A stretch of 64,000 nucleotides of DNA, from the NCBI RefSeq assembly GCF_000455205.1, contig NZ_AUWQ01000007.1, positions 20,014 through 84,013 on the forward strand, read 5' to 3'. Both the position numbers and the translations under genes were made by a program. Below are positions 1 to 64,000 of the stretch, piece after piece (position 1 is the first letter of the stretch; each line of letters begins with the position of its first letter). The DNA comes from Mycobacterium sp. UM_CSW. Its GTDB lineage: Bacteria > Actinomycetota > Actinomycetes > Mycobacteriales > Mycobacteriaceae. Below the pieces are notes generated by a model. It ran no database searches. It had not been told where the DNA came from and worked only from the letters and a program-made list of their open reading frames with translations.

Positions 1-1
1 T

Positions 2-148
2 ATCAAGCCTGCGTCCGGGCCGGAAGCACGCCTATTGAAACGAACGGGAGCTGGGAGGCTCGCCCGCGATGAACGCGACATCCCGCGCACAGACCCGGCG
101 CTGACGAAAGGTTCCGAGGCCACTACCACGCTGGCGGTGCCCCCGTGA
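2..148 (+). CDS. C-terminal end of an unidentified gene (partial)
   Basis: This is an open frame that enters from the left edge and ends in a TGA overlapping the GTG of the next small gene (GTGA arrangement at 145-148). It covers the last 48 residues, which are polar and Arg/Thr rich, with no motif I recognise. The only support is the open frame and the overlap typical of co-transcribed genes. It could equally be a chance open frame in high-GC DNA. Confidence 0.3.
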   Translation: MKPASGPEARLLKRTGAGRLARDERDIPRTDPALTKGSEATTTLAVPP

Positions 149-348
149 CGGACTCGAATCCGCTACCGCTTCTCCTGCTCGCCGCCGGTGGCGTATCGGG
201 CGTTGGCGCAGTGTTTTTCGTCGTAGGCCGCCGCACCTACCCGAGGGCAAAGGCAGAAGCCCTTCGTCAGGCCAAGGCAGCGGCCAAGGTTGTCGTCACT
301 CAGACTGACGTCAACTCGCCACGGGCCAGCAGTGGTGAGTCGGAGTAG
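145..348 (+). CDS. Small single-span membrane protein, hypothetical
   Basis: A 67-residue protein starting at GTG. Residues about 6 to 28 are a hydrophobic Leu/Ala/Gly/Val/Phe stretch ending in an Arg-Arg pair, consistent with one membrane segment and a cytoplasmic C-terminus. The tail is Ala/Lys rich and then acidic. The start overlaps the stop of the preceding open frame by 4 nt, so the two may form an operon. I do not recognise a family. An alternative is that it is not translated, because its length is close to chance for this GC content. Confidence 0.45.
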   Translation: MTDSNPLPLLLLAAGGVSGVGAVFFVVGRRTYPRAKAEALRQAKAAAKVVVTQTDVNSPRASSGESE

Positions 349-726
349 CTAACCTCTCAGGTCAGTACAGCCAGCCGTCGATGGCGGGAGTAGCGGATCC
401 GGAATCGGATGGGGGCTATGAACCGCGCCCTGGCGGGGAAGTGATGCCGGAGTGCCCCCGGATGCACCGGCTGAACACATGACACGAGGTTGCGACAAAA
501 CGGACATGACATGACGTGAGACAAACCCGCACCGCCGAAGGTCAGGGGACCGCAAAATGACATCGGAAATGAGAACGTGCACAAGCTCGGCGCCGGCGCC
601 GAAAAATCGGGGCCAGATCGGAGGCCCTCGGCGGTGACGCCCATTGGCCCTTTTGTCCCTCGGGCTCCGGCCATATCATCTGGCAATCATCTGGCATCGG
701 TCACTTTCGTCCGGCAGAGGAAACAC
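349..726 (+). promoter_or_regulatory. Gene-free leader region upstream of the acyl-CoA synthetase
   Basis: About 380 nt without a gene I can support. Open frames on both strands here look like composition shadows. The frame of the downstream synthetase stays open back to 577, but residues before 727 are low-complexity and unlike the family, and a purine-rich ribosome-binding stretch (AGAGGAAA) lies just before the ATG at 727. The promoter is therefore presumably within this stretch. I see no clear operator. Confidence 0.4.
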
Positions 727-2610
727 ATGAACGGTTATCGCGAGCTTTACCAGTCCAGCCTCGATGACTCGACGGCATTCTGGGCCGGGGCCGCGTCGGC
801 AGTGACCTGGATCCGGTCGCCAGGGCGGATCCTCGACGACGAGCGCCCGCCGTTCTACCGCTGGTTTCCCGACGCCCAACTCAACACCTGCGCCAACGCG
901 CTCGACCGGCACGTCGATGCCGGCCGCGGCGGTGCGCCCGCGCTGATCTACGACTCACCCGTGACGTCGACGAAGCGCACCTTCTCGTATGCCGAATTGC
1001 TGGATCTCACAGCGCGTTTCGCCGGCGTCCTGCGTGACTTGGGGGTGGGTAAGGGCGACCGCGTGGTCATCTACATGCCGATGATTCCCGAAGCTGTCGT
1101 CGCCATGCTGGCGTGTGCCCGAATCGGCGCCGTGCATGCCGTCGTCTTCGGCGGATTTTCCGCACACGAACTCGCCGCTCGGATCGACAACGCCCGTCCC
1201 AGCGTGATCATTTCGGCGTCGTGCGGCATCGAACCGACCAGGCTGGTCGAATACAAACCGATGCTCGACGCGGCGATCGACGCCAGCGCGCACCCGCCGC
1301 GGCACTGCGTCATCGTCCACCGCGAGCAATTGCGGTGCGGCCTGGTCGACGGGCGCGACCAGGACTGGGACACCCTGATCGGCCGGGCCGAACCGGCGCC
1401 GGCCGTCGCCGTCGCCGCGACGGACCCGCTCTACGTCCTGCACACCTCGGGCACCACGGGACGACCCAAGGGCGTGATGCGGGACAACGGCGGGCATGCG
1501 GTCGCGCTGCTGTGGAGCATGCGCCACATCTACGACATCGGCCCCGGCGACGTCTACTGGGCGGCCTCGGACATCGGCTGGGTGGTCGGGCACTCCTACA
1601 TCGTTTACGGCCCACTCCTCGCTGGAGCCACCACCGTGCTCTACGAGGGCAAACCGGTGGGGACCCCGGACCCCGGCGCCTTCTGGCGGGTGATCACCGA
1701 GCACAACGTGAAGGCCCTCTTCACCGCGCCGACCGCGATACGCGCGATCCGCCGGGACGACCCCGATGGCACCTGGCTGCGCGAATACGACCGCGCCGGC
1801 TTGCAGTCGCTGTTCCTGGCCGGCGAGCGGCTCGACCCCGACACGTACCTGTGGGCGTCGCGGAAACTCGGCGTTCGCGTCATCGACCACTGGTGGCAGA
1901 CCGAGACGGGTTGGGCCATCGCGGCCAATCCGGTTGGCGTGGAGGAACTTCCGATCAAGATTGGTTCGCCGGGCGTGCCGATGCCGGGCTACCGGGTCGC
2001 GATCCTGCAGCCGGACGGCACCGGCTGCACGCCCGGTGAGGAGGGCGCGATCTGCCTGAGCCTGCCGCTGCCGCCCGGGACGTTCCCGACGCTGTGGGAG
2101 GACGACGCACGCTACGAATCGTCATACCTGTGCGAGCATCCCGGCTACTACCTGACCGGCGACGGCGGATACGTCGACGAGGACGGCTACCTGTTCGTCA
2201 TGGGCCGCATCGACGACGTCATCAACGTGGCCGGCCACCGGCTGTCCACCGGCGCCTTGGAAGCCGTGCTGGCGTCCCATCCCGCCGTGGCCGAAGCCGC
2301 GGTCATCGGCGTCGCCGACGACATCAAGGGTCAGGTGCCGCGCGGATTCGTCGTCCTGCAGGCCGGGTCGGCGCGGGACGGACTCGAAGACGAGTTGGTT
2401 GCGCTGGTCCGTGACGAGATCGGCGCGGTGGCGTGCCTGAAGCGGGTCGACATCGTCTCGGCGTTGCCGAAGACGCGTTCCGGCAAAATCCTGCGCAAGG
2501 CCATGCACCGCATTGCGCACGGTCACGACGACGAGATGCCCGCCACCATCGAGGATCCGGACGTGCTGCACGCCCTGCGCCCGGTCTTAAAGCCGGTGGG
2601 GAGCCGCTGA
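727..2610 (+). CDS. prpE: Propionyl-CoA/acetyl-CoA synthetase (PrpE/Acs type, AMP-forming)
   Basis: A 627-residue AMP-forming short-chain acyl-CoA synthetase, about the usual PrpE/Acs length. It activates propionate or acetate with ATP and CoA in the cytosol. Visible motifs are the P-loop HTSGTTGRPKG near residue 240, the adenylate-binding WWQTETGW, the hinge TGDGGYVDEDGYLFVMGRID, and the C-terminal catalytic lysine in SGKILRK (K587) that in this family is regulated by acetylation. The ATG at 727 is preferred over upstream in-frame starts because of the AGAGGAAA ribosome-binding stretch and because homologous sequence begins there. The gene stands alone, 4 nt from the convergent TetR gene stop. 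A sirtuin that could deacetylate such lysines lies 2 kb downstream. PrpE versus AcsA specificity cannot be settled from sequence alone. Confidence 0.85.
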   Translation: MNGYRELYQSSLDDSTAFWAGAASAVTWIRSPGRILDDERPPFYRWFPDAQLNTCANALDRHVDAGRGGAPALIYDSPVTSTKRTFSYAELLDLTARFAGVLRDLGVGKGDRVVIYMPMIPEAVVAMLACARIGAVHAVVFGGFSAHELAARIDNARPSVIISASCGIEPTRLVEYKPMLDAAIDASAHPPRHCVIVHREQLRCGLVDGRDQDWDTLIGRAEPAPAVAVAATDPLYVLHTSGTTGRPKGVMRDNGGHAVALLWSMRHIYDIGPGDVYWAASDIGWVVGHSYIVYGPLLAGATTVLYEGKPVGTPDPGAFWRVITEHNVKALFTAPTAIRAIRRDDPDGTWLREYDRAGLQSLFLAGERLDPDTYLWASRKLGVRVIDHWWQTETGWAIAANPVGVEELPIKIGSPGVPMPGYRVAILQPDGTGCTPGEEGAICLSLPLPPGTFPTLWEDDARYESSYLCEHPGYYLTGDGGYVDEDGYLFVMGRIDDVINVAGHRLSTGALEAVLASHPAVAEAAVIGVADDIKGQVPRGFVVLQAGSARDGLEDELVALVRDEIGAVACLKRVDIVSALPKTRSGKILRKAMHRIAHGHDDEMPATIEDPDVLHALRPVLKPVGSR

Positions 2611-2614
2611 CCGA

Positions 2615-3265
2615 TCAGCTCGGCGGTATGGGCTCGAGATACAGTGCGCCCCAGATGATTTGAGCCAGGGACTCGGCCAGTTCGGCATCGTAGGTGCCCG
2701 GGGCGGTCGGCAGGTTCTGCTGGCAGGCGCGCTCGACCATCCAGGTCAGCGCGCTGGCCGTCGCGGTCGGGGACAGCTCGGGGCGGATGGAGCCGTCAGC
2801 CTGCCCGTCCTCGATGACGCGGGTCACGCGCCCGGTGATGGCGGTCAGCAGGTTTCGGTAGGTCGCCCCGACCACCGCGTCGTAGCCGGCCATTTCGTTC
2901 AGCGCGACGAGCACCGGTTGGTGGCGCCGGTAGTTTCCGATGATTCCGGCCATGGCGGCGCGGACGTCGTCGGGGTCGTGTCGCCACGCCATGCTCCACC
3001 AGCGGTCCGCGCTGTGGGCGAGGTCGGCGAAAACCTGGCCGGCCAGCCGGCGCAACAGGTGGCCCTTGTCCTCGAAGTAGATGTAGAAGCTGGCGCGCGA
3101 GATGCCGGCCTCGCTCGACAGCCGGTCCACGCTGAGCTCGGTGAAACTGGCGCCGTCGCGCATCAGCCGCTCGGTGGCGTCCAGCAACCGGCGCTCCATT
3201 TGCTCGCGGCGCTGCTGACGACCCTGTTCGCGATTGGCCTGCGCCTTTCGGGTGACCGACGGCAT
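2615..3265 (-). CDS. TetR/AcrR-family transcriptional regulator
   Basis: A 216-residue TetR regulator. After a basic N-terminus (residues 1-27), residues about 30-75 hold the DNA-binding domain: an amphipathic helix, then ELSVDRLSSEAGISRASFYIYF, the typical helix-turn-helix with the terminal FY.YF signature. The rest is a helical ligand-binding and dimerisation domain. The gene is divergent from the cytochrome P450, with a 17-nt inverted repeat between them (3299-3315), so it most likely represses the P450 and itself until a ligand, perhaps the P450 substrate, binds. It converges on the acyl-CoA synthetase gene with a 4-nt gap. Confidence 0.88.
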   Translation of the reverse strand: MPSVTRKAQANREQGRQQRREQMERRLLDATERLMRDGASFTELSVDRLSSEAGISRASFYIYFEDKGHLLRRLAGQVFADLAHSADRWWSMAWRHDPDDVRAAMAGIIGNYRRHQPVLVALNEMAGYDAVVGATYRNLLTAITGRVTRVIEDGQADGSIRPELSPTATASALTWMVERACQQNLPTAPGTYDAELAESLAQIIWGALYLEPIPPS

Positions 3266-3298
3266 TCGCCCAGCATAACCCCCGTCTCAACATATTGA

Positions 3299-3315
3299 CT
3301 AGACATAGTGTCTAG
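3299..3315. promoter_or_regulatory. Palindromic operator between tetR and the P450 gene
   Basis: A perfect inverted repeat CTAGACA-TAG-TGTCTAG (7-nt arms, 3-nt spacer) in the 100-nt divergent intergenic region. The 7-mer CATATTG flanks it on both sides (3291-3297 and 3317-3323). A -35-like TTGACT (3295-3300) and a -10-like TATTGT (3319-3324), 18 nt apart, bracket the palindrome on the P450 strand, so a bound dimer would block that promoter. Symmetry and position fit TetR-family operators; binding by the neighbouring regulator is inferred. Confidence 0.75.
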
Positions 3316-3365
3316 GCATATTGTCGGGCGAAGTGTGTGATTGGGGTCATAAGGGAGGGCCGACG

Positions 3366-4631
3366 ATGACAGTGGCGACCGGGGTGTCCAGCAGCCGTGC
3401 CTACGACCCGATCGATCTGTCGTCGCGCGCGTTCTGGTCGACGACCGCGGCGGAGCGGGAGCGCTCCTTCGCGGTGCTGCGGGCCGAGCGCCCGGTGAGC
3501 TGGCATCCTCCCGTCGAGGATGCGCTTATGCCCGATCCGGCGGACCCGGGCTACTGGGCGGTCACCCGTCGCGCGGACATCGTCACGGTGAGCCGCAACA
3601 ACGAGGTGTTCCTGTCCGGCCGCGGCGTGATGTTCGAGAACATCCCCGTGGAGTTGCTCGAGGCGTCGCAGTCCTTCCTGGCGATGGACCCGCCGCGGCA
3701 CACCAAGCTGCGCAAGCTCGCGCACGCCGCGTTCACGCCCAGGCAGGTCCGCCGCATCGAGGAGTCGATCCAGGCGAACGCCAAGACCATCGTCGAAGAG
3801 CTGCGGGCCGCCGGCAGCGGTGCGGATTTCGTCGACCTGTGCGCCAAGGAGCTGCCCATCCGCACGCTGTCGGACATGGTCGGGATCCCGGAATCCGAGC
3901 GGCAGCGGATGGCGCACGCGACCGACGCCATGGTGTCGTGGGCCGACCCCGCCTACCTCGGCGGTCGGCACCCGATGGAGGTGTTGTTCGAGAACCAGAC
4001 GTATGTGCACCAGGTCGCCGGCGCGCTCGCCGCCGAGCGTCGCGAGCATCCCGGCGACGACTTGTTCAGCAGCCTGGTGAACGCCGAGGTGGACGGGGAC
4101 CGGCTGACGGACGCGGACGTGGCGGCGTTTTTCGTGTTGCTTTCGGTGGCCGGCAACGACACCACCCGGCAGACCATCAGTCACGCGATGAAGGCGCTCA
4201 CCGACTTTCCCGACCAGCGGGCATGGCTGTTGGAGGATTTCGACAACCGCATCGGCGCGGCCGTCGAGGAGTTCGTCCGATGGGCGACGCCCGTCATGAC
4301 CTTCCGCCGCACGGCGGCAACGGATGTCGAGCTGGGCGGTCAGAGCATCCGCGCGGGCGAGAAGGTGGTGATGTTCTATTCGTCCGGCAACTGGGACACC
4401 GACGCGTTCGATCATCCGGAGCGCTTCGATCTGAGCCGCAGTCCCAACCCCCACGTCGGCTTCGGCGGCGGCGGGTTGCACTTCTGCCTGGGCGCCCACG
4501 TGGCCCGGGCACAGTTGCGGGCCATCTTCGGTGAGTTGCTGCGCCAGTTGCCGGACATTCAGGCGGGCGAGCCGACCTACGTGGCGGGCAACTTCGTCCA
4601 CGCCGTCCGCAGCATGCCGTGCACGTTCTAA
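3366..4631 (+). CDS. Cytochrome P450
   Basis: A 421-residue soluble bacterial P450, near the usual 400-430. It is a heme monooxygenase that would take electrons from a ferredoxin and reductase; neither is encoded next door. The oxygen-binding helix I motif AGNDTTR is at residues 262-268, the ExxR pair is in the helix after EEFVRW, and the heme-binding loop GFGGGGLHFCLGAH holds the proximal thiolate Cys374. The overall pattern (SVAGNDTTR, PNPHVGFG, terminal SMPCTF) resembles mycobacterial CYP124/CYP125/CYP142-like enzymes that act on sterol side chains or branched lipids, but I cannot assign a CYP number or substrate. ATG at 3366 follows GGGAGGG. The 3' end overlaps the convergent sirtuin gene by 4 nt. 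Likely controlled by the divergent TetR protein. Confidence 0.88.
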   Translation: MTVATGVSSSRAYDPIDLSSRAFWSTTAAERERSFAVLRAERPVSWHPPVEDALMPDPADPGYWAVTRRADIVTVSRNNEVFLSGRGVMFENIPVELLEASQSFLAMDPPRHTKLRKLAHAAFTPRQVRRIEESIQANAKTIVEELRAAGSGADFVDLCAKELPIRTLSDMVGIPESERQRMAHATDAMVSWADPAYLGGRHPMEVLFENQTYVHQVAGALAAERREHPGDDLFSSLVNAEVDGDRLTDADVAAFFVLLSVAGNDTTRQTISHAMKALTDFPDQRAWLLEDFDNRIGAAVEEFVRWATPVMTFRRTAATDVELGGQSIRAGEKVVMFYSSGNWDTDAFDHPERFDLSRSPNPHVGFGGGGLHFCLGAHVARAQLRAIFGELLRQLPDIQAGEPTYVAGNFVHAVRSMPCTF

Positions 4632-5476
4632 CGCGCTGCGGTCGGGGACAACTCGTCAACTAGCAACGTCAGCAGCTCCGAGCAGCCGCCGTCGACCTTC
4701 ACGGTGGCCAGGTCGTCACCGCGGGTGCGTCCCCGATTGACGATCGCGATCGGGAGGCCGAGCGCCGCGGCGTGCCGCACGAACCGGTAGCCGGAGAACA
4801 CCGTCAGCGACGAGCCCGCGACCAGCAGCGCGTCCGCCTCGTCGATCAGCGAATATGACGTTGCCACAACGTCTTTGGGGACGCTCTCGCCGAAGTAGAC
4901 GATGTCGGGCTTGAGCATGCCGCCGCAGCGCGGGCAGTCGAGGTAGCGGAACGACGCGGTGTCGGCGACGACGGCGTCGGCGTCGGGAGCCACCGCCAGC
5001 CCGCCGACGGCCTCCGCGCGCTCGATAAATCCCGGGTTGAGCGCCTCGAGCTCTTCGGCGAGCGCGGCCCGGCTCATGCCGTACCGGCAGCTCAGGCATA
5101 CCACCCGCGCGTAGGTGCCGTGCAGGTTGATGACGCTTCGGCTGCCGGCCTTGGTGTGCAAAAGGTCGACGTTCTGGGTGATCACGCCGGTCACCACGGA
5201 GGCGCGCTCCAGCGCGGCCAGCGCCCGGTGCCCGGCGTTGGGCGCGGTGTCGTCCATGTGCCGCCACCCGACGTGGTTGCGCGCCCAGTACCGCTGCCGG
5301 AACACCGGATCCGAGGTGAACTGGCGGATGGTCATCGGGTTGCTCGGCGGCGAATCGGGGCCGCGATAGTCGGGAATGCCCGAGTCGGTGGAGATGCCGG
5401 CGCCGGTCAGGACCGCGACCCGCCGGCCCGCGAGCAGCGCGACGAGTTCGGGCGATTCCGCGCGGCTAAAGGTCAC
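4628..5476 (-). CDS. NAD-dependent protein deacylase, sirtuin (Sir2, class II-like)
   Basis: A 282-residue sirtuin that removes acyl groups from lysines while consuming NAD and releasing nicotinamide. Visible are the NAD-binding GAGISTDSGIPDYRG (25-39), TQNVD (100-104), catalytic His119 in LHGTY, two zinc-binding pairs C127-x2-C130 and C181-x2-C184, GSSL (221-224) and NRG (247-249). The roughly 50-residue insertion between the zinc pairs and the overall length suit SIRT4-like bacterial class II enzymes. A plausible partner is the acyl-CoA synthetase two genes upstream, whose class is regulated by lysine acylation; this is inference. It lies 21 nt downstream of the isochorismatase-fold gene on the same strand. 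Confidence 0.88.
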   Translation of the reverse strand: MTFSRAESPELVALLAGRRVAVLTGAGISTDSGIPDYRGPDSPPSNPMTIRQFTSDPVFRQRYWARNHVGWRHMDDTAPNAGHRALAALERASVVTGVITQNVDLLHTKAGSRSVINLHGTYARVVCLSCRYGMSRAALAEELEALNPGFIERAEAVGGLAVAPDADAVVADTASFRYLDCPRCGGMLKPDIVYFGESVPKDVVATSYSLIDEADALLVAGSSLTVFSGYRFVRHAAALGLPIAIVNRGRTRGDDLATVKVDGGCSELLTLLVDELSPTAAR

Positions 5477-5497
5477 CCGTTCGAGGGTACGGGCAAT

Positions 5498-6043
5498 TCA
5501 GGAGGTCTCGAGGCAGTCGGCGGCCGTAGTGAGCTCGGCGGACATGTTCTGCTGCATCATCTTCAGCGCCGCCTTGCCCAGATCGGCGTCGATGTGGGCA
5601 ACGGCATCGGTCGGGATCACGACGGGGAAGTGGCGCACGTAGGCGTCGAGCGCGGTGTACAGGATGCATTGCTCGGTGACCTGACCGGTGAGGATCAACC
5701 GCTTGGTCTCCAGGCGCCCGAGCAGATAGGCCAGCGCCGTCGCATAGAAGGCGCTGTGGCGGACCTTCGTCATCACCCGGCAATCGTCGCCCGGCACGAT
5801 CGGCTTGACCAGATCGGGCCGCGCGCCATCGAGCGCGGAGCCGACGATGTCGGAGAACTGGGCGGCGAAATTGCCGTAGTTGTCGTTGACGTAGATCAAG
5901 TCGACGCCGTCGGCGTTCCGCGCGCGGCGAATCAGGTCGGCAAGCGGGTCGATGATTTTTTCGACATTGGGTATCAGATCCTCAGCGTCGGGATGCTGAT
6001 ACGTGTTCATCATGTCGACGATTACGACAGCGGTATCGCTCAT
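5498..6043 (-). CDS. Isochorismatase-family cysteine hydrolase
   Basis: A 181-residue member of the isochorismatase/nicotinamidase fold. The catalytic triad is visible: Asp10 in VIVDMMN, Lys93 in TKVRHSAF and the nucleophile Cys126 in TEQCILYTALDAY, with the usual cis-peptide region before the Cys. The metal-binding DxHxxxH pattern of true nicotinamidases is absent (the equivalent stretch reads YVNDNYGNF), so PncA activity is unlikely. It probably hydrolyses another amide or vinyl ether. It shares a strand and a 21-nt spacing with the sirtuin, and is divergent from nadE with a 59-nt gap. Confidence 0.82.
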   Translation of the reverse strand: MSDTAVVIVDMMNTYQHPDAEDLIPNVEKIIDPLADLIRRARNADGVDLIYVNDNYGNFAAQFSDIVGSALDGARPDLVKPIVPGDDCRVMTKVRHSAFYATALAYLLGRLETKRLILTGQVTEQCILYTALDAYVRHFPVVIPTDAVAHIDADLGKAALKMMQQNMSAELTTAADCLETS

Positions 6044-6102
6044 GCCGTTGGGGATACCCGGCGGCGACGAGTTGACGCCCGTCGGGCGACAATGGGAGGG
6101 TC

Positions 6103-8145
6103 ATGGACTTTTACAACGCCTACCACCAGGGTTTTGTCCGCGTCGCCGCCTGCACACACCACACCGCGATCGGCGATCCGGCGGCCAACGCCGAGTCGGT
6201 GCTGCGGTTGGCGGCCCAATGCCACGACGACGCCGTCGCGGTGGCCGTCTTCCCGGAGCTGACGCTGTCCGGGTACTCCATCGAGGACATCGTCCTGCAA
6301 GACCTGCTGCTCGACGACGTCGAAGGCGCCGTCGCCGACGTCGTCGCGGCTTCGGCCGACCTGTTGCCGGTGTTGGTCGTGGGCGCCCCGCTGCGCTACC
6401 GGCATCGCATCTACAACACCGCGGTGGTGATCCACCGGGGCGTGGTGCTGGGCGTCGTGCCGAAGTCCTACCTGCCCACGTATCGAGAGTTCTACGAGCG
6501 CCGCCAGCTCGCGCCCGGCGACGACGAGCGCGGCAACATCCGCATCGGCGATATCGAGGCCCCGTTCGGTCCGGATCTGCTGTTCGCCGCGTCCGACCTG
6601 CCGGGCTTCGTGCTGCACGTCGAGATCTGTGAGGACATGTTCGTGCCGATCCCGCCCAGCGCGGAGGCGGCGCTGGCGGGGGCGACGGTGCTGGCCAACC
6701 TGTCCGGCAGCCCGATCACCATCGGGCGCGCCGAGGACCGTTGCCTGCTGGCGCGCTCGGCGTCGTCTCGCTGCCTGGCCGCCTACGTCTACGCCGCCGC
6801 GGGGGAGGGCGAGTCGACGACCGACCTGGCCTGGGACGGCCAGACCATGGTCTGGGAGAACGGCGTGCTGCTCGCCACGTCCGAGCGCTTCCCGAAGGGG
6901 GAGCGGCGCAGCGTCGCCGACGTCGACCTCGAGCTGCTTCGCGCGGAACGGCTGCGGATGGGCACCTTCGACGACAACCGGCGCCACCACCGGACGACGG
7001 CAGAGTCGTTCCGGCGCATCGAGTTCCGGCTCGACCCGCCCGCCGGCGACATCGGGCTGCGCCGCGAGATCGAGCGCTTCCCGTTCGTGCCCGCCGATCC
7101 GCAAAGGCTGGAACAGGATTGCTACGAGGCCTACAACATTCAGGTCTCCGGTCTCGAGCAGCGGCTGCGGGCGCTGGACTACCCCAAGGTGGTCATCGGG
7201 ATTTCCGGCGGGCTGGATTCGACGCACGCGCTGATCGTCGCCGCCCGTGCGATGGACCGCGAGGAACGGCCGCGCAGCGACATCCTGGCGTTCACGCTGC
7301 CCGGCTTCGCGACGGGAGATCGCACCAAGCGCAACGCGATCGAGCTGTGCCGCGCGCTGGGCGTCACCTTTTCGGAGATCGACATCACCGAGAGCGCGCG
7401 GCTCATGCTCAAGGAGATGGACCATCCGTTCGCTCGCGGCGAGAAGGTCTACGACGTCACGTTCGAGAACGTCCAGGCCGGCCTGCGCACCGATTACCTG
7501 TTCCGGCTGGCCAACCAGCGCGGCGGGATCGTGCTGGGCACCGGTGACCTCTCGGAGCTGGGGCTCGGCTGGTCGACATACGGCGTCGGCGACCAGATGT
7601 CGCACTACAACGTCAACGGCGGTGTCCCCAAGACGCTGATCCAGCACCTGATCCGCTGGGTCATTTCGTCGGGCCAGTTCGAATCGGACGTGTGCGAGGT
7701 GCTGCAGTCGGTGCTGGACACCGAGATCACGCCGGAGCTCGTCCCGAGCGGCGAGGAGGAAGAGCTGCAGAGCAGCGAGGCCAAGGTCGGACCTTTTGCC
7801 CTGCAGGACTTTTCACTCTTCCATGTGCTGCGCTTCGGGTTCCGGCCGTCGAAGATCGCCTTCCTGGCGTGGCACGCCTGGAGCGACCCGGAGCAGGGCA
7901 ACTGGCCACCGGGTTTCCCCGAGGACAAGCGACCGTCGTACTCGCTCAAGGAGATCCGGCACTGGCTGGGAGTGTTCGTGCAACGCTTCTACTCGTTCAG
8001 CCAGTTCAAACGCTCCGCGCTGCCCAACGGCCCCAAGGTGTCGCACGGCGGAGCGCTTTCGCCGCGCGGCGATTGGCGCGCCCCGTCGGACATGTCGGCG
8101 CGCATCTGGCTCGACGAGATCGAGCGCGAGGTCCCCGAAGACTAG
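6103..8145 (+). CDS. nadE: Glutamine-dependent NAD+ synthetase
   Basis: A 680-residue two-domain enzyme that amidates nicotinate adenine dinucleotide to NAD+, the last step of NAD synthesis; the M. tuberculosis enzyme is 679 residues. The N-terminal nitrilase-type glutaminase domain (about 1-330) has its triad: Glu52 in FPELTLSGY, Lys121 in [13 protein letters not shown] and Cys176 in EICEDMF. The C-terminal synthetase domain has the ATP-pyrophosphatase loop GISGGLDST near residue 368 and [12 protein letters not shown]. An ammonia tunnel between the sites is known for this family. ATG at 6103 follows GGGAGGG. This is the leftmost backbone gene (Rv2438c position); proB and obg do not flank it here. 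Confidence 0.95.
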
Positions 8146-8151
8146 GCGGGG

Positions 8152-8244
8152 TTACGCCTTCGCGCGGCTCCAGTCCTGGTATTGAAGTTCCGCCAACAGC
8201 AGTGGGTCGGCGCCGGGATTCTTGACGTGCCAATCGTCTGGCAT
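8152..8244 (-). CDS. Possible 30-residue ORF or remnant of a decayed gene
   Basis: On the minus strand an ATG at 8244 opens a 30-residue frame ending at TAA 8152-8154. The product (starting MPDDWHVKNPGADPLL, ending DWSRAKA) looks more protein-like than the surrounding frames, with third-position GC as in real genes. The frame stays open only about 10 codons further upstream. It could be the surviving 3' end of a lost gene at this synteny break. I do not recognise a family, and no convincing ribosome-binding site precedes the ATG. Confidence 0.3.
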   Translation of the reverse strand: MPDDWHVKNPGADPLLLAELQYQDWSRAKA

Positions 8245-8320
8245 CGGGCCAAGTCGCCTGTCTGTGACTGTTCGCTGGGGCCGTCATCGTGGTAGCTCAA
8301 GCCCTGACGTTGGGCTCCGG

Positions 8321-10093
8321 CTATGGGTTGAGTGGGTCTGTCGTGCCGGTGAAGTCGGCGACGATGGAGGTGGCGGCGTGCTCGATAACTCGGAATTCGA
8401 ACCCGGTCGCCAGCGTCACCAGCGCCGTATCGGCGGCGACGGGAGCGCCCAGCGCGTAGACGAGCCCGCCGACAGGATCACCATCGAACGCTTGCTTGAC
8501 GCCGCTTAAGAAGAGGTTGATGTCGTAGGACGGCATGGAGATCGTAAGCGCATTCGCGATATCGGCCGTCGGAAGCAGAGTCGCGTAGGCGTCGGAGGCT
8601 GCGCCCGAGACCGCGGTGGCCAAATAGCTGTTCGTGCCCTGAAGGGCACCGATAACGCTGTCCGGTGAGGCGAGGACGGACATGACCCCGGCGAGCGCTC
8701 CGGGTCCGCCGGTTACGCCAGCTCCCACTGTGGACGCGAGGCTGGGCAGTGACAAGGTTGAGAACGACGCACCTGCCGAGGCGGCCTCTGCGCCGATGTC
8801 GCTGATGAACGAGTTCAATCCTTGCTGGGTTCCGGTGCCAAGGGCCTGGAGCACGGTGACGGGGCTGACTGGTGGAATGACCCCGAATCCGGTTGGGACG
8901 TTGGGCGCGTCGGGCGACCAGCCCTGGGTAGTGCTGCCGTAGCCCAAGTCGACGATGACTCTCAAGTCGGGTTGGATTAGGTCGGCGACAGGATGTCCTA
9001 TCACCGGAATTGCCCGCACGGGGTCCAACAGCGGCAGGTTCGCCGTGGGATAGATGTAATAGTCGGTCAGCGTGGGTCCCGCCGTGTTCGTCAGCTGGAC
9101 TGCGGTGGTGGGGTCCATGTAGGGATATTGGCCGTGCAACTCGATGATGCCGAAGAAAGCGTTGACATCTGACACGATGTCGAGGGGGTATCGCGGGAAG
9201 TCGGCGAAACCGTCGTACTCGATCGTGAAGATCTTGGTAGGGAACGAATTGTCCGGAGTCGCCAGGCCGAACGTCAAACCCAGACTAGGCAGGCTCAATC
9301 CCGGGAAACGAGTGAGCAAGCCGCCGTTGGGATTGCTCACATCACCGACGAGTGTGAAGTTCAGCGTCACCCCCGGCGGCAGATTGCTCCCGCCCGGGGT
9401 GTTCGTGGGGTTGAGCGCCATCATTTCCTGGGACACGATGTTCGCGCTCTGCGAGTAGCCGAAGACGTTGATCTGGGTGGCCCCGGAGGCGATTGTCGAC
9501 TGGATTGCGTTGTTGAGGATTGAGACGCCGCGCGCAGCCGACACGTCGAAGGTCAAATCCTTGATGCCGGTGAGCGGATACAGCCCCTCGGGCGTGGCGA
9601 TGCCGACATTGGTGCCGCTCATGCCCGGGTTCCACAATTGGTCGAGATATATCTGCGGAAGCAACGTTACGTATTCCGGGATCTGCCACGGTATCGGGTA
9701 GCCGCTGGCACCCAAGATCAAGTTGGTGATGCCGGCGGCGGGGGTCGCCGTACCCCCGCCAAGAAGCGACGGGAACGCCGAGGTGATCTCGTTCAGCGCG
9801 GCCGACACGGCGTTCGCCACCTCTGTCTCGGCGTAGGCAAGTCCGGAACCGCGCAGCAGCTGGACGAATTGACCTTGGAATGACGACGCCTGCGCGACTG
9901 CTGCGTGATACTGCGCGGCGTACGTGTTGAACACTGTCGCAGTGGCCGCTGACACTTCGTCGCCAGCCGCTGCGATCAGCGAGCTCGTTGGACGAGCCGC
10001 CGCCGAACTGGCCTCTCCGATCACCGAGCGAATCCGCGAAACCTCTGTCGCCGCCGCGGCCATTGCATCCGGTTGTGTGACCAAATACGTCAT
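8321..10093 (-). CDS. PE-family protein with PE-PPE serine-hydrolase domain
   Basis: A 590-residue secreted PE protein. Residues 1-95 are the helical PE domain, starting MTYLVTQPDAM with a PE-like hairpin (here the usual Pro-Glu is degenerate), and end with the ESX secretion motif Y-x3-E at Tyr87-Glu91. Residues about 120-370 are a PE-PPE domain, an alpha/beta-hydrolase/cutinase-like fold, with nucleophile Ser214 in GYSQS. Esterase or acyltransferase activity on lipids is known for the family. The C-terminal 200 residues are Ala/Gly/Ser rich. It probably pairs with a PPE partner encoded elsewhere and leaves through ESX-5. An AAGGATCG stretch precedes the ATG. It is isolated between a degenerate region and the synteny break after nadE. 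Confidence 0.85.
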   Translation of the reverse strand: MTYLVTQPDAMAAAATEVSRIRSVIGEASSAAARPTSSLIAAAGDEVSAATATVFNTYAAQYHAAVAQASSFQGQFVQLLRGSGLAYAETEVANAVSAALNEITSAFPSLLGGGTATPAAGITNLILGASGYPIPWQIPEYVTLLPQIYLDQLWNPGMSGTNVGIATPEGLYPLTGIKDLTFDVSAARGVSILNNAIQSTIASGATQINVFGYSQSANIVSQEMMALNPTNTPGGSNLPPGVTLNFTLVGDVSNPNGGLLTRFPGLSLPSLGLTFGLATPDNSFPTKIFTIEYDGFADFPRYPLDIVSDVNAFFGIIELHGQYPYMDPTTAVQLTNTAGPTLTDYYIYPTANLPLLDPVRAIPVIGHPVADLIQPDLRVIVDLGYGSTTQGWSPDAPNVPTGFGVIPPVSPVTVLQALGTGTQQGLNSFISDIGAEAASAGASFSTLSLPSLASTVGAGVTGGPGALAGVMSVLASPDSVIGALQGTNSYLATAVSGAASDAYATLLPTADIANALTISMPSYDINLFLSGVKQAFDGDPVGGLVYALGAPVAADTALVTLATGFEFRVIEHAATSIVADFTGTTDPLNP

Positions 10094-11126
10094 CGATCGA
10101 TCCTTGCCTCGGTATGGTTGTGATTTTCACTGAAGATCTTCCGGCCCATTCCCGCGCTTGCGGTCGCGGCTTTTGTCCCCGAACGCGTCACAACATCGGC
10201 GCGATTGTTGAACAGCGAACGCCCCGCCGCATCCTTCATAGGCGGTTATGCCGCCGCGCGACGGAGATCCCGTTCCGTGGGCTGCGATGGCGAGACTGAG
10301 CAGCCCTACTACTGGCGTGCTGACGCCTGCCAGCGTTCATCAGCTATTCGAGCTGCTGGCGGAGAGGTACACGATCTCAGCCCTTTCCTAACATTCGATA
10401 AGTGGGGATAGTCAACGGCCGGGAAGTCATACCCTATCGCGCTAGTGACGTCGCCGAAAGCCATTCTCGCAACATCGCTTCTGTTTTCGGGCTGCAGTCT
10501 GCCACCAATTCTGCAGTCATGTGCCCGTCCCAATAAATCTACGGCCCACTGCGATCGTTTGCCGAAATATCGGCCCGAGGGTGGTTGGCAAATGGGTTTC
10601 GCCTCAACAGGATCGGTTCTCATGGTGTCGGCGGTTCCGCTCTGCCGCATGTCAAAAGCGGCGCGACCGTCGGCGGGTTCAATGGTTCACCAGCCGGACT
10701 ATGTGGTAATTGCTAATCGTCAGTCAACTCCGATGAATTAGCCGCAAATAGCAACCAGATCGGTTCCCCATCTTCTGGTCCGATCCCCGCACATATGCAA
10801 TGGGTCCTTCTACCTTGTCTTTAAGGCTTTTGGGTCGAGCTGTTTGTGATGCAACCGTGGCGGAAGGCCAACCAGCGGGATCAGTCCCGCCCCATCGCAA
10901 CGGGCACACCTTTGAGGGCGTGCGGTTTGGCGGTGAACACCTTCGCTAGCCGAGCTTCAGGAGCACTCGGGAGCGATGCGGCCAAGGATGGCGGCTGATT
11001 GGCCAACCTCCCGTTCGGTGAGCACGCCGAATACGTGCATGCGCATCGTACGTGGCCAGGTGCCGCGCCGCTCACTTTTGCAAATCCCTTGTGCGTCAGC
11101 ACTGCACGCCGGGTGTCTGGACCGCG
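10094..11126. other. Gene-poor, lower-GC stretch of about 1 kb
   Basis: No gene here meets a reasonable standard. Open frames exist on both strands (for example 10309-10650 minus and 10445-10741 plus), but they lack ribosome-binding sites and recognisable motifs, and they have unusually high Cys, Ser and His for this genome. Base composition drops visibly below the flanking genes, especially at about 10310-10860. It separates the PE gene from the catabolic operon and looks like the residue of transferred or decayed DNA. No tRNA or terminal inverted repeats were seen. Confidence 0.5.
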
Positions 11127-11672
11127 TTACCGTTCGTACGTGCCAGTCAGCGTCCCGCGGGCCAGCACGTGTCCAGCCATCGAGACCAGGAGAGCCTTGG
11201 CCGTGGTGACGGTGTCGGGGATGCACTCGTCGGTCGCGAACACATGGAACCGGTAGCGGTGGGGTCCGTGACCGGGAATCGGGCGAGGCCCCGCGTAGCC
11301 CCGGTGACCCAGATCGGCCCGGACAAACCGTATTCCGTCGGTCCCCGGAAGCAATTCGCCGGCGGCGACGCCGCCCAGCGTTGGCTCGAGCACTGCAACT
11401 GTGTGCAGTGGGGGCCGCGGCAGCGGAACGTCGATGTCGTCCATGACGAACACCAGCTGCCGGGCGTCTGGCGGCACCCCCTCCCAGCGCAGCGGCGGCG
11501 AGGCGTTGTCGCCGACGCCGTTGCCCGCACTGGCCGGCGGCATCGGTCCGCCGTCGTCGAACGCCGGGCTGGTGACGGTGATCGACGCAGGCGCGTCAAA
11601 AGCTTTGCCGGCCAACGGACTTCGGTGTGCGCCCGCACGCGCCCCGCGGAGCAGCCGTCCCAGCAGCGCCAT
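11127..11672 (-). CDS. PEBP-family protein (YbhB/YbcL type)
   Basis: A 181-residue phosphatidylethanolamine-binding-protein family member. The core signatures are ASPPLRWEGVPPDARQLVFV with MDDIDVP shortly after, then GYAGPRPIPGHGPHRYRFHVFA, the bacterial YbhB/YbcL equivalent of the DPDxP and GxHRY anion-pocket motifs. No signal peptide is apparent. The ATG shares one base with the TGA of the upstream hydro-lyase small-subunit gene (TGATG at 11670-11674), so it is the last gene of the operon. Its role there is unknown; in other bacteria such proteins bind small anionic ligands. Confidence 0.8.
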   Translation of the reverse strand: MALLGRLLRGARAGAHRSPLAGKAFDAPASITVTSPAFDDGGPMPPASAGNGVGDNASPPLRWEGVPPDARQLVFVMDDIDVPLPRPPLHTVAVLEPTLGGVAAGELLPGTDGIRFVRADLGHRGYAGPRPIPGHGPHRYRFHVFATDECIPDTVTTAKALLVSMAGHVLARGTLTGTYER

Positions 11673-12232
11673 CAGGCGCCGCTGCCGGCGCCGCGCATGG
11701 CGACAGTGCTCGACCGCAGGACGTCGCCCAGCTCGGCCGGCAGATAGCCCTGCTCCGCCAACCGTGGTAGCACGCCGCCACTTTCGATGATCTCGAGGAT
11801 CAGCTCGGGCAGCTGGGGGACGGTGCCTGAGTCTCCGGTGGTGTCGTTTCGCCAGGTGCCGGCTGTCAGGTCGAAGGATCCCGTGTCGCCCTCGCGAAAC
11901 ACTTCGGTGGCGTTGGGCACGGTCATCGCCGGCAGCCCGGCGTTAACGGCGTTGCGGAAGAACAACGAGTTGAATTCTTCGGCGACGAGACCTGCCACCC
12001 CGAGCTCGGTAAACAGGGCCGCGACCGGCCGCGACGACCCGAGCCCGAAGTTCTTGCCCGCCACCACGACGTCGCCCGGCGAAACCTGGTCGGTCCAGCA
12101 GGGGCGCACCTCATGGAAGACGTGCTTGGCCGCCTCGTGCGGATCCATCTTCATGGCGAAGGCCGGATACATGGCGTCGGTGTTGAGGTTGTCGCCGAAC
12201 ACCCAAAGCTTGCCGCTAAAGGCGATCGTCAT
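11672..12232 (-). CDS. Aconitase/LeuD-like hydro-lyase, small subunit
   Basis: A 186-residue swivelling-domain subunit of a two-chain aconitase-superfamily hydro-lyase (LeuD / dimethylmalate dehydratase small-subunit type). It begins [23 protein letters not shown], the usual small-subunit start, and carries the substrate-binding [10 protein letters not shown] loop and [18 protein letters not shown]. The ATG at 12232 is chosen because it gives an ATGA overlap with the large-subunit stop and because homology begins there, although the frame is open further upstream. It is slightly longer than archaeal-type LeuD (about 165). With the large subunit it should form one active site. Confidence 0.85.
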
Positions 12233-13476
12233 GCGGTCACGCTCCTCGGGTCGGTGATGTATCCGGTGACGGCAGAGGCGGCGACGGTCGCGGGTGCCGC
12301 CATGAAGATCTCCGCCTCGGTGCTGCCCATGCGGCCGGTGAAATTGCGAGTGCTCGACGTGATGCACACCTCGCCGGGGCCCACCACGCCCATGTGGTAG
12401 CCGAAACACGCGCCGCACGTCGAGTTGGTGATCACCGCGCCGGCGTCCGCCAGGTCCTGCAAGTAACCCAATCGCATCGCTTCGCGGTACACCGACTGCG
12501 AGGCGGGCGTCACCAGCAGGCGCACCCCCGGAGCGACGGTCTTGCCGCGCAACACTTCCGCCGCGATCTCGAGGTCCTCGAGTTGGCCATTCGCGCACGA
12601 CCCGATGAACGCCTGGTCAACCTTCTGCCTGTCCAGCTGTGACACGGGCACACCGTTGCGGCTGACGGTGCCCGGGCGCGCGACATAGGGCTCCAGCACC
12701 GAAAGGTCGATACGCCGGACGTCGTGGTAGTTCGCGTCGGGATCCGGTGCCGCAGTGTCGTATCCGGTGACACCGGCCTCGTCGAGGAAGCGCGCCAGCA
12801 CCGCGTCGAGTTCGAACGTGCTGAAGTCAGCCGACACCTCGGCGCCCTGGGTGGCGATGGTGCGCCGATCGTGCATCGGGATGCCGGCCAAACCAGGGCC
12901 GCCGAATTCCAGGTTCAGGTTGGGCACATCGCCGTATTCGTTGGCGATGTGAAGGAAGATGTCCTTGCCGCTCACCGTGTTCGGTTTCATGCCGTCGAGC
13001 TCGTAGCGGATCGTCGGCGCAACCTGGAACCACGTCGTACCGGTACACATGATCGAATACACCTCGGCCGGCCCCAGGCCGCGCGCCGCGGTGTTATAGG
13101 CGCCGGCGGCGCACGTGTGAGAGTCGGTGCAGGCCAGGATCTCTCCCGGGCGCGCCAGCCCGTTCTCGGCGATCACCTGATGGCAAATGCCGTGCCGACC
13201 CACGTCATAAAAGCGCTCGATGCCGAAGTCGGCAACGAACTTTCGGGCGTGCCCGCCGCCGGTGGCGTCCTTGATCGTCGGCGCCGGCACGGCGTGGTCC
13301 ATGACGACCGCGAGCTTGTCGGGGTCGTGGATCCGGTTGGGCGGTATCCACAGAGTGGCGAACTGCAGATCGATCAGGACGGTCATGTCGACGTCGACCA
13401 CGACGGTGTCACCCGGCGACACCGAGGCCAGGCCGGCCTTGCGGGCGAAGATCTTTTCGATGATGGTCATGCCCAT
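12229..13476 (-). CDS. Aconitase/LeuC-like hydro-lyase, large subunit (3-isopropylmalate or 2,3-dimethylmalate dehydratase type)
   Basis: A 415-residue [4Fe-4S] subunit. The three cluster ligands are visible: Cys294 in GSCANG, and Cys354 and Cys357 in STCGACFG. His61 in MDHAVPAP and the [18 protein letters not shown] loop (116-133) are also as expected. The length matches the archaeal-type LeuC/homoaconitase/DmdA branch (about 420), not the 470-residue bacterial LeuC of leucine synthesis, so this is probably a separate catabolic enzyme that interconverts an alkyl-malate with an alkyl-maleate or aconitate. ATG at 13476 has GAGG 7 nt upstream; an ATG at 13470 would give a 4-nt overlap with the lyase stop. 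Confidence 0.85.
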
Positions 13477-14354
13477 GAGCGGTCCTCAGTTTGTGCGTAC
13501 TTGTCGTCGAGAGCCAGCCACTCCGCCATGCCGATCAGGTTGAAGAAGTCCCCGGGGGTGCTGCCGAGGTGGTTTGCGACGTCGGTGCCGTTGAGCTCGC
13601 AAAGACTCTGCAGCATGCCGAATGTCGCCCGCATCAGGAGATTCCCCGGATGAATGGCGATCGCGTAACCCAACTCCTGCAGCCGAGACGCGGACTGCAG
13701 CGGCGTCATGCCGCCGAGGACGAGATTGATCAGGAGGGGAGCGTCGACTTCGGCTGCGATGCGAGCGATTTCGCCGGAATCCTGTGGCGCCTCGACAAAG
13801 ATGATGTCGGCGCCCGCGTCCGCGTACCGGTTGGCGCGCTCGATCGCGGCGTCCAGGCCGAGCGGGGCACGGGCATCGGTGCGAGCGACCACCAGCAGGC
13901 CGTCATCGGTGCGGGCGTCGAGCGCGGCTGCAAGCGTCCGCTCGAATACGGCGGCATCGACGACCTGCTTGTCCGGCAGGTGACCGCATCGCTTTGGAAA
14001 CACCTGGTCCTCCAACTGGATCGCTGCCACGCCCGCCGCGTCGTAGGACCGGACTGTGCGCACCACATTCATGGGTCCGCCGTACCCCGTGTCGGCGTCG
14101 GCGATCAGCGGAACGTCGCCCAGCGCATCGGTGATCATCCGTGCCCGGTCGGCCATTTCGGTGGCGGTTACCAGTCCGATGTCCGGGAGCCCGAATCCCG
14201 ACGCCGCCACGCCGGCGCCGCTCATGTATGCGGCGACGTGCCCCGTTCGTTTGGTCAGCTGCGCCGAGATGCCGTCGAAAACGCCTGGCGCAATAATGAG
14301 TTCGCGCTTTGCCAGCAGCTCTCTCAGCCGCCGGCGGGCCGGTGTGGTGGCCAT
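13467..14354 (-). CDS. Isocitrate lyase/PEP mutase superfamily C-C lyase (methylisocitrate or 2,3-dimethylmalate lyase-like)
   Basis: A 295-residue lyase, the size of PrpB. It has the barrel signature SGAGVAASGFGLPDIGL (45-61), Mg-binding ADADTGYGG (Asp86, Asp88), EDQ (115-117) and the catalytic loop KRCGH (121-125) with the acid-base Cys123. The KRCGH loop marks true isocitrate-type lyases rather than PEP mutases or oxaloacetate decarboxylases. The expected reaction is retro-aldol cleavage of a 2-alkyl-malate or methylisocitrate-like acid to pyruvate or glyoxylate plus a second acid. It is followed by the LeuC-like gene with overlap and preceded by the MmgE/PrpD gene with a 10-nt gap. Confidence 0.87.
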   Translation of the reverse strand: MATTPARRRLRELLAKRELIIAPGVFDGISAQLTKRTGHVAAYMSGAGVAASGFGLPDIGLVTATEMADRARMITDALGDVPLIADADTGYGGPMNVVRTVRSYDAAGVAAIQLEDQVFPKRCGHLPDKQVVDAAVFERTLAAALDARTDDGLLVVARTDARAPLGLDAAIERANRYADAGADIIFVEAPQDSGEIARIAAEVDAPLLINLVLGGMTPLQSASRLQELGYAIAIHPGNLLMRATFGMLQSLCELNGTDVANHLGSTPGDFFNLIGMAEWLALDDKYAQTEDRSWA

Positions 14355-14364
14355 ATCCGCCCTT

Positions 14365-15795
14365 TCAGTCCAGTGCCCCCGCTACGGGAGCGGCGAGAAG
14401 ATCGATCAGGTCGCCGATGTCGTCGAGATCGTCGAGATTCAGCACGGCCCGCTCGATCGCGTCCGCCCGTGCGCGGTTCGTGACGCGGTCGGCGAGCGCA
14501 TCGAACTTCGTCACGATCTCGTCGTTGGTGACGGAATCATTGGGCGCGCCGTGCGGCAGGGCGACCCGTGCGCGGTGCTCCGCGCCGTCGCGGGTGGTCA
14601 CCGCGACGTCGGTGCGGAACTTCTCGGTGATGTCCGCGCGGGCCAACGACTCGTCGAGGTGAACTGTGGTCGCCGCGATCAGCGACCAGACGTCGTCGGA
14701 ATCGAGGCGGCCGGGGGTGAATTGCTCGGGCAACACGTTGCCGTCGAGCAGGGCCGCGGCGGTCGCGTACCCGATGTTCATCTGGGCGCCGATCGGGGTG
14801 AGCGGCCGCTCGGGCGTCCACCAACCGTGCTTGTAGATAGTCTCGCCGACCGTGATGTCCACCTTCGAAATATCCTGGGGTGCAACCGAATTGCGCAGTC
14901 GCCTGGCCGCGTCGATCGCTCCGTGCAGGCCGCCCATCGCGGCATACGACTTGACCATGATGTTGGTGGTCTCCCAGCGCTGGCCGAGTTGTCCGGTCAG
15001 CAGCGAGGCATCGGGATCGTGGCCCTCGCCGAAAACGCTGAGGAAGCCGCCGTATTCGCGCTCGAACACCCGCTTGATTCCGGTATAGCCAGCCGCCGCG
15101 AGGCCCGCGGCATAGAAGCCGTTGCGCGCCGCCAGGCCGTGGTGCATGCGCTTGCTCATGGCCTCGTACTGCGCGGCCATCAGCCCCGCCGATTGGGTGC
15201 CGGCCAGGCCGAGGGCGTCCTCGAGTTGCGCGGGCGACAGCCCGCGCAGCTTGCCGGAGGCCATGGCCGCCGGGTGGGTGCCGAAGACCGAGCCGGAGTG
15301 CCAGCCGCGATCGAGCATCTGGGTGCCGTGCAGCGTGTAGCCGACGCGGGGGCCGACTTCGAAGCCGGCGATCGCCGCCAGCAGCACGTCGGCGCCTCTC
15401 GTGCCGACCCCGCGCGTCGCCGCCGTCGACAGCAGCGCGGGAATGAGCAGCGAGCAGCTGTGCAGCGGGGCCAGGGGATGGAAGTCATCGAGCTCGAAGC
15501 CCTGGATGAAGGTGCCGTTGAGGACCGCGGCCGCCGGCGCGCCAGCGGTGCGCCCAGTGCCGATGATGACCGCATCGCCGGCGCCCTCGAGGCCGAGCAC
15601 GGCGTCGGTGGCGACGCGAGACCAGGGCAACTGGGCCCCCACCAGCGCGCAACCGAGGCCGTCGAGCAGTAGATGTTTGGCCCGCTCGACGACGGTCGGG
15701 GGAACATCGTCGACGGTGAGGCCGGCGACCCAGGTGGCCAGTCGGCCCGTCGGCCCCGCCGGATCGGTGGCGGGTTGCCGGTGCACCGCGGTCAT
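14365..15795 (-). CDS. MmgE/PrpD-family protein (2-methylcitrate dehydratase / aconitate decarboxylase-like)
   Basis: A 476-residue MmgE/PrpD protein, typical length. The family includes 2-methylcitrate dehydratase PrpD, cis-aconitate decarboxylase and iminodisuccinate epimerase, all cofactor-free and acting on di- or tricarboxylates. Visible family features are the N-terminal helical domain with LLDGLGCALVGA, the GFELDDFHPLAPLHSCS segment with the conserved Asp-Asp and His residues, WHSGSVFGTHPAA, and KSYAAMGGLHGAIDAA. ATG at 15795 follows AAGGAAGG. It is the first gene of the operon and sits 23 nt from the palindrome at 15818, so the GntR regulator should control it. Which reaction it performs cannot be read from sequence. 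Confidence 0.85.
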   Translation of the reverse strand: MTAVHRQPATDPAGPTGRLATWVAGLTVDDVPPTVVERAKHLLLDGLGCALVGAQLPWSRVATDAVLGLEGAGDAVIIGTGRTAGAPAAAVLNGTFIQGFELDDFHPLAPLHSCSLLIPALLSTAATRGVGTRGADVLLAAIAGFEVGPRVGYTLHGTQMLDRGWHSGSVFGTHPAAMASGKLRGLSPAQLEDALGLAGTQSAGLMAAQYEAMSKRMHHGLAARNGFYAAGLAAAGYTGIKRVFEREYGGFLSVFGEGHDPDASLLTGQLGQRWETTNIMVKSYAAMGGLHGAIDAARRLRNSVAPQDISKVDITVGETIYKHGWWTPERPLTPIGAQMNIGYATAAALLDGNVLPEQFTPGRLDSDDVWSLIAATTVHLDESLARADITEKFRTDVAVTTRDGAEHRARVALPHGAPNDSVTNDEIVTKFDALADRVTNRARADAIERAVLNLDDLDDIGDLIDLLAAPVAGALD

Positions 15796-15817
15796 CGAGC
15801 CTTCCTTCGAGTGAGCA

Positions 15818-15839
15818 GTTGTTATATACATATAACAAC
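15818..15839. promoter_or_regulatory. GntR-type operator in the catabolic-operon divergent promoter
   Basis: An inverted repeat with perfect 10-nt arms GTTGTTATAT and ATATAACAAC separated by AC. It lies 23 nt before the MmgE/PrpD start and 27 nt before the GntR start. AT-rich GT-x-x-TA/TA-x-x-AC symmetry is common for GntR/HutC-family sites. It stands out strongly in this GC-rich sequence, so a single dimer probably controls both directions. Recognition by the adjacent regulator is inferred. Confidence 0.8.
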
Positions 15840-15865
15840 CTACGAGCCGGCGCAAGGGAGGCGGT

Positions 15866-16690
15866 GTGGAAGCATTGACGCCCGTGCAGCGGAGCGGCGG
15901 CAGGACGGGACCGGTGTCCAGTGACGCCGGGGTGCCGTTGCATCGGCAGCTGTTCCTGGTGTTGCACGACGAGATCGATCGCGGCGCCATCGTCCCGGGC
16001 GAGGCGTTGCCCACCGAGCAGACACTGTGCGAGCAGTTCGGGGTTTCCCGGATCACGGTGCGCCGCGCGCTGGCGGATCTGGCCGAGCAGGGATATATCG
16101 AGCGCAGGCACGGCGTCGGTTCGTTCGTCAGGGAGCACAGTCCGTCGGACCTGCCGGCGGGTGGCTCGTACATGGAGGGGTTGCGCCAGACCCAATTCGA
16201 AACCGAGGTCGACGTGGTCGAACTCGAAACCCGGCGCCCGCCCCGCGCCATAGCCGATGCGCTATCGGCGTCCGGCGAGCTGCTGCAGATCGTGCGAGTG
16301 CGCAGGCAACGCCGGACCGGCGAGCCGTTGATGGTCAGCGATGCGTGGCTGCCGTCGGAACTGGCCGGCGCGTTGTCCGAGTCCGCGCTGCGACGAGCGC
16401 CGCTGTATCAGCTGCTGGCGGACGCCGGCATCGTCGTGGACCGCATCCGGCACGAAATCACCGCCGAGATCGCGGGCCCGCGCAACGCGCATCTACTGGA
16501 CACGCCGATCGGCGCCGCGCTGCTGCGCGTCAACCGCCTGGCGTTCGTAGGCGATGCGCCGCATCACCATCTGTCGGTTCTGCTGTCGCCCAGCCGCAGC
16601 CGACTGCTGCTCACCCAGACGGCTGACGAATTGGAAACGGGCGACGGCTTGACCATTGCCCACGACGTGCCGCGCCACGCTAACGAATGA
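15866..16690 (+). CDS. GntR-family regulator, HutC/UTRA subfamily
   Basis: A 274-residue regulator. Residues about 22-95 form the winged helix: LHRQLFLVLHDEIDRGAI, then LPTEQTLCEQFGVSRITVRR and LAEQGYIERRHGVGSFV. Residues about 110-265 are a UTRA effector domain (MVSDAWLPSELA near the pocket). GTG at 15866 follows GGGAGG. It is divergent from the MmgE/PrpD operon with a palindromic operator between them. The expected role is repression relieved by a pathway acid or its CoA ester. Its last 11 nt overlap the convergent methyltransferase gene. Confidence 0.88.
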   Translation: MEALTPVQRSGGRTGPVSSDAGVPLHRQLFLVLHDEIDRGAIVPGEALPTEQTLCEQFGVSRITVRRALADLAEQGYIERRHGVGSFVREHSPSDLPAGGSYMEGLRQTQFETEVDVVELETRRPPRAIADALSASGELLQIVRVRRQRRTGEPLMVSDAWLPSELAGALSESALRRAPLYQLLADAGIVVDRIRHEITAEIAGPRNAHLLDTPIGAALLRVNRLAFVGDAPHHHLSVLLSPSRSRLLLTQTADELETGDGLTIAHDVPRHANE

Positions 16691-17354
16691 GGCCGACCCC
16701 GGGGACGAACCGCCCGACACTGGCCGCGTAGGCGCGGTAGGCGTCGCCGTGCGTCCGCAGCAGGTATGGTTCCTCGACGCGCCGGACCTGCAGCTCGATC
16801 GTGGCGACGAGCAGGATGAAGCCCGCGACTGCAACGACGTTCGGCGTCACCAGGACGATGCCGATCCCGAAGAGGAACATCGCGCCGTAGATGGGATTGC
16901 GGATCCGGGCGAACGTGCCGGTGTGCACCAGCGTGGTGGTCTCCGTGGTGTCAACCCCGATCCGCCACGAATCGCCCATCTCGAGCTGCGCGTACACCGT
17001 CGCGGCGATGCCCGCTGTGGCCAGCACGATGCCGACGGTTTGAATGCAGACCTCGTTGAGCACCCGCAGCGGGCCAACCACCTTGGCCTCCTGCAAGATT
17101 GGGGCGCTCACCGCCACCGCCAGCGCCGCCACGAAGCCGACGCCGGCGACGCGTTCCACCGGGCCGCCGGTTCTGATGCCGCGGAAACCGGTGGAGCCGG
17201 TGCGCCGATACTGCAGCCAGCTGCGCCAGCCGAATCCCAGCACCCCGAAGATCGCGAAGAGCACCAGGGCCATGTCGGCAGCGGCTGTCGCCGGCATGCG
17301 AATTCCCATGACCGCCGTCATCGCCAGCGAGGGTACATCACGGCTCTCGGTCAC
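16680..17354 (-). CDS. Isoprenylcysteine carboxyl methyltransferase (ICMT)-family membrane methyltransferase
   Basis: A 224-residue polytopic membrane protein with about five hydrophobic segments. The ICMT/PEMT signatures sit in the C-terminal half: FARIRNPIY and RRVEEPYLLRTHGDAYRAY, which bind S-adenosylmethionine in this family. The bacterial substrate is unknown; protein prenylation is not expected here. It starts with GTG whose TGA-containing overlap (GTGA, 17351-17354) couples it to rbsK. Its place next to rbsK corresponds to Rv2437 in M. tuberculosis. It overlaps the GntR gene 3' end by 11 nt. Confidence 0.78.
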   Translation of the reverse strand: MTESRDVPSLAMTAVMGIRMPATAAADMALVLFAIFGVLGFGWRSWLQYRRTGSTGFRGIRTGGPVERVAGVGFVAALAVAVSAPILQEAKVVGPLRVLNEVCIQTVGIVLATAGIAATVYAQLEMGDSWRIGVDTTETTTLVHTGTFARIRNPIYGAMFLFGIGIVLVTPNVVAVAGFILLVATIELQVRRVEEPYLLRTHGDAYRAYAASVGRFVPGVGLIR

Positions 17355-18247
17355 CGAAACACTTCCCGCAGAGCCGCGTCGATCGCGTCGGCGCGCGGGG
17401 CGCAGTCACCGGCGCCGGGCACCAGGGTGGCCAGCGCACCCGCGGCGCAGGCGCGGCGTAGCGCGGTCAGCCGCTCGGCCCGAGAGGCGTGGTTGGCGCA
17501 GGGGTCGCGCGGCCAGTTGGCGGCCATCACGCCGGCGAACACGTCGCCGGCGCCGGCGGTATCCAATGGCTTGACCGCAGGTGCGGGCACGTCGAATTCA
17601 CCGTCGGCTCCGCTGTAGCGTGCGCCGCGCGCGCCGAGGGTGACCACCAAATGGGTTGACCGCCAGGGCCATCTTTCGGCTTCGGCTTCGTTGGCGATGA
17701 CCACGTCGGCGGCGGCCGCCAGCTCGGCCAAGCCGTCGTCGAGTCGGCCGACGGGCGAGGCGTTGACGATGACGGCCGCCCCCGCCGAGCGGGCTTGGTG
17801 CGCCGCCGCCACCGCCGTCGGCACCGGAATCTCCAACTGCGTCAACAGCACATCGCAGCCGGCGATCACGTCGCGCGCTTGGGCGCCTGCCAGCGTCAGC
17901 CGCCCGTTGGCGCCGGGCGCCACCACGATGGTGTTTTCGGCGTTGGCATCGACCACGATGGCCGCCGTACCGCTTGGCCCCGGCACGGTGACCATCCCGT
18001 CGAGCCCAACGCCGTTGGCCCGCAGATGGGCCCGCAACCGTGCCGCGGCGGCGTCGTCGCCGAGCGCGCCGACGAACTGCACGTGCGCGCCCGCGCGCGC
18101 CGCCGCCACGGCCTGGTTGGCGCCCTTGCCGCCGGGGGCCGAGGTCAGCGACGACGCCAACACCGTCTCGCCCGGCCGCGGCAGGGCGTCGACGTCGAAC
18201 GTCAGGTCCATGTTCACGCTGCCGACCACGCAGACCCGCGCCATCAT
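17351..18247 (-). CDS. rbsK: Ribokinase, PfkB family
   Basis: A 298-residue sugar kinase that phosphorylates ribose, or a related sugar or nucleoside, at the 5 position. PfkB signatures are SVNMDLTFDVDALPRPGET near the N-terminus, the GGKGANQAVAAARAG glycine loop, and DTAGAGDVFAG with the catalytic Asp. No ribose transporter lies nearby. Two adjacent ATGs (18247, 18244) are equally possible starts; an ATG-less upstream extension to 18280 is not homologous. It is divergent from the cyclase gene across 155 nt and coupled to the downstream methyltransferase. Confidence 0.85.
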   Translation of the reverse strand: MMARVCVVGSVNMDLTFDVDALPRPGETVLASSLTSAPGGKGANQAVAAARAGAHVQFVGALGDDAAAARLRAHLRANGVGLDGMVTVPGPSGTAAIVVDANAENTIVVAPGANGRLTLAGAQARDVIAGCDVLLTQLEIPVPTAVAAAHQARSAGAAVIVNASPVGRLDDGLAELAAAADVVIANEAEAERWPWRSTHLVVTLGARGARYSGADGEFDVPAPAVKPLDTAGAGDVFAGVMAANWPRDPCANHASRAERLTALRRACAAGALATLVPGAGDCAPRADAIDAALREVFR

Positions 18248-18349
18248 GCCGACGTTAGTCGGGCCGAATTGGGCACACACAATGGCGGTGGCCGGCCCAT
18301 TGACGCTGATCCTTTTTCGGCAATCCCCAATATCGTGATGTCCGCGCGC

Positions 18350-18355
18350 TAGTCT
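18350..18355 (+). promoter_or_regulatory. Possible -10 element of the cyclase promoter
   Basis: TAGTCT fits the mycobacterial SigA -10 pattern TAnnnT and would place the transcript start near 18361-18362. That leaves a 40-nt leader containing the strong ribosome-binding site GGAAGGAGGGGG before the ATG at 18403. No good -35 hexamer is visible. Confidence 0.35.
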
Positions 18356-18402
18356 GCTGCGTGATCGGTGCTCAATCCGGTTGGAAGGAGGGGGAAAGGC
18401 AA

Positions 18403-20622
18403 ATGACGTTGACCGAGCCGAAAATGGCCGAACCGGCGTCTGAAAACCCGCCGGAATCCGCTCCCGAATCCGTATCGCCCGAAAAGCCGCGGCACGGTCC
18501 GCGTCCGCCCTTGGTGTGGCACCGCTTCCGCTTCGGCATCCAGTCCAAGATCCTCATCGCGATGCTCCTCTCGGGCATCCTCGGCGTGTCGGTGATCGGC
18601 CTCATCGGCGCGATATCCGGCCGCAACGCGCTGCGGCAGGTCGAGTCAGAGCGGCTGATCGAGTTGCGGGAGTCGCAGAAGAGGCAGGTGCAGGCGCTGT
18701 TCCGGGAGGTGACGAACTCCCTGATCGTCTACAGCGGCGGATTCAGCATCAACGAGGCCACGCTGTCGCTCACCGCGGGCTTCGAGCAGTTGGCCAACGC
18801 GCCGATCAGCCCGGCCCAGCAGCAGGCGCTGGTCAACTACTACGAGAACCAGATGATTGCGCCGATCAAAAAGGTGACCGGCGACTCGATCGATCTCAAT
18901 GCGGTCCTGCCGACTTCCCCGGCGCAGAAGTACGTGCAGGCGTACTACACCGCGCCGCCGAGACCGACCGCCGACTCGCTGCCGGTCGAGGACGCCGGCG
19001 ACGGGAGCGCGTGGACGGCGGCCAATGCGCGCTTCGATTTCTACATGCGCGGCATCGTCACCCGCTTCGATTATCGCGACGCCCTGCTGCTGGACATGCA
19101 GGGCAACGTCATCTATTCCGTCCGCAAGGGCCCCGACCTCGGGACGAATATCCTGACCGGTCCCTATCGGGAATCGAATTTGAAGGACGCCTACCAGAAG
19201 GCGCTGCGTTCCAATGACGTGGATTTCGTCTGGATCACCGACTTTCAGCCGTACCAGCCGGCGCTCGATGCACCCAACGCGTGGGTGGTCTCACCGGTCG
19301 GAATGAACGGCAAGATGGTTGGTGTCATGGCCTTCCCGGTGCCGATCGCGAAGATCAACAACATCATGACCGCGGGCAGACACTGGGAAGCCGCCGGCAT
19401 GGGCGCGGCGACCGAGACCTATCTGGCCGGCCCCGACGGTCTGATGCGTTCGGATTCGCGCGAATTCCTGCAGGACCCCGAGCAATACAAGCGGGACGCG
19501 ATCGCCGCCGGTACCGCACCCGAAGTCGTGGAAAAGGCGATCCGGTTGGGCGGCACGACGTTGGTGCAACCGGTCACTACCGCGGGTTTTCGCGCTGCGC
19601 AGCGCGGGGAGTCGGGCACCATGAGCGCCACCGATTACTTGGGCAATAAGGAATTGGAAGCGTATGCGCCACTGGATATTCCCGATTCCAACCTGCACTG
19701 GTCGATCCTGGCCACTCGCGACGACTCGGACGCTTTCGCGCGGCTGGGCAGGTTCAGCAAGACGCTCGTTATCGCGGTGACCACGCTGGTGTTCGTCATA
19801 AGCGTGGCCTCGATGCTCATCGCCGGGGCGGCGATGCGGCCGGTTCGGCGCCTGGAGGAGGGCACCCGAAAGATCAGCTCCGGCGACTACGACGTCAACA
19901 TTCCGGTGATGACCCGCGACGAAATCGGCGACCTCACGGCGGCTTTCAACGAGATGAGCCGGAACCTTGCAATCAAGGAGGAGCTGCTCAACGAGCAGCG
20001 CAACGAAAACAATCGCCTGCTGCTGGCGCTGATGCCGGAGTCGCTCGTCCAGCGGTATCGCGAGGGTGAGGCGACCATCGCGCAGAAGCACCAGGACGTC
20101 GCGATCATCTTCGCGGACATCGCCGGGCTGGACGAGCTTTCCAACGATCTTTCCGGCGACGAACTGGTGGGGATCGTCGACGAGCTGTTCCGGCAGTTCG
20201 ATTCGGCCGCGGAAACCCTTGGCGTCGAACGGATCCGCACCTTCCACAACGGGTACCTCGCCACCTGCGGGGTGATTACGCCACGATTGGACAGCATTCA
20301 CCGAACCGTTGACTTCGCCGTCGAGATGCGCCGCATCATCGAACGGTTCAACAGCCAGACCGGCCACGACTTGGGCCTTCGGGTCGGCATCAACACTGGA
20401 AACGTCATCAGCGGGCTGGTCGGCCGATCGAGCCTCGTCTACGACATGTGGGGCGCCGCGGTGAGCCTGGCCTCCCAGATGCACAGGGGCGCACCGCAGC
20501 CCGGCATCTACGTCAGCACCCCGGTGTACGAGGCCATGCGCGACGTGCGGCACTTCACGCCCGCGGGCACGATCTCGGTGGGCGGCACCGAGCAGGCGAT
20601 GTACCGGTTGTCGGAACGATGA
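18403..20622 (+). CDS. Membrane-bound class III adenylate cyclase homologue with degenerate catalytic site (Rv2435c-like)
   Basis: A 739-residue membrane sensor. A disordered Pro/Glu-rich N-terminus is followed by TM1 (about 50-72), a large extracytoplasmic sensor region, TM2 (about 454-478), a HAMP domain (to about 530) and a cyclase homology domain. The first metal Asp (D572 in FADIAG) and adenine-selecting Asp (D681 in YDMWG) are kept. Others are not: the usual Lys...Gly-Asp is R612...H615-N616, the transition-state Asn is Ser688 and the Arg is Gln692. It is therefore probably not an active cyclase, or a very weak one. ATG at 18403 has a strong GGAAGGAGGGGG. It overlaps the MscS-like gene (ATGA). 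Confidence 0.85.
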   Translation: MTLTEPKMAEPASENPPESAPESVSPEKPRHGPRPPLVWHRFRFGIQSKILIAMLLSGILGVSVIGLIGAISGRNALRQVESERLIELRESQKRQVQALFREVTNSLIVYSGGFSINEATLSLTAGFEQLANAPISPAQQQALVNYYENQMIAPIKKVTGDSIDLNAVLPTSPAQKYVQAYYTAPPRPTADSLPVEDAGDGSAWTAANARFDFYMRGIVTRFDYRDALLLDMQGNVIYSVRKGPDLGTNILTGPYRESNLKDAYQKALRSNDVDFVWITDFQPYQPALDAPNAWVVSPVGMNGKMVGVMAFPVPIAKINNIMTAGRHWEAAGMGAATETYLAGPDGLMRSDSREFLQDPEQYKRDAIAAGTAPEVVEKAIRLGGTTLVQPVTTAGFRAAQRGESGTMSATDYLGNKELEAYAPLDIPDSNLHWSILATRDDSDAFARLGRFSKTLVIAVTTLVFVISVASMLIAGAAMRPVRRLEEGTRKISSGDYDVNIPVMTRDEIGDLTAAFNEMSRNLAIKEELLNEQRNENNRLLLALMPESLVQRYREGEATIAQKHQDVAIIFADIAGLDELSNDLSGDELVGIVDELFRQFDSAAETLGVERIRTFHNGYLATCGVITPRLDSIHRTVDFAVEMRRIIERFNSQTGHDLGLRVGINTGNVISGLVGRSSLVYDMWGAAVSLASQMHRGAPQPGIYVSTPVYEAMRDVRHFTPAGTISVGGTEQAMYRLSER

Positions 20623-22025
20623 TGAACGCCTGGAACTCCTCGTGGTTCTACTGGGCGATCGGCATCGCGATCGGGTTCCCGGTCGGGCTGATTTTCCTTA
20701 CCGAGCTGCACCACGCGCTGGTCCGCCGGAACAGCCGCGTTGCGAGGCAGGTTGGCCTGCTGCGCAATTACCTGTTCCCCCTCGTTGCGCTCTTGCTGCT
20801 GCTCGTCAAGGCGTCGCAGATTCCCGCCGGGGAGGTGCCGGTGCGGCTCCTCACCACGGTTTTCGGCTTCCTGGTGCTGGTGCTGATGCTGTCCGGGCTC
20901 AACGCCACCGTTTTCGAAGGCGCGCCCGAAGACAGCTGGCGGGCGCGGATGCCCGCCATCTTCCTCGACGTCGCGCGTTTCGCGATGATCGGCGTCGGGC
21001 TGGTTCTGATCCTGTCGTATATCTGGGGCGTCCGGGTCGGCGGCCTGTTCACCGCGCTGGGTGTCACATCGGTCGTCATCGGCCTGATGCTGCAGAACTC
21101 CGTCGGCCAGATCGTGTCGGGCTTGTTCATGCTCTTCGAGCAGCCGTTCCGGATCAACGATTGGCTGGACACCGGCACCGCGAAGGGACGTGTCGTCGAG
21201 GTGAACTGGCGGGCCGTCCACATCGACACCGGCAGCGGAATGCGCGTCACGCCCAACTCGGTGCTGGCCACCACGGCGTTCACCAACCTCAGCCGGCCGG
21301 CGGGCACCCACAAGCTGGCCATGACGACCACGTTTTCCCCCGCCGACCCGCCCGACCGGGTGTGCGCCATGCTGACGCGCGTGGCCCTTGGGCTGCCACA
21401 GCTGAAGGCCGACACGGTGCCCCGCTCGGTACCCGTCGGCGGCGGCGAATACCGCACCTCCATCGGGCTGACCTCGCCCGCGGACGACGGCGCCGCGAAA
21501 GCGACCTTCCTGCGCTGGGTCTGGTACGCCGCACGGCGCGAAGACCTGCACCTGGACAACAGCGACGACGACTACTCGACCCCCGAACGCGTGGAGAAGG
21601 CGCTGCGCACGGTGGTGGCGCCGGCGTTGCGGCTGAACGCCGACGAACAACGCTCGCTGCATTCGTGCGCGAAACTCGTCCGCTACGGTGCGGACGAAAC
21701 CGTGGAATACGCCGGTCAGATTCCGGGCGGGATGACGTTTTTGGTCGAGGGCCGCGTGCAGCTGACCGCGATGGCCGACGACGGGTCGATCGTCCCGATC
21801 AGCACCCTGCTCGAGGGCTCGTTCCTCGGGCTGACCGCGCTGACCCGGCAGCCGAACATGGCGAGCGCGTATGCGCTCGACGAGGTGACCGCGCTGGAGA
21901 TCGACCGCGAACACATCGAGCACCTGGTGATGCGTGAACCGTTGCTGCTACAGAACTTCGGCCACATCCTCGAAGAGCGGCAAAGCAAAGTGCGGCAGGC
22001 GCGGCGCGGCGAGCGGGTCGCGTGA
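20619..22025 (+). CDS. MscS-like mechanosensitive channel with C-terminal cyclic-nucleotide-binding-like domain (Rv2434c-like)
   Basis: A 468-residue inner-membrane protein. Four hydrophobic segments occupy about 8-180. The MscS pore-lining and beta domain follow: GVTSVVIGLMLQNSVGQIVSGL, then the FEQPFRINDW motif and VNWRAVHIDTGSGMRVTPNSVL. A CNBD-type beta roll covers about 345-450. In its phosphate-binding cassette the usual Glu is Leu405 and the usual Arg is Met414, so classical cAMP binding looks lost. Translation is coupled to the cyclase homologue by an ATGA overlap, suggesting a two-protein unit in which the sensor gates the channel. A second ATG at 20622 is an alternative start. Confidence 0.85.
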   Translation: MMNAWNSSWFYWAIGIAIGFPVGLIFLTELHHALVRRNSRVARQVGLLRNYLFPLVALLLLLVKASQIPAGEVPVRLLTTVFGFLVLVLMLSGLNATVFEGAPEDSWRARMPAIFLDVARFAMIGVGLVLILSYIWGVRVGGLFTALGVTSVVIGLMLQNSVGQIVSGLFMLFEQPFRINDWLDTGTAKGRVVEVNWRAVHIDTGSGMRVTPNSVLATTAFTNLSRPAGTHKLAMTTTFSPADPPDRVCAMLTRVALGLPQLKADTVPRSVPVGGGEYRTSIGLTSPADDGAAKATFLRWVWYAARREDLHLDNSDDDYSTPERVEKALRTVVAPALRLNADEQRSLHSCAKLVRYGADETVEYAGQIPGGMTFLVEGRVQLTAMADDGSIVPISTLLEGSFLGLTALTRQPNMASAYALDEVTALEIDREHIEHLVMREPLLLQNFGHILEERQSKVRQARRGERVA

Positions 22026-22059
22026 GCCGCCCGCTCTGACCTGGCCCGCTAAGGACCGT

Positions 22060-22072
22060 TACCCTGGATAAA
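22060..22072 (+). promoter_or_regulatory. Candidate leaderless promoter for proA
   Basis: TACCCT at 22060-22065 fits the TAnnnT -10 pattern and ends 6 nt before the A of the proA ATG at 22072, the normal distance to a transcript start. No ribosome-binding site precedes the ATG, consistent with a leaderless mRNA, a class common in mycobacteria. Confidence 0.45.
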
Positions 22073-23319
22073 TGAGTCTGCAAGCTCCGACGCGCCCCGA
22101 CTTGCGCCGGGAGGTCCACGACGCCGCGCGCCGCGCCCGGGTCGCCGCCCGCGCGCTGGCGTTGTTGCCGACCGTCGCCAAGGACGCGGCGCTGCAGTCG
22201 GCCGCCGACGCGATAGGCGCCCACACCGAGCGGATCCTGGCGGCCAACGCCGAAGACCTCGACGCCGCCCGGGCCGCCGGCACCCCCGCCGCGATGCTCG
22301 ACCGGTTGGCCCTGGACCGCAAGCGCGTCGACGGAATCGCCGCCGGCCTGCGCCAGGTCGCCGGGCTGCCCGACCCCGTCGGCGAGGTGCTGCGCGGCTA
22401 CACCCTGCCCAACGGGCTGCACCTGCGCCAGCAGCGGGTCCCGCTCGGCGTGGTCGGCATGATCTACGAGGGCCGGCCGAACGTCACGGTCGACGCGTTC
22501 GGGCTGGCGCTCAAGTCGGGCAACGCGGTGCTGCTGCGCGGCAGCTCGTCGGCGGCGAAGTCCAACCAGGCCCTCGTCGACGTGCTGCGCGGATCGCTGG
22601 TCAGCGAGGACCTGCCCGCCGACGCGGTTCAGCTGCTGTCGGCCGCCGATCGATCCACGGTGACCCACCTGATCCAGGCGCGCGGACTGGTCGACGTGGT
22701 GATCCCGCGCGGCGGAGCGAGCCTGATCGACGCGGTGGTGCGCGACGCCCGGGTGCCCACCATCGAGACCGGTGTCGGCAACTGCCACGTGTACGTGCAC
22801 GAGTCCGCCGACCTCGACGTGGCGGAACGGATCCTGCTGAACTCCAAGACCCGTCGGCCCAGCGTCTGCAACGCCGCCGAGACGCTGCTGGTCGACACCG
22901 CGATCGCGGGGACGGCCATGCCCAGGCTGGTCGGCGCCCTGCAGGACGCGGGGGTGACGGTTCACCTGGACGCGGGTGAGGACGACCTGCGTCGCGAATA
23001 CCTGTCTTTGGACATCGCGGTGGCCGTCGTCGACGGCGTCGACGCGGCGATCGCCCACATCAACGAGTACGGCACCGGGCACACCGAGGCCATCGTGACA
23101 ACGAATATGGCTGCGGCTCAACGGTTCAGCGACGGAGTCGACGCGGCCGCGGTGATGGTCAACGCTTCGACGGCCTTCACCGACGGCGAGCAGTTCGGGT
23201 TTGGCGCCGAGATCGGCATCTCCACGCAGAAGCTGCATGCGCGCGGCCCGATGGGGTTGCCGGAACTGACCTCGACCAAGTGGATCGCGTGGGGAGACGG
23301 GCAGACCCGCCCGGCCTGA
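22072..23319 (+). CDS. proA: Gamma-glutamyl phosphate reductase
   Basis: A 415-residue cytosolic enzyme of proline synthesis. It reduces gamma-glutamyl phosphate to glutamate semialdehyde with NADPH after ProB. It is an aldehyde-dehydrogenase-superfamily fold with [35 protein letters not shown], the catalytic Cys266 in [13 protein letters not shown] and [12 protein letters not shown]. Length matches the family. It follows the MscS gene by 46 nt, probably with its own leaderless promoter. In M. tuberculosis the ahpC/ahpD and PE25/PPE41 genes lie between these two genes; here they are absent. Confidence 0.95.
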
Positions 23320-23347
23320 CGTCCAAAGCCTTAGGAGACCTGACATC

Positions 23348-24223
23348 GTGAGTGTGCCCGCCCGGCCGGCGCCGCTGTTCGCCGACATCGACGACGTCTC
23401 GCGGCGGTTGGCCGAGACCGGCTACCTACCCGACACCGCCACCGCGACGGCCGTATTCCTGGCCGACCGGCTCGGCAAGCCGCTGCTGGTGGAGGGTCCG
23501 GCCGGCGTCGGCAAGACCGAGCTGGCCCGCGCCGTCGCACAGGCCACCGGCTCGGGCCTGGTGCGCCTGCAGTGCTACGAGGGCGTCGACGAGGCCCGCG
23601 CGCTCTACGAGTGGAATCACGCCAAGCAGATCCTGCGGATCCAGGCCGGCTCCGGGGACTGGGACCAGACCAAGGACGACGTGTTCAGCGAGGAGTTCTT
23701 GCTTTCGCGGCCGCTGCTGACCGCCATCCGGCGGAGCGAGCCGACGGTGCTGCTGATCGACGAGACGGACAAGGCCGACATCGAGATCGAGGGATTGCTG
23801 CTCGAGGTGCTGTCCGACTTCGCCGTGACCGTGCCCGAACTGGGCACGATCGTCGCGGAGCGGGCGCCGTTCGTGGTGCTGACTTCCAACGCCACCCGTG
23901 AACTGTCCGAGGCGCTCAAGCGGCGCTGCCTGTTCCTGCACATCGACTTCCCGAGCCCCGACCTGGAGCGGCGCATCCTGTTGTCCCGGGTTCCCGACCT
24001 GCCGGCGCACCTGGCCGAGGAATTGGTGCGCATCATCGGGGTGCTGCGCGGAATGCAGCTGAAGAAGGTGCCGTCCATCGCCGAGACCATCGACTGGGGC
24101 CGCACGCTGCTCGCGTTGGGCCTGGACACCATCGACGACGCGGTTGTCGCCGCCACGCTCGGCGTGGTGCTCAAGCATCAATCCGACCAGCAACGCGCCG
24201 CGGGAGAACTGAGGCTCAACTGA
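23348..24223 (+). CDS. MoxR-type AAA+ ATPase (Rv2426c-like)
   Basis: A 291-residue AAA+ ATPase. Walker A GPAGVGKTEL is at about residue 52, Walker B VLLIDETDKAD at about 138, followed by a sensor 1 region VLTSNATRELSEALKRRC. MoxR ATPases act as chaperones that insert cofactors or activate enzymes together with a VWA-domain partner, which is the next gene, overlapping by 1 nt. The partner family is CoxE-like, hinting at maturation of a molybdenum or other metalloenzyme encoded elsewhere. GTG start at 23348, 28 nt after proA. Confidence 0.87.
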   Translation: MSVPARPAPLFADIDDVSRRLAETGYLPDTATATAVFLADRLGKPLLVEGPAGVGKTELARAVAQATGSGLVRLQCYEGVDEARALYEWNHAKQILRIQAGSGDWDQTKDDVFSEEFLLSRPLLTAIRRSEPTVLLIDETDKADIEIEGLLLEVLSDFAVTVPELGTIVAERAPFVVLTSNATRELSEALKRRCLFLHIDFPSPDLERRILLSRVPDLPAHLAEELVRIIGVLRGMQLKKVPSIAETIDWGRTLLALGLDTIDDAVVAATLGVVLKHQSDQQRAAGELRLN

Positions 24224-25668
24224 TGGCCGCCCGCCGCATCCGCCCCAGCCGCCCGCTCGCCCCGCACGGGTTGCCGGGCCACCTGGTCGGCTTCGTGGAA
24301 GCGCTTCGCGCGCAAGGCATTTCGGTGGGCCCGTCGGAGACGGTGGACGCCGGGCGGGTGATGGCCACCCTCGGCCTGGCCGATCGTGAGGTGTTGCGGG
24401 AGGGGATCGCCTGCGCCGTGCTGCGCCGCCCCGACCACCGCGAAACCTACGACGCCATGTTCGACCTGTGGTTCCCCGCCGCGCTGGGCGCCCGCGCGGT
24501 GGTCACCGAGGAGGAGGCCGGCGAGGCCAAGGACGGCGCCCTGCCGCCCGACGACGTCGAGGCGATGCGCCAGATGCTGCTGGAGCTGCTCACCGAAAAC
24601 CCCGAACTGGCCGACATGGACGAGCGTCTCGTCGCGATGATCGCCCGGATCGTGGAGGCCTACGGCAAATACAGTTCCAGCCGCGGCCCGTCGTTCTCGT
24701 CGTATCAGGCGCTCAAGGCGATGGCGCTGGACGAATTGGAGGGCAAGCTGCTGGCGGGACTGCTCGCGCCGTACGGCGACGAGCCCACGCCCACCCAGGA
24801 GCAGATCGCCAAAGCGCTGGCGGCCCAGCGAATCACGCAGCTGCGCAAGATGGTCGACGCCGAGACCAAGCGGCGCACCGCCGAGCAGTTGGGTCGCGAC
24901 CACGTCCAGATGTACGGCATCCCACAGCTTTCGGAGAACGTCGAGTTCCTGCGCGCATCCGGCGAGCAGCTGCGCCAGATGCAACGGGTGGTGGCGCCGC
25001 TGGCCCGCACCCTGGCGACCCGGTTGGCCGCGCGCCGGCGGCGCTCTCGCGCCGGGACCATCGACCTGCGCAAGACGCTGCGCAAGTCCATGTCCACCGG
25101 CGGGGTGCCGATCGACGTGGTGCTGGCCAAGCCCCGCCCGGCCCGGCCGGAACTGGTTGTGCTGTGCGATGTCTCGGGCTCGGTCGCCGGGTTCAGCCAC
25201 TTCACCCTGCTGCTGGTGCACGCCCTGCGGCAGCAGTTTTCCCGGGTTCGGGTCTTCGCGTTCATCGACACGACCGACGAGGTGACCCACATGTTCGGCC
25301 CGGAAGCCGACCTGGCCGTGGCGATTCAGCGGATCACCCGTGAGGCCGGCGTGTACAGCCGCGACGGGCACTCCGACTACGGCAACGCGTTCGTCTCGTT
25401 CCTGCAGGCGCACCCGAACGCGCTGTCGCCGCGCAGCTCGCTGCTGGTGCTCGGCGACGGGCGCACCAACTACCGCGACCCGGCCATCGATGTGCTCGTC
25501 GACATGGTGACCGCCAGCCGCCACGCGCACTGGCTCAACCCCGAACCCAAGCACCTGTGGGGCAGCGGCGACTCAGCGGTGCCGCGCTACCAAGAGGTCA
25601 TCACGATGCACGAATGCCGCTCCGCCAAGCAGTTGGCGGCGGTGATCGACCAACTGCTGCCGGTGTAG
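24223..25668 (+). CDS. VWA-domain protein, CoxE-like (Rv2425c-like)
   Basis: A 481-residue cytosolic protein. The N-terminal two-thirds is helical with charged segments. The C-terminal third is a von Willebrand A domain with the metal site D316-V-S318-G-S320 in CDVSGSVAG, followed by the later conserved Thr/Asp positions (FIDTTDEV, VLGDGRTNYRDP). Together with the preceding MoxR ATPase this is the classical MoxR-VWA chaperone pair. The ATG shares its A with the TGA of the ATPase gene, so translation is coupled. Confidence 0.86.
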   Translation: MAARRIRPSRPLAPHGLPGHLVGFVEALRAQGISVGPSETVDAGRVMATLGLADREVLREGIACAVLRRPDHRETYDAMFDLWFPAALGARAVVTEEEAGEAKDGALPPDDVEAMRQMLLELLTENPELADMDERLVAMIARIVEAYGKYSSSRGPSFSSYQALKAMALDELEGKLLAGLLAPYGDEPTPTQEQIAKALAAQRITQLRKMVDAETKRRTAEQLGRDHVQMYGIPQLSENVEFLRASGEQLRQMQRVVAPLARTLATRLAARRRRSRAGTIDLRKTLRKSMSTGGVPIDVVLAKPRPARPELVVLCDVSGSVAGFSHFTLLLVHALRQQFSRVRVFAFIDTTDEVTHMFGPEADLAVAIQRITREAGVYSRDGHSDYGNAFVSFLQAHPNALSPRSSLLVLGDGRTNYRDPAIDVLVDMVTASRHAHWLNPEPKHLWGSGDSAVPRYQEVITMHECRSAKQLAAVIDQLLPV

Positions 25669-25689
25669 ACGGCGCGGCTTTATCCGCCG

Positions 25690-25749
25690 AGCGTCACGCT
25701 GGCGTGGCCGTCGGCGCCCAGCGCCACGCTGGCGTGACTCTCGGCGCGG
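25690..25749. repeat. Two tandem copies of a 30-nt intergenic repeat
   Basis: Two adjacent, imperfect 30-nt units, each containing the self-complementary core CACGCTGGCGTG (25695-25706 and 25725-25736) and ending in a CTCGGCG/GTCGGCG stretch. Each core can fold into a short hairpin, and the outer GTCACGC...GCGTGAC also pair. It lies between the VWA gene and nadD. It resembles dispersed intergenic repeats of mycobacteria; whether it also ends transcription is uncertain. Confidence 0.6.
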
Positions 25750-25806
25750 TGGGGCCGCTAGCTGGGGAATCGGTGCCGCTGTTGAGCTCAAGTAAGCTGG
25801 CAAATC

Positions 25807-26466
25807 GTGCAAAAGCAGCTTCGCCGGCTCGGGGTGATGGGTGGGACGTTCGACCCCATCCATTACGGCCACCTGGTGGCCGCCAGCGAGGTCGCCGACC
25901 TGTTCGACCTGGACCAGGTGGTCTTCGTGCCCAGCGGCCAGCCCTGGCAGAAGAGCCGGCAGGTTTCCGCCGCCGAGGACCGTTATCTGATGACGGTGAT
26001 CGCGACGGCGTCCAACCCGCGGTTCTCGGTGAGCCGCGTCGACATCGACCGCGCCGGGCCCACCTACACCCGCGACACGCTGGCCGACCTGCACGCGCTG
26101 AACCCCGAATCGCAGCTGTACTTCATCACCGGTGCGGACGCGCTCGAGTCGATCCTGTCGTGGCAGGGCTGGGAGGAGCTGTTCGGGTTGGCGCGCTTCA
26201 TCGGCGTCAGCCGTCCCGGATATGAGCTGCGCCGCGAACACGTCACCGGCGTCCTCGGCGAGCTCACCGAGGACGCGCTGACCCTCGTGGAGGTTCCGGC
26301 GCTGGCGATCTCGTCGACCGACTGCCGCCGGCGCGCCGAGGAGGGCCGCCCGCTGTGGTACCTGATGCCCGACGGTGTGGTGCAGTACGTGTCGAAGCGT
26401 CGCCTGTACCGAACGGCCGAACCCAATACGCGCCCAACGACATTCGCGGCGGGAAACAACACGTGA
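25807..26466 (+). CDS. nadD: Nicotinate-nucleotide adenylyltransferase
   Basis: A 219-residue cytosolic enzyme that joins nicotinate mononucleotide and ATP to give nicotinate adenine dinucleotide, the substrate of NadE, encoded 18 kb to the left. It has the nucleotidyltransferase signature [12 protein letters not shown] (HxGH) at the N-terminus and the ISSTDCRRR motif near the C-terminus. GTG start at 25807. It heads an overlapping run nadD-rsfS-gpgP-octT; the rsfS GTG lies within its stop (GTGA). Confidence 0.93.
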
Positions 26467-26858
26467 CCGCCACCCAGGAAGCCATCGACATGGCCACGGT
26501 GGCGGCCGGCGCGGCCGCCTCGAAACTCGCCAACGACGTACTCGTCATCGACGTCTCGAGCCAGCTGGTGATCACGGACTGCTTCGTCATCGCCTCGGCG
26601 TCCAACGAGCGGCAGGTCAACGCCATCGTCGACGAGGTCGAGGAGAAGATGCGCAAGGCCGGCTACCGCCCGGCGCGGCGCGAGGGCGCCCGGGAAGGCC
26701 GCTGGACCCTGCTCGACTACCGCGACATCGTCGTGCACATCCAGCACCAGGACGACCGGAACTTCTACGCGCTGGACCGGCTGTGGGGCGACTGCCCAGT
26801 GATCTCGGTGGACCTCGACGACCCGGAAGGTCCTGCAGACTCGGCGAGCGCGCGATGA
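26463..26858 (+). CDS. rsfS: Ribosomal silencing factor RsfS
   Basis: A 131-residue RsfS/DUF143 protein. It binds ribosomal protein L14 on the 50S subunit and blocks joining with 30S when nutrients are low. It shows the family core [22 protein letters not shown], then [20 protein letters not shown] and [10 protein letters not shown]. The GTG at 26463 overlaps the nadD stop by 4 nt; longer in-frame extension inside nadD is not homologous. It sits in the usual nadD-rsfS order and overlaps gpgP by 4 nt (ATGA). Confidence 0.92.
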
Positions 26859-27529
26859 GGATCCGCCGCCTGGTGATGCTCCGGCACGGCCAAACCGACT
26901 TCAACGCCGGCAGCCGGATGCAGGGACAGCTGGACTCCGCGCTCACCGAACTCGGTCGCGCCCAGGCGGTCGCCGCCGCCGAAGTGCTGGGCAAGCTGCC
27001 GCCGCTGCTGATCGTTTCGTCGGACCTGCATCGCGCCTACGACACCGCGGTCACGCTTGGGGAGCGGACCGGGTTGACGGTCCGGGTGGACCCGCGGTTG
27101 CGCGAGACCCATTTGGGCGACTGGCAGGGGCTGACGCACACCGAGGTCGACGCGCAGGCCCCCGGCGCGCGGCTGGCCTGGCGCGACGACGCCAGGTGGG
27201 CGCCGCACGGCGGGGAAAGCAGGGTCGACGTGGCCGCGCGAAGCGTGCCGGTGGTCGCCGAGCTGGTGGCCGGCGAGCCGGAATGGGGTGACCCCGACGG
27301 CCCGGACCGACCCGTGGTGCTGGTGGCGCACGGGGGTCTGATCGCGGCCCTGTCCGCCGCGTTGCTCAAGCTGCCGGTCGACAACTGGCCGATGCTGGGC
27401 GGCATGGGCAACGCCAGTTGGGCTCAACTGAGTGGGCATGCCGGTGACTCGGATGTCGATTTCGGCAGCATCCGGTGGCGCCTGGACGTGTGGAACGCTT
27501 CTGCTCAGGTCGCCAACGATGTCCTCTGA
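26855..27529 (+). CDS. gpgP: Glucosyl-3-phosphoglycerate phosphatase
   Basis: A 224-residue histidine-phosphatase (phosphoglycerate mutase fold) protein; the M. tuberculosis homologue Rv2419c is 223. It removes phosphate from glucosyl-3-phosphoglycerate, an early step toward the methylglucose lipopolysaccharide that binds long acyl-CoAs. The phosphohistidine motif is LRHGQTDFN (about 8-16), with the second His in VAHGG and the conserved [12 protein letters not shown] at 26855 overlaps the rsfS stop. The 3' end overlaps octT by 11 nt. Confidence 0.9.
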
Positions 27530-28262
27530 CGCGCCCGCGAGGCCCACCCTGCTGGTGTTCGCCGATTCCCTGTCCTATTACGGGCCCACCGGCGGCTTGC
27601 CCGCCGACGACCCGCGCATCTGGCCCAATATCGTTGCCACCCAACTGGGTTGGGACGTGGAACTGATCGGGCGCATCGGCTGGACTTGCCGCGATGTCTG
27701 GTGGGCGGCGACGCAGGACCCGCGGGCCTGGGCGGCGCTGCCCCGGGCGGGTGCGGTGATCTTCGCGACCGGCGGGATGGATTCGCTTCCCTCGGTGCTG
27801 CCGACCGCGGTGCGCGAGCTGATCCGCTACGTGCGGCCGCCGTGGCTGCGGCGCTGGGTCCGCGACGGCTACGCGTGGCTGCAGCCCCGGCTCTCGCCGG
27901 TGGCCCGGTCGGCGCTGCCGCCGCACCTGAGCGCCGAATACCTCGAACAGACCCGCGGCGCAATCGATTTCAATCGCCCGGGCATTCCGATCGTGGCGTC
28001 GCTGCCGTCGGTGCACATCGCCGAGACGTACGGCAAGGCTCACCACGGCCGCGCGGGGACGGTGGCCGCGATCACGGAATGGGCGCAGCAACACGACATT
28101 CCCCTGGTGGATCTCAAAGCCGCTGTGGCCGAACAGGTTATGAGTGGGCGCGGCAATCCCGACGGCATCCATTGGAATTTCGAAGCCCATCAGGCGGTCG
28201 CGGAGCTGATGCTCAAGGCACTGGCAGAAGCCGGCATTGCCAACGAGAAGCCGCGCGGGTAG
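27519..28262 (+). CDS. octT: Diglucosylglycerate octanoyltransferase
   Basis: A 247-residue SGNH-hydrolase-like protein matching Rv2418c. The mycobacterial enzyme octanoylates diglucosylglycerate in methylglucose lipopolysaccharide synthesis, using octanoyl-CoA. SGNH blocks: FADSLSYYG (block I Ser), ATGGMDS, and the C-terminal GNPDGIHWN with the Asp and His. ATG at 27519 lies inside the end of gpgP, and the adjacent position next to gpgP supports the assignment. A MIRU-like repeat follows before degV. Confidence 0.88.
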
Positions 28263-28274
28263 CGGCCATGGCAC

Positions 28275-28318
28275 GCGCCGGCGACGATGCAGAGCGAAGC
28301 GATGAGGAGGAGCGGCGC
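28275..28318. repeat. MIRU-like intergenic repeat
   Basis: A 44-nt stretch in the octT-degV gap with the pattern GCGACGATGCAGAGCG then GATGAGGAGGAGCGGCGC, close to the mycobacterial interspersed repetitive unit (MIRU) as I remember it. It occupies almost the entire 58-nt gap and its GGAGGAG provides the apparent ribosome-binding site of degV. A single partial copy is present. Confidence 0.5.
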
Positions 28319-28320
28319 CC

Positions 28321-29157
28321 ATGGCCGTCGTGGTGGTGACCGATGCGTCGTCGCGCCTGCCCGCCGATCTGCTCGAAAAGTGGGCCATCCGCGTGGTTCC
28401 GTTGCACATCCTGCTCGATGGCCGCGACCTCCGCGACGGCGTGGACGACATCCCCGACGACATCTACAAGCAGCACGCGACCACCGCGGCGGCCACCCCG
28501 GCCGAACTGGCCAACGCCTATCAGCAGGCGCTGGCCGACAGCGACGGTGACGGCGTCGTGGCGGTGCACCTTTCCTCGGCGCTGTCCGGAACCTACGGGG
28601 CCGCCCAACGGACCGCGGCCGACCTCGACGCGAACGTGCGCGTCGTCGACTCGCGCTCGGCCGCAATGGGAACCGGGTTCGTGGCGCTGGCCGCCGCCCG
28701 CGCCGCGGCCGACGGCGGCGACCTGGGCGCCGTCGCGGGCGCAGCCACTTCGGCGGTGTCGCGCGGCCACGCGTTCGTGGTGGTGCACCGGCTGGACAAC
28801 CTGCGTCGCAGCGGACGCATCGGCGGGGCCACGGCGTGGCTGGGGACCGCGCTGGCGCTCAAGCCGCTGTTGCGCATCGATGACGGCAAACTCGTTCTCG
28901 CCCAACGGGTGCGGACCGTGACGGCCGCGACCGCGGCGATGATCGACCGGGTGTGCGAAGTCGTCGGCGAGAACTCCGCGGCCCTGGCGGTGCAACATGT
29001 GGCCAACCCGGAGGGCGCGAGCGAGGTGGCGGCGGAGCTGGCGCGGCGGCTGCCCGCCTGCGAGCCGGCGATCGTCGGTCCGTTGGGCCCGGTGCTCGGG
29101 CTGCACGTCGGCCCCGGGGCCGTCGCGGTGTGCCTGGACTTAGCTCCTGGCGCCTGA
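28321..29157 (+). CDS. degV: DegV-family fatty-acid-binding protein
   Basis: A 278-residue DegV/FakB-type protein that binds a fatty acid between two alpha/beta domains. Family motifs: VVTDASSRLPADLL at the start, ATTAAATPAELANAY, the SSALSGTYGAAQ loop and RLDNLRRSGRIGGA. FakB proteins present fatty acids to a FakA kinase, but no DAK-type kinase gene is nearby. ATG at 28321 is preceded by GGAGGAG from the MIRU-like repeat. Its last 18 nt overlap the convergent MmpL gene. In M. tuberculosis eis follows this gene; here a lipid island begins. Confidence 0.9.
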   Translation: MAVVVVTDASSRLPADLLEKWAIRVVPLHILLDGRDLRDGVDDIPDDIYKQHATTAAATPAELANAYQQALADSDGDGVVAVHLSSALSGTYGAAQRTAADLDANVRVVDSRSAAMGTGFVALAAARAAADGGDLGAVAGAATSAVSRGHAFVVVHRLDNLRRSGRIGGATAWLGTALALKPLLRIDDGKLVLAQRVRTVTAATAAMIDRVCEVVGENSAALAVQHVANPEGASEVAAELARRLPACEPAIVGPLGPVLGLHVGPGAVAVCLDLAPGA

Positions 29158-32061
29158 CGCCACCGGTGCCGCCACGGCCGGGGGACGGCCGTAGTCACCG
29201 CGCGGGTGCACGACGAGCGGCCACCAGAACCAGCGACCGAGCAGGGTGGCGATCGACGGCATCAGCAGCGTGCGCACGATCAGGGTGTCGAGCAGCAGGC
29301 CGATGCATACCGTGGACCCGAACTGCCCCAGCACGCGCAGTTCGCTGCCGAGCATCGCCGCCATGGTGAAGGCGAACACCAGGCCCGCTGCCGTCACCAC
29401 CCCACCGGTGCCGGCCATCGAGCGGATGATCCCCGTCTTGAGCCCGTGGTGGATCTCCTCTTTGAACCGCGACACCAGTAGCAGGTTGTAGTCAGATCCG
29501 ACCGCCAGCAGGATGATGACCGACAGCGCCATCACGATCCAGTGGATTCTGATGCCGAACAGGTCCTGCCAAATCAGCACCGACAGCCCGAATGACGCGG
29601 CGATCGAACTGGCCGCGGTGCCGACGATCACCAGCGCAGCAACCACGCTCCGGGTGAGCAGCAGCATGATCATGAAGATCAGCGTCAGGGCCGACACCAC
29701 CGCGATCATCAGGTCATATTTTTCGCCGTCGGCCATGTCCCGGAACGTCGCGGCGGTTCCGCCGAGATACACCCGGGCATCCGACAGCGAGGACTGTTTC
29801 AACGCCTCCTGCGCGGCGGTGCGTTCGGCGTCGACCCGTGCGATGCCCTCCGGCGTCATCGGATCACCCTGATGGGTGATGAAGAACCGGGCCGACTTAC
29901 CGTCCGGCGACAGGAACATGCGAAGGCCCGTCTGGAAATCGGGGTTGTCGAAGGCCTCCGGCGGCAGGTAGAAGAAGTCGTCGTTCTTGGACTGATCGAA
30001 GCTTTGCCCCATCACGATGGCGGTGTTGCTCATCGCCTCCATCTGATCGATCATCGCCTTGAACGTCTGGTAGAGCGTCAGCGTGATGCCCCTGGTGTTC
30101 TTCAGCGTCGAGATCAGCACGGGGAACAGCGCATTCAGGTCGTGGGTGGCCTTGGCGGTGTGCGCGATATCGGCGGTGAGGTAGTGGAACTGCTCGGCGA
30201 GCTGATCGAAGCCGTCGAACGTGTCGAAGAGGGACCGGATGCCGATGCACAACGGGATGTCGTAGCAGTGCCTCTCCCAGTAGAAGTAGCTACGTACCGG
30301 CCGGAAGGTGTCGTCGAAATCCGCGATGTGGTCGCGCAACTTGTCGGTGATCTGCGATGTCACCTCGGTGGTCTTCGCGCTGTCGTCGGCGGCGTTGGCC
30401 AAATCCAGCGACACCTCGTACTGGCGTTGCGTGGTGTCGATCTGGGTCTGCAGATCATCGGCCATCCGCAGGATGTCGGCAATGCGGTCCTTGAGGAAGC
30501 TCATGTTCTGCATCGTCGTCTGGCTCTGGATGCTGTTCTGGAACGGAATCGAGCTGTGCTGGATGGGGATTCCCAGCGGCCGGGTGATGTCCTGGACCAT
30601 GGCGATGCCCTGCGTGCGCATCTCGTTCTTTGCCACCCGGTCCAACACCAGCATGTCGGCCGGGTTTCGCATGTCGTGGTCGGACTCGACCATCAACAGG
30701 TCGGGATTCATTCGCGCCTCGGAGAAATGCCGGTTCGCCGCCTCTTGCCCTTGATTGGACGGGGCTGACAACGGCAGGTAATGGCGGTCGTTGTAGCTCG
30801 TGTGGTAGCTCGGCAGGGCGATCATGCCGACCAGCACGACCGCGCCACTGACGGCCAAAATCGGTGCGGGCCAACGCACTACCGCGGTGCCCACCCGCCG
30901 CCACAGCCGACCGCGCTTGGCCTGCCGTTCGAAGAAGTGGAAGCGGCTGCCGACGAAGACCACGGCGGGCCCCAGGCTCAGTCCGGCCGCGACCACGACC
31001 AGCATGCCGATCGCGACGGGTGCGCCCATGGTGTTGAACCAGGGCAACCGCGAAAAGCTCAGGCAATAGGTCGCACCGGCGATCGTCAGGCCCGAACCCA
31101 GGACGACCGGAGCGACGCCCTTGAACGTGGTGTAGTACGCGCTTTCTCGATCCTCGCCGGCGGCGAGCGCTTCCTGGTAGCGGCCGACGAGGAAGATGCC
31201 GTAGTCGGTCCCGGCGGCGATCGCCAGCATGGTGAGGATGTTCGCGGCGAAGGTGGTGAGCCCGAATGCGTTGTGATACGCGAGAACCGCGACGACCCCG
31301 CGCGCACACGCCAGGGCGACAAAGGTCATGAACAGCTGGAGCAGCGTGGTGACGATGGACCGGTAGACCAGCAGCAACATGATCGCGATGGCGCCCAGCG
31401 TGAACAGGGTGATCTTGGCCAGGCTGGCGTTGCCGATGATGTGCATGTCGTCGGACAGCGCGGCGGGACCGGTGACGTAGGCCTTCACACCGGGCGGCGC
31501 CTTGTTCTCCTCGATCACCTTGCGGACCGCGTCCACGGACTCGTTGGCCTGTGTGGTGCCCTGGTTACCGGCGAGGTTTATCTGCACATAGGCGGCCTTG
31601 GCGTCGGCGCTCTGTGCCCCGGCCGCGGTCAGCCGGTCTCCCCAGAAGTCCTGGATGTGCTGGATGTGCTTGGAATCCTGCCGCAGTTGGCGAATGACGT
31701 TGTCGTAGTAGTGGTGCGCGTCGGGGCCGAGGGGTTGTTGGCCCTCCAGCACGATCATGACGGTGCTGTTGGAGTCGAATTCGCGGAAGTTGTGGCCCAT
31801 CCGCATCATGGCCTTCATCGACGGCGCGTCCAGCGGAGCCATCGGCGCCGAATGCGCCTCGCCGACTTTTTCCAGCGTGGGGACGATGACATTCACCAAC
31901 ACGGTGACCGCCACCCAGCCCAAAATGATCGGTATCGCGAAGATTCGGATCGCGTGGGGCAGATACGGGCGGTGGCCGCGATCCGCCATGCTGGGCTTGG
32001 TTCTGATCGGACCGGTGTCCGCCGTGCTCGCGTCGCGCTCCGCCTTGTCGATGTCGGTCAT
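29140..32061 (-). CDS. MmpL4/MmpL5-type RND transporter
   Basis: A 973-residue inner-membrane RND transporter, length as MmpL4/5 (about 965). Architecture: TM1, a periplasmic loop, TM2-6 with the proton-relay AAGTDYGIFLVGRYQE, a second large periplasmic loop with coiled-coil helices, then TM7-12 with VGSDYNLLLVSRFKEE. The coupling Asp-Tyr pairs are intact. MmpL4/5 with MmpS4/5 export siderophores or lipids in other mycobacteria. ATG at 32061 overlaps the MmpS stop (ATGA), so the two are translated together. No NRPS or siderophore gene lies nearby, so the cargo is unknown. It could serve the adjacent lipid locus. Confidence 0.88.
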   Translation of the reverse strand: MTDIDKAERDASTADTGPIRTKPSMADRGHRPYLPHAIRIFAIPIILGWVAVTVLVNVIVPTLEKVGEAHSAPMAPLDAPSMKAMMRMGHNFREFDSNSTVMIVLEGQQPLGPDAHHYYDNVIRQLRQDSKHIQHIQDFWGDRLTAAGAQSADAKAAYVQINLAGNQGTTQANESVDAVRKVIEENKAPPGVKAYVTGPAALSDDMHIIGNASLAKITLFTLGAIAIMLLLVYRSIVTTLLQLFMTFVALACARGVVAVLAYHNAFGLTTFAANILTMLAIAAGTDYGIFLVGRYQEALAAGEDRESAYYTTFKGVAPVVLGSGLTIAGATYCLSFSRLPWFNTMGAPVAIGMLVVVAAGLSLGPAVVFVGSRFHFFERQAKRGRLWRRVGTAVVRWPAPILAVSGAVVLVGMIALPSYHTSYNDRHYLPLSAPSNQGQEAANRHFSEARMNPDLLMVESDHDMRNPADMLVLDRVAKNEMRTQGIAMVQDITRPLGIPIQHSSIPFQNSIQSQTTMQNMSFLKDRIADILRMADDLQTQIDTTQRQYEVSLDLANAADDSAKTTEVTSQITDKLRDHIADFDDTFRPVRSYFYWERHCYDIPLCIGIRSLFDTFDGFDQLAEQFHYLTADIAHTAKATHDLNALFPVLISTLKNTRGITLTLYQTFKAMIDQMEAMSNTAIVMGQSFDQSKNDDFFYLPPEAFDNPDFQTGLRMFLSPDGKSARFFITHQGDPMTPEGIARVDAERTAAQEALKQSSLSDARVYLGGTAATFRDMADGEKYDLMIAVVSALTLIFMIMLLLTRSVVAALVIVGTAASSIAASFGLSVLIWQDLFGIRIHWIVMALSVIILLAVGSDYNLLLVSRFKEEIHHGLKTGIIRSMAGTGGVVTAAGLVFAFTMAAMLGSELRVLGQFGSTVCIGLLLDTLIVRTLLMPSIATLLGRWFWWPLVVHPRGDYGRPPAVAAPVASGARS

Positions 32062-32495
32062 GCGGACTTCACCAGGCAGAAGGTCTGGGCGTTGTGGCCG
32101 TCGGAATTCTGGCTGTCGCGGACGACGCCGTCCACGCTGATCTTGCAGCTGATTCGGCTGCCGTCGCTTTGCGCCATGATGTTGGCGCTCACCGAGGGAA
32201 GCGTGGTGGAGATGGTGGTCGACCAGGGCAGCGGCGCGTTGTTGATCTGGTGGGTGTTGGCGTTCTCGTCCCAGTAGTTGATGTTCGCGGTGGATCCGGG
32301 CGGCCCGGAGATGTCGTAGACGACGACCTTCGGATTGAACTGCACGATCTCGATCCCCTTGCCCGCATTCGCGTTGAGGTCCTGGGACCCGAAAATTTTG
32401 TGTAGCCGCGAGACCACCAAGGCCGAGACGGCGAGCACGACCACCAACACCAGAGGAATCCACGCTCGCCTGAGCGCCCGGGTTAGGGCCTTCAT
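32058..32495 (-). CDS. MmpS-family transport accessory protein
   Basis: A 145-residue MmpS protein. One membrane segment near the N-terminus (WIPLVLVVVLAVSALVV) is followed by a beta-sandwich periplasmic domain with the family features VVYDISGPPGSTANINYWD and LPWSTT, and a Cys pair (ISCKI ... TFCLV) likely to form a disulfide. MmpS proteins assist the cognate MmpL, here the overlapping downstream gene. ATG at 32495 has AAGG upstream. A partly palindromic site lies 68 nt upstream. Confidence 0.88.
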   Translation of the reverse strand: MKALTRALRRAWIPLVLVVVLAVSALVVSRLHKIFGSQDLNANAGKGIEIVQFNPKVVVYDISGPPGSTANINYWDENANTHQINNAPLPWSTTISTTLPSVSANIMAQSDGSRISCKISVDGVVRDSQNSDGHNAQTFCLVKSA

Positions 32496-32562
32496 CTTGA
32501 CCGCCTTCCGCTCGCCCCGTGCGGATCACCGCCGTCGCCGACAACACCCGTTGCCGATACAT

Positions 32563-32576
32563 TGCTCAGCTAAGCA
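32563..32576. promoter_or_regulatory. Near-palindrome upstream of mmpS
   Basis: TGCTCAGCTAAGCA is symmetric at 12 of 14 positions (TGCT.AGCT.AGCA). It sits 68 nt before the mmpS start in an otherwise gene-free 144-nt gap. It could bind a dimeric repressor such as the TetR/MarR types known to control mmpS-mmpL pairs; no regulator gene is adjacent. It does not match an IdeR box well. Confidence 0.35.
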
Positions 32577-32639
32577 TCGTAGACCTAGTGCACGGAACCG
32601 TTCCTCTGGGTCCGCGCTAACGGGGCGGCCGACGCTGGG

Positions 32640-33698
32640 TTAGCGCGTCACCCGGCCGGTGACCGGCGGCAGATCGGCAAGCGTGACAATCCCGGGCCTG
32701 GCTGCGACGACAGCCGGAACGGCGTTGGTAACCGGCATCGCGGTGTAGATCATTCCCAGTCCCATGAAGCCGGGTTCCGTCCAATCCTTCGGCGGCAGGC
32801 AATGCAGGACGGTGCGCATGTTGGGCAGGCCGAACACCTGGATGACGTGGCCGTGCTCCAGCGGTTTGGGCGGGACCACATGGCTGCCCATGGTCCAGTT
32901 GAATCCGACGCTGACCACGTTGCGGTCGCCCTCCCAGCCGCGGTGGTAGCCGTAGACGCTGCCGACCGTTCCCTCGGGGATCTTCATGAAGCCCAGATCG
33001 GAGTCGGCGGTGGCCGCGGTGAACGTGACGTCGAACGTCATCTTGTCCAGTTTGGCGCCGACCGCGTCGGCCATCATCGCGGCCGATTCCGCGAAGACCT
33101 CGCTTTCCCGGCGGACGCTTTCCGCCAGTCCCGGCGTGTCGGGGTCTTGCGAGAACCCCATCGCCGTTTGCGTTTCCGCCGACTCATACGTCGAGCAGTC
33201 CACCGACTCGGTGATGCGGATCTCGTCGACGCGCTCGCACGATGCGGACAGCACCATCCCGACCATGTTCGTCATCCCGGGGTGCGCTCCGCTGCCGAAG
33301 ATCGTCGCACCGCCCCGTTCGCAGGCGTCCTGGATGCGCTTGCGGTCCTGGGGTGTTTGCTTGCCGCCGGTGATCCAGGCGGCGCTGGTGCACACGTTGA
33401 CGCCCGACTCCAGCAGCCGCACCAGTTCGTCGACGTTCGGCCACAAGGGGTTGTAGCAGCACGCGTCGGGTCGCAGCGCCAGCAGCGCATCGATGTCGTT
33501 GGTGGCCTTGATCCCCGTCGGCTCCGGCCAGCCGGACAGCTCGGCGGCGTCCACGCCGACCTTTTCGGCGCCGTGGGCATACACCCCGACCAGTTCCATG
33601 TCCGGTCGGCCGATGATGGCGTGCAGCGACCGCCGCCCGATGTTGCCGGTCGTCCACTGGATCACGCGATAGGGACGGTCTGCGCTGGTCGGGCTCAT
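32640..33698 (-). CDS. DapB-like NAD(P)-dependent amino-acid dehydrogenase family protein
   Basis: A 352-residue protein with an N-terminal Rossmann fold (YRVIQWTTGNIGRRSLHAI) and a C-terminal dihydrodipicolinate-reductase-like domain, as in the 2,4-diaminopentanoate dehydrogenase group that is widespread in mycobacteria with unknown substrate (Rv0926c-like). FGSGAHPGMTN is characteristic. ATG at 33698 has AAAGGAG at good spacing; an upstream ATG at 33740 lacks one. It follows fadD by 114 nt on the same strand and could be the last gene of the papA-mmpL-pe-fadD transcript, but nothing in known TPP chemistry requires it. Confidence 0.75.
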   Translation of the reverse strand: MSPTSADRPYRVIQWTTGNIGRRSLHAIIGRPDMELVGVYAHGAEKVGVDAAELSGWPEPTGIKATNDIDALLALRPDACCYNPLWPNVDELVRLLESGVNVCTSAAWITGGKQTPQDRKRIQDACERGGATIFGSGAHPGMTNMVGMVLSASCERVDEIRITESVDCSTYESAETQTAMGFSQDPDTPGLAESVRRESEVFAESAAMMADAVGAKLDKMTFDVTFTAATADSDLGFMKIPEGTVGSVYGYHRGWEGDRNVVSVGFNWTMGSHVVPPKPLEHGHVIQVFGLPNMRTVLHCLPPKDWTEPGFMGLGMIYTAMPVTNAVPAVVAARPGIVTLADLPPVTGRVTR

Positions 33699-33812
33699 TG
33701 GGGGCTCCTTTGCCGGTGCGATTGGACCCATTATGTTCAACCCGGCCCGCGAGAATGCGGGCCGGTCGTCCCGATCGACGGGAGGCCGGCCGAGTTCCTA
33801 CGCGGGTTCGGC

Positions 33813-35561
33813 TTAGCCGTCCAACCGGGTGAATTGGTCGCGGCGGTATTGCTCGACGCACGCCGCGCGCCGGATCTTGCCGCTCGTCGTGGTGGGAATC
33901 GACCCCGGCGGCACCAGAACGAGGTCGCCGACATTCACGCCGTGCGCGTTGGATATCGCGGAGGTGACGTCGCGCTTGATGCAGGTGAGCCAGTGCCCGA
34001 TGTCCTGGGCGTCGTCGTGGGAATGGCCTCGCTTCTTGAGCTCGACGACGGCGACCAGCTCCTCGGTGCTTCTGACCGGAACCGAGATCGCCGCGACCCG
34101 GCCGCCCGTGATCTGCTGAACGGTCGCCTCGATGTCCTCGGGATAGTGATTGCGCCCACGGATGATCAGCAGGTCCTTGATGCGGCCGACGATGAACAGG
34201 TCACCCTCGAAGATGAAACCCAGGTCCCCGGTCTTCAGCCAGGGGCCTTCGGGGGTGCCCGGCGACGGGTCGGCGAGCGTTGCGCCGAAGCAGCGTTGCT
34301 CCTGAAGCGGTTTGCCCCAGTAGCCGTCGGCGACATTGGGCCCGTGCACCCAGATCTCGCCCACCAAGCCCTGCGCGCACTCGCGGTTGGTGTCCGAGTC
34401 GACGATCCGCAGCGTGGGTGATTGCGGCACTTGGTATTTGACCAGCGCGGTGCCGGTCCCTTCTGCACATCGCCGCGCGCGGCCCGCGGACAGCTCGTCG
34501 ATGTCGAAGGCGACCGCGCTCGACGACTCATGCCAGGTGCCCGCCGTGACGAAGACGGTCGCCTCCGCCAATCCATACGAGGGACGCATCATGTGGTCGC
34601 GAAAGTTGAAGTGGGCGAACCGGTCAACGAAACGGTGCAGCGTTGCCGGCTCGACGCGCTCGGCACCGCTGATGATGCCCAGCACCTCGCCGAGGTCGAG
34701 CCCGGCCAGGTCGGCGTCGGTTGTCTTGCGGGCGGCCAGGTCGAAGGCGAAGTTGGGCGCCGCCGACCAGGCATGAGGATTCTCGGCCAATGACCGCATC
34801 CATCTGGCCGGCCTCTCCAGGAAGGAAACCGGACTGGTCAGCTCGCCGCGATAGCCACCCAGGATCGGCGCGCAGATTCCCAGCACCAAGCCCATGTCGT
34901 GGTAGAAGGGCAACCACGACACGATCGTGGTATCCGCGGGGGCTTTGACGTGGGAGTCCGCGAAGAAGCTGCGCATCAGCTGCTCGAAATTCACCTGGAG
35001 ATTGCGGTGCGAGACGATTACTCCCGTCGGCGCCCGCGTCGAACCCGAGCTGTACTGCAGATAGGCGATGCTGGGCATGTCGGCCGCCCGAACGCTCGTT
35101 CCGCCCTCCGCGTCGAGATTGAGCGAATCCATTTCGATGATCTTGGGAACGGTGGCCAGGCGGGCCTCGTCGACGTATTTGACGATGTCTTCGGCGACCG
35201 CCGACGTCGTGAGCACCACCGAGGGCGCCGTATCGGAAAGGACCGCACTCACCCGCTCATGGCTCGAGCCCTTGTGCGGCAACAGCAGCGGAACCGCGAT
35301 CAGCCCGGCCTGCATGGCTCCGAGAAACGCCTCGACGTAGTCGAGGGATTGGGGGGCCAGGATCACCGCACGGTCTCCGACCGACCCGTGCTGGCTGAGC
35401 TCGCGTGCCGCGTTCATGGTTCGGCGGGACACCTGTGACCACGTGAGGCTGTGCGGAACTCCGGCCCAATCGTCGGTGTAATCGGTGAACGTGTACGCCA
35501 CGTCGTCGGGCCGCAGGCTGGCACGTCCGTGCAGCATGGACAGGATTGTTGACTGAGCCAT
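33813..35561 (-). CDS. fadD23: Fatty acyl-AMP ligase (FAAL), FadD23-like
   Basis: A 582-residue long-chain fatty acyl-AMP ligase, typical FAAL length. It adenylates a fatty acid and hands it to a PKS ACP instead of CoA. P-loop [12 protein letters not shown] at 170-181, [15 protein letters not shown], the hinge [19 protein letters not shown], and catalytic Lys562 in TTSGKIRR. It sits in the papA-mmpL-pe-fadD run opposite a large PKS, so it most likely loads the starter fatty acid. No strong ribosome-binding site precedes the ATG. The symbol follows the TPP-locus naming. Confidence 0.85.
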
Positions 35562-35605
35562 CGGGGTTACATCACGTCCGTAGTAGTTCGTCGACTCCGA
35601 TGGAG

Positions 35606-36736
35606 TCAGTGGTCGGTTTGCAGCGCGCTGTGCGACAACACGGACATGGCACCGGCGAGAATCTGGGAGAACGGGTCCGCGCCGCCGCCGAAGGTCGCCT
35701 GGTTGGCCGGCGCGGTGACCTCCGCTGGATCGAAGCCATGCACCGGGTCCACCTGAACCGGGGCGGTCGACGGGTCGTCGTTTCGCGAGTAGCCCGCGTT
35801 CACCCTGGGGATCAAGATGGCGTCGAGTTTGTTCAGCGTGTCCTCCGGGATCCCGATGTATTTCAGCGGCATCACCAGCGGAAGGTGCTTCTCCGGCACC
35901 ATGATCGTCGTGTCTTTCGCGCCCCGGGAGTTGATCGTGGTTCGGATGTTCTGCGGCGGCACCATGCTCCGGTTGGTGAAGGCCACCGCGGTGTGACCGG
36001 TGGCCAGACCCATCAGCGTGTTGGCGAAGGCGAACAAGTTGTCGGGCCGGTCGGGGAAGTCCGCGATGGAGTCGTACGCGGCCACGAACCTGTCAGTGTC
36101 GTACTGGCTCTCGTAGGTCGGCGGCATGGTGTAGTCGAGCGCGGGAACGGTGCTGCCGACCGGGAACACGGCGGTCAGAAAACTCTGACCGAAGGCGTGA
36201 TGCCCGATCGGGTCGCCGAATGTGGCGAAGTTCAGCGTGTTTGGCGGCGGGGCGGTCGGGTCAGTTGCCAGCCGCGCCTGCGCGCCGTCGACCACGAACC
36301 CGCCCTCGGACAGGCCGATCGCCGTACCCGGGCGACCGTTTTTGATCGCGGCAACAAGGTTGTCCACTCCCGTGTCGACCGACTCGCCGACGCTGGGGCC
36401 GTCCAGACCCAGACCCGGGATGATCTCGTCGCCGGCCTTGCCGATTCCCGGGAAGAGCCGCCCCAGCACGTGGCCTTGAACCTGCCCCGCCGGGTAGTCG
36501 ATGATTTTGCGCTGCTGGCCGGGAAACCACTGGGCGCCCTCCTGGCGGATGTACTCGTCGTAGGGGATGCCAAGAACGTGAGCGCCGCCGAGGGCGTACG
36601 CCGTCTGGTCGCCCGGGGCCCCCGGCGTCGGCGGTCCGCCGATGGGCGTGTCGTCGGCCGATGCCGCCCCCACGCCGAAATACACTGTGGCGCCGACAGT
36701 TACCAGCGCGGTAGCCCTTGCGAGTGTTTTGTTCAT
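35606..36736 (-). CDS. pe: Secreted PE-PPE-domain acyltransferase/hydrolase (TPP-locus Pe)
   Basis: A 376-residue exported protein. Residues 1-27 are a Sec-type signal peptide ending near AASADD, with no PE domain despite the domain name. The PE-PPE alpha/beta-hydrolase domain has nucleophile Ser143 in IGLSEGG, later Asp/His regions ([17 protein letters not shown]) and a C-terminal tail. Homologues beside pks-papA-mmpL loci (Chp1/Chp2 in sulfolipid and DAT; Pe in TPP) transfer acyl chains between trehalose lipids outside the membrane. ATG at 36736 follows a G-rich stretch; the open frame further upstream lies within mmpL antisense composition and is not homologous. The next gene in the operon is fadD, 44 nt on. 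Confidence 0.86.
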
Positions 36737-36789
36737 CCCTGCCCCCGACCGCTGTGCTTGTCTAGTTTCACATACATGAGGTGTGCCTG

Positions 36790-39700
36790 CTAACCGGTTT
36801 GCGGCTCGGCGCGTCCGAGTTGCGAGCGCCGCGGGTTCGGCCGCGACGGCCACCAGTTCGCCCGCCCGAACAGCGCCGCGACGGCCGGCACCGTGATGGT
36901 GCGTACCAGGAAGGTGTCCAGCAAAATTCCGACACCGATCACGAAACCGCCCTGAACCACGGTGCCGATGCTGGAGAACAGCAGGCCGGCCATCGAGGCC
37001 GCGAAGATCAGGCCCGCGGCGGTGATCACACCGCCCGTCGAGCTCAGCGTGCGAATGATGCCGTAGCGCACGCTGTTCGGGGACTCGTCGCGCATTCGCG
37101 AGACGAGCAGCATGTTGTAGTCGGCGCCGACCGCGACCAGGACCACGAATGCCAGCGGGGGCACGCTCCAATGCAAGTGCTGGCCCAGCATGAACTGGAA
37201 GAACACCACACCGATGCCCACCGCCGACAAGTACGAAACGACCACGGACGCAACCAGATAGAGCGGCGCGACAATCGCACGCAGCAACGCGATCAGGGTC
37301 AGGAGCACGACGATGAGGGTCACCGCGATGATGAACCGGATGTCGTGCTGGTAGTAGTCGCGCGTGTCCTTTAGGCCGACGGTGTATCCCGCCATCGAAA
37401 TCTTGGCGTCCGCCAAGCTGGTGTTCGGTTGGGCTCCCCGAGCGGTCGCGGTGATCGCGTTGACCTGATCCATGGCTTCGGTGCTGAACGGGTTGAGCTT
37501 GGTCTGAACCAAATACCGCACCGAGTGGCCGTCCGGCGAGATGAAGACCTTGGCGGCCTCCTGGAACTCTTTGAGATGTAAAAGCTGCGCCGGGATATTG
37601 AACCCGGCCATCGCCGGTTGCGCCGCATCGTGTTTGAGCGACAGCAAAAACGTCGCCGACTCACTCAGCCCGGCACCCAGCTTCTTGACCTGCTCGACGA
37701 GTTGGGCCACCGCGTCGGCCACCTGCCGGCTCCCACCCGCGAACCGGTCCGCGCCGTTTTGCAGGCTGTTCAGGTTGGACTGCAGGCCACCAGGCTGATC
37801 CATCCCCATGGTGCGCAGCACGTTGGTGAGCTTGCCGACCGCGGTGCGCAGGCGATCGGTCGACGCCTTCAGGGTCTGTCTGTCCGGATAGGCCTGCAGC
37901 TGGTGGGACAGGTCGTTGATGGCGTCGAGGTCCGCTTGGTCGCGGGAGCCGACCAACTGCTCGAACGTCCCGCGGGTTGCGCTGCACGACGCATCGGCGT
38001 CGCAGACGGGGTTGCCCTGCAGCGCCGCCAGCACCGGGCCGATCCAGGCGAACATGTTCTTGGCGGCCGAGAAGTTCCACCCCATGGTGTTGGTCAGCGA
38101 GTTGACGTGGTCGACGAGCTGGGCCGCGATGTCGACCTCTTTGACCAGCGTGTCGCCGCTGTACTGGTTCTTCGTGGAGGAAAGGGCGTTTTCCAGTTCC
38201 TGCACGCTGGCGGCGAGCTGGCTGACCTGGCCGCGCACGTCGCCGAGGCTGTCGGCCAGCGTGCCGGCGCCTTCGACCAGCCGGTTGAGGTCGTTTGTGT
38301 GCTCGTTGATCAGGGTCGACCCGCCGGCCAGAAAGGAGCCGATGGCGCCCGCCTGATAGGTGGCTCGGAATTGTTCCGGCACATTTCCGGTGGGACGAGT
38401 GATGCCGCTGATCGCGGCGATGTTCGGCAGCTGGCTGACGCGGTCGGCCATCTGTTCCAAGTCCGCGAGGGCCTGCGGCGTGCGGAGGTCATGCGGCGAT
38501 TGGATGAGGATGTACTCCGGAATCGACTGGTTCACGGGGAAGTGGCGATCCAGTGCGGCGTACCCGATGGAGCTCGGGGCCGAAGCCCGCAGGGCTTTGC
38601 GGTCGTCGTAGTTGTAGCGCACCAGGCCGGCGCAACTGGCCAAAATGATCAACACCAACACGCTGGCAACCAGGTGCGCCTTCGGCCGGCGCACGATGCG
38701 GATGCCCGAACGCCGCCAGAACCGGGCGGTCAGCTCGCGCCGCGGCTTGACCCAGCCGCGGGGGCCGGCGAGCACCAGGATCGCGGGCAGCAAGGTCATC
38801 GCGGCGAGGAATGCCACGGCGATCCCGATGGCCGAGGACACCCCGACCGTTTCGAACACTCCCATCCGGGCGAAGCTGATGAGGAGGAAGGTGAGGCCCA
38901 CGGTGGTGGCGGACGCGGTGATCACTTTCCCGATCGAGATCATCGCCCTCTTGACCGCCTGGTCGTAATCCGCGCCGGACCGCAGGTAGTCGTGATATCG
39001 GCTGGTCAGAAACACGGCGTAATCCGTTCCGGCGCCGGCCATGATCGCGCTCAGGAACACGATGGACTGGTTCGAGACGCCCGAGCCGGTCAGCTGGGAG
39101 TAGCCCGCCACCAGCGCCTGGGCGATCACCAGCGACAGCCCGATCGTGATCAGCGGCAGCAGCATGGTGACCGCGCTGCGGTACACCACCAGCAGGACGA
39201 TCAGCACCAGCACGGAGATAGCCAGCTCGATCGGTAGCCGGTCCCGATTACCCGCGACCGTGAGGTCGGCGACGGTCGCCGCGGGTCCGGTGACGTTTAC
39301 GGTGAGATGCGTCCCGGGTGGGGCCTGTTCCATCGTGCGTTTGACGATGTCGGCAATGCGGTTGAAGGCGGTGTAGGACTGGGGAGTGCCCAACTCGCCC
39401 GCCACGCCGACCGGCAGTACCCAAGCCTTGTGGTCCTGGCTGGTCACGACCGAGCGCAGCGGTGGGGTGCTGATGAAATCCTGCAGCATCACGACGTCTC
39501 GGGTGTCCGCGCGCAGGGCGTCCACCAGTTTTCGGTACCCGGCCTCGTCGGCGGGGCCGAGCCCCTTGTCGTCAGTCAGGACCACCAACAGGAGATCTTC
39601 CGACGCCGATTCGTGAAACGCCTCGGTCATCTTTCGCGCGGTGACGTTCGACGGTGCGTCGCTGGGCAGGATCGCGAGCGGATGCTTCTGGGCCATCTCG

Positions 39701-39801
39701 TTCAGGGAGGGGAGGGTCAGCGGCATGGCGACCGCAATAGCCACCCAGAGCCCGATCACCGCCCAGGGCCACCGCACCACAAAATCGGCTAGCCGTCGCA
39801 T
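36790..39801 (-). CDS. mmpL10: MmpL-type lipid transporter (TPP-locus MmpL10-like)
   Basis: A 1003-residue RND transporter of the large-lipid MmpL class. TM1 is at about 8-30, the first periplasmic domain to about 190, TM2-6 carry [18 protein letters not shown], a long second periplasmic loop (about 400-760) has helical repeats and a Cys pair (VCDADASC), then TM7-12 with [16 protein letters not shown]. Relay Asp-Tyr residues are intact. It should move diacyl- or polyacyl-trehalose precursors across the membrane. GAGGTGAGG precedes the ATG. It lies between papA and pe on the same strand. Confidence 0.87.
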
Positions 39802-39825
39802 ATTGGCCTCACCTCAAACCACACG

Positions 39826-39858
39826 ATTTCGCATTCCGAGAATATTTCCCATTCCGAG
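39826..39858. repeat. Two 15-nt direct repeats in the papA-mmpL gap
   Basis: ATTTCGCATTCCGAG (39826-39840) and ATTTCCCATTCCGAG (39844-39858) differ at one base and start 18 nt apart in the 74-nt gap before mmpL. Their spacing and AT content suggest a regulator site for an internal promoter; this is speculative. Confidence 0.4.
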
Positions 39859-39876
39859 CCATTGAACTACTTCACG

Positions 39877-41298
39877 CTAGGCAACGCGTCCCCAATGGCC
39901 GCTGTCGGCGACCCGCGCGCACACGGACTTCATTGCTTCCATGTAGCGGGTGGCCGATTTCAGGGCGACGGGATTGTCGGGATACATGATCGCCATTGCC
40001 GTGCCCTCGCCGTACCGAAACACGTAAATGGTCAATTGATACGAATAGCGACCGTCGGAATAAATTCCCAAATTATTCGCATAACCCAGGTCAGCCGCGG
40101 CAAGGACGGCGTTGAGCGGCGCGGCTCCGCCGTGCAGGAAGTTCGATACCGGAAAATTCGGCTCCGGCCACTTCAACCACGGCGCCAATTCCAACACGCG
40201 GTAATACGGCACCTTCGCCAAGTCCAGACCCGAATCGAAGGAAGCCTGCGCCGCCCACGCGGCCTCGGCGAACGAGGCCGCGGCTATTGGCACCGTGATC
40301 GGAACCAAGCCGGTAAACCAACCCTGCGTCATGAAATTGTCCGTGGTCCTGCGGGTGTCCCTGGGGGTGAGGCCGTAATACGTAAGGGCCCCGGTGAATT
40401 CGTGCTCTACCAGGGCAAAGCAGGCGAACAGGCCGCCGATGAAGCGCGCACCGACGGCGGTGCAGGCCGACTCGAACCGCTCCGTCTGTTCCGGGTCCAT
40501 CAGGAATTCGGATAGCAACTCACTGCCGCTCGGCTCCGACGGATCACCCAGCGGGAGCGGAAATTCGGGAAAGCCTCCGTTGTTGTTCTCGGCGAAGTCG
40601 ACCCAGGCGCGCACCTGCGGCGACTCCAGGGTCAACGCCGACACGTACTGGCGCTCGCGCGCACAGAAATCGTTGAAGCTGCCTGCCTCGGGAAGCGCGA
40701 GGGGTTCACCGCCGCCGCTCAGCGCCGCATACATCCCGCTGGCCTCCAGCATCGTCGTGCCGACCAGCGTCGCGTCCCCGTGAACATGATCCATGGCGAC
40801 AAAGAAAGTGAAATGACCCTCGTTTCGGACGATTCCGAAGGTGAAACAGCCCCACTCCAGCGGATTCGGAATGGCCACCAGATGCGCCCGAATCTCCTCA
40901 ACCGTCATCGTGCCGTGGTCGATCGGCGTGAATTCAATATCGGCGGGATCGCTGAGGGTGTGCCTGATGAACTCCCCATTTTCAGTAGGTTCGAACCAGC
41001 TGCGGAAGGTGTCATGCCGGCGCAGATACGCATTGACGGCGTGATCCATGGCGGCGATGTCGCACTGGCCGGGTACATCGCAAGTGGCGATGATCTGCCG
41101 AGAGAAGTCAAGCCCGGCGGCCGTCCGCTCGTGGTAGTTGCGAAGGTGCTGGCCTTGCATGTAGCTGACGGGCACCGAACTCACCGGCGCTTGGCGGGCC
41201 TTCTCCAGGGACGCGGCCGTCGGATGCCACGAGATGACCGATCCCACGGTGGGCGTCCAGTCACCGAGTGAGCCGATCCTGATTTTCCCGATGCGCAA
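39877..41298 (-). CDS. papA3: Polyketide-associated acyltransferase (PapA3-like)
   Basis: A 473-residue condensation-domain-fold acyltransferase. The catalytic motif is HVHGD (His171, Asp175) in VAMDHVHGDAT, with Ala where Gly is common, and the DFxxR-like structural region is present near PITVP. Closely related PapA3 enzymes acylate trehalose with fatty acyl groups. I chose TTG at 41298: GGGGAG lies 6 nt before it and the protein then starts RIGKIRIGSL, as in M. tuberculosis PapA3, whereas the upstream extension is not homologous. It is divergent from pks over 453 nt and leads the fadD-pe-mmpL transcript. Confidence 0.87.
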   Translation of the reverse strand: MRIGKIRIGSLGDWTPTVGSVISWHPTAASLEKARQAPVSSVPVSYMQGQHLRNYHERTAAGLDFSRQIIATCDVPGQCDIAAMDHAVNAYLRRHDTFRSWFEPTENGEFIRHTLSDPADIEFTPIDHGTMTVEEIRAHLVAIPNPLEWGCFTFGIVRNEGHFTFFVAMDHVHGDATLVGTTMLEASGMYAALSGGGEPLALPEAGSFNDFCARERQYVSALTLESPQVRAWVDFAENNNGGFPEFPLPLGDPSEPSGSELLSEFLMDPEQTERFESACTAVGARFIGGLFACFALVEHEFTGALTYYGLTPRDTRRTTDNFMTQGWFTGLVPITVPIAAASFAEAAWAAQASFDSGLDLAKVPYYRVLELAPWLKWPEPNFPVSNFLHGGAAPLNAVLAAADLGYANNLGIYSDGRYSYQLTIYVFRYGEGTAMAIMYPDNPVALKSATRYMEAMKSVCARVADSGHWGRVA

Positions 41299-41751
41299 TA
41301 TGTTCTCCCCGAGTTTCACGGCGGCACTTCGGCCCCGCCGGTAGCGAGACCCAAGATAGCCCCCTCCGGCAGCCACCGTCCCCGACATGCACATATCCGC
41401 GCCCAACTGCTCATGGGACGGCGGGCGCCGGTCATCGAACGCACCGTGCAACGGGCCCCGCCGGGCCTTGCCGACAGCCGCAGATCATGACATCTGCGCG
41501 TCGCGGCGCCGGGAACCGGCCGGCGCTTGTAATACTGGTCCGCGTAGGCGATTCGGCTGCGGCAACCCGGGCTGGATGTGTAGATTCGCGATGACAGTCG
41601 CTGTAAGGCAGTACCCGGGGGGGTTCTGCCAGCTCTGGTCCTGGGTGTGTGCAGTGAGCGGCCTAGGACGTGGTTCGAAGTAGCCACGGCTCCGGTGCCG
41701 CAAGGGCCCGCGGGCATCAAATTTTCCGGTCGAAACGGGGAGGACAACCGC
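41299..41751. promoter_or_regulatory. Divergent promoter region between papA and pks
   Basis: 453 nt with no supported gene. It must hold the papA- and pks-directed promoters; I could not fix -10/-35 boxes. A run of seven G (41617-41623) lies about 130 nt before the pks start, and GGGGAGG (41738-41744 region) is the pks ribosome-binding site. The pks frame is open back to 41647 but that extension lacks homology. Confidence 0.45.
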
Positions 41752-44700
41752 ATGACATCCGTCGAGGACCCGATGGAGCGGGCGTCGGCTTCTGGGGGCT
41801 TCGCGATCGTCGGGTACGCGGCGCGTTTTCCGGGTGCGGCGGATGCGGACGAATTCTGGCGGGTGCTGGCCGAAGGCCGGGATGCGATATCGGAGGTGCC
41901 CGAGGACCGGTGGGATGTCGACGAGTTCTTCGATCCGGATCCCGATGTGCCCGGCAAGGTTGTCACCCGTCGGGCGGGCTTCGTCGATGACGTAACCGGG
42001 TTCGACGCGCCGTTTTTCGGCATGTCGGCGCGCGAAGTCAGGTTGATGGACCCGCAGCATCGGCTGCTGCTGGAGACGGCGTGGCGGGCGGTGGAGCATT
42101 CGGGCACCGCGCCAACGGCTTTGGCGAATTCCAACACCGGCGTGTTCGTCGGTTTGGCCACCCATGACTACCTGGGGATGGCTTCCGGCGAGCTGGCTTA
42201 TCCCGAGATCGAGGCCTATATGGCGATCGGGACGTCGAACGCCGCGGCAGCGGGCCGGATCAGCTATCGGATGGGGCTGCAGGGCCCTTCGGTCGCCGTC
42301 GACACCGCATGCAGTTCGTCGTTGGTGGCGATCCATCAGGCATGCCAGGCGCTGCGGTTGGGGGAATGCGACCTCGCGCTGGCCGGCGGCGCGAACGTCA
42401 TGCTCACCCCGGCCACCATGATCACCTTTTCCCACGCACACATGCTCGCGCCAGACGGCAGGTGCAAGACCTTCGATGCGGCCGCCGACGGCTACGTGCG
42501 CGGCGAGGGTTGCGGTGTCATTGTCGTGAAGCGGCTCGAGGACGCGATCCGCGACGGTGACCGCATCAGGGCGGTGATCCGGGGCAGCGCGATCAACCAG
42601 GACGGTGCATCGGGTGGCTTGACCGTCCCGAATGGCATTGCGCAGCAAAAGGTTATCGCCGAGGCGTGCAAGCGCGCCGGCATCGCACCCGGCGACGTCG
42701 GCTACCTGGAGGCACACGGAACCGGGACCTCGCTGGGCGATCCGATCGAGGCGCAGGCGGCAGGCGCGGTGTTCGGCGAGGGGCGCGACCCCAGCCGTCC
42801 GCTGTTAATCGGTTCGGTTAAAACGAATATCGGCCATCTGGAGGCCGCCGCGGGGATCGCGGGCGTGATCAAGGTCATCCTGGCGCTCGAGCACGAGTTG
42901 CTGCCGCGACACCTGCACTTCCGCACTCCGTCGCCACACATTCCATGGGAGCGGCTTGCGGTGCAGGTCGTGCAGGAGGCCACCGCCTGGGAGCGCGACG
43001 GCCGGCCACGCATTGCGGGAGTCAGCTCGTTCGGCTTCGCCGGGACCAACGCGCACGTGATCATCGAGGAAGCGCCCGCAGAGGCGGGGCAGGTCGCGGT
43101 CGCGCCCGGTCCGGGCGACCAACGGTTCCGGGTGCTTCCGCTCTCGGCGCGCACGCCGGCCGCGCTGGTGCAGATCGCCGATCAATACCGCAGCTGGTTG
43201 AGCGCGCACCCGGAAGCCTCGTTGACCGACGTCTGCTTCACCGCCGGGGTGGGGCGAGCGCACTTCGAGCACCGCGCCGCGTTGGTGGTCAACTCGAAGG
43301 AATCCGCCGCCGAGCTGCTCGGTGCGCTCGCGGACGACCGGCCGGCGCCCGGCCTGCTGCGCGGGCTGTCCGACGACACGCCGAAGACCGCGTGGCTGTT
43401 CACCGGTCAAGGCAGCCAGTACCCGGGCATGGCCCGAGAGCTCTTCGACACCGAGCCGGTGTTCGCCGAGACGGTGAACCGCTGCGCGGCGGTGGTCGCG
43501 GACGTTCTCGAAAAACCGCTGCTGGATGTGATTTTCGACGTGGATGGCCCCGACAGCGAAGAGACGTTGCGGCAGACCTCCTACGCCCAGCCGGCCCTGT
43601 TCGCGGTGGAGATGGGCCTGGCCCGGCTGTGGCAGTCGTGGGGGTTCGAACCGGACGTCGTGCTGGGCCACAGCGTGGGTCAATTCGCGGCGGCCTGCGT
43701 GGCGGGCGTGTTCAGCCTGGAGGACGGCGCGCTGCTGATGGCCGAGCGCGGCCGGCTGTTCGGCAGTCTGCCCGAGGGTGGTCGCATGGTCGCGGTGTTC
43801 GCGGCCGCCGAGCGGGTCGAGGCCCTCACCGACGAATTCCCGAGCCTGTCGGTGGCCGCCTACAACGGTGCCAACACCGTGCTTTCGGGGCCGGCGCAGG
43901 ATCTGGACCAGGCGGTGGCCCGGCTGGCGGCCGATGGTGTGCGATGCGACTGGTTGGACACCAGCCACGCCTTCCACTCGTCGTTGCTCGATCCGATCCT
44001 CGACGACTTCGAGTCGTACGCGAATCGGTTTGATTTCAGTCCGCCGCAACGGATTTTGGTGTGCAACCGCACCGGGGCCGCGCTCGGTAGGAGCGTGAGA
44101 CTCGACGGCGCCTACTGGCGTCGCCACGCGCGCCAACCAGTGGAATTCGCCAAGAGCGTGCGCACCCTCGCCGAGCTGAATTGCAAGGTGTTGCTCGAGA
44201 TCGGCCCGCAACCGGTGCTCACCGCCGCGGCCCTGCGGGCCTGGCCCGACCCGGGCACCGCGCCGCGGGCGATCGCCTCATTGCGTCGCGGCGCCGCCGA
44301 CCACCGCCAGATCGGCGAAGCCCTCGCGGGTGCGTATGTCATGGGCCACCTGCCCGACTTCGCCGCCGTCACAGGACCGGCGCGCAAGCTCGACCTGCCG
44401 ACCTACCCGTTCCAGCATCGCGAGTACTGGTATCGCGATAATCGGGAGCGGCCCAACCAGCAGCAGAACACCGCCACCAGCACCGAAACCGTCCGGCTTC
44501 TGGAGGACGGCCGGATCGAGGAACTCGCGGCGCTGCTCGACGGCACGAGCGGCGACCAGCAGACCTTGCATGTGCTGAGAAAGCTTGCCGCACAACACAA
44601 CCAACAGCGTGACACGCGTTCCATCGCGGATGACCGCTACGAGGTTCGCTGGGAGACGTCCACCGCCGAGCCCGCAAAGGTCCCGGACCCCGACGCCGCG

Positions 44701-47700
44701 CTGCCGGCGTGGCTGCTCATCGGCAACGATGCCGAAGCGGTTCGGCCATTGGTCGACGTGCTGACCTCCCGTGGGCACCAGCACCGGATTCTCGGGTTGC
44801 CGGTGTCCGACGCCGACGAGGAGCACCTCGCGGCCGCCTTGCGCGCCGCGGAGGCTGACGAATCGACGTTGCGAGTCCTGCACGTCGCGGCCCTCGATTC
44901 CGACACCGCACCGTCGGCGCGGTCGCTGTTGCGGATGCAACACCGAATCCTAGGTGGAACACGGCGGCTGTTCCGCGCCGCGGTGTCCGCCGAACTGCGC
45001 GCGCCCATCTGGGTGGTAACCCGTGGCGCGCAACGGGTCACCGACGCGGACAGCGTGTCGCCGGATCAAAGCTGCCTCTGGGGATTCGGTCGCGCCGCCG
45101 CGCTGGAGCATCCGCAGGTGTGGGGTGGACTGGCCGACTTGCCGCGAGGCAGCGAAGACGACGCCGACGAATGGTCGCGGCTGATCGACCGGCTGACGGC
45201 CGCACCGCGCGAGTCGGGCGTCAGGGAAGACCAAGTCGCGCTGCGTGATCAGGCCGTCTACGTGCCCCGGCTGGTTCGACGGGCCGGCTCGCCGGCCGCC
45301 GCACCGCTGGCGCTGCGCGGCGACGCAACCTATCTGGTGACCGGAGGGTTGGGTTCGATCGGACTGGAGATCGCCGGCTATTTGGCGGCGCACGGCGCCC
45401 GGCATCTGGTGTTGACCGGCCGGCGCGCCCCCAGTGACGCCGCGCAACAGCGCATCGATGGCATCCATGAACAGCACGGTTGCGAAGTCCGGGTCATCGC
45501 GGCCGATGTCTCCGATGCGCACGACGTCGCGCGCCTGTTGGCCACCGTGCAGGCCGAACTGCCGCCGGTGAAGGGCATCGTCCACGCCGCCGGCGAAATC
45601 GGCACCACCCCGCTGCGCGCCCTGGACGACGACGAGGTCGACCGGGTGTTCGCCGGGAAGGTTTGGGGCGCTTGGAATTTGAGCGAAGCCGCCCTTGACA
45701 CGTTCGGCCTGCAGCTGGACTTCTTCGTGAACACCTCGTCGATCGCCTCGGTGTGGGGCGGGTTCGGTCAGACCGCCTATGGCGCGGCCAACGCCTTCCT
45801 GGACGGGCAGGCCTGGCGACTGCGCGAGCACGGCGTTCCCGCGATCAGCGTCAATTTCGGTCCCTGGTCGGCGGGCATGGCCGACGCGGATGCCCGTGCC
45901 CGACTGGATCGGCGCGGGGTCCGGACATTGGCTCCCTCAGACGCGCTGGCGGGGATGGCCGAGCTCATGGCGGCTGCTGCCGCGCAGGGGGTGGCCAATG
46001 GCGTTGTGGCCCGGATCGATTGGGCCCGCTTCCTGCCGCTCTACCAGCAAGCGGGACGCCGGTCATTGCTCGCCGAGCTGGAGCGCGAGGTGCCGGATTC
46101 CGTTGCCGCGCTGCCCTTGTCGCGGCCGTCCGGGCCGACTCGACTGGTCGAGCAGCTCACCAATGCACCGGTGCAGCAGCGCAAGAAACTTCTCGTCGAT
46201 TATCTGCGCGAGGCGGTGGCGGAGGTGACGCGCGTTGACGCGTCGGAGATCCGCGAGGACGCCGGGTTCTTCGATCTCGGCATGGATTCGCTGATGGCGA
46301 TCGAATTGCGGCAGCGCCTCGAGCAAGGAGTGGGCAAGGAGATACCGGCGACGCTGGCGATGGACCACCCACGCCTGGTGGACGTGGCGGACTACCTGCT
46401 CGCCGACGTGCTCGGGATCGGCGAGCAGACCGAGAGCAAGCCCCGGCCGGCGGCGGCGGTGCCGACGCGCACGGACGAGCCCATCGCGATCGTCGCGGTT
46501 GCGTGCCGTTTTCCCGGCGCGCCGAATCCCGAAGCGTTCTGGGAGTTGTTGGCGGGCGGTGTCGATGCGATCCGGGAAATTCCGGAGGACCGTTTCGACG
46601 TCGACGAGTTCTACGACCCGGACCCGGAGACCCCGGGCAAGATCTACAGCCGCTTCGGCGGATTCATCGACGAAATCGACGGGTTCGACCCGGAATTCTT
46701 CGGTATTTCCCCGCGCGAGGCTGTGTGGATCGATCCGCAACAGCGGCTGATGCTGGAAACCGCGTGGGAGGGCCTGGAGCGGGCCGGCTATTCCCCAGGG
46801 GCCTTGCGCGGCAGCCGAAGCGGCATCTTCGTCGGGGTGGGTGCCAACGAGTACTCGCATCTGCTGTCGGCCGGCTCGGTCGAGAAGCTCGAGCCCCACT
46901 TCATCACCGGCAATGCACTCAATGCCATTTCGGGCCGGGTCGCGTTCGCACTCGGACTCGAGGGACCGGCCGTCGCGGTCGACACCGCGTGCAGCTCGTC
47001 GCTGGTGGCCGTCCATCAGGCCTGCCAGGCATTGCACTCCGGTGACTGCGATTTGGCGTTGGCCGGTGGGGTGAACGTGTTGCTGAGTCCGGTAACCATC
47101 ATCGCCGCGTCACGCGCCAGGATGTTGTCGCCCGTCGGGCGGTGCAAGACCTTCGACGCCTCCGCCGACGGCTATGTGCGCAGTGAAGGCTGCGGGATCC
47201 TGGTGCTCAAGAGGCTGAGCGACGCAGTGCGCGACGGTGACCGGGTTTGCGCGGTCATTCCCAGCAGCGCGGTCAATCAGGATGGCGCATCGAGCGGTTT
47301 GACGGTACCCAATGGTGGTGCGCAGCAACGGCTTATCAGCTCGGCGTTGGCCCGCGCCGGTCTCACCGGCCGGGATGTCGACTACCTGGAGGCGCATGGG
47401 ACGGGTACCGCGCTGGGTGACCCGATCGAGGTGCAGGCGGCGGGGGCCGTCTTCGGCGCCGCGCGGGACGCCGACCGGCCCCTGCTGATCGGGTCGGTGA
47501 AGACCAACATCGGCCACCTCGAGTCGGCATCAGGGGTCGCCGGTCTGATCAAGGTCGTGCTGTCGCTACAGCACGAAATGCTGCCGCAGAGCCTGCACTT
47601 CGAGACGCCGTCGCCGCACATCCCGTGGGATTCGCTACCGGTGCGCGTCGTCGACAAGGCGATTCCGTGGCAGGCCAACGGAAACCCCCGACGGGCGGGC

Positions 47701-50700
47701 GTCAGCTCCTTCGGCTTCACCGGCACCAACGCGCACGTGCTGATCGAGGAGGCGCCACCGCTCTCGACCGCCGACGAATACTCGACCAGCGACGTCTTTC
47801 GCGACGATACCGCGGCAGCGGAGTCGGACGCTCAGGACGAACCGGTCGAGGTGCTGCCGCTGTCCGCGCGCTCACCGGAGGCGTTGGTGGCGTTGGTGCA
47901 GCGATACGGGGAATGGCTGAATGCCCACCCGAAGGTCGACATCGCCGACGTGTGCTTCACGGCCGGGGCCGGGCGTTCGCATTTCGAGCACCGGGCCGCG
48001 TTGGTCGTGGATTCGGTTCAGGGCGCCCGGGAAGCGCTGGCCGAGTTGGCCGAGAACCGGATGCGGCCGGGAGTGGTGCGCGGCGAGTGCACGGACCCGC
48101 CGACGACGGCGTGGTTGTTCACCGGGCAGGGCAGCCAGTACCCGGGGATGGCGCGCGAGTTGTTCGATGCGGAGCCGGTTTTCGCGGACACGGTGACCCG
48201 CTGCGCCGAAGCGGTCGACGGAATGCTGCCGCGCCCGTTGCTGGAGGTGCTGTTCGCAACGGACCGGGAAACGGCCGGTGAGGCCGGGAAGATGCTGCGG
48301 CACACCTCTTTTGCGCAGCCCGCGCTTTTCGCAGTCGAGATGGGTCTGGCCCGGCTGTGGCAGTCCTGGGGCATCGAGCCCGACGTGGTGCTGGGGCACA
48401 GCGTGGGCCAGTACGCGGCGGCGTGTGTGGCCGGGGTTTTCAGCCTCGAGGACGGGGCCCGGCTGATCGCCGAGCGCGGCCGGCTGTTCGGCAGCCTGCC
48501 CGACGGCGGGCGAATGGTGGCGGTGTTCGCCGACGCCAAGTACGTCGAGGAGATCGCCAACGACTTCCCCCTGGTGTCGGTTGCCGCCTACAACGGCCCG
48601 AACACGGTGCTCTCGGGACCCGGCGACGACCTGGAACAGATCTTCGCCAGGTGCGGTGGCGACGGGATCCGGTGCAGCTGGCTGGAAACCAGCCACGCGT
48701 TCCACTCGGAGCTGCTGGAACCGGTCCTCGGTGAATTCGAGTCGTACGCGGCGCAGTTCGAGTTCGCCGTGCCGACGTTGCCGCTGGTGTGCAACCGCAC
48801 CGGCGCCGTGCTGACCGCGGAAACCCCTCTGGACGCACAGTATTGGCGGCGGCATTCGCGCCAGCCGGTGCAGTTCGCCGAAAGCGTGCGCACCGTGGCC
48901 GCGCTGGGCTGCTCGGTGTTGATGGAGATCGGTCCGCAACCGGTTTTGACCGGCGCCGCGGTGCAGGTCTGGCCGGAACACCTCGCCGCGCCGCGCGCGA
49001 TCGTCTCGCTGCGCAAGGGCATCGGCGACCGGCGCCAGATCGCCGAGGCGGTGGCCGCGGCCTACGTCAGCGGCCACCGGCCCACGTTCGCCGCGCTACA
49101 CCGTCAACCCCGTCGCAGGCTCGAACTGCCCACCTATCCGTTCCAGCGCCGTCACTTCTGGCCCAAGACCGCCGGGATCGCCGGCATCGACGGACCGGGC
49201 GCCGGAGTATCCGGAATCCTCGGCAGCGCAAAGGAGCTCGCCTCCGGCGATTCCGTCTACACGAGCCGACTCTCCGTCAAGTCGCAGCCGTGGCTTTCCG
49301 ATCACGTCATCTACGGCACTGTCGTCGTTCCGGGCGCGACGTACGCGGCCATGGCGCTCGCCGCCGTCGGGCCGCCGGCGCGGGTACAGGACGTGTTTTT
49401 CTACGAGCCGATCATCCTGCCCGAGAGGGCTTCTCGCGAGGTGCAGCTGACCCTGCACCCGCTGGAGGACGGAGGGGGCTGGAGCTTCCGCGTGCACAGC
49501 CGCCCCTACGGCGTCAGCGATGCCGAATGGTCGCTGAATGCCGACGGGACCCTGAACACCGGACTCAGCCCTGTCGCTGATGTCGCTGATGCCGGCGCGG
49601 GACCCGCGGAGTCCGAGGATTCGATCGACACGGCGATCGAGCGGATGAACCGCATGCGTCCGCAGCAGCTGTTCGAAACCTTCGCCGACATGGAGCTGGC
49701 CTGGGGGCCCAACTGGTCAGGTTCGCTGAAGTCGCTGTGGCTCGGTGAGGGCGAGGCGATCGGCGACATTACCGTCGGCGAGGAACTGGCCGAACATCTC
49801 GGAACAGAGCCGATGCATCCGGTGCTGATGGACCTGTGCACCGGTGTCGCGTTCCCGGCGTTCCCGGCGCTGCTGGCGGCCGAACAGGGCGTCTCCGACC
49901 TGTTCTTGCCGTTGCGATACGGGCAGGTCGAGCTGCGCGAGAAGATGCCGCGGCGGTTTTACTGCCGCGCGAAGTGGCACACCAGCGGCCTCGACAGCGA
50001 AACCCAGGTCTTCGATCTCGACTTCGTCGATCGCGATGGCCGCCGCCTCGGCGGGATTCGTGAGTTCACCGTCAAGCGGGCGCCCCGGGAGGCGTTGCTG
50101 CGCGGGCTGGGCGGCGACGCCACCCGGCTGCTGTACACCCTCGGCTGGCACGAGGTGCCGGCCCCGCCGTCCAGCGGTGACGCCGAGGGCCCCGGGAACC
50201 TGAACGGCACCTGGCTGGTTGCCGGCTTCGATCAACTCGCGGCCGAGCTGCCGGGCTGCATCGCGTTTGATCCGGCCACCGACCCGGAGCCCGTGGGGCA
50301 GCTGTTGGCGCAGGCCAAGGAGCGCGGCATGCCGTTCTCCGGGATCGTCTGGCGCAGCGCCGGACCGAGCGCGGAGGAGTCGGACGCGCAAGCGGCCGCC
50401 CGCCTCGAGGCGGGGATCGCCCAGTTGCTCAGTGTCGTGCACGCGGTACAGGCCGACGGGAAGCTCAAACTTCCGAACGGGCTGTGGATCATCACCGAGC
50501 GCGCCGTCGCGACCGAGTCCGGCGAGCCGGTCGACCCGGTGCAGGCGGCGCTGTGGGGACTCGGGCGCACCATCGTCAACGAGGAACCGGCCCTGCGCTG
50601 CAGGCTGGTCGATTGCGACGGGTCGGAGCAGGCCGTGCACTCGCTGGCGGGTCTGCTCGGCGCACCGATGGAAGAGCCCGAACTCGCTGTGCGGCAAGGC

Positions 50701-52935
50701 AAGTTCCTGGCGTCCCGGTTGCTGCAGTGGTCGCGTAGCGGTCATCTCGCGTTGCCGCGGTCAACCGATTACGTCCTGGCACCCACCGAGCGCGGCGCGA
50801 TCGACAACCTGCGCCTGACCGAGGCGGAAGTGCCGCCGCCGGGCAACGGCTACGTCCAGGTCCGCGTGGAGGCCGCGGGGTTGAATTTCCGGGACGTGCT
50901 CAATGTGCTGGGCCTCTACCCCGGCGATCCGGGTCCGATCGGCGGCGACTTCGCCGGCGTGGTCACCCAATTGGGCGGCGGCGTCACCGGACTCGAGGTC
51001 GGTCAGCGCGTTTTCGGCTTCATGCAGGGTGCGTTCGCCAGCCGGTTCAACGTGCCGGCCCAGCTGCTGGCGCCGATTCCGGACGGGCTGAGCGCGGTGG
51101 ACGCGGCGACGATCCCCGCTGCGGCGCTGACGGCCCGGCTCGCATTCGACTGGGCGCAGCTTCAGCCCGGTGACCGCGTCCTCGTCCACGCCGCCAGCGG
51201 CGGTGTCGGACTGGCCGCCATCCAGATGGCGCAGCAGCACGGCGCGATCGTGTTCGCCACCGCCAGCACGTACAAACGCGCGACGCTGCGCAAGCTGGGC
51301 GTGGAACACGTCTACGACTCGCGCAGCACGGATTTCGCCGACCAGATCCTGGCCGACACCGACGGCGCCGGCGTCGACGTGGTGCTCAACAGCCTGACCA
51401 ACGAGGGGTTTGTCGAAGCGACCGTGCGGGCCACCGCACAGAATGGCCGCTTCGCAGAGATCGCCAAGCGCGACATCTGGACCCCCGAGCAGATGGCGGC
51501 GGCCCGTCCCGACATCGCCTACGAGATCGTCGCGCTGGACACGGTCACGTTCCAGGAGCCCGAACGCATCCGCGGCCTGCTGGCGGAGGTGTCGGAGGGG
51601 CTGGCCGCCGGTGAGTGGGCGCCACTGCCGGCGGAGATCTACCCGCTGACCGAGGCGAGGACGGCGTTCCGCCGCATGCAGCAGGCCCGGCACATCGGCA
51701 AGATCGTGCTGCAAATGCCGAAACCGCTTCAGCCGCGCGGCGATCGGAGCTACCTGATCACCGGTGGACTCGGGGCGATCGGCCTGCACCTGGCGGCGTA
51801 TCTGGCCCAACTCGGCGCCGGTGACATCGTGTTGACCAGCCGGCGCGCACCCGACGCGGACGCGCAACGGGCGATCGAGGACATCGTCGAGCGATACCAC
51901 TGCCGCGTCCACACGTTCGCGGCGGACGTCGGCGACGGGGCGCAAGTCGAAAAGCTGCTGGAGCGGATCCGTGCGGAGTTGCCGCCGCTCGCGGGGGTGG
52001 CCCATCTGGCGGGCGTGCTCGACGACGCGCTGCTGTCCCAGCAGAGCCTCGAGCGTTTCCGGACGACGTTGGCGCCCAAGGCTTTCGGCGCCAGCTACTT
52101 GGACAGGTTGACGAGAGAAGACGATCTCGACTTCTTCATCGTGTCCTCCTCGGTGGCCAGCCTGCTCGGCTCACCCGGCCAGGCCAACTACTCGACCGCC
52201 AACGCGCTGCTTGACGGGCTGGTGGCGGAGCGAAGGGCGTACGGCTTGCCGGCGACCGGTGTCAACCTTGGTCCGTGGGGCAAGGGCGGCATGGCGTCTT
52301 CGGAGGCCGCGCGCGCCAATCTCGGTGCGCAGGGCCTGATTCCGCTGGAACCCGCGGCCGCCCTCAACGCGCTGGCCGAGGCCGTCGCCAGCGGGACCGC
52401 GCAGGCGACCGTGATCAAGGCCAACTGGCAGCGCGCCGCGAAGCTGCTGGGCAGTTCCCGCCCGCCGATTCTCGACCTGGTGTTGCCGAGTGCCGTCACC
52501 GAGCCGACCGGCGACAGCGAGTTGCTCCGGCAGCTGCAGGAGATACCGGTGGCCCAGCGCGCCGGCTTCATCACCGAATTTCTGCAGCGCGAAGTGCAGG
52601 GCTTCCTGAGGCTCGCGCAACCGCCCGCCGCAACTAGCCGCTTCCTGGACCTGGGTACTGATTCGCTGATGGCGGTCGAATTGCGCAACCGGCTCTACAG
52701 CCAGTTCGGTGGGGCGTTCACGATCAACGCCACCGCGGTATTCGACTATCCGACGATCGGCGGGCTCGCCGAGTACCTGGCAAGCCAGCTACCGGATGCG
52801 GAATCGGAGCCGGCCCCGGCGGCCCCGCAGGAGGCGGAAGCGCCCGCGGAGGAGGCCGGATCGGCTGCGGCGGAGCCGAGCCCGGAATCCATTGCGACGA
52901 GCCAGGAATCCGCTGCGCGGCCGGACCCGAGTTGA
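41752..52935 (+). CDS. pks: Two-module type I polyketide synthase (TPP/phleic-acid type)
   Basis: A 3727-residue PKS. Module 1: KS (Cys187, His322, His362), AT (Ser641 in GHSVGQ; HAFH 739-742), KR (VTGGLGSIG at about 1196), ACP (Ser1513 in GMDSL). Module 2: KS (Cys1747, His1882, His1922), AT (Ser2217; HAFH 2315-2318), DH (His2518 in DHVIYGTVVVPG, Asp2694 in HPVLMD), ER (AASGGVG near 3148), KR (ITGGLGAIG near 3336), ACP (Ser3638 in GTDSL). The HAFH motif marks malonyl-CoA specificity in both ATs, so chains are unbranched. Module 1 lacks DH and ER. There is no thioesterase; the C-terminus is an acidic Ala/Pro/Glu tail. Length is close to the 3.7-kb-residue TPP PKS of M. smegmatis. ATG at 41752 follows GGGGAGG. 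Confidence 0.92.
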   Translation: MTSVEDPMERASASGGFAIVGYAARFPGAADADEFWRVLAEGRDAISEVPEDRWDVDEFFDPDPDVPGKVVTRRAGFVDDVTGFDAPFFGMSAREVRLMDPQHRLLLETAWRAVEHSGTAPTALANSNTGVFVGLATHDYLGMASGELAYPEIEAYMAIGTSNAAAAGRISYRMGLQGPSVAVDTACSSSLVAIHQACQALRLGECDLALAGGANVMLTPATMITFSHAHMLAPDGRCKTFDAAADGYVRGEGCGVIVVKRLEDAIRDGDRIRAVIRGSAINQDGASGGLTVPNGIAQQKVIAEACKRAGIAPGDVGYLEAHGTGTSLGDPIEAQAAGAVFGEGRDPSRPLLIGSVKTNIGHLEAAAGIAGVIKVILALEHELLPRHLHFRTPSPHIPWERLAVQVVQEATAWERDGRPRIAGVSSFGFAGTNAHVIIEEAPAEAGQVAVAPGPGDQRFRVLPLSARTPAALVQIADQYRSWLSAHPEASLTDVCFTAGVGRAHFEHRAALVVNSKESAAELLGALADDRPAPGLLRGLSDDTPKTAWLFTGQGSQYPGMARELFDTEPVFAETVNRCAAVVADVLEKPLLDVIFDVDGPDSEETLRQTSYAQPALFAVEMGLARLWQSWGFEPDVVLGHSVGQFAAACVAGVFSLEDGALLMAERGRLFGSLPEGGRMVAVFAAAERVEALTDEFPSLSVAAYNGANTVLSGPAQDLDQAVARLAADGVRCDWLDTSHAFHSSLLDPILDDFESYANRFDFSPPQRILVCNRTGAALGRSVRLDGAYWRRHARQPVEFAKSVRTLAELNCKVLLEIGPQPVLTAAALRAWPDPGTAPRAIASLRRGAADHRQIGEALAGAYVMGHLPDFAAVTGPARKLDLPTYPFQHREYWYRDNRERPNQQQNTATSTETVRLLEDGRIEELAALLDGTSGDQQTLHVLRKLAAQHNQQRDTRSIADDRYEVRWETSTAEPAKVPDPDAALPAWLLIGNDAEAVRPLVDVLTSRGHQHRILGLPVSDADEEHLAAALRAAEADESTLRVLHVAALDSDTAPSARSLLRMQHRILGGTRRLFRAAVSAELRAPIWVVTRGAQRVTDADSVSPDQSCLWGFGRAAALEHPQVWGGLADLPRGSEDDADEWSRLIDRLTAAPRESGVREDQVALRDQAVYVPRLVRRAGSPAAAPLALRGDATYLVTGGLGSIGLEIAGYLAAHGARHLVLTGRRAPSDAAQQRIDGIHEQHGCEVRVIAADVSDAHDVARLLATVQAELPPVKGIVHAAGEIGTTPLRALDDDEVDRVFAGKVWGAWNLSEAALDTFGLQLDFFVNTSSIASVWGGFGQTAYGAANAFLDGQAWRLREHGVPAISVNFGPWSAGMADADARARLDRRGVRTLAPSDALAGMAELMAAAAAQGVANGVVARIDWARFLPLYQQAGRRSLLAELEREVPDSVAALPLSRPSGPTRLVEQLTNAPVQQRKKLLVDYLREAVAEVTRVDASEIREDAGFFDLGMDSLMAIELRQRLEQGVGKEIPATLAMDHPRLVDVADYLLADVLGIGEQTESKPRPAAAVPTRTDEPIAIVAVACRFPGAPNPEAFWELLAGGVDAIREIPEDRFDVDEFYDPDPETPGKIYSRFGGFIDEIDGFDPEFFGISPREAVWIDPQQRLMLETAWEGLERAGYSPGALRGSRSGIFVGVGANEYSHLLSAGSVEKLEPHFITGNALNAISGRVAFALGLEGPAVAVDTACSSSLVAVHQACQALHSGDCDLALAGGVNVLLSPVTIIAASRARMLSPVGRCKTFDASADGYVRSEGCGILVLKRLSDAVRDGDRVCAVIPSSAVNQDGASSGLTVPNGGAQQRLISSALARAGLTGRDVDYLEAHGTGTALGDPIEVQAAGAVFGAARDADRPLLIGSVKTNIGHLESASGVAGLIKVVLSLQHEMLPQSLHFETPSPHIPWDSLPVRVVDKAIPWQANGNPRRAGVSSFGFTGTNAHVLIEEAPPLSTADEYSTSDVFRDDTAAAESDAQDEPVEVLPLSARSPEALVALVQRYGEWLNAHPKVDIADVCFTAGAGRSHFEHRAALVVDSVQGAREALAELAENRMRPGVVRGECTDPPTTAWLFTGQGSQYPGMARELFDAEPVFADTVTRCAEAVDGMLPRPLLEVLFATDRETAGEAGKMLRHTSFAQPALFAVEMGLARLWQSWGIEPDVVLGHSVGQYAAACVAGVFSLEDGARLIAERGRLFGSLPDGGRMVAVFADAKYVEEIANDFPLVSVAAYNGPNTVLSGPGDDLEQIFARCGGDGIRCSWLETSHAFHSELLEPVLGEFESYAAQFEFAVPTLPLVCNRTGAVLTAETPLDAQYWRRHSRQPVQFAESVRTVAALGCSVLMEIGPQPVLTGAAVQVWPEHLAAPRAIVSLRKGIGDRRQIAEAVAAAYVSGHRPTFAALHRQPRRRLELPTYPFQRRHFWPKTAGIAGIDGPGAGVSGILGSAKELASGDSVYTSRLSVKSQPWLSDHVIYGTVVVPGATYAAMALAAVGPPARVQDVFFYEPIILPERASREVQLTLHPLEDGGGWSFRVHSRPYGVSDAEWSLNADGTLNTGLSPVADVADAGAGPAESEDSIDTAIERMNRMRPQQLFETFADMELAWGPNWSGSLKSLWLGEGEAIGDITVGEELAEHLGTEPMHPVLMDLCTGVAFPAFPALLAAEQGVSDLFLPLRYGQVELREKMPRRFYCRAKWHTSGLDSETQVFDLDFVDRDGRRLGGIREFTVKRAPREALLRGLGGDATRLLYTLGWHEVPAPPSSGDAEGPGNLNGTWLVAGFDQLAAELPGCIAFDPATDPEPVGQLLAQAKERGMPFSGIVWRSAGPSAEESDAQAAARLEAGIAQLLSVVHAVQADGKLKLPNGLWIITERAVATESGEPVDPVQAALWGLGRTIVNEEPALRCRLVDCDGSEQAVHSLAGLLGAPMEEPELAVRQGKFLASRLLQWSRSGHLALPRSTDYVLAPTERGAIDNLRLTEAEVPPPGNGYVQVRVEAAGLNFRDVLNVLGLYPGDPGPIGGDFAGVVTQLGGGVTGLEVGQRVFGFMQGAFASRFNVPAQLLAPIPDGLSAVDAATIPAAALTARLAFDWAQLQPGDRVLVHAASGGVGLAAIQMAQQHGAIVFATASTYKRATLRKLGVEHVYDSRSTDFADQILADTDGAGVDVVLNSLTNEGFVEATVRATAQNGRFAEIAKRDIWTPEQMAAARPDIAYEIVALDTVTFQEPERIRGLLAEVSEGLAAGEWAPLPAEIYPLTEARTAFRRMQQARHIGKIVLQMPKPLQPRGDRSYLITGGLGAIGLHLAAYLAQLGAGDIVLTSRRAPDADAQRAIEDIVERYHCRVHTFAADVGDGAQVEKLLERIRAELPPLAGVAHLAGVLDDALLSQQSLERFRTTLAPKAFGASYLDRLTREDDLDFFIVSSSVASLLGSPGQANYSTANALLDGLVAERRAYGLPATGVNLGPWGKGGMASSEAARANLGAQGLIPLEPAAALNALAEAVASGTAQATVIKANWQRAAKLLGSSRPPILDLVLPSAVTEPTGDSELLRQLQEIPVAQRAGFITEFLQREVQGFLRLAQPPAATSRFLDLGTDSLMAVELRNRLYSQFGGAFTINATAVFDYPTIGGLAEYLASQLPDAESEPAPAAPQEAEAPAEEAGSAAAEPSPESIATSQESAARPDPS

Positions 52936-52947
52936 TGCCCCGACGCC

Positions 52948-53390
52948 TCAGTCGGCGATATCGAATCCGGTGATGACCTTGGTGGGGCGCACCCGCACCA
53001 CCAGTTCGCCGGGGACGGCGTTGCGGCGGCCGAACTCGTCCGCGCGGTCGGCGCCCATGTAGCGCGCACCGGTGCGCGTCGCGACGTCGAGCACGTCCGG
53101 TTGATCCTCGCTCACCGACGCCAGGCCCTGCACCTGGACGAACGAATACGGCGGATGCGGATCGTCGACACAGATCACGACCCGCGAATCCCTAGCCAGT
53201 GCACGGCCTTTCGAGGTGTCCCGGCCGGTGGTGAACGCCAGTTGGCCGTCGTCGACAACAAACCAAACCGGCGCGACCAGCGGCCGCCCGTCGGCGGCGA
53301 CGTAGCCGAACATTCACGGTGCGGGCAGCCTCCGAAAAACACCGAGAGGAACTCAACGACCCGGTCGGAGAGTTCTGCGGGTTCGGCCGT
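52948..53390 (-). pseudogene. PPOX-class F420/FMN-dependent protein with decayed 5' end
   Basis: The intact part (52948-53313, 121 residues from an ATG) starts MFGYVAADGRPLVAPVWF, mid-way into the first beta strands of a pyridoxamine-oxidase-like split barrel, and continues through GRDTSKGRALARDSRVVICVDD to the usual end. Family members have about 25 more residues. Those are recognisable upstream in other frames: TAEPAELSDRVVEFLSVF, then SEAARTV, then the ATG, requiring removal of one T from a T5 run (53335-53339) and one base at 53314. The expected start codon is ACG (53388-53390) right after the fadE stop. Real decay or sequencing error are both possible. A short functional protein from the ATG is less likely. 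Confidence 0.6.
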
Positions 53391-53393
53391 GCG

Positions 53394-54500
53394 CTACAGC
53401 CGGGCCAGGTCGTAGTCGCCGAGATGGTCGATCAGGTTGTGCAGGTGGTCGCTGGAGGTGCCCAGCGTGTGTTCGATCGCGGTGAGCCGGGCCGCGTAGT
53501 GGCTGACGGGATATTCGGCGGTGACGCCGATTCCGCCGTGCATCTGGATCGATTCCTGTGCGATGTGCCGCCCCGACCGGCCGATCTGCACCTTGGCGCG
53601 CGACGCGATCAGCGGGTCCAGGTTGCCGTCGGCGATCGACATCGCGGCGTAGAAGCTCATGCTGCGCGCCACTTCCAGCGACACATACATGTCGGCGGCC
53701 CGCTGGGTGAGCGCCTGGAACTTGTTGAGCGTGACACCGAACTGCTTGCGAGTCTTGAGGTAGTCGGTGGTCAGGCGAAGCGCTTCCTCCATGGCCCCGA
53801 CAGCTTCGGAGCACAACGCCGACTGGATCCGGATGACGGCGTTGCGGATGGCGAGCGAGGCGTCCCCGCCTTCGCCAAGCGGTTCGGCGGCGGCGCCGTC
53901 GAGATCGACCTGGGCGCCGCGCTGTCCGTCGAAGGTCCGGTAAGGATGCCGGGTGACCGAATCCGCGTCGACGAGGAACAGGCCGGTGCCGCCGTCGGGC
54001 AACGCGGCGCTGACCACCAACGCGTCTGCGCAGTCGCCGGCCAGCACGGGGTTCTTGCGTCCGCTCAACGTCCACGAATCACCTTGCCGCGCAGCGGTAG
54101 TGGTGACCGTGGCCGACGGGGCGCGGTGCCCCGGTTCCAGGTGGGCGAAGGCCAGCAGGTGTTGGCCGGCCGCGACCTCGTCGAGCTGTTGCTTCTGGGC
54201 GTCGCTGCCCAGCTCGGCGATCAGCGCACCCGGTGCGAGCGCGGCGTGCAGGATGGGTTCGGGCGCTAACCGGCGCCCGACCTCGGTTAGCACCACCATG
54301 ATCTCGATCTGGCCGGCCTCGTCCGGCTCGAACCCGAGGCCGAGGATCCCGGTGTCGGCGAGCTGACTCCACACCTCGCGGCTCCAGCCGAGGTCGGACC
54401 CGATGACCTTGTTGCGGCTTTCCGGGTCGTATGTGCGGGAGAGCAGGTCGCGGGTGGTGTCGCGCAGCAGGGACTGCTCGTCGGTCAATTGGAAGTCCAT
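53394..54500 (-). CDS. Acyl-CoA dehydrogenase, second subunit-like (FadE)
   Basis: A 368-residue acyl-CoA dehydrogenase fold: N-terminal helices (MDFQLTDEQSLLRDT), a beta domain, and C-terminal helices with TRKQFGVTLNKFQALTQRAADM and IQMHGGIGVTAEYPVSHY. It is shorter than catabolic FadE homotetramers and sits 7 nt after a second, different FadE gene, the pattern of mycobacterial alpha2-beta2 dehydrogenases that act on sterol side chains or unusual acyl-CoAs. GAGG precedes the ATG. The damaged PPOX gene follows immediately. Confidence 0.85.
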   Translation of the reverse strand: MDFQLTDEQSLLRDTTRDLLSRTYDPESRNKVIGSDLGWSREVWSQLADTGILGLGFEPDEAGQIEIMVVLTEVGRRLAPEPILHAALAPGALIAELGSDAQKQQLDEVAAGQHLLAFAHLEPGHRAPSATVTTTAARQGDSWTLSGRKNPVLAGDCADALVVSAALPDGGTGLFLVDADSVTRHPYRTFDGQRGAQVDLDGAAAEPLGEGGDASLAIRNAVIRIQSALCSEAVGAMEEALRLTTDYLKTRKQFGVTLNKFQALTQRAADMYVSLEVARSMSFYAAMSIADGNLDPLIASRAKVQIGRSGRHIAQESIQMHGGIGVTAEYPVSHYAARLTAIEHTLGTSSDHLHNLIDHLGDYDLARL

Positions 54501-54507
54501 GGCTGCC

Positions 54508-55668
54508 TCACAATCCGAGAATGGTGGACGCGATGATGTTGCGCTGTACCTCGCTGCTGCCGCCGTAGATCGTCGTCTTGCGGTAGTTGAGGTAGTGCGG
54601 CGCGCTGTGTTGCGCCCACGAGGGTGATGAAATGTCTTCCCCGTCGGCCGGCAGCGCGTCCGGGCCGGCGACCTCGACCAGCAGCTCGGTCGCGATCTGC
54701 TGCAGTTGACTGCCGCGCAGCTTGAGCACCGACGACGCCGGGTTGGGCTGGCCGTCCGCGGAATCCGACACCACCCGCGATTGCGTGAGTTCCAGTGCCA
54801 GGACCTCGTTTTCGGCCTCGGCGAGTCGCGCCGCGAACAGGGGATCGTTGAGCACCCCGGTTTCGGCGGCGTGTTTTTTCACCTCGGCGAGGCGCACCTT
54901 GGTGCGTCCCACGCCGGCGATGCCGGTGCGTTCGTTGCCGAGCAGGAACTTCGCGTACGTCCAGCCCTGATTCTCGTGTCCGACAAGCTGATCGGCGGGC
55001 ACCCGGACATCGGAGAAGAACAACTCGTTGATCTCCTGGCCGCCGTCGATCGTCTTGATCGGCCGCAGGGTGATGCCCGGCGTCTTCATGTCGAAGAGCA
55101 GAAACGAGATTCCGGCCTGCCGCTTGGGCGCCTGCGGATCGGTGCGCACCAGGCAGAAGATCCAGTCCGCGTACTGGCCGAGCGTTGTCCAGGTCTTCTG
55201 GCCGTTGACGATGTAGTGGTCGCCGTCGCGGACCGCGGTGGTGCGCAGCGACGCCAGGTCGGAGCCGGCCTCGGGCTCGGAGAAGCCCTGGCACCACCAG
55301 ATGTCGAGGCTGGCCGTCGGCGGCAGGAAGCGTTGTTTGATCTCCTCGGAACCGAATTCGGCGATCACCGGGCCGACCATCTTGGTGTTGAAGTTCAGCG
55401 GCTCGGGCACGCACGCCAGTTGCATTTCGTCGGCCCAAATCTGGTGCTGGGTCGGCGTCCAGTCCTTGCCGCCCCATTCGACGGGCCAACTCGGGACCGC
55501 CAGACCGTGCTCGTGCAGGATCTTGTGGCTGGTCACGATGTCTTCGCGGCGCACCGACGCCGAGCCCTGGCGTACCCGGTCCCGCAGCTCTTGGGGTATC
55601 TGGGTGGTGTAGAAGGTGCGAAGCTCGTCGCGGAACGCGGCTTCCTCCGGTGTGAGCGCCAGTTGCAT
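54508..55668 (-). CDS. Acyl-CoA dehydrogenase (FadE), first of a pair
   Basis: A 386-residue acyl-CoA dehydrogenase that would oxidise an acyl-CoA at the alpha-beta bond, passing electrons to ETF. FAD-site motif WWCQGFSEPEAGSDLASLRT and NGQKTWTT are present. The C-terminus reads TTIYGGSSEVQRNIIA, so the Glu found in YEGT of medium-chain enzymes is Gly here, as in paired heteromeric FadE proteins. AAAGGAGG precedes the ATG. It is the first gene of fadE-fadE-(PPOX), just outside the TPP-like genes; a link to phleic acid metabolism is unproven. Confidence 0.87.
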   Translation of the reverse strand: MQLALTPEEAAFRDELRTFYTTQIPQELRDRVRQGSASVRREDIVTSHKILHEHGLAVPSWPVEWGGKDWTPTQHQIWADEMQLACVPEPLNFNTKMVGPVIAEFGSEEIKQRFLPPTASLDIWWCQGFSEPEAGSDLASLRTTAVRDGDHYIVNGQKTWTTLGQYADWIFCLVRTDPQAPKRQAGISFLLFDMKTPGITLRPIKTIDGGQEINELFFSDVRVPADQLVGHENQGWTYAKFLLGNERTGIAGVGRTKVRLAEVKKHAAETGVLNDPLFAARLAEAENEVLALELTQSRVVSDSADGQPNPASSVLKLRGSQLQQIATELLVEVAGPDALPADGEDISSPSWAQHSAPHYLNYRKTTIYGGSSEVQRNIIASTILGL

Positions 55669-55770
55669 GGCAGCCTCCTTTGTCGCGCGACCACCGGATC
55701 GTGAATCCTCAGCGTCAGACCGGCAGTCTCGTCCTGCAGGTTAGGCGCACAACGCCGTTCAACGTTAATC

Positions 55771-55790
55771 GGGGGGCACGGGCGCCCCCC
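55771..55790 (-). terminator. GC hairpin downstream of the DUF3618 gene
   Basis: GGGGGGC and GCCCCCC, separated by 6 nt, form a 7-bp all-GC stem 18 nt after the stop of the DUF3618 gene and before the fadE promoter region. There is no T tract, as is usual for mycobacterial hairpin terminators. It could equally be a transcript-stabilising structure. Confidence 0.45.
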
Positions 55791-55807
55791 CAGTCACCGC
55801 CGGGCGT

Positions 55808-56041
55808 TCATCGCCGGCGTAGCCACCAGGCCAAGCCGATGATCGTGGCCGCGCCGAGCACGGCCGCTATCGCCAGGCGCGGCGCAGCGGACCGGATCCT
55901 ATCGGCCTTACCGGCGATCGCTTCGACGGTGGCGCTGAGTTGCTCGCGCGTCTGCTCGATGTCGGCCTGTAGTTCGTGGATGCTGGCGTCGGGCCCAACC
56001 GGTGGAGTTCCGGGACCCCGCGGCCGTTCAGCTCCGGTCAT
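55808..56041 (-). CDS. DUF3618-family small membrane protein
   Basis: A 77-residue protein with the DUF3618 signature IHELQADIEQTREQLSATVEAIAGKAD followed by a C-terminal membrane segment (LAIAAVLGAATIIGLAWWL) and basic tail. Such proteins usually sit next to Holin-X family proteins, as here, with a 14-nt overlap. The function is unknown; a role at the membrane in stress has been suggested by their company in other actinobacteria. Confidence 0.82.
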   Translation of the reverse strand: MTGAERPRGPGTPPVGPDASIHELQADIEQTREQLSATVEAIAGKADRIRSAAPRLAIAAVLGAATIIGLAWWLRRR

Positions 56042-56438
56042 GGCGGGCGTCTTTCACTGTCTGGACGTCTTTCTTGATGTTGGCGACGGTGAAGGGTGCC
56101 GCCGGTGCGACGTCTTCGGCTTGGTGCTTACTGAGCAGCGCCGCCGCCCCGGCCGCGGCGAACAGCGCCGCGGCGACGATCAGGGCGGCTGCCCACACCG
56201 GCACTGCCAGCGACACCGCGGCAATGCCCGCCGCGATCAGGCTGGCCAGGCCCGCTAAGCCAAGTATTCCGGCCACGCCGAACAGCCCCGCGCCAATGCC
56301 GGCGTGTTTCGCCGATCGCTCGATTTCCTTCTGCGCCAACTGCATTTCGTCGCGAACTAGCCGTGACAGCTGCGACGAAAGCTGACTCATCAGCTCGCCG
56401 ATCGACGCGTCCGGCGTCGGCTTTGCCTCCGGGTTCAT
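56028..56438 (-). CDS. Actinobacterial Holin-X/DUF1469-type membrane protein
   Basis: A 136-residue protein. An amphipathic helix (IGELMSQLSSQLSRLVRDEMQLAQKEI) precedes two membrane segments (about 48-75 and 80-105), the pattern of PF07332 proteins annotated as phage holin-like, although no phage genes are near. ATG at 56438 is used instead of 56510 because homologous sequence begins close to it and the extra 24 residues are Cys-rich and unlike the family. It overlaps the DUF3618 gene. Confidence 0.8.
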   Translation of the reverse strand: MNPEAKPTPDASIGELMSQLSSQLSRLVRDEMQLAQKEIERSAKHAGIGAGLFGVAGILGLAGLASLIAAGIAAVSLAVPVWAAALIVAAALFAAAGAAALLSKHQAEDVAPAAPFTVANIKKDVQTVKDARHDRS

Positions 56439-56574
56439 ACGCGGCTGGCTACCCCCGCATGCGCACGCCAAACCCGGCATCCTCTTTTGCACAGCCTCGG
56501 ATTCGTCCACATCCTGGTTCCGCGGCGAAGTCGCGCGCGGCCGTGGTGGCGGTCGGCGCGCCTACGGTCGGCAC

Positions 56575-57426
56575 ATGCGAACAGAACTGCCCGCCGAGCG
56601 GCTACAGCGACGCCTCGGCGCCGAGCCAGCTGACGAATCGGACCCGGAGGAACAGTCCCCGGACTCGGACGAGTCAGAGGACCCGAACTCGCTGTTGCCG
56701 CGCTGGCTTCCCGACGCCGCCGATCACCGGGGTTGGGTGGCGAAGATGCGCGCCGACCCGGGCCGCGCCGGTGCCATCGCGTTGGCGGTGGTGGCCCTCC
56801 TCGCGGTGCTGGTGACGGTGTTCACCCTGGTGCGCGACCGGCCTGCGCCGGTGATGTCGGCCAAGCTGCCGCCGGTGGAGAAGGCCGCGACCGCGAGCCC
56901 CAGGTCGTCGGCGAACCCGGGTGCCGGGCCGCCCGCTTCCGACCGGCCGGTGGTGGTCAGCGTGGTCGGGCTGGTGCACACCCCCGGGCTGGTCACCCTG
57001 GCGCCCGGCGCCCGCATCGCCGACGCACTGCAGGCCGCCGGGGGACCGGTGAACGGCGCCGACACCATCGGGTTGAACATGGCCCGGCCGGTCGGCGACG
57101 GCGAGCAGATCGTGGTCGGGCTCGCTCCCGTCCCGGGGCAGCGGACGGCGCTTGGCAGCTCGGTGTCCGCCGGGACGTCGGCGGCGGCCGGGCCGCCGGG
57201 GCCGGTCTCGGGGACGGTGAAGCCGAAGGTCGGTGAGGCGCTCGACCTCAACACCGCGACCCAGGAGCAGCTGGACGCGCTGCCCGGGGTCGGGCCGGTC
57301 ACGGCCGCGGCCATCGTCGCGTGGCGGCAGGCGAACGGGAAATTCACCAGCGTCGACCAGCTCGCCGACGTCGACGGCATCGGCCCGGCGCGGCTGGAGA
57401 AACTGCGCCCGCTGGTCCGTGTCTGA
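56575..57426 (+). CDS. comEA: ComEA-like DNA-binding protein
   Basis: A 283-residue membrane-anchored protein. An acidic N-terminus is followed by one membrane segment (about 66-86), a Pro/Ala-rich linker, an SLBB domain (about 117-180, VSVVGLVHTPGLVTLAPGARI), then a C-terminal double helix-hairpin-helix DNA-binding domain (LNTATQEQLDALPGVG and DVDGIGPARLEKL). In competent bacteria it receives DNA outside the membrane; natural competence is not established for mycobacteria. It precedes comEC by 5 nt. Confidence 0.9.
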   Translation: MRTELPAERLQRRLGAEPADESDPEEQSPDSDESEDPNSLLPRWLPDAADHRGWVAKMRADPGRAGAIALAVVALLAVLVTVFTLVRDRPAPVMSAKLPPVEKAATASPRSSANPGAGPPASDRPVVVSVVGLVHTPGLVTLAPGARIADALQAAGGPVNGADTIGLNMARPVGDGEQIVVGLAPVPGQRTALGSSVSAGTSAAAGPPGPVSGTVKPKVGEALDLNTATQEQLDALPGVGPVTAAAIVAWRQANGKFTSVDQLADVDGIGPARLEKLRPLVRV

Positions 57427-57431
57427 CCGCG

Positions 57432-58988
57432 GTGCGCGACCCGGCGTCCGCACACGTCGATGTGCGGCTGGTCCCGGCCGCGCTGACCGGCTGGCTGGTC
57501 ACCGCCGCCGGTATCTGCTGGCCGGTCGGACGGGCGGTCGCGGCGTGTTGTGTCGTGCTGCTCGGCGTGGGTGCGGCGCTGGCCTGCCACGCGGCGCTCG
57601 GGCCGGCTCGGGCCCCCCGGTTGCGGACGGTCGGCGCCGGCCTCGTGGCGGTCGGCGTGGTGGGCGCGGGGTTTGGTCTGGCCATCGCGCTGCGCAGCGA
57701 CGCGGTCGCTCACCACCCGATCACCGCGACGTTCGGCACGGCCGCCCCGGTGACGGTCAGCCCCACCGAGAGCCCGTTGCCCCTCGGGCCGGGCCGGTTG
57801 ATGTTTCGCGCCACCCTGCAGCGCCTGCGCGACGATAGGATGTCCGGTCGAGTGGTGGTCTTCGCCCGGGCGTCGGACTTCGGTGACCTCACCGTGGGCC
57901 GGCCGGTGCGGTTCACCGCGCGGATCAGCCGTCCGGGCCGCCACGACCTGACCGTCGCGGTGCTCAACGCATCGGGCCGTCCGACCATGGGCACCGCCGG
58001 GGTGGTGCAGCGCACCGCCCACGCCGTGCGCGGCCGGTTTGCCGCCGCCGCCCGCGAGACCCTGACAGTGGACCAGGCCGCGATGCTGCCCGCCCTGGTT
58101 CTCGGCGATACCTCGGCCGTAACCGGTCAGACCAGCCGCGAGTTTCGGGCGGCCGGCATGACGCACCTGACCGCGGTTTCGGGGGCCAACGTCACGATCG
58201 TGTGCGGGGCGGTGCTGTTCTCGGCCCGGTTGATCGGGCCGCGCGCCGCCGTCGCCCTCGCCGCGGTCGCGCTGGTGGCGTTCGTCATCGTGGTGCAGCC
58301 GACGGCAAGCGTGCTGCGGGCCGCCGTGATGGCCGCCATCGCGCTGACGGGGGTGCTGTCGTCGCGTCGGCGGCAGGCGATTCCGGCCCTGTCCGCCGCG
58401 GTGCTGATCCTGCTGGCGGTCGCCCCGCACCTCGCCGTCGACGTGGGCTTTGCGCTGTCGGTGCTGGCGACGGCCGCGCTGATCCTGATCGCGCCGGCCT
58501 GGTCGCGGCGCCTGGTCGGCAGGGGCTGGCCCAAGCCGCTGGCGGATGCGCTCGCCGTCGCCTGCGCCGCACACGTGGTGACCGCCCCGCTGGTCGCCGG
58601 CGTCTCGGGCCGCGTCAGCCTGGTCGCCGTGGCCGCCAACCTCGCGGTCGCGCCGGTGATCGCGCCGATCACCGTGTTGGGCAGCGCGGCGGCCCTGCTG
58701 TGTGTCGCGTGGCCTGCCGGCGCGCAGCTGTTGATCCGTTTCACCGGCCCGGAACTGTGGTGGGTCGTGAACGTGGCGAGGTGGTCGGCCGGCGTGCCCG
58801 CGGCGACGCTGCCGGTTCCGGCCGGTGCGCCCGGCGTGGTGCTGGTCGCCTCGGCCACCGTAGCGGTGCTTCTGGTGGGCAGACTGGCGTGTCGCTGGCG
58901 TTGGTGTCGCCGGGCGCTCGGATGGGCCGGGGGAGCGGCGGCCGTGTGCGCGCTGGCCTGGTCGCTGTCGGGAGCGCTCGCCGGTTAG
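57432..58988 (+). CDS. comEC: ComEC/Rec2-family DNA-uptake channel protein
   Basis: A 518-residue polytopic membrane protein with the competence domain (LPALVLGDTSAV, HLTAVSGANVTI) in the middle and about ten membrane segments. The C-terminal metallo-beta-lactamase domain found in longer ComEC is absent, as in M. tuberculosis Rv2414c (514 residues). GTG at 57432 is chosen from its spacing to comEA and homology; the open frame begins earlier, inside comEA. It lies upstream of holA. Confidence 0.88.
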   Translation: MRDPASAHVDVRLVPAALTGWLVTAAGICWPVGRAVAACCVVLLGVGAALACHAALGPARAPRLRTVGAGLVAVGVVGAGFGLAIALRSDAVAHHPITATFGTAAPVTVSPTESPLPLGPGRLMFRATLQRLRDDRMSGRVVVFARASDFGDLTVGRPVRFTARISRPGRHDLTVAVLNASGRPTMGTAGVVQRTAHAVRGRFAAAARETLTVDQAAMLPALVLGDTSAVTGQTSREFRAAGMTHLTAVSGANVTIVCGAVLFSARLIGPRAAVALAAVALVAFVIVVQPTASVLRAAVMAAIALTGVLSSRRRQAIPALSAAVLILLAVAPHLAVDVGFALSVLATAALILIAPAWSRRLVGRGWPKPLADALAVACAAHVVTAPLVAGVSGRVSLVAVAANLAVAPVIAPITVLGSAAALLCVAWPAGAQLLIRFTGPELWWVVNVARWSAGVPAATLPVPAGAPGVVLVASATVAVLLVGRLACRWRWCRRALGWAGGAAAVCALAWSLSGALAG

Positions 58989-59014
58989 TCGGTGTCGCGT
59001 GACACCATCGGGGG

Positions 59015-59983
59015 GTGAGCGAGGTTGCGCACCTGCACCTGGTGCTGGGGGACGAGGAGCTGCTGGTCGAGCGGGCCGTGGCCGACGTGCTGCGGTCGGC
59101 GCGCGAGCGGGCCGGAACCGACGACGTCCCGGTGAGCCGGATGCGGGCGGGCGACGTCGGCACCTACGAGCTCGCCGAGCTGCTCAGCCCGTCGCTGTTC
59201 GCCGACGAGCGCATCGTGGTGCTGGAGGCGGCCGCCGAAGCCGGCAAGGACGCGGCCGCGGTCATCGCCGCGGCGGCCGCCGACGTGCCGGCCGGCACGG
59301 TGCTGGTGGTGGTGCACTCGGGCGGCGGGCGCGCCAAGGCGCTCGCCACCGAGCTGCAGTCGCTGGGCGCCGAGGTGCATCCCTGCGCGCGGATCGCCAA
59401 GCTCAGCGAACGCGTCGACTTCATCCGCAAGGAGTTCCGCGCGCTGCGGGTCAAGGTCGACGAGGAGACAGTGACGGCGCTGCTCGACGCCGTCGGGTCC
59501 GACGTGCGCGAGCTGGCCGCTGCGTGCTCGCAGCTGGTCGCCGACACCGCCGGCCACGTCGATGCCGCCGCGGTGCGCCGCTATCACAGCGGGAAGGCGG
59601 AGGTGAAGGGCTTCGACATCGCCGACAAGGCGGTGGCGGGCGACGTCGCGGGGGCCACCGAGGCGGTGCGGTGGGCGATGATGCGCGGCGAGCCGCTGGT
59701 GGTGCTGGCCGACGCGCTGGCCGAGGCCGTGCACACCATCGGCCGGGTGGGACCGCTATCCGGCGACCCGTACCGCCTGGCGTCGCAGCTGGGCATGCCG
59801 CCCTGGCGTGTGCAGAAGGCCCAGAAGCAGGCCCGGCGCTGGACGCGCGAAACGGTTGCGGCCGCGATGAAAGTCGTGGCGGAGCTGAACGCCAACGTGA
59901 AGGGGGCCGTCGCCGACGCGGACTACGCGCTGGAATCGGCGGTCCGGCAGGTTGCCGAATTGGTGGCCGACCGGGGCCGCTGA
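59015..59983 (+). CDS. holA: DNA polymerase III subunit delta
   Basis: A 322-residue clamp-loader delta subunit that opens the beta sliding clamp. N-terminal [15 protein letters not shown] starts the AAA+ domain I, without a Walker A site, as expected for delta. [29 protein letters not shown] and the domain III region [22 protein letters not shown] are all conserved. GTG at 59015. It is convergent with rpsT, with a 23-nt gap. Confidence 0.92.
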
Positions 59984-60006
59984 CCGGCCCAGAGAAGCTC
60001 GGGTGC

Positions 60007-60267
60007 TCAGATCTTGTTGAGCGCCCGCGCCAGCGCCGACTTCTTGTTCGCGGCCTGGTTCTTGTGGATCACGCCCTTGCTGGCCGCCTTGTCCAGCTTG
60101 CGGTTGGTCGAGACCAGCAACTCCGCGGCCTTCTCTTTGTCGCCGCCCTCGGCGGCCTCCCGGAACGCGCGGACGGCGGTACGCAGCGAGGACTTCACCG
60201 ACTTGTTGCGCAGCCGGGCGCGCTCGTTGGTCTTGATGCGCTTCTGCTGCGACTTGATGTTGGCCAC
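60007..60267 (-). CDS. rpsT: 30S ribosomal protein S20
   Basis: An 86-residue, Lys/Arg/Ala-rich helical protein: [21 protein letters not shown] at the start, and [18 protein letters not shown] at the end. It binds 16S rRNA in early 30S assembly. A good SigA-like promoter lies 75-104 nt upstream. It is the only minus-strand gene in this right-hand backbone part. Confidence 0.96.
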
Positions 60268-60341
60268 GCGTGAGTTCCTTCTTCGAATCGGTGATTGCGG
60301 TGCTTCTCGGGGGGCGGCCCCACACCCAATAGCGACTGCCC

Positions 60342-60371
60342 AGGTTAGCAGTCGGTTACGTTTTTTCCCAA
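60342..60371 (-). promoter_or_regulatory. Probable rpsT promoter
   Basis: Read on the minus strand: TTGGGA (-35, 60366-60371), 18-nt spacer, TAACCT (-10, 60342-60347) preceded by TGC as an extended -10. It points toward rpsT and would give a leader of about 65-70 nt. The hexamers are near SigA consensus. Confidence 0.6.
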
Positions 60372-60422
60372 AAGGGGAACCCGTGGCCTGCTACAACGCC
60401 GACGTGAGGCACCATCTCTAAA

Positions 60423-62120
60423 GTGAGTCTTCCGAGCCAGCTTGAGGACACCAGGCGGGGATCGCGCGGCGCCGTGGCGCGGCCGGATGCGCGCTCCGAA
60501 CGCATCTTCCGCGGCTACACCGCGTCGGACTCGTACGCCGAGGTTTACTCCAAGGCCTTCGACGAGATGTTCGACGCCCAGGGCACGGTCCGCGGCCCGT
60601 ACAAGGGGATCTACGCCGAGCTGGCGCCGTCCGACGCGTCCGAGCTGAAGGCCCGCGCCGAGGCGCTGGGCCGCGCGTTCATCGACCAGGGCATCACGTT
60701 CTCGTTGTCGGGCCAGGAGCGGCCGTTCCCGCTCGACCTGGTGCCGCGCGTCATCTCGGCGGCCGAGTGGAGCCGGTTGGAGCGCGGCATCACCCAGCGG
60801 GTCAAGGCGCTCGAGATGTACCTCGACGACATATACGGCGATCAGGAAATCCTCAACGACGACATCATTCCGCGCCGCCTGATCACCTCCTGCGAACACT
60901 TTCACCGGGAGGCCTTCGGCATCGTCCCGCCCAACGGGGTGCGGATCCACGTCGCCGGCATCGACCTGATCCGCGACGAGAAGGGCAACTTCCGCGTCCT
61001 GGAGGACAACCTGCGCTCGCCCTCGGGGGTGTCGTACGTGATGGAGAACCGGCGCACCATGGCGCGGGTCTTCCCCAACCTGTTCGCCACCCACCGGGTG
61101 CGGGCGGTCGACGACTACGCCTCGCACCTGCTGCGCGCGCTGCGCAATTCCGCGGCCACCAACGAGGCAGATCCCACCGTCGTCGTCCTGACCCCCGGCG
61201 TGGCGAACTCGGCCTACTTCGAGCATTCGCTGCTGGCCCGCCAGATGGGCGTCGAGCTCGTCGAAGGCCGCGACCTGTTCTGCCGCGACAACCAGGTGTA
61301 CATGCGCACCACCGAGGGCGAGCGCCAGGTCGACGTCATCTACCGGCGCATCGACGACACGTTCCTGGACCCGCTGCAGTTCCGAGCCGACTCGGTGCTC
61401 GGGGTGGCCGGCCTGGTCAACGCCGCCCGCGCCGGCAACGTCGTCATCTCCAGCGCGATCGGCAACGGCGTGGGCGACGACAAGCTCGTCTACACCTACG
61501 TGCCGACCATGATCGAGTACTACCTGGGCGAGAAGCCCCTGCTGGCCAACGTCGAGACGTACCGATGCTGGCTGGACGACGAGCGCGAAGAGGTCCTCGA
61601 CCGCATCGACGAATTAGTGCTCAAGCCGGTCGAAGGGTCCGGCGGTTACGGCATCGTCTTCGGCCCGGAGGCGTCCGACAAAGAGTTGGCCGCCGTCGCC
61701 AAGAAGATCCGCGACGATCCGCGGAGCTGGATCGCGCAGCCGATGATGGAGCTGTCGACCGTGCCGACGCAGATCGGCAGCTCGCTGGCGCCCCGCTACG
61801 TCGACCTGCGGCCGTTCGCGGTCAACGACGGCGACGACGTATGGGTGCTGCCGGGCGGATTGACCCGGGTAGCCCTGGTCGAGGGCTCGCGGGTGGTCAA
61901 CTCCAGCCAGGGCGGCGGGTCGAAGGACACCTGGGTGTTGGCGCCGCGCGCCGCGGCCGGCGCCCGGGAGCTGGGCGCCGCGGAGGTGGTGCGGTCGTTG
62001 CCGAAGTCCATCCCGGATCCGGTGCTCGACGGGTCGCCACGGCTGTCGCAGCAGCAGGCGCAGCCCAACGGGGCGCCGGACGAGCAGCCCCAGCAGCAGC
62101 AACAGCAGAGGATGCGCTGA
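60423..62120 (+). CDS. Circularly permuted ATP-grasp protein (Rv2411c-like)
   Basis: A 565-residue protein of the circularly permuted ATP-grasp type 2 family (DUF404/DUF407). Recognisable blocks: SDSYAEVYSKAFDEMFD, PPNGVRIHVAGIDLIRDEKG, FRVLEDNLRSPSGVSYVMENR, and the ATP-site region VEGSGGYGIVFGPEAS. The C-terminus is a Gln-rich tail (QQQQ near the end). ATP-grasp enzymes join a carboxylate to an amine; the substrate of this family is unknown. GTG start at 60423 has no clear ribosome-binding site. It overlaps the alpha-E gene (TGATG). Confidence 0.88.
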   Translation: MSLPSQLEDTRRGSRGAVARPDARSERIFRGYTASDSYAEVYSKAFDEMFDAQGTVRGPYKGIYAELAPSDASELKARAEALGRAFIDQGITFSLSGQERPFPLDLVPRVISAAEWSRLERGITQRVKALEMYLDDIYGDQEILNDDIIPRRLITSCEHFHREAFGIVPPNGVRIHVAGIDLIRDEKGNFRVLEDNLRSPSGVSYVMENRRTMARVFPNLFATHRVRAVDDYASHLLRALRNSAATNEADPTVVVLTPGVANSAYFEHSLLARQMGVELVEGRDLFCRDNQVYMRTTEGERQVDVIYRRIDDTFLDPLQFRADSVLGVAGLVNAARAGNVVISSAIGNGVGDDKLVYTYVPTMIEYYLGEKPLLANVETYRCWLDDEREEVLDRIDELVLKPVEGSGGYGIVFGPEASDKELAAVAKKIRDDPRSWIAQPMMELSTVPTQIGSSLAPRYVDLRPFAVNDGDDVWVLPGGLTRVALVEGSRVVNSSQGGGSKDTWVLAPRAAAGARELGAAEVVRSLPKSIPDPVLDGSPRLSQQQAQPNGAPDEQPQQQQQQRMR

Positions 62121-63097
62121 TGCTGGCCCGCAACGCCGAGGCGCTCTACTGGATCGGTCGCTACGTCGAGCGCGCCGACGACACCGCACGAATCCTGGAC
62201 GTCGCGCTGCACCAGCTGCTCGAGGATTCCAGCGTCGACCCGGACCAGGCATCCCGGTTGCTGCTGCGCGTCCTCGGCATCGACCCACCGGATCACGACC
62301 TCGACGTGTGGTCGTTGACCGACCTGGTGGCCTTCAGCACCAACGCGTCGGGCGGGTGTTCGATCGTCGATGCCATCACCGCGGCGCGGGAGAACGCGAA
62401 GTCGGCCCGCGAGGTGACGTCCAGCGAAATCTGGGAGTGCCTCAACACCACCTACCACGCCCTGGCAGAACGCGAGCGCGCCGCGAAACGCCTTGGGCCG
62501 CATGAGTTCCTGGCGTTCATCGAGGGCCGCGCGGCGATGTTCGCCGGGCTGGCCGACTCGACGCTGTCGCGCGACGACGGATACCGGTTCATGCTGCTGG
62601 GCCGCGCGATCGAGCGGGTCGACATGACGGTGCGGCTGCTGCTGTCGCGGGTCGGCGACAGCGCGTCGTCGCCGGCGTGGGTGACCCTGCTGCGCTCGGC
62701 GGGCGCACACGACACCTACCTGCGGACCTACCGGGGGGTGTTGGACGCGGGCCGGGTGGTCCAATTCATGTTGCTGGACCGCCTGTTTCCACGCTCGGTG
62801 TTCTACTCGTTGAGGCTGGCCGAGGACAACCTTGACGAGCTGGTGCACAGCCCGCAGAGCCGGATCGGGGCCACCGCCGAAGCGCAGCGGTTGCTCGGGA
62901 AGGCCCGCAGCGAACTGGAATTCGTCCAACCGGGTGTGTTGCTCGAGTCGCTGGATAGCCGCTTGGCGGGCCTGCAGCGAACCTGTCGGGATGTCGGAGA
63001 AGCGTTGTCGCTGCAGTACTTCCACGTGACCCCCTGGGTTGCGTGGTCGGACGCCGGCCAGGGCGCCCGACTGGTCGGCAGGCAGGGCGAAAACTGA
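62120..63097 (+). CDS. Alpha-E domain protein (DUF403; Rv2410c-like)
   Basis: A 325-residue, largely helical protein of the alpha-E family, the constant neighbour of the permuted ATP-grasp protein. It starts MLARNAEALYWIGRYVERAD, the family's hallmark N-terminus, with repeats of RxxExRA-like helices. It has no catalytic motif that I can name. The same length is found in M. tuberculosis. Its start overlaps the ATP-grasp stop and its stop overlaps the transglutaminase start, both by one base, so the three proteins are probably made in fixed ratio. Confidence 0.88.
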   Translation: MLARNAEALYWIGRYVERADDTARILDVALHQLLEDSSVDPDQASRLLLRVLGIDPPDHDLDVWSLTDLVAFSTNASGGCSIVDAITAARENAKSAREVTSSEIWECLNTTYHALAERERAAKRLGPHEFLAFIEGRAAMFAGLADSTLSRDDGYRFMLLGRAIERVDMTVRLLLSRVGDSASSPAWVTLLRSAGAHDTYLRTYRGVLDAGRVVQFMLLDRLFPRSVFYSLRLAEDNLDELVHSPQSRIGATAEAQRLLGKARSELEFVQPGVLLESLDSRLAGLQRTCRDVGEALSLQYFHVTPWVAWSDAGQGARLVGRQGEN

Positions 63098-63936
63098 TGT
63101 GGCGGCTGCGCGTGGTGCACACCACCGGCTACGCCTACCAGTCCCCGGTGACGGCCTCCTATAACGAGGCCCGCCTGACCCCGCGATCGGACACCAGGCA
63201 AAACGTCATCCTCAATCGCGTCGAAACCATCCCGGCGACAAGGTCGCACCGCTACATCGACTATTGGGGCACCGCCGTCACCGCATTCGACCTGCACGCG
63301 CCGCACACCGATCTCACGGTGACCTCGTCGTCGGTCGTCGAGACCGAACGGGGGGAGCCGGCGGTGGCCGAGGTCAGCTGGAGCGACCTGCGGTCCGAGG
63401 CCGTGATCGATCGTTTCGACGAATTGCTGCGTCCCACCGCGCACACGCCGACCGGCAAGCGCGTCGCGTCGGTCGCCAAGAAGATCGCCAAGTCCTATGA
63501 CCCCGCCGAGGCCGTCGTGGTGGCGGGCAAGTGGGTGCGCGGCGAGCTGGACTATCTGCCGGGGACCACGGGGGTGCACTCCTCCGGGCTGGACGCGCTG
63601 AACGAGGGTAAGGGCGTCTGCCAGGACTTCGTGCACCTGTCGCTGATGTTGTTGCGCGCCATGGGAATTCCGGGACGTTACGTGTCCGGGTATTTGCACC
63701 CGAGACGCAACGCCGTCGTGGGCGACACCGTCGACGGGCGAAGCCACGCGTGGATTCAGGCCTGGACCGGTGGCTGGTGGAGTTTCGACCCCACCAACGA
63801 CAGCGAGATCACCGAGCAGTACGTCAGCGTCGGCGCCGGGCGCGACTACACCGACGTCGCCCCGCTCAAGGGCATCTATTCCGGGGAAGGCGCGACCGAT
63901 CTCGACGTGATCGTGGAGGTCACCCGGCTGGCCTGA
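63097..63936 (+). CDS. Transglutaminase-like cysteine protease/amidase (Rv2409c-like)
   Basis: A 279-residue protein with an N-terminal bacterial transglutaminase-like beta domain (LRVVHTTGYAYQSPVTASYNEARL) and a papain-like catalytic core: Cys175 in GKGVCQDFVHLS, His217 in SHAWIQAW and Asp231 in WSFDPTND. All three triad residues are intact. In bacteria such proteins usually cleave or transfer peptide or isopeptide bonds. With the ATP-grasp ligase upstream, the operon could make and remove a peptide-like tag; that is inference. No signal peptide is seen. Confidence 0.9.
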   Translation: MWRLRVVHTTGYAYQSPVTASYNEARLTPRSDTRQNVILNRVETIPATRSHRYIDYWGTAVTAFDLHAPHTDLTVTSSSVVETERGEPAVAEVSWSDLRSEAVIDRFDELLRPTAHTPTGKRVASVAKKIAKSYDPAEAVVVAGKWVRGELDYLPGTTGVHSSGLDALNEGKGVCQDFVHLSLMLLRAMGIPGRYVSGYLHPRRNAVVGDTVDGRSHAWIQAWTGGWWSFDPTNDSEITEQYVSVGAGRDYTDVAPLKGIYSGEGATDLDVIVEVTRLA

Positions 63937-63942
63937 AAGCCG

Positions 63943-64000
63943 TCAGCCGTGCGGGCCCGGCAGGCCCAACAGCTTGCCGCCCGCGCCGCCCGCCCCGCCG
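63943..64000 (-). CDS. C-terminal end of a PE_PGRS-like Gly-Ala repeat protein (partial)
   Basis: On the minus strand the window edge reads GGAGGAGG then KLLGLPGPHG and TGA (63943-63945). Gly-Gly-Ala repeats followed by this type of short tail are typical of PE_PGRS proteins. A PE gene (PE24) occupies the same spot beside Rv2409c in M. tuberculosis. Only 18 codons are visible. Confidence 0.6.
   Translation of the reverse strand, partial: GGAGGAGGKLLGLPGPHG

Follow-up and report, generated by a model that had tools for sequence, protein, structure and literature searches.

Which small acid would be processed by an MmgE/PrpD-family protein, a C-C lyase and a two-subunit hydro-lyase that are encoded together with a PEBP/YbhB-family protein? 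The five genes follow one another in the same direction on the minus strand at 11127-15795 of the window (the whole 64,000-nucleotide stretch of Mycobacterium sp. UM_CSW DNA that was analysed), with junctions, from the MmgE gene onward, of a 10-nt gap and then overlaps of 10, 4 and 1 nt (Table 1). All five open reading frames of the operon described in the original prediction were found where it had placed them; its inventory was incomplete, as the divergent GntR gene and a palindrome had been overlooked. The predicted gene order was searched for in other mycobacteria and actinobacteria and recurs in Mycobacterium, Nocardia, Amycolatopsis, Streptomyces and others. In comparisons with three relatives, gntR and the genes of the operon have dN/dS values of 0.09-0.29, and the recurrent order and these values together indicate that the locus is more than a chance arrangement. 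Many soil actinobacteria and mycobacteria carry the five-gene set, which appears to encode an undescribed breakdown route for a small branched acid. Literature searches, with most subscription papers outside their coverage, returned no described pathway with this set, as had been supposed.

Table 1. Features of the operon and its upstream region (positions are those of the window).
Feature	Position	Strand	Remarks
MmgE/PrpD-family gene	14365..15795	-	476 aa; PF03972 and PF19305 over Pfam cut-off
ICL/PEP-mutase superfamily C-C lyase gene	13467..14354	-	295 aa; PF13714 over Pfam cut-off; KRCGH
LeuC-like large subunit, [4Fe-4S] hydro-lyase	12229..13476	-	415 aa; PF00330 over Pfam cut-off
LeuD/DmdB-like small subunit	11672..12232	-	186 aa; PF00694 over Pfam cut-off
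PEBP/YbhB-family gene	11127..11672	-	181 aa; PF01161 over Pfam cut-off
GntR-family regulator with UTRA domain, HutC type	15866..16690	+	divergent from operon
Palindrome TTGTTATA-N4-TATAACAA	15819..15838	.	between gntR and MmgE gene; candidate operator

The 20-bp palindrome occurs at a single site in the genome, and its exact pattern is present in 30 of 33 loci; a looser score gave 31 of 33 but takes in the unrelated locus L059. The palindrome is likely the operator of the divergent HutC-type GntR protein. A promoter and terminator scan gave nothing above shuffled sequences. In relatives, the conserved gene order adjoins four regulator families (GntR-UTRA, IclR, Lrp/AsnC and GntR-FCD, for each of which Pfam verified one example), and transporters and catabolic-type regulators are located near the operons. 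Most of the relatives' neighbour genes were named by eye; Pfam checks covered one example each of IclR, Lrp/AsnC, GntR-FCD, TctA, TctB, TctC, SDR, DUF3556, methionine synthase, MBL, MFS, luciferase-like and Amdase genes and two of AtuA. Within the window, no transporter gene was noticed next to the operon. An anabolic set that supplies lipid or secondary metabolism by making or recycling a branched acid or an alkylmalate would be compatible with reactions that are reversible in principle and with natural products that include dialkylmaleic anhydrides, as described in the accessible parts of three papers (PMC9890510, PMC8851701, PMC8793217). It is nevertheless very unlikely, given the transporters and catabolic-type regulators of the relatives and the lack of any conspicuous citrate-synthase-like or ligase gene when the genes recurring around 44 loci were inspected by eye.

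The next-door neighbours of the operon are nadE, isochorismatase and sirtuin genes. A functional link to them was considered because of the parallel to nicotinate breakdown and was rejected: nadE is present in none of nine form-B stretches, and the neighbourhood was therefore treated as coincidence.

The hydro-lyase belongs to the archaeal DmdAB/LeuCD type, as predicted. The LeuC-like subunit scores 431.2 bits with NF001614 (cut-off 385), and the small subunit scores 134.4 bits with the LeuD/DmdB model TIGR02087 (cut-off 108.95); the TIGR02086 score of 390.7 is below its cut-off of 410. The cysteines 294, 354 and 357 of the LeuC-like subunit are invariant in six aligned sequences, and its best PDB match is an isopropylmalate/citramalate isomerase. 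A loop of the LeuD-like subunit is one residue shorter than in relatives, which makes its alignment uncertain. The isopropylmalate isomerase of leucine biosynthesis was rejected on model scores far below the cut-offs (TIGR00170, 162.5 versus 560; TIGR02083, 358 versus 611; TIGR00171, 22.9 versus 116).

The assignment of a C-C lyase with a KRCGH motif was borne out by the PF13714 match and the motif itself. The enzyme carries the N-L-V-L-G-G and FVEAP motifs of the dimethylmalate-lyase/petal-death-protein kind and lacks the N-x-T-E-F-G motif of PrpB. The valine of dimethylmalate lyase is found in 75 of 76 relatives, counted in the named scan alone since a wider set of 93 lyases had loci taken twice; it occupies the position of the methylisocitrate lyase threonine, to which we presumptively assign the role played in ICL and MICL structures. 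Fold comparison did not separate the lyase types (OAH 35.3, PDP 34.7, DMML 34.6, MICL 33.9). Judged by its motif, the lyase would probably take an alkylmalate that has no third carboxylate, which speaks against the alkyl-citrate option of the original prediction.

The MmgE-family protein matched 0 NCBIfam families at E <= 0.001 and so no PrpD model (TIGR02330 or NF042438). By fold and sequence, it groups with cis-aconitate decarboxylase (CAD) and iminodisuccinate (IDS) epimerase, although its identity to ACOD1/IRG1 and IDS epimerase is only 22-26%; its nearest folds are itaconate-forming cis-aconitate decarboxylases, tied with IDS epimerase. The first enzyme was consequently moved to this branch from the methylcitrate-type dehydratases among which it had been placed. 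The residues D103, D104, H112, H166, K215 and K282 are invariant in 32 aligned sequences. In the alignment, the counterparts of the ACOD1 active-site residues H103, H159 and K207 are kept, and that of H277 is methionine; this replacement makes an ordinary itaconate-forming activity doubtful.

The operon shares with the methylcitrate cycle the superfamilies of three enzymes but differs from it in several respects. The lyase scores 258.9 bits with the PrpB equivalog TIGR02317 (cut-off 354.4), its motif is changed, and neither the window nor the genome yielded a PrpC, which in this draft assembly could sit in a gap. Citrate synthases (PF00285) at two genome loci are both below the TIGR01800 cut-off, which is exceeded in 19 of 60 genomes of the genus, the source genome not among them. 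A separate, true PrpD is encoded on contig C81; it scores 898 bits with NF042438 (cut-off 950), and its open reading frame begins at model position 44. On the missed PrpB and PrpD models, the changed motif, the lack of a PrpC and the separate PrpD, the ordinary cycle was rejected, in line with the original prediction. A methylcitrate-like route, in which the MmgE protein would dehydrate (methyl- or alkyl-)citrate imported or made elsewhere, LeuCD would re-hydrate the aconitate and the lyase would release succinate and a 2-oxoacid, would call on the same three types of reaction. Over 230 residues, the lyase also shares 41% identity with E. coli PrpB, and fungal alkylcitrate dehydratases, which are 2-methylcitrate-dehydratase-like in the accessible text of two papers (PMC9890510, PMC8851701), occur with PEBPs. 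This route is nonetheless rather unlikely, as the differences above, including the lost T-E-F motif and the closeness of the MmgE protein to CAD and IDS epimerase, weigh against it, and as in relative G007 a PrpC-class gene is immediately flanked by another lyase gene (42%), which presumably encodes the PrpB of that genome.

Petal-death-type lyases accept 2-methylmalate. This, together with the nearest MmgE folds and the best PDB match of LeuC, would suit an itaconate/citraconate (C5) operon in which the MmgE protein converts itaconate to citraconate (or cis-aconitate to itaconate), LeuCD forms citramalate and the lyase yields pyruvate and acetate. Such an operon is unlikely: the methionine at the ACOD1 His277 position speaks against it, and the PEBP or MBL-fold protein would be left unexplained, the literature links of PEBPs being to maleic anhydrides in the parts available (PMC9890510, PMC8851701, PMC8793217).

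The PEBP was present as predicted (PF01161, 81 bits versus a cut-off of 24). The original prediction gave it no role; here it becomes central through its association with MmgE and its exchange for an MBL-fold hydrolase. Of 55 loci with MmgE, 34 have a PEBP gene in the slot that follows leuD, 14 have an MBL-fold hydrolase gene there, 7 complete ones have neither and 0 have both, and a PEBP gene is found in 0 of 9 loci without MmgE (16 of 80 rows were dropped for short flanks). The PEBP gene thus accompanies the MmgE gene and alternates with the MBL-fold hydrolase gene; the soil relative Antrihabitans stalactiti has the PEBP form, and the MBL form occurs in Streptacidiphilus and Streptomyces. 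The co-occurrence gave p = 0.0005 by Fisher's test, in which relatedness is ignored; an independent-pairs test on the LeuC tree, with 1 to 3 pairs in the same direction and 0 opposite, was not significant. Chance adjacency of the PEBP is unlikely in view of three conserved contexts (the Mycobacterium nadE site, IclR-linked sites and Nocardia Lrp-linked sites) and Caballeronia. Of the charged pocket typical of the family (two Asp, two His and one Arg), Asp79, Asp81 and His138 are invariant in 23 PEBP sequences and His90 is nearly so; the arginine after His138 varies.

Nicotinate fermentation in Eubacterium barkeri has a 2,3-dimethylmalate branch with the enzymes Mii, DmdA, DmdB and dimethylmalate lyase, in which DmdAB hydrates a dialkylmaleate. 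The operon has the same LeuC/LeuD-type two-subunit hydratase and ICL/PEPM-type lyase but an MmgE-family protein where Mii would stand, an added PEBP or MBL-fold protein and actinobacterial carriers. No 3-methylitaconate isomerase (PrpF family) is encoded among the genes at 11127-18280; a PrpF-type isomerase is shared with this branch by the Streptomyces cattleyicolor and Variovorax sets, which contain PrpF-like genes. Inspection by eye of the genes that recur around the 44 loci revealed no nicotinate genes.

The reading we prefer, with confidence somewhat short of even, is a catabolic operon under local control that would degrade an acid of the alkyl- or 2,3-dialkylmaleate type; we infer all substrates, reactions and the mode of regulation. 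The MmgE-family protein would act as a proton-transfer enzyme that turns the incoming acid into a cis-alkylmaleate, from an alkylitaconate by allylic shift or from an alkyl-aconitate by decarboxylation. The PEBP, or the MBL-fold hydrolase in other lineages, would hold the cis-alkylmaleate as the free acid or open its anhydride or lactone. LeuC-LeuD would then hydrate the (di)alkylmaleate to a 2,3-alkylmalate, and the lyase would cleave this to a 2-oxoacid (pyruvate if C2 carries a methyl group) and a carboxylic acid. The GntR protein may repress the operon through the palindrome until the substrate or an intermediate binds.

The two halves of the operon are separable. Seven genomes keep lyase-LeuCD with no MmgE match at 1e-25, three keep MmgE-PEBP with no lyase match at 1e-40, and at two loci (L039 and L041) an MmgE gene lacks both PEBP and lyase-LeuCD as neighbours. 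Each half is thus found without the other, and the halves do not necessarily belong to a single pathway in all hosts. The persistence of either half alone would also fit two unrelated sub-modules, {MmgE, PEBP} and {lyase, LeuC, LeuD}, that act on different compounds. This is quite unlikely, as the order is kept in many genera beside four regulator families and as the Caballeronia MmgE and PEBP genes again adjoin a lyase and a different LeuCD.

The accessible text of a review (PMC8793217) argues that proteins of the FT/PEBP/YbhB group could be enzymes of small-molecule metabolism that have gone unrecognised, and that they rarely occur in conserved operons, the one named being for dialkylmaleic anhydride synthesis; the review leans to sugar or nucleoside substrates. 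PEBPs have been placed in two maleic-anhydride systems, namely fungal maleidrides (PMC9890510, PMC8851701) and tautomycin (PMC8793217). The fungal clusters encode an alkylcitrate synthase, an alkylcitrate dehydratase, a PEBP and a dimerising cyclase; they differ from the operon in being biosynthetic, fungal and equipped with a PKS and a citrate-synthase-like enzyme, and the text available mentions no LeuCD or lyase and reports no appreciable gain from the PEBPs in cell-free extracts (PMC9890510, PMC8851701). The Streptomyces tautomycin/tautomycetin sub-cluster for dialkylmaleic anhydride contains the PEBP/YbhB homologue ttmL/ttnL, by which alone it is likened to the operon here, and is biosynthetic (PMC8793217, as far as accessible). 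It is possible, though doubtful, that the PEBP acts as an enzyme on a dialkylmaleic anhydride, or on a related lactone, made by its MmgE-family partner, opening the ring or otherwise turning the compound over, and that the MBL-fold hydrolase in the same slot is its functional equivalent. If true, this would provide a metabolic reaction for a bacterial PEBP, common to maleidride and tautomycin biosynthesis, within a new alkylmaleate degradation pathway. The operon adds a widespread bacterial PEBP link that may concern chemistry related to dialkylmaleic anhydride synthesis and yields a short list of substrates and partners for testing PEBP catalysis. Controls are built in: the MBL-fold protein that replaces the PEBP, hosts without MmgE and PEBP, and hosts with only those two. 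Genes annotated as 'MmgE/PrpD', 'isocitrate lyase/PEP mutase family' and 'LeuC/LeuD' are hereby marked as one uncharacterised pathway in soil actinobacteria and non-tuberculous mycobacteria.

PEBPs do not generally mark MmgE genes in Actinomycetota. PEBP matches at E <= 1e-12 were found in 81 of 396 genomes, five of them with a match under 1e-30; of these strongest five PEBPs, those of G000, G058, G061 and G011 are encoded beside MmgE and that of G275 is not. Of the remaining genomes with a PEBP match, 27 were inspected at 41 loci (L180-L220; flanks of 1.5 kb for 26 and wider for 15, some overlapping), at none of which an MmgE match was found. Among 72,556 plasmid records, three have such a PEBP match: the Streptomyces mirabilis plasmid has no MmgE within 9 kb of it, and MmgE is close to PEBP on two Caballeronia plasmids, SBC1 (from coordinates) and SBC2 (locus L060). 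In the rows dropped from the slot count, PEBP is present in L071, L078, L089 and L094, whose contigs end before MmgE could show, and PEBP and MmgE are both present in L090 and L111.

The original prediction of a five-gene set at 11127–15795 with 1–10 nt spacing is borne out, and every encoded family exceeds its Pfam cut-off. In transcription order, the junctions consist of a 10-nt gap followed by overlaps of 10, 4 and 1 nt. The dN/dS values of the operon genes range from 0.09 to 0.29.

Features of the operon and its divergent regulator gene (window coordinates)
Feature	Position	Strand	Remark
MmgE/PrpD family gene, first in transcription order	14365–15795	-	Pfam, over cut-off
ICL/PEP-mutase-type lyase gene, second	13467–14354	-	Pfam, over cut-off
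LeuC-like gene, third	12229–13476	-	Pfam, over cut-off
LeuD-like gene, fourth	11672–12232	-	Pfam, over cut-off
PEBP gene, fifth and last	11127–11672	-	Pfam, over cut-off
GntR/UTRA gene, divergent from operon	15866–16690	+	Pfam
Palindrome TTGTTATA-N4-TATAACAA	15819–15838		between gntR and MmgE gene; candidate operator

The palindrome is the sole window match at up to two mismatches (0 in 100 shuffles) and has a single genomic site at up to one mismatch. A divergent gntR gene faces MmgE or the lyase at 33 loci, and the exact pattern is present at 30 of these, including all seven that are MmgE-less. The exceptions are L105 (one arm changed), L097 (where it is compressed) and L059 of Paraburkholderia, where the pattern was not found. 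The arms of this candidate operator are constant across loci and its central four bases vary, as expected of operators.

The host genome is mycobacterial (6.4 Mb), and 38 of 198 genomes sampled from the genus contain an MmgE match (E ≤ 1e-30). Form A (77–100% identity, near-full matches) occurs in 18 genomes, with nadE in 7/8 neighbourhoods examined. Form B (61–63% identity) occurs at different sites in eight genomes and as a second copy in genome G163, and an IclR-type gene adjoins 8/9 copies. Genomes G033 and G041 have eight MmgE-family matches apiece (E ≤ 1e-30). Tandem MmgE-family genes, with 61–63% and 31–32% identity to the window MmgE, lie 5′ of the lyase at L114 (5342–8100; the L043 site) and L118 (5392–8000).

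A LeuC match (E ≤ 1e-130) was obtained in 3/396 phylum genomes, each from the window's own genus, and in 6/251 family genomes. A LeuC-alignment scan of named genomes confirmed 124 places, and the best 80 of these, which were retained, represent Mycobacterium, Nocardia, Antrihabitans, Amycolatopsis, Kutzneria, Saccharothrix, Streptomyces, Streptacidiphilus and Catenulispora. With 16 of the 80 dropped, 64 loci had sufficient flank. The gene order recurs across genera, with MmgE within 4.5 kb in 55 of the 64 loci and 5′ of the lyase except at L147.

In the 55 MmgE loci from the best 80 of 124, the slot after leuD is occupied by PEBP (34), an MBL-fold protein (14; PF00753 in the one example tested) or neither (7), and never by both. 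Among the nine MmgE-less loci from the same 80, PEBP occupies the slot in none and MBL in one. At Streptacidiphilus L140, MBL occupies the slot and PEBP is encoded 5.4 kb 5′ of leuC. On the LeuC tree, which was built by a short search and has 23 of 61 inner branches weak, the slot label requires 14 changes and PEBP seven, at least three of them forced by starred branches, which therefore argues for repeated exchange or gene transfer. Two results caution against reading too much into this pattern: a relatedness-corrected test of MmgE–PEBP co-occurrence was not significant, and PEBPs at the other Actinomycetota loci inspected have no MmgE neighbour.

Partial sets were also observed. In three form-B genomes, MmgE adjoins PEBP and the middle genes are gone, with no lyase at 1e-40 and, in G011, a leuD remnant; MmgE stands alone at L039 and L041. 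Conversely, gntR-lyase-LeuCD is retained in M. sherrisii, angelicum, gastri, attenuatum, simiae, persicum and innocens, with no MmgE genome-wide at 1e-25; PEBP is also absent in the four with long enough flank (M. sherrisii, angelicum, simiae and persicum). On a Caballeronia plasmid, lyase-LeuC-LeuD is followed by MmgE (55%), and PEBP (41%) lies past an MFS gene on the opposite strand; this LeuCD exceeds the TIGR00170 and TIGR00171 cut-offs and is a different hydro-lyase of the bacterial leucine-type subfamily. The leuC match in G055 and M. talmoniae and the leuD match in M. sherrisii are split in two (L053 9802–11045, L145 7800–9040 and L082 from 10245), which is a frame break or an assembly error.

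Partners of the lyase-LeuCD set differ among hosts: Variovorax has a PrpF-type isomerase, S. cattleyicolor both PrpF and a divergent MmgE, Arthrobacter LeuB plus an ABC transporter, Skermanella and mycobacterial G033 TctABC, and a Rhodococcus plasmid an Amdase-family protein (PF17645); MFS transporters also occur with the set. At the G033 locus (L049), an MmgE-family gene faces leuC-leuD-lyase and is followed by TctC-TctB-TctA. The Amdase family includes maleate isomerases, and a substituted maleate would be the node at which these isomerases and the hydratase meet. We tentatively propose, at somewhat less than even odds, that the operon serves the catabolism of an alkyl- or dialkylmaleate. 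The MmgE-family enzyme would provide entry, PEBP or MBL would tend the anhydride or lactone form, LeuCD would hydrate and the lyase would cleave. The proposed working resembles the dimethylmalate branch, but the gene set lacks the isomerase that would define such a branch, and its activities are only predicted; the operon is therefore not classed as a member. Two other readings, an alkylcitrate substrate and a C5 pathway for itaconate or citraconate, are alternatives of lower and roughly equal probability, the alkylcitrate one slightly ahead.

Precedents for PEBP beside such chemistry come from published work. Fungal maleidride clusters have core genes including PEBP and a 2-methylcitrate-dehydratase-like alkylcitrate dehydratase; added PEBP genes raised dimer yield >20-fold in vivo but did not appreciably raise it in cell-free extracts, some clusters are without PEBP, and its role is termed obscure (PMC9890510, PMC8851701). 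In a review, FT/PEBP/YbhB members are argued to be enzymes, often for sugar or nucleoside compounds, with operon membership rare; the exception is ttnL/ttmL, which belong to the dialkylmaleic anhydride portion of the tautomycetin and tautomycin clusters (PMC8793217). A literature search covering few subscription papers found no paper linking MmgE to a bacterial PEBP and no description of this five-gene operon.

Several further loci were noted. In the window's own genome (contig C81; L151, 5997–11851), a gap of ∼410 bp separates canonical prpD from a DUF3556 gene and the methionine synthase gene after it, with no prpC between. Citrate synthase exceeds the TIGR01800 cut-off in only 19 of 60 genus genomes. 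In Pseudonocardia kujensis (L147), AtuA-family genes (PF07287; 12521–13900 and 21–1373) flank an ABC transporter-lyase-LeuCD-MmgE set. In Rhodococcus sp. HM1 (L146, 6032–8102), a short-chain dehydrogenase and a luciferase-type monooxygenase lie directly 5′ of lyase-LeuCD, and MmgE was not seen in that stretch. In the window, sirtuin, isochorismatase-domain hydrolase and NAD synthetase genes (the last named by sequence) adjoin the operon at 4628–8145, a PE family protein with a PE-PPE domain is encoded at 8321–10093, and a 3762-residue type I polyketide synthase (41647–52935) contains two sets of ketosynthase, acyltransferase, ketoreductase and carrier domains.
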